A stretch of DNA of 32,099 nt, from IMG/VR virus record IMGVR_UViG_3300006916_000199, positions 1-32,099 of that record; one strand, given 5' to 3'. This DNA comes from a virus. Position numbers and translations under genes: made by a program. Shown piece after piece: positions 1 through 32,099 of this stretch (positions are counted from its first letter, which is position 1; each line of letters opens with the position of its first letter). The notes under the pieces were generated by a model. The model was not told the DNA's origin. It ran no database searches and saw only the letters and a program-made list of their open reading frames with translations.

Positions 1-41
1 AGCTGTTGACGTAGTTCGTCAGTTAATTTCATGTGATCCAT
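1..41 (-). CDS. Start of an unidentified protein, cut by the window edge
   Basis: Only the first 13 codons and part of the 14th are visible, reading MDHMKLTDELRQQL. The ATG at 41 is preceded on the minus strand by AGGAT about 8 bases upstream, a usable ribosome binding site. A second in-frame ATG lies three codons later but has no comparable site. The gene continues the leftward direction of the tail block and is separated from it by an 87-base gap, so it may begin a new transcription unit. Too little is present to name a function. Confidence 0.55.
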   Translation of the reverse strand, partial: MDHMKLTDELRQQ

Positions 42-128
42 AATTATATCCTATAAAAAGGTTAAGATTTTCATCTCTAGGTTATTTAGTGAGCCAAACC
101 AAACAAAAAACTTTTGTTTTAAAAAATG
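42..128 (-). promoter_or_regulatory. Intergenic gap with weak late-promoter-like octamer
   Basis: This 87-base AT-rich gap is the longest non-coding stretch in the window. On the minus strand it contains ACTAAATA (about 90 to 83), six of eight matches to the T4-type late promoter TATAAATA, roughly 40 bases before the next ATG. It also holds an AT-only inverted repeat, AAACAAAA and TTTTGTTT at 101-119 with a 3-base loop. That hairpin is weak and is not followed by a T-run in the minus direction, so a terminator cannot be claimed. A promoter or processing site between the tail block and the next gene is plausible but unproven. Confidence 0.25.
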
Positions 129-3100
129 TTACGGTAGTGCTGTCGGAGGTGCGGGAGGAACTGAGGGTCCAAAAGATGGTGGGTTTTCCGTAGTAGGCGG
201 CGAAATGGCTCTATTAAAGTTAGTTGCTTTTATTTCTGGAAATTGATCCTTCTCACTGGCCGTGGACTTTCTCCTCACTAATTGAGTTTTTTTGATAGCC
301 AACTTGGCGTCTGAGTTTTTTGTTCCTGGAGTGACCTTTACATCTTGAATCATCCCGTTGAATATTGTGTTTTTTATAGCCCTAAAATTCTCTAGCCTAG
401 ACAGTCGATTGAACTGGTTAAATGTTAGCCTAGAAAAAACGTCAAACTCTGTAAGAGATTTTCCTATACCGTTTAGACCAAGAAGATAATTTCTGTCTAA
501 CTCAGTAACGATCTCGGCCATCAAGCGGTAACCAGTTTTTGCGCGAGAAGGTGTATACTCCTGTGCCGGAATAACATTTTTATTATTATCCACATATCCA
601 GACTTAATATTGACGTTATCTAAATTAAGTTTACTAATCCTAGCTTGATTTGTTTTGTTACCGTAAACATCTACGGCCCCTATCCCTACAAGCTCAGTGC
701 TTATAAATTGATTATATGTGTTCCTAAATTTAGGAGTTATACTTGTCCTTGTTCTTAGCTGTCTAGTTACACTAGCTTCAACTAAATTAGATGATGGCGT
801 AATATTAACTATTTGAGACTTAGCATTGAATGGATTATTTTCTGGGTTGTTTGTAGGATACAAAAGAATATACCAAGGCACCTGTCGGGTAAGCAGCGGC
901 ATAGTTTTATTTTCTTTTGGAGAATCTACAATGATATCCGTCTGAGATAAAAATAACTTACCATCTCTTTCAACATAATCTAAGATAAGGTCTTCGTCGT
1001 CTAAAATAAATGTTTGATGATTTTCTTTGTATTTTATATACTCATTTATTTCATCTATGTTACTCAGACTCACGTTCTCATATCTAGCAGTAGTGCTTTT
1101 TAGGTGTCTACTGCCTTGTGTATCGGGGGTACTGGTGACAGAGCTTAAAACACAACTTAAAAAGTAAATATCTTGCCTAGGGGAAGATAATGAGTAATCT
1201 AACTCTATACCTTTTGGATCACCGCTTACCGTCAGAGTTCTATTTGGATCCCCACCTAGAATATTAATAGCTATTTGTCTAGTTTTTTCGGGAACTAAAT
1301 AAGCGTGATCTTTTTCTGATTTGGCATACAATCTAGAAACTTCGCCGCCTAAAGTTATATCAAAATATTCACCATCTTTTAAAGCGAGCGTGCTTCTTTC
1401 TATGAATGTTTCGTCGTCGTTGACATAATATCTTTTTACTTCTCCACGAACAGTAACGTCTATGTAACGATCAATGTCACTCGATAAAACCTTCCTATTC
1501 TTCATTGTTTCAGCGGCTCTTCCTGAGTAGGAAGAAGGCTCTAAGGAGTAGAAGTTTCTTTCTACTAAACCTAAAGCCACGGTCTCGTTAACTATTGATG
1601 ATTTACTTCTAGTTATTTCTAAAGATTTTTCTTTAGAGCCAGCTTTCTGTAGTTTTAGCAGTGTTCCCTTATTTACGTTTTTTATTGTGCCGTCTAATAT
1701 ACGACTACCTATCATCCCAAAAATCTGAACTCTGTTGATGGGGGACCTGTCATAATTTAATATCTTGGAAAGTATTTCTTTTGTTTCCTCATTTAGGTTT
1801 GAGTAAACACTTTCCACGGTGATAGTCCCTGCCTTAGAACTGTCCCAATCTCCAAATTTATTCGGGTTTTCTAACATGTAAAGAAGAGTGTCGTCGATAT
1901 ACTCAGAGAAAATATCGGTAACTCTGCTTGTATTTCTAACCTTAACTGGTTTTTCTGGTGTGTCGTTGAAGAATATTTCTTCGTCTTCAAATCCAGACGG
2001 CCTTTCGGATAATATATAATTTGATAAAATTGGATCGGACAAATCTATTTTTTCAGAAGTTTCTACAATCTGTCCTACATTTTTTGGTGATATTTTTTGG
2101 AAGTTGACCGAGAAGTTTGTTGCCCCTCCTATTGATACTATTGGACTAACTCCCGAAGCTTCAGGAACCTCACCTATAAATGTACCTCCAGGGCCGCTGT
2201 CATCGGTAACACCCGTAACGCCACCACCTTCAGGAAGGTTTCCTATCGAGGTAGCATCTACATTTCCACCATTATCTCCAGGAGCACCCGTAACGCCACC
2301 ACCTTCAGGAAGGTTTCCTATAGAAGTAACATCTACATTTCCACCTCTAGGCGTAGCTCCGATGGGATCTTGAGGACTAATCGGCGTGAACGGGGAATCT
2401 CCTGGGCCTCCAGGAGTTGGTTCTCCTACGTTAATCAAATCTCTTGGAACAAATAACGTGCCGATCACAGGATCACAAAGACCATTTCGAGGACAATCCT
2501 CGAAACCTCTTGTCTGAAGTTGGAAATCTTCCGAAGCATTTACATTATCTTGCTCCCACCTATTTAGCCTAGCAATATTCGGGTTTGGTGTTGCCAAGGG
2601 GAACTGTTTGCATTCCTGTGCGAACTCTAATCTGTAAGTGGACCCTAAAGGAGTCTCCGATACTAAAGTTCTTACTGGGGCTTCTCCTGTATATACACAC
2701 TTATTCACCACCCTATTAGGAGTCCCTGGATTTTGAGGAACAGGGTCAGGGTCGTTATAAGGTGGACTGACTTCACCAGCAACAGTATACACTAATGTTA
2801 TAACACCACATTTTCCGTCACATAGAATAGGTGAGTTTGGAGGATTAGTATTGCAGTCGGTGAACCCAGTCCCTAAAGGAAAAGTAAACACACCATTTGG
2901 ATCCGCAAGCTCTACGGTTGTTACAGCAGGATCATTAATCATTGTTCCCTGATTAGGGTTCTGTGTATCGTCAGGTAACCGTTTACAAGTTTGCTCAAAG
3001 ATAAAAGTATAGACTCTACTTCCGTTAGGAAGAGTTTTTACAGGTTGAAGTGAGCCTGTACCAACAATCACACATCGACAAAAACTCCCCGGAACTACAG

Positions 3101-3347
3101 CAGGAGGATCTTCGGGTTCATTAAGTCCAGGAGGAACCACTACTGGGGGCCGCTGACTCGGTGGAGGGGGAGGTCCCCCATCAACAATAGTTGGAGGGCC
3201 AAAGGGATCAGCCTCCGTACTTACTCCAGGAGGATCCGGGTTGGGGGGGTCTGGGTCGTTTACGTTTCCTTCATCAATAAAATCAGGAAAGTTAAACGGC
3301 CCTCTTCCTGGAAGAAACTCCCCACAACCGAAGGTGTTTACGGACAT
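129..3347 (-). CDS. Large proline-rich virion adhesin or fibre-like protein
   Basis: This 1072-residue protein is not recognised by family. Residues 1-88 are a proline/glycine/aspartate-rich linker with runs of PPPPP. Two related cysteine-containing modules follow, at about 89-190 and 215-300; both carry a central hydrophobic strand, a CK-x-x-P element and a paired-cysteine end (CDGKC, CPRNGLC). Then come a Gly-rich stretch with 25-residue repeats (about 335-396), two copies of a short motif, DVTVRGEVKRYYV near 625 and DITLGGEVSRLYA near 663, and a mixed alpha/beta C-terminal half ending in a second proline-rich tail. Position at the distal end of the baseplate block suggests an exposed tail protein, perhaps an adhesin; this is inference. 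The start has no clear ribosome binding site and lies 3 bases after the previous stop, so translational coupling is likely. Confidence 0.8.
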   Translation of the reverse strand: MSVNTFGCGEFLPGRGPFNFPDFIDEGNVNDPDPPNPDPPGVSTEADPFGPPTIVDGGPPPPPSQRPPVVVPPGLNEPEDPPAVVPGSFCRCVIVGTGSLQPVKTLPNGSRVYTFIFEQTCKRLPDDTQNPNQGTMINDPAVTTVELADPNGVFTFPLGTGFTDCNTNPPNSPILCDGKCGVITLVYTVAGEVSPPYNDPDPVPQNPGTPNRVVNKCVYTGEAPVRTLVSETPLGSTYRLEFAQECKQFPLATPNPNIARLNRWEQDNVNASEDFQLQTRGFEDCPRNGLCDPVIGTLFVPRDLINVGEPTPGGPGDSPFTPISPQDPIGATPRGGNVDVTSIGNLPEGGGVTGAPGDNGGNVDATSIGNLPEGGGVTGVTDDSGPGGTFIGEVPEASGVSPIVSIGGATNFSVNFQKISPKNVGQIVETSEKIDLSDPILSNYILSERPSGFEDEEIFFNDTPEKPVKVRNTSRVTDIFSEYIDDTLLYMLENPNKFGDWDSSKAGTITVESVYSNLNEETKEILSKILNYDRSPINRVQIFGMIGSRILDGTIKNVNKGTLLKLQKAGSKEKSLEITRSKSSIVNETVALGLVERNFYSLEPSSYSGRAAETMKNRKVLSSDIDRYIDVTVRGEVKRYYVNDDETFIERSTLALKDGEYFDITLGGEVSRLYAKSEKDHAYLVPEKTRQIAINILGGDPNRTLTVSGDPKGIELDYSLSSPRQDIYFLSCVLSSVTSTPDTQGSRHLKSTTARYENVSLSNIDEINEYIKYKENHQTFILDDEDLILDYVERDGKLFLSQTDIIVDSPKENKTMPLLTRQVPWYILLYPTNNPENNPFNAKSQIVNITPSSNLVEASVTRQLRTRTSITPKFRNTYNQFISTELVGIGAVDVYGNKTNQARISKLNLDNVNIKSGYVDNNKNVIPAQEYTPSRAKTGYRLMAEIVTELDRNYLLGLNGIGKSLTEFDVFSRLTFNQFNRLSRLENFRAIKNTIFNGMIQDVKVTPGTKNSDAKLAIKKTQLVRRKSTASEKDQFPEIKATNFNRAISPPTTENPPSFGPSVPPAPPTALP
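2211..2345 (-). repeat. Tandem 75-bp period repeat encoding a 25-residue Gly-rich unit
   Basis: Two 60-base blocks, 2211-2270 and 2286-2345, match at 57 of 60 positions and are spaced exactly 75 bases apart, so the reading frame is kept. They encode GGNVDVTSIGNLPEGGGVTG and its near copy, separated by a short acidic linker. A third, degenerate unit (TFIGEVPEASGVS) follows in the protein, corresponding to about 2155-2195. Near-identity at the DNA level points to recent duplication or gene conversion inside a probable surface-exposed linker. Confidence 0.85.
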
Positions 3348-3350
3348 TTT

Positions 3351-5987
3351 TTAGTTTTGATTAAGTTGGATTACAGGATCAGTCGAGTTTAGGTTTCCGT
3401 AAAAATACGGCTGGCCGTCACCACTAATGGCATTAAGCTTCCACGTTATAGTTGGATATGTGCATTTTCCTACTCTAGGGTTACCTATATAACCCTCATA
3501 AGCATTTTCTTGTTCAGCTAAAGGTGGATCAGGCTGATTTTGAGCAAAGGGGTTTGTGTTAGCAGTTAGAATATCATCCGTTAAAGCCAGGAACCCACTA
3601 AATCTTTCTCCACCTCTTTCACTAACTGTAACTCGCTCTCTTCCAGGTAGTTGATACGTATGCGGTGCTGGAACTAATGCAGAAGTAAACGTCTGTCCGT
3701 TTAGTGGGTAAGTAGACATAAGAGTATCGTGCGTAGTGAAAGCTACATAAATAATGAAATAGTCTTTACCTTTTTCTACCCAGTTTCCGATGTATCTAGC
3801 GGCTTCATCTGGGTTATTTTCAGCAGCAGAAAAAGAGGGCACCCCTTTCGCCCCAGAAATCTGAGGTATACAATTCATAAACTCCACATCTACGGAGTAA
3901 TCAACCATGTTCGGATACTGGCCTCTGTCAAAGTTTATTTTCTTTTTAATGTAGCTGAAGTTAACTCTAGGGGTGTTTAATCGGTCAGGAAGCGGGCCAG
4001 GAGAGGTGGTGTTTGAGAACATTACGCACCTGTTCGGAGTAGGTCGCCCAGGCTGACCAGTCGTGCCATTGGGTGCAACATACTCTCTATAGGACCCTGC
4101 TACAATTCCAGCATCGGGGCGACCCTCCAAGAAGTTAAAGTTCCCACTGTTGGGTAGCTCCTGATAAATCCCTTGTTCGTTGTGGAAAACATTAATATAA
4201 TCATTAGGGTATCTTCCAGCCTCAGTTACATTTGAGTTGAGTAGAGCCCACTCTGCTAAGTCCCAATCAGGATATGCCGGAATCTCAAAATTTACTGTAT
4301 CAAAACCGTATTTTTCTGTAATTGTAGCTTTTATCGCTTGCTCGGTATCATTATTTGGGTTCGGGTCTCCAGCAAAAACTTTGCTATAATGATCATAAAG
4401 TGCGCCTTCAGGACCAAAGTTGTAGCCTCCAAACACATAACCAGCAGCAACAGTTTGAATTCCTCCCCTAAGACCTCCGTTTATACCTCCACTTTCTAGT
4501 GCAATAATTCTACCGTTTACTTCGTTATACTGTTCTCTTAGCTCGTAATCCAGTTGAGCTTTTCCCACTGCTGGGTTAGCTAAAGAAAGCTGGGGTAGAG
4601 CAGCGGCGATTCCAGCACGCTCATTATAAGAAAGTTCAGCAGTTCTAAATAGTGGGCGGATATCTATAACGTCTGTGGGTGCAACAACTGTAGATCCAGC
4701 CGTGACCCAAATATACGCTACAGGCAAGATCGACTGCCCCACAAGCTCGAATGCTTCATTTTCTAATTGATTAGAAAGTAAGGGAGCTATGTTAAGAAGA
4801 TCATCGGGTGAGGGAAAACTTCCTCGAACATCAAACGCAACGTCCCCCTCACCTGAGCGGAAACCTATATTTTCATTTTGAGCATCTCCTGGAGATGCTA
4901 GAATTTTATGATCATCTCCAGTGCTTTGTATGTAATCCTGGCGGTAATCGGAAGTCTCTTGGAAGTTAGCTTTTATACCCGCCCCTCTAACAATACCCAG
5001 AGTGGGTGAGGTAATAGTTTCTTTTCCTGAGCCTTTGAGGATGGTCGTAGAACTAACATCAACTGGCTTGCTGTAAATAAACACCATGTCTACTCTGCTA
5101 ACTACACCAGGAACAGGTACTTCAACACCATTCTCATCAATGTAATTAAAGTCGGATGGGTCAAAGCTAGGGACTTCTATGGATATCTCTTCGGGAAGGT
5201 CTACAATAGCCGTTCTAGCTATTCCTCGCCAAGCTCTAACAAAGAAGCTCTCTGTTTTTGGCATTAAAGCAAAACCATTAATAGGGTCGCTAAAATCATA
5301 GGTAGTAAGCAGAAATCGGTCAGCCGCAGAATTAACAGACTTTGCCCAAACATAAGCCTCAGTAATAATCATAGGAACTAACTCTGAAGCTCGTCCTGTT
5401 CCTGGGCTTTCATAACCCAAAGCACCGGAATCAAACTGAGTTGACACGACAACACCCGTGCTATTAACTGGTCTATCTGGTTTAACCATAGGCCAAGTAA
5501 ATGATCTTTCTCCCAAACCATTCATTCCTAGAGAACGCTCTGCTACATTAGTTTTAAATGAAGTTAGAGCATCCTCCAATAAAGCATTAACCGCTGATTC
5601 TGTAGGCGTAGACATTGTGCCTGGATTAGGCAACGCAGCCTCATAAGTATCAAACTCACCCACACCTAAACCCAAAACTTGATTAAGGTAAGCCAAGGGT
5701 CGTTTTGTTGAAGCGTCATTTACCCTAGCCGTGTACCGCCCAGGCTTTACTCTTACAACTCTATCTTCACCACTTGAGTAGGGCCTAAGCTCATCAATAT
5801 CAAATCTCTTAACGCCACTGATTGATATAACTTCTCTTCTGATCTGATCCTTCAGCCACAAAATATTTTCTTGTAACTGTTTGAGAGGTATGTTATCTAC
5901 TTCAAAATAATACGGGTCGTTAGACTTGAATAGTCTGACGGGATCTGTAAATTTATAAACACTTTCGTTGAATTGTTGTTCGGCCAT
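3351..5987 (-). CDS. Baseplate or tail fibre structural protein with DNIPL N-terminal motif
   Basis: This 878-residue protein begins with a short region containing PYYFEVDNIPLKQLQENILW (about residues 26-45), a pattern also seen near the N-terminus of the next upstream protein (FYNWEQDNVPLYDLEE). A shared N-terminal motif followed by unrelated bodies suggests a common docking element onto the baseplate. The middle holds DVIDIRPLFRTAELSYNER (about 440), a motif type I associate with large phage baseplate proteins, then a Gly-rich segment. The C-terminal third is rich in beta-type sequence. A good ribosome binding site (GAGGG, 8 bases before ATG) supports the start. No enzymatic motif was seen. 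The role as a peripheral wedge or fibre component is inferred from position and composition. Confidence 0.8.
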   Translation of the reverse strand: MAEQQFNESVYKFTDPVRLFKSNDPYYFEVDNIPLKQLQENILWLKDQIRREVISISGVKRFDIDELRPYSSGEDRVVRVKPGRYTARVNDASTKRPLAYLNQVLGLGVGEFDTYEAALPNPGTMSTPTESAVNALLEDALTSFKTNVAERSLGMNGLGERSFTWPMVKPDRPVNSTGVVVSTQFDSGALGYESPGTGRASELVPMIITEAYVWAKSVNSAADRFLLTTYDFSDPINGFALMPKTESFFVRAWRGIARTAIVDLPEEISIEVPSFDPSDFNYIDENGVEVPVPGVVSRVDMVFIYSKPVDVSSTTILKGSGKETITSPTLGIVRGAGIKANFQETSDYRQDYIQSTGDDHKILASPGDAQNENIGFRSGEGDVAFDVRGSFPSPDDLLNIAPLLSNQLENEAFELVGQSILPVAYIWVTAGSTVVAPTDVIDIRPLFRTAELSYNERAGIAAALPQLSLANPAVGKAQLDYELREQYNEVNGRIIALESGGINGGLRGGIQTVAAGYVFGGYNFGPEGALYDHYSKVFAGDPNPNNDTEQAIKATITEKYGFDTVNFEIPAYPDWDLAEWALLNSNVTEAGRYPNDYINVFHNEQGIYQELPNSGNFNFLEGRPDAGIVAGSYREYVAPNGTTGQPGRPTPNRCVMFSNTTSPGPLPDRLNTPRVNFSYIKKKINFDRGQYPNMVDYSVDVEFMNCIPQISGAKGVPSFSAAENNPDEAARYIGNWVEKGKDYFIIYVAFTTHDTLMSTYPLNGQTFTSALVPAPHTYQLPGRERVTVSERGGERFSGFLALTDDILTANTNPFAQNQPDPPLAEQENAYEGYIGNPRVGKCTYPTITWKLNAISGDGQPYFYGNLNSTDPVIQLNQN

Positions 5988-8900
5988 TAGTTATCCCTCT
6001 CTAAATCAAAGATAGAAGCTGATTTAAATCCTTGGATGAAATCTCCTGAATAAGATTCTCCATTTCTTTGATTTCTTTCACTGTATATAGTTGTTTTTCT
6101 TGGTCTTCCAGCAAGACCCACACTTGCATTTCTAGCGTTTGCAAACATATCTGCTGCGGATTCTTCCAACGTACATTGCGTTGGGTTTTCTTCTAGAATT
6201 TCTGAACAGTAATAAAAGCCTGAAGTCCATAACTGATCATATACACCATCACCGTCACTATCGTAACTTAGTTTTAATAGGTCTGGGGCCACGGCACTGG
6301 CATTTTGATAGCCAGTAGGAACAATGGCAGATAGAGGCCCAGAACAGTTATATCCTTGTGCAAAGATCTGGTACGCTGGGCCTACCACCCCGGAGAAGTC
6401 TGTGCTAGAAGTAGCATCACTCTGAAGAAGTCTTGCACTTGATTTCGGAGACCAGTAAAGCCTGAAGGACCCTCTATTATTAAACGCCCCTGATACTCCG
6501 AAATCGTAAGCTCTAGTGCCGCTAACATTAATTCCAGCTTGAGAAAGAGACCTTGCTGTAGAATCATTTACCTCACCGGATACAGGATAAAATCTCTCAA
6601 ACTCCGAGTTTACATCGACACCAGAAGGAACAATCCAAACAGAACTTCCCGCACCGAAGGCATCTAAGATACTAAGCGATCCTGTGTCTGGAGTGCCTAA
6701 GGGAGCACCAGAGGCAAATACGGTGTCGTTAGACGACATATAGATGGCACTAGGTCCATGCTGTTCAGAACTAATAGGATGAGTACCACTTAGTGATACA
6801 AAAGAAGCCTTTAGTCTAGAACTATCAGCTATGTTCCAAATATTGAACTTATTACATTCGTCTCCTGCGGAGTCGAAAAAGAGGCCGTCCGCTGGGCTAG
6901 CATTTGGAGGAACAGGGAAGTGAACATTGTTTACATTTACCACACTATCTTCTACCGCCCTAAGACACACACCCCCAAGAGAAATAGTTTGCCTTAAAGG
7001 ATAGTCTGGCGCAGAGAAACCCCCATCCTTTATTAGTAAGAGATTAGTTCTATCTAAGCTTTTTGGGGTTAATGGAAGCGCATAAGAGCCTATTGATGCA
7101 GGTGCTGCGGTGACTTGTGGGTTAGCAAAAAACTGCATGGATCCTGCTGAAAGCACATTGCTAAAGAGTGTGGTATAATCAGATTGTGTAATTTGTCCAA
7201 GAATGTCTGCTCCACTGGCTGTCGTACTCCAGTTAGTAGGATAACTACCCAAATCTTTGATGTTTATCGTACTGTTTTTCTGTGCTACTAAACAAGATCT
7301 AGTTGAGTGAAGCTCTACGCTAGTATGGTTTTCCCTAGAACTGAGATCGAAAGAATCTACATCAGGGGAATCTCCCCCCTTAATTCTTCTAGGCTCAAAG
7401 TTCATAATTGAATTGTCTTTAGCTAAAACATCTACTGCAAATTGAGCTATGGCCGTTGGACCATGAAAGCTAACAGAAGAATTTTTCTCCGCACAAACTC
7501 CTGCCATGTTTTTTTGAGTTGAATAAGTTCCAGGACCAACAATCAAAGTGGCTCCATTTCCCGCACCATTGAGTGTAGCGGTTGAACCGTTTATTGTTTT
7601 AATCGCTCTACCGTAGCTAACTGTTGGATTATTTGTAGTATCAGTTACTTCAATGTAGGGCTTTAGTAGATCCAGGTTAGAATTGTTGCTTATTTTTATG
7701 GCTGGCCCTGGGCCAAAGGATTGACGGAAGAAAGAGTTGCCATAAGAACTAGGAACTAAGTTTTTTAATTTGAAATCAAACGTGCTACCTCCATCTAGGT
7801 CTAGGTGAACAGAGTTTGCAGAAAGGTCTAACTGTCTTCTAACTACAGTCTCCTGAATCTCGTCTGAGTCGTAATGGAAAGTAGACTTGTGACTAGCTAT
7901 ACCTTCATTTTGGTTACCGTCTACAGTTAAATTTTCAAACTTTAGGATTGAGTTATTCGACCTTATCCCAACACTATTGCCATAAACATCGACTAAACCC
8001 TTTAAATCAACACGAGAATTATTTAAAAGTATTCCAGCACTAGTATTTAACTCAGAGCAAAGAACTCCACCGCTCTTTGCGTCGGCTGCTTCTGACCGTT
8101 TGACCCCTCCTCTCATAGTTGAATTCTCTAAAACGAATCCTCTTGTGTTTCTAGAAGCTATAACAGTTGCGTCCCTTCCCTCGGCTCCGAAATCGCCTAC
8201 AGATGACAAGGCGGAAACGCCTAAAGAACTTACTAAAACGTCACTGTTAACTAAGCGGAATCCAGTTCCTAGCTCTGGCTCTCTTTGTGTAACATCATTC
8301 TCATCTATTTTGTAATTTCTATATGCAAATGCCGACCTGGAAAGTGTTACTTCAGAGTTGACAAATTTGAATCCAGACTCCTGTGCTCTCATCACAGAAC
8401 AGTTTTCAAGTAATACTTTGGAGTTGTTAACTTCGATGCCTACTGGACGTACCGTTCCTCCGTCAACAAAGAAGTTTCTTATGTAAATAGGTCCGTCACA
8501 GTTCTTTACACTTATTTTTGTGCAAGTGTTTCCATAAATATTACCGCCTATCTCTGTGCCTGTAGTGACTTGGCTTCTTCGTAAGTAATTTGAACCAATA
8601 TTAGCAGAACTAATATCAAAGCTTGAAATAGTTAGGTCTGTGCTCTGATTCTCAAATACGTTAGGTGCAAATTCATTTTGTGTAGAGGTTATGAAGTTAC
8701 CGTCCTCAAGGGTTACAGCTAAAGCTGTTTTTCTTGTGTCGTGTGAGGGAAAAAATACAGAATTAACTTGAGTAAGTCTTGTGTCTGCTCCACCGTTAAC
8801 GAATACGTTAGATCCTATATGAACGCACTCAGTATCATTTATTGTGTTACTTAGATCTAGGGAACTAATTTGTGTAGGCAATACTAAGTAGGAACCGAGG

Positions 8901-9367
8901 GACGGAACCGCCGCCGTTCGAACATCTGAAGAGGCATTATATGTTCTAGCAAAACACCTGTTTATAATTTCTATTGACCCTTCTTCCTCTATTCTAAAAT
9001 TGTGTAGCTCTAAAGGCCCAATATCAGTATAGTTTCCAACTTCAACTAAGACAGGAAAACGAACTACTTTAGGTATCGCTGCGATGGCAGAACTTAGGTC
9101 AGAGAATAGGTTTGAATCAGCCTCAAACGACTCAGGAGAAGCGTCAGAGGAAACCGTCAGTGCTAGCCCTGGGACGCCCGCCGAAGTAGCATAACCTCCT
9201 TGCTCCCAGAGTTCGTAAGTTCTTTCCTCTAGATCGTAAAGGGGAACATTGTCTTGCTCCCAATTGTAGAAAGTGCTAGTGTCAAACTTGGAGACATAAG
9301 GTGTCCAAGAATTGAACAGCATAACGCTACCGCTGCTCGTGTAAATGTCATTTGGGTTGAATGCCAT
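5987..9367 (-). CDS. Beta-helix tail fibre or tailspike-like protein
   Basis: This 1126-residue protein carries the N-terminal motif FYNWEQDNVPLYDLEE (about residues 33-48), related to that of the 878-residue neighbour. From about residue 110 to 750 the sequence is a succession of short strands with repeated Asn/Ser-containing turns (for example GIEVNNSKVLLENCSVM, GFRLVNSDVLVSS, GIRSNNSILKFENLTVDGN), typical of a right-handed parallel beta-helix as in pectate-lyase-like tailspikes. A calcium-loop-type sequence, DSDGDGVYD, lies near residue 1036. I see no clear catalytic pair, so depolymerase activity cannot be claimed. Likely a trimeric host-contact fibre or spike; the fold assignment is from repeat pattern, the role from position. 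The start lies one base after the previous stop without a strong ribosome binding site. Confidence 0.82.
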   Translation of the reverse strand: MAFNPNDIYTSSGSVMLFNSWTPYVSKFDTSTFYNWEQDNVPLYDLEERTYELWEQGGYATSAGVPGLALTVSSDASPESFEADSNLFSDLSSAIAAIPKVVRFPVLVEVGNYTDIGPLELHNFRIEEEGSIEIINRCFARTYNASSDVRTAAVPSLGSYLVLPTQISSLDLSNTINDTECVHIGSNVFVNGGADTRLTQVNSVFFPSHDTRKTALAVTLEDGNFITSTQNEFAPNVFENQSTDLTISSFDISSANIGSNYLRRSQVTTGTEIGGNIYGNTCTKISVKNCDGPIYIRNFFVDGGTVRPVGIEVNNSKVLLENCSVMRAQESGFKFVNSEVTLSRSAFAYRNYKIDENDVTQREPELGTGFRLVNSDVLVSSLGVSALSSVGDFGAEGRDATVIASRNTRGFVLENSTMRGGVKRSEAADAKSGGVLCSELNTSAGILLNNSRVDLKGLVDVYGNSVGIRSNNSILKFENLTVDGNQNEGIASHKSTFHYDSDEIQETVVRRQLDLSANSVHLDLDGGSTFDFKLKNLVPSSYGNSFFRQSFGPGPAIKISNNSNLDLLKPYIEVTDTTNNPTVSYGRAIKTINGSTATLNGAGNGATLIVGPGTYSTQKNMAGVCAEKNSSVSFHGPTAIAQFAVDVLAKDNSIMNFEPRRIKGGDSPDVDSFDLSSRENHTSVELHSTRSCLVAQKNSTINIKDLGSYPTNWSTTASGADILGQITQSDYTTLFSNVLSAGSMQFFANPQVTAAPASIGSYALPLTPKSLDRTNLLLIKDGGFSAPDYPLRQTISLGGVCLRAVEDSVVNVNNVHFPVPPNASPADGLFFDSAGDECNKFNIWNIADSSRLKASFVSLSGTHPISSEQHGPSAIYMSSNDTVFASGAPLGTPDTGSLSILDAFGAGSSVWIVPSGVDVNSEFERFYPVSGEVNDSTARSLSQAGINVSGTRAYDFGVSGAFNNRGSFRLYWSPKSSARLLQSDATSSTDFSGVVGPAYQIFAQGYNCSGPLSAIVPTGYQNASAVAPDLLKLSYDSDGDGVYDQLWTSGFYYCSEILEENPTQCTLEESAADMFANARNASVGLAGRPRKTTIYSERNQRNGESYSGDFIQGFKSASIFDLERDN

Positions 9368-9368
9368 A

Positions 9369-9974
9369 TCAGAAGTTTATTGTCCACCTAAAAATTAAAC
9401 TAAAATCATTAGTTTTTATTATATCACTGAAAGTTCTATAACATACTAGTATCGGGCGATCTGAAGCATACCCCGTAGGATTCTTCATAAACATACCGAT
9501 CTCATTTATACCCCTGTCTCTACCATCTCTTTGAATATCGTTAGCCGCTTCTTCGTCAATGACTAGGGTGTAACGAACAGAGTTTTCATTTATTCTAGTA
9601 ATCTTACTAGCAGGAATTTCAGCAAAAACTCTATTATTAGCGAGGGTGCTCCCTACTATTTGCTGCCCTTGATATATAGCTAAGTTGCTTCCTGTCCCAT
9701 ACTCATCTATAGAAGATAAAGAGCCTGAAAGTTCGTTGATGCCACTAGTGACTCCTCCCTCTGGAGGACCTGACACACCGATTTGAAATTTTTGTATTTG
9801 GTAATCAGCTATATCGTTCGAGCCCGAAGCTGCGAATAAATAGGATAAGCCGACTCCCATACCTGATACAATTATGTTTGGGTCATCAAGAAGAACTTCC
9901 TCTTCACCATTACTCATTCTTTTTATAATGGTCAAGTGTCCGTTAATGCCTAATTCTTCGGTAAAATTTTTCAT
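9369..9974 (-). CDS. Small tail protein, related to its upstream neighbour
   Basis: The reading frame is open to a GTG at 9992, but the ATG at 9974 is the better start: it forms a classic ATGA overlap with the previous stop and has GGAGG at 9990-9986 upstream (11-base spacing, somewhat long). The 201-residue product starts MKNFTEELGINGHLTIIKRM. Its N-terminal 50 residues resemble those of the 351-residue upstream protein: a GHL/GEV strand, an E-[VL]-LL element, an acidic-Asn turn and a G-x-G helix start. The C-terminus (SLIFRWTINF) resembles the neighbour's end (LTIKWRLRFL). The pair is probably paralogous. Function unknown; likely a baseplate-periphery or fibre-connector protein. Confidence 0.78.
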   Translation of the reverse strand: MKNFTEELGINGHLTIIKRMSNGEEEVLLDDPNIIVSGMGVGLSYLFAASGSNDIADYQIQKFQIGVSGPPEGGVTSGINELSGSLSSIDEYGTGSNLAIYQGQQIVGSTLANNRVFAEIPASKITRINENSVRYTLVIDEEAANDIQRDGRDRGINEIGMFMKNPTGYASDRPILVCYRTFSDIIKTNDFSLIFRWTINF

Positions 9975-11026
9975 AAGAAGCGCAGCCTCCACTTTATTGT
10001 TAAGTCTTCGTATACTGTAACATTATCTATTTTTGTAAGATCTACTGATGTTCCTTTTCTACAAAACAACCTGTACTTTCTAGGATTATTTAGTACACTA
10101 AACACAAAAGGAGGTGTATTTCCCTCCATAAGAGAGGCATTCATATCTATAGCCCAAAGACCTAAGTGGTATATGCCTCCGTAAGCATGAGCAAATAATA
10201 CATCTGATTTTGATAAAGTAACAGCATACTCAACAATTCCATTAGAAGAAAAATCACTATTAGAGGATACTGTGACACCTTCTCTAGAGTCTACTCCAGG
10301 AACTACAGTAACAAATCCTGATACATCCATCGAGCTAGCTTCATTGAAGTAGCTACCTTCTGTTTCTACTGAAAGCCCAGAAGAATCACCGTCAAAATAA
10401 ATTACTCTGTTTTTGTAGTAAGAGGTGACGCTGCTTCCTTCGGGAAATGCGCCCAAAATAGTAGAAATCTTTCCTGTATTTATTGTAGAACTATAAACAG
10501 TATCTTCCGTCATTGCAGAGGCAATAGCGGAAGGAAAAAAATTAACTAGCTGTCCGTTCCCAGGGAACACAGAACTTACATCCACACCGACTATGTTAGC
10601 TGAAACATTAGTATTATCCTCTAAATCAAACCTAGTGGGATTAGGAGGTGTTGGAAAGCCAGGGTCTGCGGGCTGGTCTGCGTTGTTTATATCCCGATCA
10701 GACCTATTACTCAAAAGCAGAGCGACATTTCCTTTGCCTCCTACACCAATTTCTGGCAACGCACTAGCGGACCAAAGACTATTCTTCTTTCCGCTCCAGA
10801 TATGACTGTTGGATCTAAAAGCATCTGAACCTGTACCAAAAGAAATAGCTTGTATAGTATAGTTAGATGCATCTAAAATTGAAGAAGTGCCGACATCTTC
10901 AATAGTTCTCAACGAAGGCGAAACCGTCATTATGTCTGCTAACAACTTTCCTGCGCCATCGGTAAGCATGTTACTTTCTTTCAACAATAGCTTACCGTCA
11001 CCCCAAACTTCTACTTCTCCGTTCAT
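9971..11026 (-). CDS. Tail or baseplate-peripheral protein, unknown function
   Basis: A 351-residue protein starting MNGEVEVWGDGKLLLKESNM, with a short beta N-terminus, a Gly/Ala-rich helix (TDGAGKLLADIM) and a body rich in Ser/Thr and beta-type sequence. It ends in LTIKWRLRFL, a strand similar to the end of the next protein. Its ATG shares one base with the stop of the giant wedge gene (TGATG), so the two are probably translationally coupled; GGAG lies 13 bases upstream. I do not recognise a named family. The position between the wedge gene and the fibre genes suggests a connector or small fibre. No catalytic or membrane features are visible. Confidence 0.75.
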   Translation of the reverse strand: MNGEVEVWGDGKLLLKESNMLTDGAGKLLADIMTVSPSLRTIEDVGTSSILDASNYTIQAISFGTGSDAFRSNSHIWSGKKNSLWSASALPEIGVGGKGNVALLLSNRSDRDINNADQPADPGFPTPPNPTRFDLEDNTNVSANIVGVDVSSVFPGNGQLVNFFPSAIASAMTEDTVYSSTINTGKISTILGAFPEGSSVTSYYKNRVIYFDGDSSGLSVETEGSYFNEASSMDVSGFVTVVPGVDSREGVTVSSNSDFSSNGIVEYAVTLSKSDVLFAHAYGGIYHLGLWAIDMNASLMEGNTPPFVFSVLNNPRKYRLFCRKGTSVDLTKIDNVTVYEDLTIKWRLRFL

Positions 11027-14000
11027 CAGTTATCGAACTCCACTTCTGTATAATTTCCGTTAAGACCGTCAGTATGGTCAACCCATTCTGGGTTTAACCT
11101 GTAATTAATTCTACTTCCCCCAAACGGACCCATAATAGGCTGTGTAATATTAGGATCCCTTGATGCTAGTGGAGTGGTGTTTTCCCCAGCACGCTGTCCT
11201 ATCAATCCATTATAGAACTTTAACGTCTTAGCCAGTTCTTCTTTATTTAACTCATACCTATATTCTTTTACAAAAGGACGCAAAGGAATTCCTTTCGTCG
11301 GTATGCCCAGCCCTGTGGGTAAAGCAGCTTGATAACGAAGAGTAGTGTCCTGTAATCCAATAGAGTCTATTAAAAGGAATTTTTGATAGTCGTTATTAGG
11401 AATAAAGAAAACTTCGACAATGTAATTTCTATCAGTATGAACTTGATCTGTTAGTTTATATTGCTCATCAGTTTTGTCAATTATTTTTTTATACTCTAAG
11501 TTATTGTATATAGAGAAGTTTCTAGTGTCGAATTCTACTGAGAATTCCTCAAAGAACTCCGATCTTAAATTACTTAGAGTTTTGTTATTTATTGATCCAG
11601 AAGAGTCTAGAGAGGCTAAACAATATTGTCTATCATCGTCAGGTTGTCTAAGACCAAAGCTGTAAACATTGGACAACTTCTTAGTAACTTGATCTATGCT
11701 GAGGTCTTCTGCTCTTGTTGGCGTCCACTTTCCATCCGCAGTCCAAGACCAAATTAATCCTTGTTCTGGTTCAGTATGAATCCAGATACCTACTTGACCA
11801 CCACCGAACTCAGGTTTAGTTTCATTTGCAACTAAAGCTTTTAAACTTAGTTTAAACTGGTGCTCTGAAATTAGCTTATTTGGCTTATCACCATAAGAAG
11901 AAAGATCAAAACGTAGTCGAGGTAATCCGCCAACGGACTTGCACTTTATTATTGGGTTATCAACAAAATAATTTTGTAGACCTTTTACTTGAGTAGATGG
12001 ATCTAAATGAATGACCTGGAATTCATTTCTTTCTGGCGCTCCTGATATATCACAGAATTCAATTCCACTTAGTATAGTTCCATTTCTAAAATCAAATGAT
12101 TCGCCAGAAGTATATGTTCCGATAAGAGGCACAACCGCCTCATCCAAGCTGCTAGCTACAAAAGTCCCTGGTGCATCTTGCAGCCAAACACTAGTTTTGT
12201 TTATGGGGGAATAATCTCTTAGAGAAGTAGAGATAAACGAACCTACATTTTCTCCAGCGATATCAAAATCACAGTTAAATAGACCCTTACCAAATACATG
12301 TGAGAAAATATTAGCTCCTGTTTTCTCTCTCATGTTTGGGCCTAGGTTATGCCTGTAAAAATCTACAGAATAGTTTTTAAACACTTTCTGCATGTCCCTG
12401 CCGAAACTAAAGTTTTCGTAGTCTGAGTAAGAGTTTACAACATAACCACTGGCAATGGCTGAGTTAGCATAACTTTGAACCTGATCTTTCCAGTACGAGT
12501 CTATGGCAAACGAAGACGGAGAAGCGTCTATATTGACTTGAGCGAACGTCTTAGCTTTGTTCTCAAATAAAGAATGCATCGCCGTGATAATTTCGGGTGT
12601 TTGCCCACGATCAGCATACCTCTCCATAGAAGACATCATGGAATTGAATCCTCGGTAAGGGAACGTGCTACTACTATTTACACCAAAGAAAGCATTAGGG
12701 GAATCTAAATCCTCACAAGGGTCCCACACTCCAGAAATATTTGTGTGATCTTCTACAGGAAAAAACTTACCCGCAGAGGCAACATAACCTAAAGTTAACT
12801 CTCCCAAGGAGCTAGCTAAAGACATCTCTAATACTGAGGGATCATAAGTTATGGGTCCGTTAAATCCGGTCCGATCATAATAGCCGAACTCAGGTAAAAG
12901 ATATCTAAAGTTTCTTCTTCTAAGATCGTTTCTTATTATTTCTGAGGGAGGGACCTCGGATGTAAGGAAACTAAAGTAACCTGTGCCTTCTTCAAGTATA
13001 GAGTTTTCTCCCTCTTCGCCTCCTTGCGAAGTGCCGCCGGACATATAAGTGCTTCCGAATGCGTTGACCGCTTCAACACTCCAATAATATTGTGTTAGGC
13101 TTTTTAGATTACCTAAGAAAACGCTTAAACCTGTTACTTCTGTTACGGGTTCAATAAATAGTTCTGATACGCTTTCTGCAAGGTAAACTTTGTATGTGTC
13201 CGCTGCACTTACTCCTTGCCAAGATAAAACCGCATTAATTGGGGCTACCGTAATCTGGTTTGGTGTTCCCGCGCTAACCTCTCCAGGCAAACCTATAGTA
13301 GAAAAAGAGAATTCACTTGTCATAGGTGTTTGCCCGACAGAGTTCTTAGCAGTTACATCCCAGTAGTAAGTTGTTGCTGCACTCAAACTAGAACTATCAA
13401 TTCTAGTGCTAGTTTGATCGGTGGATATTTGAGTCAACGACCCTGGCGTATGACCGAAGAAAACATCATACCCAGAAGGATCATTCCCTGGAGCTTCCCA
13501 AACCAACGCCACTGGGTTTATGTCAATCTCTACATTACTGGGGAAGCCTACAGTAACTTCATCTGGGGCCGATCCTGGTACGCCCGGATCGGATTCCGTG
13601 GTGAAACTAATTGTAGCTCCAGTAGTTGTTCCACCTTCCCCTACGGGGTCTATTCTCCAGTAATAAGTAGTATCATAAGACAGTAGTCCTGGATCAAAAG
13701 ATGTGGATGTCTGATTAACAGACACTGAAGGAGGCGTCGGCGCTGTACCAAAATAAACATCGTAGGCGCTAGCGTTTGTGGCGGCATCCCAAGAACAGGA
13801 TTGAGTGATAGATACTCCCGTAGCTCCGTTAGCAGGAGTGAAGTTTGTTGCCTGTCCCGGAGCGGGAGGAGGAGCACTTTCTGTGGTAAACGTAAGCGTG
13901 TCACCTGTGGTTGTTCCAATTACATTTTTAGTATCAACTCTCCAATAGTATTCAGTATTATAGCTTAAGCCAGCAGGTATGGCAATTGTAGGATCAAAGA

Positions 14001-17000
14001 ACGCATTCGTAGTATCCTCCAGACTTGGAGTTCCAGGTAAAGACCCTTCACCAAAATAAACATCGTACCCAGTAGCGTTCAAAGTAGGTGCCCAAGCGCA
14101 CTGAGCATTAAGGGCTACTCCAACAGAATTATCCGCTGGGTAAGGGTTCTGTATCTTTCCTGGAGGGTCTGTTATTGGGGGAGGGCTAGTTACTCCCGCG
14201 CTTCCAGACGCCGCTGTAGGATAAGGGCCATCAATCAGAACGTCATATGGTCTATCTTCAACCACCGTAGGCGTTTGTGCCCCGCCGCCTCCAGGAACCA
14301 AACTACTTAAGTCCCAAGTTATAACTCTGTTTAAATTATTTGTAGCATCTAACTCAAAAGTAAAAACAGGATCGTTTGATGCGTTTGAAGTGTTTCTATC
14401 TGTAGTTCTAAATACTCTAAAAATAACTCTAGCATCTGGGCAGTCTGGGGGAAGAACAGCAATATTATTCTTAAGGGTTAGATACCTGCTTTGCATACAA
14501 GCGTCATCAGAGGCCCCGGATGGACTCACGTTTAATGGTCCAACGCCGTCCTCGAACTGTTCGCCGTCGATAGAGATTTTATAATCCTGATTATTCCAGT
14601 TAGGGTCTTCTGGATCATAAATAAATGCACAATGCTCAAAGTTAATTTCATCCGACCCACGAATAGACATGTGGCCTGAAGATCCTTGCTTTACAGTATG
14701 GATAGCTGTATTCTGGAAAATTACTTTTTCCATTAAGTTACCTGTTATGTCTCCTAAGTTTACCCATGCTGCGGTATCTTCGTCCCATCTGTAAGTTGAG
14801 CTTGTATTAGTCACCCTCACAAACTGATCTTTGTAAGCTCCTGGAATGGGAAGAAGCCCTGCGTTTGCTACCTCAGAGTCAGGAACATTAAATATATCAA
14901 CCGAAGTCCCTTGAGCTTTAGTAGCAACAAAAGTTTTTCTAGATCTTCCACCTATGGTGTCTCCAGAGCTATCATCAATTGGTCTTTCATATCTTTCCGC
15001 AATCGTACTATCTTGAATAGTTATCGTTGCAGGATACGTCGAGTTTCCTGGAGTAAAGTATGTCCAGGTAAACGCAGGTCTATCTCCTTCAAACCCGCAG
15101 TCTACCATATGACAGTCTCTAATTAGGTGCTGTGGTCTGCTAGCAAAAGCATTGTTGTCACCCTTGGAATAAGTTCCATAAGGGCTACTTCTATAAGAAA
15201 TTTGAAATCCTTGTGACCCTATGGAAGATGCGGTACACCCCTCAAAAACTGTATCTCCATTTGTTGCTACATAGGCACAGTGTTCCTTCTTAATATGAGA
15301 CCAGTCGCAATCAAAAAAGCTTCTTGATGAAAGAGAAAACTCTCTTGTTCCCCATTTCATGTCAGGGTTAACAACAAATGGCTCAATCGGTGTCCAGGGT
15401 GAAATTCTTTCGTTTGGGTTTCTTCCATTAACGTCTACATTTCTCCAAATGTAGTTTCCTGGACGCAAATAATGGCGGTATGGGTTTCCGAAACCCGTGA
15501 TAGGATCGTTTAAATTTAGTCCAAAAAGATTACTTGTCCATTGAGATCCAGTCGAAATGCCACCATATTCGATATGATAAGGGTCTGCAACTGCGGTTAT
15601 TGTCGCTCCTGTAGAATCTAAATTCTTTACCAGTAAACGATAAAATTCTACTGGATTATCCTCTGGGACGTTAGCTCGATCTACTCCCCGATCACCAAAA
15701 GCACAAAGTTTCCAATTAGCTCCATTATCTTGTGAAGTAAGAACGTAAGGAGCCTTATTTCCTTTATACACTCCAAACCGGATACCATTACAAGGTATAT
15801 TAAAACCGTCCCCAGTAGTAAATGAGAATGATGAAAGTCCGTCACCGTCAGTTATAATTTCAGTTACTTTACCTGCACTATCTAACTTAGCACCAAAATA
15901 AAATCCTGACGTTTCTGTGACGGGATTAGAGAATAATACAGCGGGGTCATATTCACTTTCCTTTGCAAGCCCAACGATCATCTCACCAGAAAAATTTCGT
16001 AATACAAAGTGTTTCGTGTCGTTTCCTTTAAATCTTTGGTCACCGTAGATAACTTGATTATTTTCGTTATTGTATGGAGGAAAAGTTACGGTGTCGTTTC
16101 TAAGGTTTCCTATGCTGCTCATGCCACCATAACCTGTGGCGGTTTTCGTCCAATATTGGCGTGAATCGTAAAACCAATTAACAGGCGAAGGGGACATTCT
16201 AATATTTTCTAACTGAAGATCCGCACCGACTCCACCAAACTGACCGTTCGCGGAAACACTCATGCCGAGAGCCGCTGGCGTAGGAGGAAAGGGATCTCCA
16301 CTATCGCTTTGCCAATTAGAGTTTACATTTCCTGCGGTTGAAGACCTAAACCTGTAAAATGGTGGGTAGCTGCCAGTAGAAGGATCAACATAAGCAGGAT
16401 CATCAGAAGGAGGTCCCAACATCCAAGCTTGGCTAATAAATCCTGCTCCTGAGGTAGATCTACTCAGATTGAAAGAACCAATATGCTCATAAGGTCTTTG
16501 CAACCTTTGGTCTCTCTTTACTTGAGCGATTTGCTTTGTTTCTTCAATAGTGTTTGAAGATAATTCATGTGCTACAATATACCTAGCTGTAAAAGAGGGA
16601 GCAATTGGTGGAGGATTAAAATTATTGTAAACCGAGTTAAGCTCTGTGTCCATGCCCCGCACATCGTCACGCTGGAATGTCTGAAAACCTTTTTCTGTTC
16701 TATCTCCTTCAAAGATAACTCCGCTTATAGCGGTGTTGCCTAACAAAGTTCCTGAGCCGTATAACGCCCTTGTGTCGTCGTGATCTAAAGCAGCATATAA
16801 AAATTCTACGCTAGATGCTAAGTAATCATCTTCTGCGCTAGCATTTAAGTTAACTCTAGGAATTGTGTGTGCTGGCGTATACTCCTGAGCTATTCTTGCT
16901 GTTTCGTATAATGCGTACTTGGAGTCTGCCTCAAGATTTGATTTCCTAAAATCAAAGCTAGATGAATCAAAGTCTATGTAAATGTGCGAGGATTTGCCGT

Positions 17001-18993
17001 TCCATAAGCTGAGTATATTTTTTTCATAATCCGATACACTAAATATTACGTCATCGTAATTAGGCGGATGCTGAGGGGAATCGAAGAACATTAAAAATTC
17101 ATTTAATGACCCTATCGTTGTGGAGTCTGTCACAGCGTTATCAGAGATGTATTTACCTACTTGATTTGCAAATGTATTATCTACTCCAAAGCATTTGAGC
17201 CTATCAACAAGTAAATCTACCATAGGTTGAGTAACTGAGGAATCCCTAAAATATTTAACTTCTTCGAAAGGGGGAAGCGGGTAGTTTACTTTTTCTCTGT
17301 AATTAAATAAAAACTCAGGATCTCCTTCAAAAAGGAGATAGACATCATCAACCTGCGGATCTGTATTGTGCGTTCTACCTGCCATGTAGACACCTTCACC
17401 GAATGGTCCTGGTCCAACCGCCCTCTCCCAAAGTTCTAGCTCTCCTTTCTCATAAGCCCTACGCCTAAGAACTTCATAACCTCCACCATCTACAAGATGA
17501 CAGTGCCAGGGCTTCATTGCGGGATCACCTAAAACTGTGTATAGTTCGCCTTTTGTGCCATCACGGTTTAAGTAATAAAATCTAGGGAAAGGCATCTTCT
17601 TCCCAAATGATCTAAAATCATCAGGGAAAGCTGATGCGAGGTCAAAAAGAATTGAGTCTGTTACAAGCTTTAAATTTTCCTCAAGACTACTTGTGTTGTA
17701 ATAAAGCACTCCACTTTCTTTTGCTTTTTCTTGAGTCCACGTTTTTAAATTTTTAAAGTAGGGTGACGCCGTGCCTAAGGAATACCAAATTAAGTGTGGT
17801 ATATAACTTTCCCAAAGCGGTATGATATTACCGTCTATGGATAAAACGCTGTTAACCACCAAAGCATTTAGAGCACGCCTAAGCGATTCTTCTGTCCCGG
17901 TAGATTTATAGATGTCTGCCGCTGTTCTAAGTTGATGCCGCCATTTCCCTGAGTTATTTCCTCTTAAAGTAAAACCTATAAGGTCTGCAATGTACTTTAA
18001 GTTTTCCTTATCGGTATTTTCTATATCATACAAATACCTAATTTTCTCTACTTCATCAGAGACATCAGCAAAGTTAAAGCCTAAAGCTGTTAAGAATTTT
18101 CTAAAAGGTCCTTTGGATACTGTATCTTGTAGCCTTATTTTAGCATCAATATAATTTTTAAAAGCCGTATCTACTCTGAAGTCTTGATTATCAATTTGCA
18201 GAGGAGAATATACAACATCTACTAGTGTTTTTAACTTATCTAAATTCTGAGTTCCACTAGTGTATGTGTCCGTATCAGACGCAGGAGGCAAAAAGGCTTT
18301 TGGGATGTATTCTCCAAAAGAACAAGCTTCTAGATTTTTCCAAACAAACTCAGTTAATCCTTTTATTCCATCTACTGTGTAGAATTCTTTACCTATGAAT
18401 ACTTTACTCAGATTTTCTAAAACAAAAGAAGACGGGCTGTAACTCAATCCTCCGAGAGCAGAGGTATTTAAGAAATAAAACCAACCTAAACTATCTACTA
18501 AATAATTATTAATACTACTTGCAGTAGCTTCCTTGCTTAAGGCAGAAAGTTCGGAAATGTTATTCTCTATGGTGCCTTGAGTATTTGCCCCAGGAGGAAT
18601 AATTTTTGGAAGCAAATTAGATGATAGATAGTTTTCAAAGTCTCCGCTAGTAGTAAAGTCCGAATAAGAAAAACCTAGAGGAAATAAGATTTGATCAAAA
18701 AAAGTTTCAGGAGTAATATTAGTTAAGTTATTTTGCTTTACAAAAAAAGAACATATTCCTGATAAGGTATTAATATCTAAAGGTGTAGTAGCCGATAAGG
18801 ATAAAACGCTGTCTATATTATCGGCTATAGATAAATGGCTGTTTATTAGTTCACTTATGGGATTAACTTGAAGACCACTAAGTGAAATGTCATCTTCTAC
18901 ATAGAGTTTAGGCGTGATTAACTCCAGAAGATCTGCAAAGTTAGACTTACTATAATTTCTCGGGTCTGGGCTATATGTATTATTTTGTAACAT
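11026..18993 (-). CDS. Giant baseplate wedge protein (gp7/P2 gpI-like) fused to beta-helix and FN3 domains
   Basis: At 2655 residues this is the largest protein here, more than twice T4 gp7 (1032 residues). About residues 310-390 resemble the P2 gpI tail family: IRYLYDIENTDKENLKYIAD followed by TAADIYKSTGTEESLRRAL, the family's helical pattern of a residence segment then a KGT-like turn. Its place directly after the gp6-like gene fits the gp6/gp7 wedge heterotrimer. Downstream are a beta-rich region, a pectate-lyase-like beta-helix stretch (about 1225-1460, with HIKKEHCAYVATNGDTVFEG and similar turns), a proline/glycine linker (about 1560-1610), four fibronectin type III-like domains (about 1610-2012) and a 640-residue C-terminal region with RRNFRYLLPEFGYYDRTGFN at its start. 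The start codon overlaps the previous stop (TAATG) and has no ribosome binding site. The wedge assignment is fairly secure; the role of the appended domains in host binding is inference. Confidence 0.82.
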   Translation of the reverse strand: MLQNNTYSPDPRNYSKSNFADLLELITPKLYVEDDISLSGLQVNPISELINSHLSIADNIDSVLSLSATTPLDINTLSGICSFFVKQNNLTNITPETFFDQILFPLGFSYSDFTTSGDFENYLSSNLLPKIIPPGANTQGTIENNISELSALSKEATASSINNYLVDSLGWFYFLNTSALGGLSYSPSSFVLENLSKVFIGKEFYTVDGIKGLTEFVWKNLEACSFGEYIPKAFLPPASDTDTYTSGTQNLDKLKTLVDVVYSPLQIDNQDFRVDTAFKNYIDAKIRLQDTVSKGPFRKFLTALGFNFADVSDEVEKIRYLYDIENTDKENLKYIADLIGFTLRGNNSGKWRHQLRTAADIYKSTGTEESLRRALNALVVNSVLSIDGNIIPLWESYIPHLIWYSLGTASPYFKNLKTWTQEKAKESGVLYYNTSSLEENLKLVTDSILFDLASAFPDDFRSFGKKMPFPRFYYLNRDGTKGELYTVLGDPAMKPWHCHLVDGGGYEVLRRRAYEKGELELWERAVGPGPFGEGVYMAGRTHNTDPQVDDVYLLFEGDPEFLFNYREKVNYPLPPFEEVKYFRDSSVTQPMVDLLVDRLKCFGVDNTFANQVGKYISDNAVTDSTTIGSLNEFLMFFDSPQHPPNYDDVIFSVSDYEKNILSLWNGKSSHIYIDFDSSSFDFRKSNLEADSKYALYETARIAQEYTPAHTIPRVNLNASAEDDYLASSVEFLYAALDHDDTRALYGSGTLLGNTAISGVIFEGDRTEKGFQTFQRDDVRGMDTELNSVYNNFNPPPIAPSFTARYIVAHELSSNTIEETKQIAQVKRDQRLQRPYEHIGSFNLSRSTSGAGFISQAWMLGPPSDDPAYVDPSTGSYPPFYRFRSSTAGNVNSNWQSDSGDPFPPTPAALGMSVSANGQFGGVGADLQLENIRMSPSPVNWFYDSRQYWTKTATGYGGMSSIGNLRNDTVTFPPYNNENNQVIYGDQRFKGNDTKHFVLRNFSGEMIVGLAKESEYDPAVLFSNPVTETSGFYFGAKLDSAGKVTEIITDGDGLSSFSFTTGDGFNIPCNGIRFGVYKGNKAPYVLTSQDNGANWKLCAFGDRGVDRANVPEDNPVEFYRLLVKNLDSTGATITAVADPYHIEYGGISTGSQWTSNLFGLNLNDPITGFGNPYRHYLRPGNYIWRNVDVNGRNPNERISPWTPIEPFVVNPDMKWGTREFSLSSRSFFDCDWSHIKKEHCAYVATNGDTVFEGCTASSIGSQGFQISYRSSPYGTYSKGDNNAFASRPQHLIRDCHMVDCGFEGDRPAFTWTYFTPGNSTYPATITIQDSTIAERYERPIDDSSGDTIGGRSRKTFVATKAQGTSVDIFNVPDSEVANAGLLPIPGAYKDQFVRVTNTSSTYRWDEDTAAWVNLGDITGNLMEKVIFQNTAIHTVKQGSSGHMSIRGSDEINFEHCAFIYDPEDPNWNNQDYKISIDGEQFEDGVGPLNVSPSGASDDACMQSRYLTLKNNIAVLPPDCPDARVIFRVFRTTDRNTSNASNDPVFTFELDATNNLNRVITWDLSSLVPGGGGAQTPTVVEDRPYDVLIDGPYPTAASGSAGVTSPPPITDPPGKIQNPYPADNSVGVALNAQCAWAPTLNATGYDVYFGEGSLPGTPSLEDTTNAFFDPTIAIPAGLSYNTEYYWRVDTKNVIGTTTGDTLTFTTESAPPPAPGQATNFTPANGATGVSITQSCSWDAATNASAYDVYFGTAPTPPSVSVNQTSTSFDPGLLSYDTTYYWRIDPVGEGGTTTGATISFTTESDPGVPGSAPDEVTVGFPSNVEIDINPVALVWEAPGNDPSGYDVFFGHTPGSLTQISTDQTSTRIDSSSLSAATTYYWDVTAKNSVGQTPMTSEFSFSTIGLPGEVSAGTPNQITVAPINAVLSWQGVSAADTYKVYLAESVSELFIEPVTEVTGLSVFLGNLKSLTQYYWSVEAVNAFGSTYMSGGTSQGGEEGENSILEEGTGYFSFLTSEVPPSEIIRNDLRRRNFRYLLPEFGYYDRTGFNGPITYDPSVLEMSLASSLGELTLGYVASAGKFFPVEDHTNISGVWDPCEDLDSPNAFFGVNSSSTFPYRGFNSMMSSMERYADRGQTPEIITAMHSLFENKAKTFAQVNIDASPSSFAIDSYWKDQVQSYANSAIASGYVVNSYSDYENFSFGRDMQKVFKNYSVDFYRHNLGPNMREKTGANIFSHVFGKGLFNCDFDIAGENVGSFISTSLRDYSPINKTSVWLQDAPGTFVASSLDEAVVPLIGTYTSGESFDFRNGTILSGIEFCDISGAPERNEFQVIHLDPSTQVKGLQNYFVDNPIIKCKSVGGLPRLRFDLSSYGDKPNKLISEHQFKLSLKALVANETKPEFGGGQVGIWIHTEPEQGLIWSWTADGKWTPTRAEDLSIDQVTKKLSNVYSFGLRQPDDDRQYCLASLDSSGSINNKTLSNLRSEFFEEFSVEFDTRNFSIYNNLEYKKIIDKTDEQYKLTDQVHTDRNYIVEVFFIPNNDYQKFLLIDSIGLQDTTLRYQAALPTGLGIPTKGIPLRPFVKEYRYELNKEELAKTLKFYNGLIGQRAGENTTPLASRDPNITQPIMGPFGGSRINYRLNPEWVDHTDGLNGNYTEVEFDN
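12955..14165 (-). repeat. Four tandem FN3-type domain repeats inside the giant wedge gene
   Basis: Boundaries are approximate. Each unit is about 100 codons and has the FN3 pattern of a Trp strand (CAWAP, CSWDA, LVWEA, LSWQG), a [YK]-V-[YF]-[FL] strand (YDVYFG, YDVYFG, YDVFFG, YKVYLA), and a Y-Y-W strand (TEYYWRVD, TTYYWRID, TTYYWDVT, TQYYWSVE). The first two units share a 17-base identical run (13748-13764 and 14051-14067, 303 bases or exactly 101 codons apart), so this pair diverged more recently than the others. Such Ig/FN3 arrays are frequent on phage tails and are thought to bind carbohydrates weakly; that role is not shown here. Confidence 0.85.
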
Positions 18994-20588
18994 TACGCTA
19001 AGTATTCTACATTAATAGTTAGGTTATTTAATTGAATGATCTCATTAAAATCCACTTTAACGTCCTGGCCTAAATTGTCTAGTGTAGAAAATCTAACATC
19101 ATCTACTTCAAAAATTTGACGATTAAGATCAGATATCCTCAAACCCTCACCAAATTCCATATTATCGACACTTAGATAGTTTAGTATCTTATCTCTAACT
19201 CTAGTTTTTATGGATTCCTCGTTTTGTTTTTGCTCTAAGTCTACTTGAACTGTACACACAAGATCCAAAGTTCTTATGAGCCCATCAACAATAACAACAT
19301 CATCTGTTATCATTTTCTTTTTGCTGATAGCGTCTAGTAGCTGAGTTTTAAAATTACTCGTAGCTCTTTGTAATTGGAAATCACCTGCCTTTTCTAAAAC
19401 ATAAATATCAATAGTGTTTGCTGAGGAATACGCATTTCGTGTGGCTGCTGTGGCTTTACCTATAGTTCCAAACGTGCTTATAAATGTGTTTGCAAAGGAA
19501 GAATAATCAGTTAAAGTAACTAGCCTGTCTTGTCTCCTAAACGTCAGAGGAGCGTACTTTTTAGCCTTTTCAATAGTTTCCGCATTAGCCCCTCCTGTTG
19601 CTTTAGATGTGTTCGTGGCCGTTCCAGTATAGGTGTTAGAACCACTTGTAGCCGTCACAGTGGATGTTAGTCCTCTCTTCTCTATGTTGCCTCTAGTGCC
19701 CCCCCCAACTCGATAAGATAGCGTGTACGAGGCATTAGAAGGAGGGGAGATCCCCGCTACTCCTGTGCCAAAAACCAAAGTTGCATTGTAACTATCATCG
19801 TACACCACTTCGAATATTTTATCGTTTGATCCTGAAGCAAAGTATATGCTGTCCACCTCAAGGTAGGCACCCGAAGATTTTTCTTCGTTAGAAGTTACGA
19901 AAATTTCTATACTCCCTTCTACTACAGGACCATCAGCGAGAGCAATGGTTTTTTGATCCTGTGTAGGAGAGAAGTCCCCAGTCTGAACAACCAAGGCTCC
20001 TTCTTGAATAACTAGATTATCAAAAACATTTTGATTGTCTCCTTTACCCTCTGATACAGGAGACAAAAGTATTGAAGCATTTCTAGTAGCCTCATCGACA
20101 AGTCCGTTCACAACTTTGTATAAAGTGTAAGTAACTTGAGCGCCGTCCTCTGGCGACAAAATGCTTATTACCCTTTGCGAAGGAGCAATTGATATTTCGT
20201 TTATTCCAGATAAATCATCATCAAAAGTTAACTCTAGGTCAGCAGCAGCAGAAAGAGGACCTCTCATCCTAACTCCAATTAACTGCAAAAGTTTCTTTAC
20301 ACTTTGCCTTTGCCTTGCGGTGGCAATGTAGTTTTCATTAGCTAGCATGTCAGCTTTCATAGACATTACCGCCCCCATATAAGCCGCTAACTCAATGAAC
20401 ATCATACCTAAATCAGATTCCACAAAATAATTATAATCTTCAGGGAAAGCAGCTTTAACATAATCTATCAAAGAATCCCTAAGGGTAAGGAAATCCGTCG
20501 CAGCGAAGTTTATTAAATCTGCCTTGCGGTCTAGCGCAAGGGGAGCCAACTTCATAAAATCCGAAGAAACTGTCCCAGAAAAATTCAT
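18993..20588 (-). CDS. Baseplate wedge protein, gp6/baseplate J-like
   Basis: This 531-residue protein has the N-terminal signature of the gp6/gpJ baseplate family: a helical segment FLTLRDSLIDYVKAAFPEDY, then SDLGMMFIELAAYMGAVMSM and ADMLANENYIATARQRQSVK, in which the planar wedge subunit packs early in the chain. The middle is beta-rich with a YTLSYRVGGGTRGNIEKRG turn typical of the family, and the C-terminal part contains a helix-strand repeat. In T4 two gp6 copies and one gp7 form the wedge that closes into the baseplate ring. It is shorter than T4 gp6 (660 residues). It lies directly between the gp25-like and gp7-like genes, as in many contractile-tail phages, with an ATGA overlap upstream and a GAGG site 10 bases before ATG. 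Confidence 0.9.
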   Translation of the reverse strand: MNFSGTVSSDFMKLAPLALDRKADLINFAATDFLTLRDSLIDYVKAAFPEDYNYFVESDLGMMFIELAAYMGAVMSMKADMLANENYIATARQRQSVKKLLQLIGVRMRGPLSAAADLELTFDDDLSGINEISIAPSQRVISILSPEDGAQVTYTLYKVVNGLVDEATRNASILLSPVSEGKGDNQNVFDNLVIQEGALVVQTGDFSPTQDQKTIALADGPVVEGSIEIFVTSNEEKSSGAYLEVDSIYFASGSNDKIFEVVYDDSYNATLVFGTGVAGISPPSNASYTLSYRVGGGTRGNIEKRGLTSTVTATSGSNTYTGTATNTSKATGGANAETIEKAKKYAPLTFRRQDRLVTLTDYSSFANTFISTFGTIGKATAATRNAYSSANTIDIYVLEKAGDFQLQRATSNFKTQLLDAISKKKMITDDVVIVDGLIRTLDLVCTVQVDLEQKQNEESIKTRVRDKILNYLSVDNMEFGEGLRISDLNRQIFEVDDVRFSTLDNLGQDVKVDFNEIIQLNNLTINVEYLA

Positions 20589-21046
20589 TGTATTTTTGCC
20601 TCAACATCAAAAACTTCTAGGCTATCACTATCCAGACTTACAGATAGTATTACCCTTAATTGATTGCCACCCGCAGCATCGTATTCCCCAGTTTCAAAAA
20701 TACTTACTTTTCGTAAAGTAGCTCCCTCAATATAATCGTTAAAAGATCTAACTATAGTTTGCTTTATATCAGCAAAAAGGTCTTCCGTGATAGGCTGAAA
20801 TAAGTATTTTCTTAGCGTGCATCCAAAATTTGGAAGCATTATTCTCTCACCCTTTTCTGTTCTCAAAAGCTGCTGGATAGCTTGCTTAATCATTGGTCTT
20901 CCAGAATTACTTTTAAAAAAACCTCCTGATTCTTTTCTAATACCTAAAGGATGATTTAAGCCACGGACCTCCCGCTTCTTTTCTCTAGGAGATTGTAGCT
21001 CATACCTAGTAGGTGATTGACCGAATCTGGATATCGTATTACTCAT
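20585..21046 (-). CDS. Baseplate wedge protein, gp25-like
   Basis: This 153-residue protein contains the gp25/gpW baseplate core at about residues 50-150. The signature is ERIMLPNFGCTLRKYLFQP, matching the family pattern E-x-R-x-x-x-P-x-F-G-[CS]-x-L-x-x-[YL]-x-F, where T4 gp25 has an EPR motif; here it reads GERIMLP. A helix and a beta-sheet with ATLRKVSIFETGEY follow. A basic N-terminal extension of about 50 residues precedes the core. In T4, gp25 joins the sheath start to the wedge and nucleates sheath assembly. The ATG overlaps the preceding stop (TAATG) with no visible ribosome binding site, and its stop overlaps the gp6-like start. Confidence 0.92.
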   Translation of the reverse strand: MSNTISRFGQSPTRYELQSPREKKREVRGLNHPLGIRKESGGFFKSNSGRPMIKQAIQQLLRTEKGERIMLPNFGCTLRKYLFQPITEDLFADIKQTIVRSFNDYIEGATLRKVSIFETGEYDAAGGNQLRVILSVSLDSDSLEVFDVEAKIQ

Positions 21047-23712
21047 TATATTTTAATATTTTTGAAGAAGCCCCGTTGAGCATCAAAATTTTTCTTTACT
21101 TCAAATGTATCTAGTGCTCTTGAGTAAAATTTTAAGCTTCCTACATGACCACGAAGACCACTTGTAATTCCTCCTCGATCTCCCCCTAAGAAGTTACCAA
21201 ATCTATACATCCCATCAGTATACCCTCCTCCTACAATCCACGGAGTGTAGAAAGGATTAAGCTTAGGCCCATCTCTAAGTGTGGATGGCCCGTCTACACT
21301 ACTAGAGGAGTATTCGAAACTATTCGCTTGTTTAAAGTTGGGCACACTGGCATTTTCATTTTCTCTAGTACCAAAAACTAATGACATAGATGAAGTAGCC
21401 ATTAGCTCACCATCAGCAAACATATTTATCTCGTCCTTTGCTGGGTCGAAGGAAAGACCCACCAAAACAAACTGAGACGATACGTCTCCAAATTTTCCCG
21501 AAGACAAATCAACCTTCATCTTCAAGAAAGATTCTGTATTTACGCAGTCATCCGAGTTTATAAAAGATGCAGACGATGCGTCTCTTGATATTGTAGGAGC
21601 CAAGAAAAAGCTAAGTGAAGATAGCGGGTCATTCAGCGCATTGTCATTACTGTATCCTGTAGACTCCTGAGTTATTCTTCGGTCTCTAGTAAATCCACAA
21701 ATTAACCCTCTAACTAATTGCTCACCTCTATTGTTTGGTAAAAAGTCTAGATCTCTTTGGTTGCCGAAACGATCTACGTTAGTGTATCCTTCTTTAATTC
21801 CTACATTCTCAGAAGCTAGAAGAACCTTTGTGAGTGATGAAGCACCCCCACTCAGCCATCCCGTTTCCGCATCAGTTATGTTCGGAACATGAACCCAGCA
21901 CTCCATAGAGAATCCAGAAGGTGAGTATGTCAAATTTTGATACTCCTTAGTGTCAGGCAAACGCAAAAAACTTCCTAATGCAGAAGCCGCCGCTGTATCT
22001 GTGTTTTTATTTTTTACTATACCTTCTAAATAAGGGATCCCCAAACCGGAAAAGAATATATTCTGCCTAGATGCTCCTACCAACTGAGCGTTATTATATG
22101 TATTTTCTGTGGCGCAATTAGTCGTTTGGAAGTTTATAGAAGAAGGAAGCTCTAAATTTGTTTCAAGGAAATTATAAATTGAGAACAACCCTTCAGTGAC
22201 TATATTATCGGTAAGAGAAAGCACTGATCCCCCTCTAGTCTCCGTTGAAGAGGCATTATAGATTATGCTACCCTTTCCAATAGAAGGAACCGATAAATGG
22301 CCGTAGTTTAATGACTCAGGCTTGGAACTTGATTTTACAAACTTTGGAGTTAGAGGCAAAATAATACCTTCTACTTCTGCTTGCTCAAATACTAAAGCTT
22401 TTTGTTTTTCTAAATCTACAATTAAATTAAAATCAGCCAAGTAGGAAAAATCATTTATAGGAACTTCCCCAGGAGCAAACGTCGGGCTATCTTCTCCACC
22501 ATAAATCTGAGGAGCTTTTACAGCAACCTCGATCTGCTTCTTTCTTCGATTTAATTTATCGTTCTGGTTTGCTAGCTCTGAAATTATTAGCTGCTTTTGG
22601 TTTAGGACTATAGAAGAGTCTTCCCCATATTCATCAATGTACAACTGCAAGTCGCCAGATAAATCAAATATTAGTTTGTCTCTTTGCTGTTTTACTACCT
22701 GCAAGAAATGGTCCTTATCGTAATAGTCCTGTAATGCTAAACTATCATCGACCTTTTTTACATCAAAGATATTATCAGTAAACTTATTAAGTGAGTTAAT
22801 ACTTATCTGCTCCCCTTTTCCTCCTAGGTTAGGGTCGTAGTTGTACTTCCATCGTTCTCCCACGGGGATTACACCAGAAATAGCCGTTAAGACTGGATCC
22901 AAACCTCCTGATTGAGAATCATAGTAAAGACCGTCTTGTGTTAATATGTATTGACCTGTAGTGGTTTCTGGAGGTCCAAAAGTTAAACGGAAAGTTTTTT
23001 CATCTTCTAGGCCGGGATCTAAGGTAGCAGAAGTGTTCAAGCCAGTTAGATTAAACTCCGCGTCATCTTTAAACACAGGCTCAAGGGAGGGATCATCCTG
23101 CCTTCTTTTTAATATACTGTTTATTTCTGCCTGAAAAGCATCTACTTGAGCGATAAAATCTTTTGCTGTGTTAGCGGCAGCGATACTTCCTGCATATGCA
23201 TTTTCTATTTGTTCTTGCCTTTGTTCGGGTGTTAGCGTGTCTGCTGCATACCCAGGGTCTTTCGCGGATAAGTAATCCCCAAAAGAACCTATACAATCAA
23301 TAATAGCATCAACCTGATCTGCTGCTGCGTTTACATTCTGATATATTTGCGCTCCAAAAGAAGCCAGCCCATTTACCAGGGATAATATTTCACCCAAACC
23401 ATTAGCACCTTGAATGCCTAGCCATCCATCGTCCAAACCAAATTGAAAGGTTCCTGTCTCTGTATCAAAAGTAGCAATACCTAAATCAAATTGAATAATT
23501 CTAAACAACTTTGAAACTATTTCATTGGCTTTTGCTTTTCCTTGAGATGCGGCTAAATTCATAGACACTAAGACTGGGGTGGGTAACAGGTTCATGACTC
23601 CTGCTCCTAAATTAAGCATACAGCTAGGAACACCATAAGCCATACCCAAAGAATTTACGGCATTGCCTGAGTTACCTTGTGCCGTAAGAAATGTATTTAC
23701 ATCAAATCCCAT
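21046..23712 (-). CDS. Structural protein with C-terminal LamG/concanavalin-type lectin domain
   Basis: The 888-residue product has a helical, Ala-rich N-terminal third, a likely coiled coil at about 325-400 (heptad-like, rich in Lys, Glu, Leu) and a C-terminal beta-sandwich of the LamG/concanavalin A-like type from about 595 to 880. Signs of that fold are FSMECWVHVPN, a VLLASENVG strand, VLVGLSFDPAKDEINMFADG and the closing HVGSLKFYSRALDTFEVKKN, a common ending of this superfamily. Known members bind glycans or other ligands. Its place between the spike and gp25 genes means it could lie near the hub or at the wedge rim. It has a good site (GAGGGG, 9 bases before ATG). Host-surface binding is inferred. 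Confidence 0.78.
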   Translation of the reverse strand: MGFDVNTFLTAQGNSGNAVNSLGMAYGVPSCMLNLGAGVMNLLPTPVLVSMNLAASQGKAKANEIVSKLFRIIQFDLGIATFDTETGTFQFGLDDGWLGIQGANGLGEILSLVNGLASFGAQIYQNVNAAADQVDAIIDCIGSFGDYLSAKDPGYAADTLTPEQRQEQIENAYAGSIAAANTAKDFIAQVDAFQAEINSILKRRQDDPSLEPVFKDDAEFNLTGLNTSATLDPGLEDEKTFRLTFGPPETTTGQYILTQDGLYYDSQSGGLDPVLTAISGVIPVGERWKYNYDPNLGGKGEQISINSLNKFTDNIFDVKKVDDSLALQDYYDKDHFLQVVKQQRDKLIFDLSGDLQLYIDEYGEDSSIVLNQKQLIISELANQNDKLNRRKKQIEVAVKAPQIYGGEDSPTFAPGEVPINDFSYLADFNLIVDLEKQKALVFEQAEVEGIILPLTPKFVKSSSKPESLNYGHLSVPSIGKGSIIYNASSTETRGGSVLSLTDNIVTEGLFSIYNFLETNLELPSSINFQTTNCATENTYNNAQLVGASRQNIFFSGLGIPYLEGIVKNKNTDTAAASALGSFLRLPDTKEYQNLTYSPSGFSMECWVHVPNITDAETGWLSGGASSLTKVLLASENVGIKEGYTNVDRFGNQRDLDFLPNNRGEQLVRGLICGFTRDRRITQESTGYSNDNALNDPLSSLSFFLAPTISRDASSASFINSDDCVNTESFLKMKVDLSSGKFGDVSSQFVLVGLSFDPAKDEINMFADGELMATSSMSLVFGTRENENASVPNFKQANSFEYSSSSVDGPSTLRDGPKLNPFYTPWIVGGGYTDGMYRFGNFLGGDRGGITSGLRGHVGSLKFYSRALDTFEVKKNFDAQRGFFKNIKI

Positions 23713-23713
23713 A

Positions 23714-24877
23714 TTATTCTACCCCTCTGAACGCATAATCACTTAGATTTTCTGGTCCTCTGGTTCTTAAAGGAATATTAGGTGGGGGCTCGGCTCCAGG
23801 AACTCCTGGAGCTAGATCGACTTTTCCTGCCCCTGGCTCAATTTTAATATCCCCCGTAGTGGACTCTAGGTTCATCCCGTCAATAGTATTCACATTCAGC
23901 TTTGTTGTATTTATATAGACTCCTTCCCCCGCTTGCATCTCTATTGTTTCCAAAGCATCTAGTAGTATTCTAGTACCTTTAAGAACAATACTGCCGTCTG
24001 GGCCATTGGTTGCTAACTGAATTAGTTGAGTTGTACCCTGGCTATTTACAGTCTCAATAAAGATTCTTCCCGTTAGAGGAGATTTAGATAAAATATTTAC
24101 GTCCCCCCAATCGCTCTGTACGTTTACGTTACCACAAGGGTTAATTGGATTAGCATGTTGAAAGTTACCCCAGTATGCCCCATTAGCTTTGTTAATTAAA
24201 TTCAGTTCTTTTCCGTCACCAAGAACCCTAAGATCTAAATCAGAAGCCTTACAAACTTGCGACAGAGGGCCAGTTGATTCAATCTGTATGGTTGAGGCTG
24301 GTTTATCAGGATTGTTTTTTGGGTCTGATGTTAGCGTTATAGAAGCGTTATTTCCTGTTTGAAGAGAAACGCTGTCTTGCCCTGGACTATCTTTTATTTC
24401 TATTCCTTTCCCTTCGGACATCAACTTTGTAGTTACGTTTACTAAAGTTTCTCCGTCGCTCTGAGAAGTGATTTCTAATCCTTGACCATAAGGTCCTTTC
24501 AAAACAACTTGACCCGGTACATTTCCAACTGAGTATAGCTCTGGAGCCACTCGTTCTATCGGAGTAACAGCTTTATCTAAGTCTGCGGCTATAGGAGATC
24601 CGCCTTCTACTTCATTATCTGGGGGCACTGATTCAGACTCAAATGTAGATCCTAAATAGAACCATCTCTGTGATCCTGTGGGCTTACAAACAAGAATTAC
24701 TGTTCCAACTTCAGGAATAGCCACCATACCTGCTTTGTTTTTACTGGCGTATGGGCTCACATAATTAATTATTCTTAGTTTTCCATTTTTGTCATCATCA
24801 ACAAGAGCTAAAAATGTGCCCGCTCCGTTGCTAGATGTTCTCTCTTTTACTTCTGCTGTTCTAATTATAGGTAACAT
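23714..24877 (-). CDS. Central baseplate spike, gp5/gpV-like, no lysozyme domain
   Basis: The first 80 or so residues fit the OB-fold of phage spikes and VgrG-type proteins: IINYVSPYASKNKAGMVAIP, then VGTVILVCKPTGSQRWFYLG. The remainder (about 115-385) consists of short repeated strands with DG, NG and GD turns (for example DGKELNLINKANGAYWG, GDIKIEPGAGKVDLAPG), consistent with a trimeric beta-helix or beta-prism needle. Unlike T4 gp5 there is no room for, and no sign of, a lysozyme domain between these parts. Ten bases separate its ATG from the hub stop, and no ribosome binding site is visible. No PAAR tip gene follows. It should sit on the hub trimer and pierce the outer membrane; this rests on the family. 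Confidence 0.85.
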   Translation of the reverse strand: MLPIIRTAEVKERTSSNGAGTFLALVDDDKNGKLRIINYVSPYASKNKAGMVAIPEVGTVILVCKPTGSQRWFYLGSTFESESVPPDNEVEGGSPIAADLDKAVTPIERVAPELYSVGNVPGQVVLKGPYGQGLEITSQSDGETLVNVTTKLMSEGKGIEIKDSPGQDSVSLQTGNNASITLTSDPKNNPDKPASTIQIESTGPLSQVCKASDLDLRVLGDGKELNLINKANGAYWGNFQHANPINPCGNVNVQSDWGDVNILSKSPLTGRIFIETVNSQGTTQLIQLATNGPDGSIVLKGTRILLDALETIEMQAGEGVYINTTKLNVNTIDGMNLESTTGDIKIEPGAGKVDLAPGVPGAEPPPNIPLRTRGPENLSDYAFRGVE

Positions 24878-24894
24878 AATATATTATTTAGTAT
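24878..24894 (-). promoter_or_regulatory. ACTAAATAA motif at the hub/spike junction
   Basis: The few bases between hub stop and spike start, plus the hub's last codons, read TATACTAAATAATATATT on the minus strand just before the spike ATG. The 9-mer ACTAAATAA is shared with the gap before the left-edge gene (90-82). It resembles a T4-type late promoter (6 of 8) but also contains the hub stop codon TAA, and the region is simply AT-rich. A start this close to the ATG would leave almost no leader. Offered only as a candidate. Confidence 0.15.
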
Positions 24895-27587
24895 ATATCC
24901 CAGAATGTAGGAGGCCCTGGATTGCCTTCTTTTAGAGATTCAGAAAGGAAAATGTTTTCTATCCGAGAGAAAATAGCATCAATCTTAACCTTATCGAAAG
25001 GTTTTTCAATTTTACTTTTGCCCTCCATCGCGGATAATATCATGAGATCAATTTCACTTAACTGAGATTTATCCAGTATACCTTGTTGATAATCTCTAAC
25101 ATTACTTGTAGCTTGGTTATAGTTTTGATTTTCTAATTCTTCATAAGTAAGGCGTCTGTTTGATTGAAATTCTGCGGATATAATTTCGTCACTTAAAGGT
25201 TTATTAAAGGGAGTATCTTTGGACTTGCCCTTGACATTATACATAAATGGATCAGACGAATTCGGTAAATCTTCATCTCTCATCAATTCTACTTGAGGTA
25301 CTGCGAAAGAGGCTTTCGATAATAAAAACTCACTCTCTGCTTTTCTTTCAGATAGAGTATGCTTAAACCCTATAATTCTGTAAATACCTGTAAGGTAAGA
25401 ATTTATTTTGTTTCTTCTTGGGTATACTTGGCCTTGCATCGGAGGATCTTGTGAAAAAAGTATAACAGGAGATCCTAAGAATTCTGTATAGCTAGAGATA
25501 GCGTATAAAGGCAAAGTATTGACGGTAAGAGTTGTTATCCTTTTTGATAACTGAGTAGCCATCTGGCTAATAACCGTTGCTGGGTTAGCATTAACCTCTT
25601 GAGGTATTCGAATATCTAACGCTTTCTTGTCACTTAATCTATAGATGTAATATTTTACAAATCCTTCTATATCAGCATCGCCTTTTTCTCTCTGCTCCTG
25701 AATGTCGGGGTTCAGCTTAGTAGTTCTATAGCCTAGATCAGCTATGATCGAGGCATCAGTAAAAGCATACCCCGGCTGATTTATTCTATTCATAATACTC
25801 TGAACCAATTCACTTCGGGTAGCAATAGATCCATAGTTAGAAAACATAGCAGTCGCTATGGCTGTTTTAAGCTCGTCCATATTTGTAATTGGAAAGTCTC
25901 TAACCCTATTTGTTATTACTCCACCTTCAGCCACTAAACTAGCAACTCTTTGTTGTTGCTTTTGAAAAGCCAGATTCATCTCAGCTAAGTAAGCGGGTGA
26001 GTCATTATCTTGTTTTATACGAAGGACATTTGGATTTTTTGTATTGTGTCTAAAAACTGGTATGTTATTTTGTTGTGCTAGTTTAGTTGCTTCATCTAAA
26101 AGAGTTTTATTTGAATATTTGAATATATCTGGAACCTCACTAAGGTCTCCAAAACTGTAACCTACCCTGAGATCAGTGACTATCTTTTTGGCCGCTTCTT
26201 GATAATCATTTCTAAGAAGGTCTTCAGCCACAAAAGGATGAATATATTCTTTGGGGAAATCTTTCTGATCTTCTCTGGGCATCAAAAGAGATGTAATCAT
26301 TCCGTCATCACCAAAAACTAATGTTGGCTGTGTTGAATCAAAATCATCGTACCCATTAAATAAATATCTTCTTTTGTTAGATTCTGAACCCCATAAATCA
26401 TTTAGGTCAGTATTCGTTTCACTATACGCTATGGGGTCAATAACATACTGATTTATACTCTGCTGGTTTATACTTCTACAAATAGTTTTTAAAGGAGATA
26501 TAAAGTCCATAGAATCTAAACCAAAAGAATTACTTTTTATTTCAGCACGATGCTGATATAGACTATAAAAGTTATCGTCAGTTTTCTTATCCGTAAATTT
26601 TTTCTTTTGCTCTAATAAAGGGGTGACCTGTCCTGGAGTGACCTCTGGGAGATAGTCCCTATTCTCCTCCACTGACATGTCCATGTTAATGTCCGTAAGA
26701 ACACGAAGCACCTCTTCTCTAAGCTTTGTTGCTGCTCCTGGCCCGCTGTTTGGCCCTGCCACCCAAGAAGGAGTCAGACCGCTTTGCTTTATGGCCTCAC
26801 TTAATACTTTATTTAAGTCAGGAAGCAGGACGATTACATTTGCTCCATTAGAACACTTTTTTAAATAGTCTGAGATAGTATCTACTATGAGTAGGTGATA
26901 ATCTATGGGCGTGGACTGAGAATTAGGAGCCGAATACGCATAAGGGGAGTCAAAATAAATTGTGTTTGAGTTGCCTACTGCCTCTACACTATAGAACTTT
27001 TCTACGTTAATCCTAGAACCACTCATAGTGACACGCCCTAAAGGATTTAGAGATCTTTCTAAACCTTGCATCACCATCGTAAATAATCTTCCTTTTTCCG
27101 GCTCGAACGATAAACCATGAACAACTACTCGATGTATGTCTGACCAAGCAGTCGGATCGTCTCCTGAACCGTATAAAACATAAATAGGACGATTCAAGCT
27201 TTTACTAGTAAGCAAGTTGATATACTCTTGCTTAGTATCAGGTAGATTTTCTATGGACTCTTTTACGTCTTTTGATTTTGAGAAAATATCTTTTGTTAAA
27301 TTGTTGGCTATTGTTGTCAAAGAAGAATAAATAGACCCTGTAGACAAATAATTAGCCTCAAATGTATTTTTTGGGTCTATGAACTTTAGTGTCATTGTAG
27401 TATTTTCACCTACAAAACTATGCTCAAAAGAAATAAAATTTGAGTTAGTTTTATTACTAAATAATAACATTCCCTCAAAATTATTAGGTAGAGCTTTTGT
27501 TTTTGGAGACTTAAGAGCATCCAAGTAATCAACTAAAGCTTCTTTATTATTAGCCACTAATACATTTATTGTGGGTACTTTTGTCAT
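24888..27587 (-). CDS. Baseplate hub protein, gp27-like, enlarged
   Basis: This 899-residue protein fits the hub role by position (after gp53, before spike) and sequence. Its N-terminal part has tube-like strands (FISFEHSFVGENTTMTLKFI, about 51-70; RVVVHGLSFEPEKGRLFTMV, about 152-171). The C-terminal hub part holds LTVNTLPLYAISSYTEFLGS near 693, then a SYLTGIYRIIGFKHTLSERK stretch near 725, the pattern of gp27/gpD-type hubs in which a late barrel closes the ring. It is more than twice T4 gp27 (391 residues). The extra length lies in a central region (about 250-690, with many charged helices) and a charged tail after 760. Its start overlaps the gp53-like stop (ATGA) without a clear ribosome binding site. 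In the particle a trimer should carry the spike. Confidence 0.82.
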   Translation of the reverse strand: MTKVPTINVLVANNKEALVDYLDALKSPKTKALPNNFEGMLLFSNKTNSNFISFEHSFVGENTTMTLKFIDPKNTFEANYLSTGSIYSSLTTIANNLTKDIFSKSKDVKESIENLPDTKQEYINLLTSKSLNRPIYVLYGSGDDPTAWSDIHRVVVHGLSFEPEKGRLFTMVMQGLERSLNPLGRVTMSGSRINVEKFYSVEAVGNSNTIYFDSPYAYSAPNSQSTPIDYHLLIVDTISDYLKKCSNGANVIVLLPDLNKVLSEAIKQSGLTPSWVAGPNSGPGAATKLREEVLRVLTDINMDMSVEENRDYLPEVTPGQVTPLLEQKKKFTDKKTDDNFYSLYQHRAEIKSNSFGLDSMDFISPLKTICRSINQQSINQYVIDPIAYSETNTDLNDLWGSESNKRRYLFNGYDDFDSTQPTLVFGDDGMITSLLMPREDQKDFPKEYIHPFVAEDLLRNDYQEAAKKIVTDLRVGYSFGDLSEVPDIFKYSNKTLLDEATKLAQQNNIPVFRHNTKNPNVLRIKQDNDSPAYLAEMNLAFQKQQQRVASLVAEGGVITNRVRDFPITNMDELKTAIATAMFSNYGSIATRSELVQSIMNRINQPGYAFTDASIIADLGYRTTKLNPDIQEQREKGDADIEGFVKYYIYRLSDKKALDIRIPQEVNANPATVISQMATQLSKRITTLTVNTLPLYAISSYTEFLGSPVILFSQDPPMQGQVYPRRNKINSYLTGIYRIIGFKHTLSERKAESEFLLSKASFAVPQVELMRDEDLPNSSDPFMYNVKGKSKDTPFNKPLSDEIISAEFQSNRRLTYEELENQNYNQATSNVRDYQQGILDKSQLSEIDLMILSAMEGKSKIEKPFDKVKIDAIFSRIENIFLSESLKEGNPGPPTFWDIY

Positions 27588-27889
27588 GGCTCAGGTATGA
27601 AGATTCTATCATTAAGATTAAAGCCTTCAAAAGGATCTTCTATGTTATTAACCTGCATTAAAAGCCACCACTTATCAGGGGTTCCGTAAAATACGTTAGA
27701 TATCAAGTCGGGCCTATGCTCAAACCCAGCAGGTACATAACCAACTCTATACTCGTAAGCAGTATCTAAGTTTTTAGAAACAAAATCATGCTCTGTAGCA
27801 TGTAAGATAGAAGTTACTTTCGTATTTCTATGCCTATAAACCCTAAAATCTTTTGTATAAGGCCCTCTATTTTTTCCTAATGATGTCAT
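27584..27889 (-). CDS. Baseplate wedge protein, gp53-like with LysM-type fold
   Basis: This 101-residue protein ends in FEHRPDLISNVFYGTPDKWW followed by LLMQVNNIEDPFEGFNLNDR and IFIPEP. That is the typical gp53/LysM-like pattern of R-x-D-L-I, F-Y-G-x-x-x-x-W-W, N-N-I-x-D-P and a final I-x-I-P strand. T4 gp53 (196 residues) is longer; compact single-domain versions are common in other contractile phages. In T4 the protein clamps neighbouring wedges around the hub. Its start lies in an ATGA overlap with the previous gene. GGGAG lies 13 bases before the ATG, which is too far to be ideal. Confidence 0.92.
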   Translation of the reverse strand: MTSLGKNRGPYTKDFRVYRHRNTKVTSILHATEHDFVSKNLDTAYEYRVGYVPAGFEHRPDLISNVFYGTPDKWWLLMQVNNIEDPFEGFNLNDRIFIPEP

Positions 27890-28827
27890 AGTAAGCTTGC
27901 ATCTCCCGGTTCCATACTGTTGTATCGACCTTCAACAACTCCTTCCCATCCAACAACATTATCCCTTTCAACTTGGTTAGAGGAATACCCATCAAAGGTT
28001 CCAAAGTTTCCTGCCCTTATTTCCTCTAAATTCATAGTGTACTTTATTCTATGAGGCATAAGAGTTCCAAGATCATAGCCCGCTTCCTCAACTGGTTCTA
28101 AAGAATAATCAGTACATATGCAAGGTATGTTTCTAAATAAAATACCGTGATTTAATCTAACTATTGGAGGACCGTATACGGGATTTTCTGAATTATTAGT
28201 TACAGAGGCTCGAATTATTGCCGTCCAATATAATATAACATCTAAAAGATTATCTGTAGGTATATTTTGTTCCTGAGTAGAAGCGGAACTAAACCCAAAG
28301 AAATTTTTAATACTTTGAACACCCCCTAAGGCGGCGTCAAAAGGTTTACCTAAAAAATCTAAAGTGGACTCCAACGCATCATTGTCAAGCTCATTACTTT
28401 TAAGAGATAGTTCAAATCGTTCTCTAGCCTGTGATGCTTTAGCCACTAAACTTCCTTCTCCACGAAGTGAGTTTTGAACAAAATCCACTGTAGATTTTTC
28501 AAAATACTTCTGTAGTAATTTGTTGTTTTCATAGTCAACATAGCGCAAGAAATTTTGTTTTACTTGCGTTCCATACTCCTCTAGAATATGACGAAATGAC
28601 ATATGAAACTCTAATGAAAACTTTCTAGAGTCTGACCCAAGATAGGTGTAAAGCTGGCTGGGCCTGGAAAGCAAGCTATACTTCTTGTAGTTTGCTCTCT
28701 TTTTTTCTGTTACTCTTATATTTTCAAAGAAAGGTAATGTTACTATGTACTTCCCTGTATTTTCTTTAGGAAATTCAAAAATAAGCTTAGACCTATCTTC
28801 TAATTTTCTTTCTCTTATTCTTTTCAT
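27886..28827 (-). CDS. Tail-tube initiator/baseplate protein, gp48/gp54-like
   Basis: The 313-residue product follows the tape measure and precedes gp53, the position of the proteins that join the tube to the hub. Two segments look conserved: SRPSQLYTYLGSDSRKFSLE (about 53-72), and a C-terminal barrel part with VRLNHGILFRNIPCICTDYS (about 220-239) and MPHRIKYTMNLEEIRAG (about 256-272). These fit a tube-like fold seen in gp48/gp54 and analogous tube-initiator proteins. A charged helical insert (about 85-190) separates them. The start is an ATGA overlap with the tape-measure stop and lacks a ribosome binding site, so expression probably depends on upstream translation. Distant family assignment; no database search was possible. 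Confidence 0.65.
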   Translation of the reverse strand: MKRIRERKLEDRSKLIFEFPKENTGKYIVTLPFFENIRVTEKKRANYKKYSLLSRPSQLYTYLGSDSRKFSLEFHMSFRHILEEYGTQVKQNFLRYVDYENNKLLQKYFEKSTVDFVQNSLRGEGSLVAKASQARERFELSLKSNELDNDALESTLDFLGKPFDAALGGVQSIKNFFGFSSASTQEQNIPTDNLLDVILYWTAIIRASVTNNSENPVYGPPIVRLNHGILFRNIPCICTDYSLEPVEEAGYDLGTLMPHRIKYTMNLEEIRAGNFGTFDGYSSNQVERDNVVGWEGVVEGRYNSMEPGDASLL

Positions 28828-30455
28828 GGTTTATTATTAATGAAAGGGGATGTGTACACAGGTACGGTAAATCCATCTTCAATAAAAGATGTTGTAGCTC
28901 CAGCAGTGACCGCATTCAATTCTATTAGCTCATCTAGCTGAGGATCTCTAACAGCAGTATCTACCATCTGGGATATCGTTTGATCTAAAACCCTTAGCGA
29001 AGAAATTAATCGTTCGGGGAGTTCGGGCTTTGGGAAAGAGTCAGCATTCTCATCCTTAGTTTTTTTATTGATATCGTTCAAAGTATTTAAACTACCTTGC
29101 AGTAAATCATTAGCCCCTTCAGCAATATCATTACCCTTTTTTGTGTTTTCTGCTATAACTTCGCTTATAGTATTAAGTTTAGGAATACTTATCTTATCTT
29201 GCTTATCTGTAAAAAGACCTAAAAATCCCGCAGCAATTCCAAACATAAAGGTATCTATAAAACTAAGCACCCAGTTTACAACAGTTCCAAACGCACCAAC
29301 AAGAAAACTTATGGAGTCAAGACTATTATAAAACTTTTGAAATATACTAGTACCTACATTAAATACTTTTATAAAAAAGTCTCCTAGTTTTATAATCACT
29401 TTGCTTATTTTATCTACCGTAGCTTGAAACGAATTACCGTCCTTAAATATGTTAGAAAATACATTACTAACGGAATCAGCTAACCCTGAAATGATAGGTG
29501 CAAACCTCTCACCAACAGCCTGACCTAATTTAAGTATTGCAGGGAAAACTTCACCAGAGATGACCGCATCTAATGGCTGCAAGAAGTTATCTCGTAAAAC
29601 TTTTAATTGGGCTGTGAACGTTTGTTTGTTCATATCTTCTGTTTTCTTTCTGCCTTTTTCTAAGCTGTCTGCTATACTTAATATTACTTGAGCAGTGTCT
29701 CCTAAAGCACTCTCAACAATACTAAATTGTCCGACAAATCCTTCTGGGTCAGGAGCCAAGTTTCTAATATTTTTAGCTGCAACACTAAAAAAGTTTTTAA
29801 GTATTTTTTCACTATCGGCAGGGCTAGCTGCCATCTGCTCCCTAACCATAGGTTGCTGAAGCAAAGCCAACTTCCTAAAAGTATCCAGCGAGGGAGATGT
29901 AAAGAAGCCAAAGAATTTTTTTAGATCATCTTCTAGCGCGGGCACTTGACCAGCCAGCTTTGCTGCTACTTCGGGTAGTTTTTGGAGTCCTGCCTCCTTT
30001 AATAGAGGCATATTCTTGCTCAAGGAATCAACAACCTTCACTAGCTTTTCCGTGCTCACTGCGAACTGATCTTTTGTTTCTAACAAAACCTCAGCCAAAT
30101 CAACAGTCTCTGATCTAGTCAACCCTAATGTAGCCTCCAATGTAGCAAAAGTTCTTGCTGTAGCTTTAAAGTTTTGACCTAGAAGCTGCTGCTCATTTAA
30201 AAGACCTAGTAGGCCCTGCACATTCCCCTGCAAGCCCGCGTTCAGCGTAGATATGCCTACTTGAAGTCTTTGCCCTATCGTACCGTTAAGTTGCTTTAGG
30301 TCGGCTCCCAAGGAGGCTCTAACTCCGTCTAGACTTTGACCTAAGACTAAACTTGCTTTTTGAGCTTGCTCTGATGTAGCTAAAACTCCTTCAATTCTAC
30401 CAATAGCCTTTCCTATGGTAGTGTTGAGAGTATTTATTGCAGCGGTTAAAACCAT
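28824..30455 (-). CDS. Tape measure protein
   Basis: This 543-residue protein is almost wholly helical: an Ala/Leu/Gly-rich N-terminal part, a charged middle and a hydrophobic stretch (about 370-413, with FLVGAFGTVVNWVLSFIDTF and a following Gly-rich segment) that could form two membrane-spanning helices. This is the usual build of a tape measure, which sets tail length and is ejected into the cell envelope. With about 0.15 nm per residue, the length predicts a tail near 80 nm, close to T4 (gp29, 590 residues). It starts with a strong site (AGGAG, 9 bases before ATG) and shares its ATG with the previous stop (TAATG). The helical N-terminal pattern repeats loosely but not exactly. Confidence 0.82.
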   Translation of the reverse strand: MVLTAAINTLNTTIGKAIGRIEGVLATSEQAQKASLVLGQSLDGVRASLGADLKQLNGTIGQRLQVGISTLNAGLQGNVQGLLGLLNEQQLLGQNFKATARTFATLEATLGLTRSETVDLAEVLLETKDQFAVSTEKLVKVVDSLSKNMPLLKEAGLQKLPEVAAKLAGQVPALEDDLKKFFGFFTSPSLDTFRKLALLQQPMVREQMAASPADSEKILKNFFSVAAKNIRNLAPDPEGFVGQFSIVESALGDTAQVILSIADSLEKGRKKTEDMNKQTFTAQLKVLRDNFLQPLDAVISGEVFPAILKLGQAVGERFAPIISGLADSVSNVFSNIFKDGNSFQATVDKISKVIIKLGDFFIKVFNVGTSIFQKFYNSLDSISFLVGAFGTVVNWVLSFIDTFMFGIAAGFLGLFTDKQDKISIPKLNTISEVIAENTKKGNDIAEGANDLLQGSLNTLNDINKKTKDENADSFPKPELPERLISSLRVLDQTISQMVDTAVRDPQLDELIELNAVTAGATTSFIEDGFTVPVYTSPFINNKP

Positions 30456-30796
30456 TATTTGATTCTCCTAACAGGTCCTTGTATTTTGGACAAAATGTAT
30501 GTCCTGTAATTATCTGGAGGAAGCTCCTTATTTTTATATAGACTCTTAAGATCCTCTGGTGTGTATTCTCCATTTAGAGGGACTTTGATTCCAGTAAACA
30601 ACCTGTTACCTGTTTTGGCGTCCTTGGTCACTGGGGTTACAACCAAAAGCACCACTTGTTTGTTGTCATACTTAAAAAATACAAAGTCCCCTGGGCGTAT
30701 ACCTGCTGATGATTTGGGGACCATCTGTATCTTTTGATCGCTGGTAACACCGACTTGAGACAAAAAATTCTTAATTATCTTTGAAATAAACCGCAT
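30455..30796 (-). CDS. Small basic protein of unknown function at the head of the tail operon
   Basis: The 113-residue protein is basic and opens with a hydrophobic/basic helix (MRFISKIIKNFLSQVGV). A probable small beta-barrel follows: RPGDFVFFKYDNKQVVLLVV, then TKDAKTGNRLFTGIKVPLNG; its end is YRTYILSKIQGPVRRIK. The G-D-x-V-F-F-x-Y strand pair resembles SH3/KOW-like folds, but this is a visual impression. AAGG lies 5 bases before the ATG. It is the first gene of the tail block; its stop overlaps the tape-measure start, so it is probably made with the tail proteins. Function unknown; a tail-assembly or tail-tip role is possible. Confidence 0.75.
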   Translation of the reverse strand: MRFISKIIKNFLSQVGVTSDQKIQMVPKSSAGIRPGDFVFFKYDNKQVVLLVVTPVTKDAKTGNRLFTGIKVPLNGEYTPEDLKSLYKNKELPPDNYRTYILSKIQGPVRRIK

Positions 30797-30831
30797 ATGT
30801 ACCTTTTATATATTGTATATAGGTAATTAAA
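30797..30831. promoter_or_regulatory. Divergent 35-bp intergenic region with TATATA palindrome
   Basis: The gap between the leftward tail operon and the rightward 98-residue gene holds TATATA-TTG-TATATA at 30807-30821, an inverted repeat that could supply a -10-like element on either strand. The same bases abut the ribosome binding sites of both genes (AAGG on the minus strand at 30805-30802, AGG on the plus strand at 30821-30823). Promoters this close would give near-leaderless transcripts, so the real start sites may lie further back inside the flanking genes. Confidence 0.3.
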
Positions 30832-31128
30832 TTGAGCAAAAACATAGACATCGAAATAGTAGACTTCCTTGACCTGATAAATCACACACTGAGTAATTCC
30901 TTTACCGAAAAGTGGAGACATAAGTATAGTGAAAAATTTATAAAGCATTTCCAGTTGAAGCTTCTTGACTCGATGAATAAGCAGAAGCCTATCAAAAAGG
31001 AAATGCTTTTTAATTACCTTACTAAGAAATGTAAATACTCAAAAGAGCAGGTGCTTAACTTCTTTTCTACTATTGATATTGATATCTACAAGCCGTTTAT
31101 TTACGGTCCTTTGAAGATTTCTTCTTAG
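30832..31128 (+). CDS. Small plus-strand protein of unknown function
   Basis: A 98-residue, charged, helical protein starting at TTG (the only sensible start: an in-frame TAG lies just upstream and the next Met is mid-protein) with AGG 8 bases before it. It is the only gene running rightward between the two leftward blocks. Its last 32 bases overlap the end of the nuclease gene on the other strand, an uncommon tail-to-tail overlap. The C-terminal part (YLTKKCKYSKEQVLNFFSTI, then DIYKPFIYGPL) has a helix-turn layout loosely like the T4 gp33/gp55-type late-transcription proteins, but the resemblance is too weak to name it. Coding is supported by length, site and consistent amino-acid composition. 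Confidence 0.65.
   Translation: MSKNIDIEIVDFLDLINHTLSNSFTEKWRHKYSEKFIKHFQLKLLDSMNKQKPIKKEMLFNYLTKKCKYSKEQVLNFFSTIDIDIYKPFIYGPLKISS
30935..30942 (-). promoter_or_regulatory. Candidate late promoter for the tail operon (TATAAATT)
   Basis: On the minus strand TATAAATT matches the T4-type late promoter TATAAATA at 7 of 8 positions and lies about 140 bases before the first tail gene, inside the opposite-strand gene. The tail operon needs a promoter somewhere between the nuclease stop (31097) and 30796, so the site is well placed. A match this good is expected by chance several times in AT-rich DNA of this length, and it is not known that this phage uses T4-type late transcription. Confidence 0.22.
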
Positions 31129-31882
31129 CCTTTAGCTCCTCAAACTTCTTGGCGCAGGTTTGGGGGTCATTGTATTCAGGACACAGACCCTTATAGGCAC
31201 ACCAGTTACAGAAGTCGTTTCTGCTAGGCTTTAGCTCTGCTTTCTTTTTCTTCCTGATCCTCCAGACCTCATCAACTATGTTCTTGACATGTGCATTGAT
31301 CTGGGGTACGCTATACTGGACATGCACGAAGTTGTTCGTCAAGGGGTAGTAATGTGCAGCCACAATATTCTTGACGGGCACATCGTACAGCTTACTGACA
31401 GCGTACACATAACCCTTCAACTGTGAGTCCTGGTACAGGTCTACCTTGCTCTTCTCCCTTTTGGAGGTCTTGTAGTCTATCACAAGGTATCCTCCGTCCT
31501 TACCCTTGATCACGCGGTCAATGACGCCATTGAGCGTTATATCGTCCTTTACAGGGACCTGGAAGACTAGCTCTGTGGCAATGCTGCCCTCTAGCCCAGC
31601 ATTAAACTCAAGAAAGTTACGGAAACACGTTGAATCTTTGCCCTCATACTTCTTTGATATAGTCCATGTGCCCTTCACACTCTCAGCAATCTGCTCCAGT
31701 TCCTCCTGCGTGGTGGCCTCAACGCCGTCCTCTAGGACTTTGTGGATGTATGATCCAAAGTGTAGGGCCTCTGTGTTGGCCTCTTCAGGTTCGGGTAGCC
31801 TGTCTACATAACGGAAGCAGTATTTCAATTGACACTGTTTAAAAGTTTGATACTTAGATTCGGAGATAGTATTTATGTACAT
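31097..31882 (-). CDS. Cas4/RecB-like PD-(D/E)XK exonuclease with Fe-S cysteines
   Basis: The 261-residue protein has the motifs of the RecB/Cas4 nuclease family in order: an N-terminal cysteine C17 in FKQCQLKYCFRY; GSYIHKVLE with H47; GVIDRV with D122; VIDYKTS with D136 and K138; QLKGYVY with Q154 and Y158; and a C-terminal C225-x2-C228-x5-C234 that with C17 would hold a 4Fe-4S cluster. These give a metal-dependent active site (H47, D122, D136, K138). Family members resect DNA ends in recombination or replication. The start has GAGGTG 5 bases upstream. The gene uses more G/C-ending codons than the tail genes and its first bases overlap the opposite-strand primase-like gene. A recombination role for phage DNA is likely; a CRISPR role is not suggested. 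Confidence 0.88.
   Translation of the reverse strand: MYINTISESKYQTFKQCQLKYCFRYVDRLPEPEEANTEALHFGSYIHKVLEDGVEATTQEELEQIAESVKGTWTISKKYEGKDSTCFRNFLEFNAGLEGSIATELVFQVPVKDDITLNGVIDRVIKGKDGGYLVIDYKTSKREKSKVDLYQDSQLKGYVYAVSKLYDVPVKNIVAAHYYPLTNNFVHVQYSVPQINAHVKNIVDEVWRIRKKKKAELKPSRNDFCNWCAYKGLCPEYNDPQTCAKKFEELKAKKKSSKDRK
31875..31882. other. Palindrome ATGTACAT shared by two divergent start codons
   Basis: The 8-base palindrome ATGTACAT reads the same on both strands. On the minus strand its first three bases are the nuclease ATG (31882-31880); on the plus strand they are the preferred ATG of the primase-like gene (31875-31877). Both products therefore begin Met-Tyr. Each gene's ribosome binding site lies in the other's coding DNA or just beside it (GAGGTG at 31893-31888 for the minus gene, GGAG at 31862-31865 for the plus gene). 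Confidence 0.7.
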
Positions 31883-32099
31883 GATTTCACCTCAGTTTAT
31901 TAGAGACTTCCTTACCAAGAATTTCTCTGATATCGGACGTTTATCTGCTAATGGTCGTGAATTCATCATGGAGTCGCCTTTTATAAGGAATGACTACAAG
32001 CGACACTGCTCCGTTAATGTAGATAGTGGTCTATGGCAGTGCTTCAAGACAGGAAGGAACGGAAACTTTGTTAGCCTGTATGCTCACCTTCAAGGCATA
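31875..32099 (+). CDS. DNA primase-like protein, N-terminal fragment (runs off the window)
   Basis: The first 75 residues are visible. After a helical leader, HCSVNVDSGLWQCFKTGRNG (residues 44-63) followed by NFVSLYAHLQG match the zinc-ribbon region of CHC2-type primases and primase-helicases, in which a turn of the form V-x-x-x-x-G-[LV]-W-x-C-F is followed by G-x-[FV]-x-x-L. The usual second cysteine pair is absent (CFKTG instead of CFGCG), so the ribbon may be degenerate or not bind zinc. The start at 31875 is preferred over the in-frame ATG at 31881 because GGAG at 31862-31865 sits 9 bases before it. The catalytic toprim part would be beyond the edge. Its neighbour is a nuclease, so a replication module probably begins here. 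Confidence 0.68.
   Translation, partial: MYMISPQFIRDFLTKNFSDIGRLSANGREFIMESPFIRNDYKRHCSVNVDSGLWQCFKTGRNGNFVSLYAHLQGI

Follow-up and report, generated by a model that had tools for sequence, protein, structure and literature searches.

A conserved N-terminal element on two neighbouring phage proteins with unrelated bodies, probably an anchor to the virion

Two adjacent viral genes encode large proteins that look different over most of their length and yet begin with the same aromatic-rich motif, which raises the question of what this common segment is and what it might do. The genes are immediate neighbours in a baseplate operon within a stretch of 32,099 nt, covering positions 1 to 32,099 of IMG/VR virus record IMGVR_UViG_3300006916_000199 (hereafter, the window). 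Their coordinates and lengths agree with those originally reported for them. The two carriers and their elements are:

3351..5987, minus strand: P0001, 878 aa, element followed by a body of unknown fold
5987..9367, minus strand: P0002, 1126 aa, element followed by a right-handed beta-helix, tailspike-like body
5826..5951, minus strand: P0001 element, residues 13-54, FTDPVRLFKSNDPYYFEVDNIPLKQLQENILWLKDQIRREVI (hhalign against P0002 and against the DNRPL family described below)
9182..9307, minus strand: P0002 element, residues 21-62, WTPYVSKFDTSTFYNWEQDNVPLYDLEERTYELWEQGGYATS (hhalign against P0001; weaker against the DNRPL family)

Two copies of one element in a baseplate operon

The N-terminal sequences are FKSNDPYYFEVDNIPLKQL for P0001 and FYNWEQDNVPLYDL for P0002, with the motif at residues 31 and 39, respectively. 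The original prediction was right about this common motif but drew it too short: comparing the family profiles with hhalign, we found the similarity to span 42 ungapped columns (89.6%, E 1.9e-6). Among 285 stretch pairs of both family profiles, the element pair ranked first with a score of 31.2; these profile E-values refer to single pairs of hand-cut stretches. All other pairs scored 17.5 or less, and a full-length comparison aligned the N-termini alone, at low probability (4.8%, E 0.0083), so the bodies are indeed unrelated, as had been proposed.

The similarity of the two copies goes beyond chance. In 1015 distinct ORFs (490,910 aa) from the window and 108 loci, DN[IV]PLxxL occurred 63 times, always within the first 60 residues of members of the P0001 (48) and P0002 (15) families. 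A looser pattern, DNxP[LIVMF]xx[LIVM], gave 10 extra occurrences inside other ORFs and one deeper in a P0001 relative of the same set, never within the first 60 residues of those ORFs. Shuffles of the N-terminal 60 residues of 16 window proteins produced DN[IV]PLxxL in one protein in 1 of 5000 trials and in two proteins in none. The short motif core could be taken to suggest convergence or coincidence; we consider this extremely improbable, as it is contradicted by these shuffles, the 285-pair control, the exclusively N-terminal position and a DNA pattern control given below. The search pattern proposed at the outset has a core specific to N-termini and is too narrow, as 41 of the 78 P0002 relatives read DNLPLYDL instead.

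The neighbouring genes of the operon are:

129..3347, minus strand: P0003, Pro/Gly-rich, encoded after P0001
9369..9992, minus strand: P0004, small conserved protein, upstream of P0002
9971..11026, minus strand: P0005, conserved, between P0006 and P0004
11026..18993, minus strand: P0006, 2655 aa, fn3 repeats and a weak Tail_P2_I match (E 0.016, below the Pfam cut-off)
18993..20588, minus strand: P0007, gp6/J-type baseplate wedge protein (PHROGs; tblastn)
20585..21046, minus strand: P0011, baseplate wedge protein (PHROGs), which we take to be of the gp25 type

Across the phage group, genes for P0001 and P0002 relatives adjoin in 53 of 54 contigs, a P0006 relative lies upstream of them in 45 of 50, and two element carriers per genome were found in 31 of 33 records, the remaining two contigs ending early. 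A third, weak element place in one record (G021; 15 positions, E 0.017) was attributed to chance. The motif thus yields no further attached proteins in the phage group, for which it had been recommended as a finder. Because the carriers always have the same two bodies, there is no body swapping in the group; the idea of a common element onto which different bodies were placed holds for the single element, the unrelated bodies and the baseplate operon, but here the bodies are fixed rather than exchanged.

Conservation and predicted structure

The element was kept in all relatives that have an N-terminus (66/66 for P0001, 78/78 for P0002). Among blocks of 25 residues, 26-50 ranks first in conservation in P0002 (0.93) and second in P0001 (0.87). 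Structure models place a short helix directly after DNxPL, at residues 35-50 of P0001 (pLDDT ∼54-66) and 46-56 of P0002, and give pLDDT values below 50 at residues 15-33 and 12-64, respectively. With such values over most of the element, there is no sign that it is part of either body's fold, in line with the original prediction. Conservation without a confident fold of its own is what would be expected of an interface arm. That the arm is detached from the body we infer from pLDDT rather than from inspected coordinates, and the low values may partly reflect the small variation of the alignment in this region.

In a monomer model of P0002 (pLDDT 76.1, pTM 0.78), the body is a right-handed parallel beta-helix of the tailspike type. 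From about residue 58 onwards, it matched 8egr_A, chain A of the Staphylococcus phage Andhra tail structure (Z 23.2, rmsd 4.4, 472 aligned), as well as 7chu_A (Z 21.3) and 6w4q, which is CBA120 TSP2 (Z 21.1). Foldseek returned eight matches at E ≤ 0.001, phage depolymerases and tailspikes included. The N-terminal regions of the Andhra protein and CBA120 TSP2 were not matched to the element. The P0001 model is without a beta-helix, though of low confidence, and its structure search gave nothing at E 0.001 (top Z 3.5); one alignment, of residues 3-56 with a baseplate chain of an Anabaena contractile system (Z 2.5, rmsd 7.2), was taken as noise. At E ≤ 1, Pfam assigned no family to P0001 and one unrelated, sub-threshold family to P0002.

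We favour, with a probability of roughly two in three, an N-terminal virion-anchor arm by which fibre-like proteins would dock to the tail. Within their first ∼60 residues, P0001 and P0002 would then hold homologous copies of one anchor: an aromatic-rich extended stretch and, after it, the short helix. For P0001 and the relatives outside the phage group, the stretch is approximately [FY]-x4-[DS]-x-Y-x-[YFW]-x-x-D-N-x-P-[LI]-x-x-[LI]; P0002 has a variant of this pattern. The arm would lie outside the folded body and become ordered upon binding a common tail site, which both carriers may use and which would most likely sit on a wedge or Tail_P2_I-type protein of the same operon; P0006 is a candidate socket. 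P0002 would present its tailspike-like body in this way, and P0001 a different one. An N-terminal place on many bodies and a conserved short helix would also fit an assembly signal that nucleates trimers or is bound by a phage chaperone during folding, the mature fibre not being held by the element. This seems unlikely to us, since no chaperone PHROGs family was found among the 16 window proteins scanned (shorter ORFs left out), and docking is the better fit for an element placed ahead of a tailspike body and in Tail_P2_I operons.

The element outside the phage group

A variant with the pattern DxYx4DNRPLxD occurs outside the phage group. As a DNA pattern it was found in 59 stretches, versus 2 when the pattern was shortened by a codon; neither these 2 nor the 1 stretch found with another control pattern short of a codon was an N-terminal element. 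The variant is N-terminal in all 44 distinct ORFs, at residues 11-29, and its profile matched the P0001 element strongly (98.7%, E 3.9e-16) and the P0002 element weakly (75%, E 2.4e-5); the full-length P0002 profile left the pair from Salmonella phage Arash and Vibrio phage D69 unmatched (0.2%, E 0.28). Two or three element copies are present in 9 of 23 outside records checked. The DNRPL variant was found on eleven body types that are mutually unalignable at phmmer E 1e-3, one being a collagen-repeat fibre (collagen/fibritin-type), and a single body type is preceded by DNRPL in a 134-aa protein of one phage and by DNIPL in a 141-aa protein of another. The adjoining genes and ungapped similarity of P0001 and P0002 might also be explained by an ancient duplication, the bodies having diverged beyond recognition around an ancestral remnant. 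We regard this as very improbable, given the eleven other body types and a beta-helix in P0002 versus none in the low-confidence P0001 model.

The genomic setting of the outside carriers varies. In a second lineage (contigs L213-L215), two carrier genes lie in a Tail_P2_I operon, with the Tail_P2_I gene after them. The expectation that all carriers lie near baseplate genes fails in Arash and D69, where they adjoin a helicase gene, have no annotated baseplate genes beside them and are annotated only as structural or hypothetical; the carrier gene of Arash, gp199, is 1.7 kb before the portal gene. In a further locus (L171), two small carriers lie among genes matching head-protein, endolysin and tail-fibre genes. 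These settings would suit a general virion element that fixes fibres or decorations to head, neck or tail rather than to the baseplate specifically. With carriers in baseplate-type operons both in the phage group and in L213-L215, we hold this to be slightly less probable still than an assembly signal.

The element was absent from the fetched stretches of four other phages that have a J/gp6 relative (an uncultured 595-kb phage, Streptomyces phage LuckySocke, Synechococcus phage S-SRM01 and Streptococcus phage GXN1), and profile A5, run against 296 genomes of one bacterial phylum, matched only a phage contig already known (in G035). Weak tblastn matches were ascribed to chance in Microcoleus phage My-WqHQDG (inside a DUF4815 protein, not at its N-terminus), Vibrio phage PG11 (among small hypothetical genes), Bacillus phage 136 (in a 121-aa hypothetical protein) and Rhizobium phage RHph_TM3_3_14B (residue 345 of a fibre protein that lacks the motif), as were two of the five Klebsiella phage matches at E 1, which ran antisense to the gene annotated at that place. 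Further tblastn matches with E 0.9 or above included one over the element, in Bacillus phage BCASJ1c (E 0.9).

Comparison with known anchors and meaning

We found no description of the element in Pfam, the PDB or the literature, and in a sequence-only search profile A1 matched no PDB chain at E ≤ 10. The closest parallels come from two published accounts. The eCIS baseplate anchor domains eBAP1-5 are N-terminal on many different fibre bodies, and eCIS fibre genes come after Tail_P2_I, J and gp25 genes (PMC12923769). Both systems have a conserved N-terminal segment on divergent bodies, the fibre nature of our carriers being partly presumed, and P0002 and P0001 are likewise encoded downstream of Tail_P2_I (below cut-off here), J and gp25 genes, although the order differs in Arash and D69. 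As described there, however, eBAP1 and eBAP2 are bundled helical domains, whereas the element is a stretch of ∼40 residues. In Ackermannviridae, one phage similarly has several tailspikes (TSP1-4) with divergent bodies and with conserved N-termini through which they attach to the baseplate and assemble into a complex, but those N-terminal regions are much longer, with joins at residues 149-479 (PMC9965104). DUF4815 proteins (PF16075) resemble the carriers as large proteins downstream of a J-like gene in My-WqHQDG, but neither P0001 nor P0002 matches the PF16075 model.

Tentatively, and with somewhat more doubt than confidence, we suggest that unrelated large phages share a conserved socket on their tails, into which the element, a widespread and as yet unnamed plug, would fit. 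If so, the various bodies would have been acquired through fusion to a standard connector, and the one tail gene present in every carrier genome could reveal the socket protein. The prediction that these phages have a binding partner in common is testable. Many fibre-like genes of uncultured phages have no family match, and a signature of the attachment end would allow candidate host-contact proteins to be listed in such phages.

A common N-terminal element in a baseplate operon

The minus strand of the 32,099-base window carries a contractile-tail baseplate operon with the following genes, of which those after P0006 are listed in gene order.

Genes of the operon
Minus strand: P0012, weak tape-measure match
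Minus strand: P0015, P0011 and P0007, PHROGs baseplate wedge matches
11026-18993, minus strand: P0006, 2655 aa, after the wedge genes; has fn3 repeats and, below the Pfam cut-off, a Tail_P2_I match
9369-11026, minus strand: P0005, then P0004
5987-9367, minus strand: P0002, 1126 aa
3351-5987, minus strand: P0001, 878 aa
129-3347, minus strand: P0003

We take P0011 to be gp25 and P0015 to be gp53; J/gp6 annotations were present among the tblastn matches of P0007, and the fn3 matches of P0006 lie at about residues 1820-1890. Genes for the head maturation protease and the major head protein come next in the two relatives tested, and we infer a T4-like lineage. Among 93 P0006 relatives that no locus edge truncates, a single one has 2661 aa and the rest have at most 1755 aa. 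By eye, P0004 and P0005 have similar ends (RWTINF / KWRLRFL), which may be a C-terminal element common to both.

As originally predicted, P0001 and P0002 both carry a DN-[IV]-PL motif within their first 50 residues. Their common part is 42 residues long and ungapped (P0001 13-54, P0002 21-62). When the two family profiles were compared as 285 pairs of 110-residue stretches, N-terminus against N-terminus scored 31.2 and the next pair 17.5; full-length profile comparison returned this same stretch as its sole alignment, at low probability (4.8%, E 0.0083). DNxPxxx[LIVM] was found near the N-terminus of 66 of 69 distinct P0001 relatives and 78 of 81 distinct P0002 relatives, the other six being fragments that start inside the body. 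Across 1015 distinct ORFs, the core pattern of the original prediction occurred 63 times, in these two families only, and a looser form gave 11 further occurrences, all away from N-termini. Separately, RWEQDNV at about residue 260 of P0003 resembles the P0002 element by eye.

The two genes were on the same strand in all 54 distinct contigs with both and adjacent in 53, with a P0006 relative ≤4 kb upstream in 45/50. Profile A1 of the element detected two copies in 31 of 33 longer viral records and one in the other two, where the contig ends; a third place in one record was a 15-position match, taken as chance. Given two copies per record and this pair arrangement, the element revealed no further attached proteins in this group, for which it had been proposed as a finder, and the two bodies are fixed. 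Neither protein had a match at E 1e-5 in phage collection records. The same pair is present on a 130.6-kb contig (QCKN01000003.1) in the Prochlorococcus single-cell genome AG-409-P03, which provides a tentative host lead for this uncultured group; another relative is located in an Altibacter bin. A virus contig as long as the Prochlorococcus one (130,604 bases) was among the IMG/VR matches.

Conservation and predicted structure

In each protein the element ranks with the best conserved stretches, with a mean majority-residue frequency over residues 26-50 of 0.87 in P0001 (43 sequences) and 0.93 in P0002 (41 sequences). AlphaFold2 monomer models gave it no confident place (pLDDT <50 at P0001 15-33 and P0002 12-64), although this low pLDDT may also stem from an alignment that is nearly invariant there. 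In these models a helix begins directly after DNxPL, at P0001 35-50 (pLDDT about 54-66) and P0002 46-56. From residue 58 onward, the P0002 body is modelled as a right-handed beta-helix, best matched among solved structures by an upper-tail chain of Staphylococcus phage Andhra (Z 23.2, rmsd 4.4, 472 aligned), with tailspikes and alginate enzymes ranking next. The P0001 model was weak (pLDDT 68.2, pTM 0.46) and had no usable match in the structure search.

Carriers outside the phage group

Profile A1 also gave a single match in Salmonella phage Arash, to gp199 (310 aa, annotated 'structural protein'; E 1.2e-10), and a single one in Vibrio phage D69, to a protein of 306 aa (E 1.0e-7); in these proteins the motif reads DPYYxxVDNRPL. 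Searching viral contigs for D-x-Y-x4-DNRPL-x-D at the DNA level yielded 59 stretches: 54 gave an ORF with a start, another two were genuine but truncated by the end of the locus, and three were judged chance by eye. A control pattern one codon shorter gave two stretches and no ORF containing it. In all 44 distinct ORFs the motif lies at residue 11-29, and the bodies behind it form nine sets, which align neither with each other nor with P0001/P0002 (phmmer E 1e-3); carriers read later added two more, and sets may be remotely related. The DNRPL variant matched the P0001 element at 98.7% (E 3.9e-16) and that of P0002 at 75% (E 2.4e-5), while the full-length P0002 profile did not match the Arash/D69 pair (0.2%). 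The DNIP form gave 64 stretches and 61 distinct ORFs, all with the motif at residue 20-48: 59 P0001 relatives, a 75-residue fragment and a 141-aa protein whose body family carries DNRPL in locus L171 (identical sequence read in L217). Profile A5, run on 296 genomes from a single bacterial phylum, matched solely an already known phage contig.

Two A5 copies were present in 8 and three in 1 of 23 records, which had been chosen for having a match and some for having two. One second-copy carrier (1604 aa) combines 12 collagen-repeat stretches with a C-terminus of the fibritin type. Small carriers of 98-161 aa (L171 5118-6664, L217 7488-9035) consist of the element plus a single short additional part, with fibre-type, head-type and endolysin genes nearby.

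In P0001, P0002, the Arash and D69 proteins and six other carriers, no Pfam match covered the element (best stretch per match), and none was found in the PDB. PHROGs gave none in the tested carriers except the 98-aa one of L217, where a weak phrog_21909 match (unknown function; residues 31-96) touches the element's end. Literature searches, with subscription journals mostly outside their scope, showed no phage paper among the entries listed for DNRPL or DNIPL and found none on phage Arash.

A putative docking arm on the tail

An N-terminal anchor common to different fibres is an already established idea. Described examples are eBAP1-5 of extracellular contractile systems, with fibre genes after those for Tail_P2_I, J and gp25 (PMC12923769), and the conserved N-terminal heads of Ackermannviridae tailspikes (PMC9965104). 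Because the present element is conserved, has no confident fold of its own and starts unrelated fibre-like bodies in tail operons, we read it from sequence and models as a probable docking arm of fibre-like proteins on the tail, with a probability of roughly two in three.

The expectation that carriers lie near baseplate genes failed for Arash and D69, where the carrier gene is beside a helicase gene. On three contigs of another lineage (L213-L215), one operon encodes two carriers (402-422 and 832-865 aa), then one small gene, then a 1173-1215-aa protein, whose L214 copy matches Tail_P2_I above the Pfam cut-off (E 2.4e-8). This order resembles that of the window, but the Tail_P2_I gene is on the opposite side of the carriers. 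For this reason, and because pLDDT is the one basis for suggesting that the arm is detached from the body, we weigh docking slightly lower, and slightly higher the still rather improbable alternative of a general virion element with sites besides the baseplate. As a docking arm, the element would become ordered on binding a tail protein, and the candidates to consider first for this partner are P0006 and P0007.
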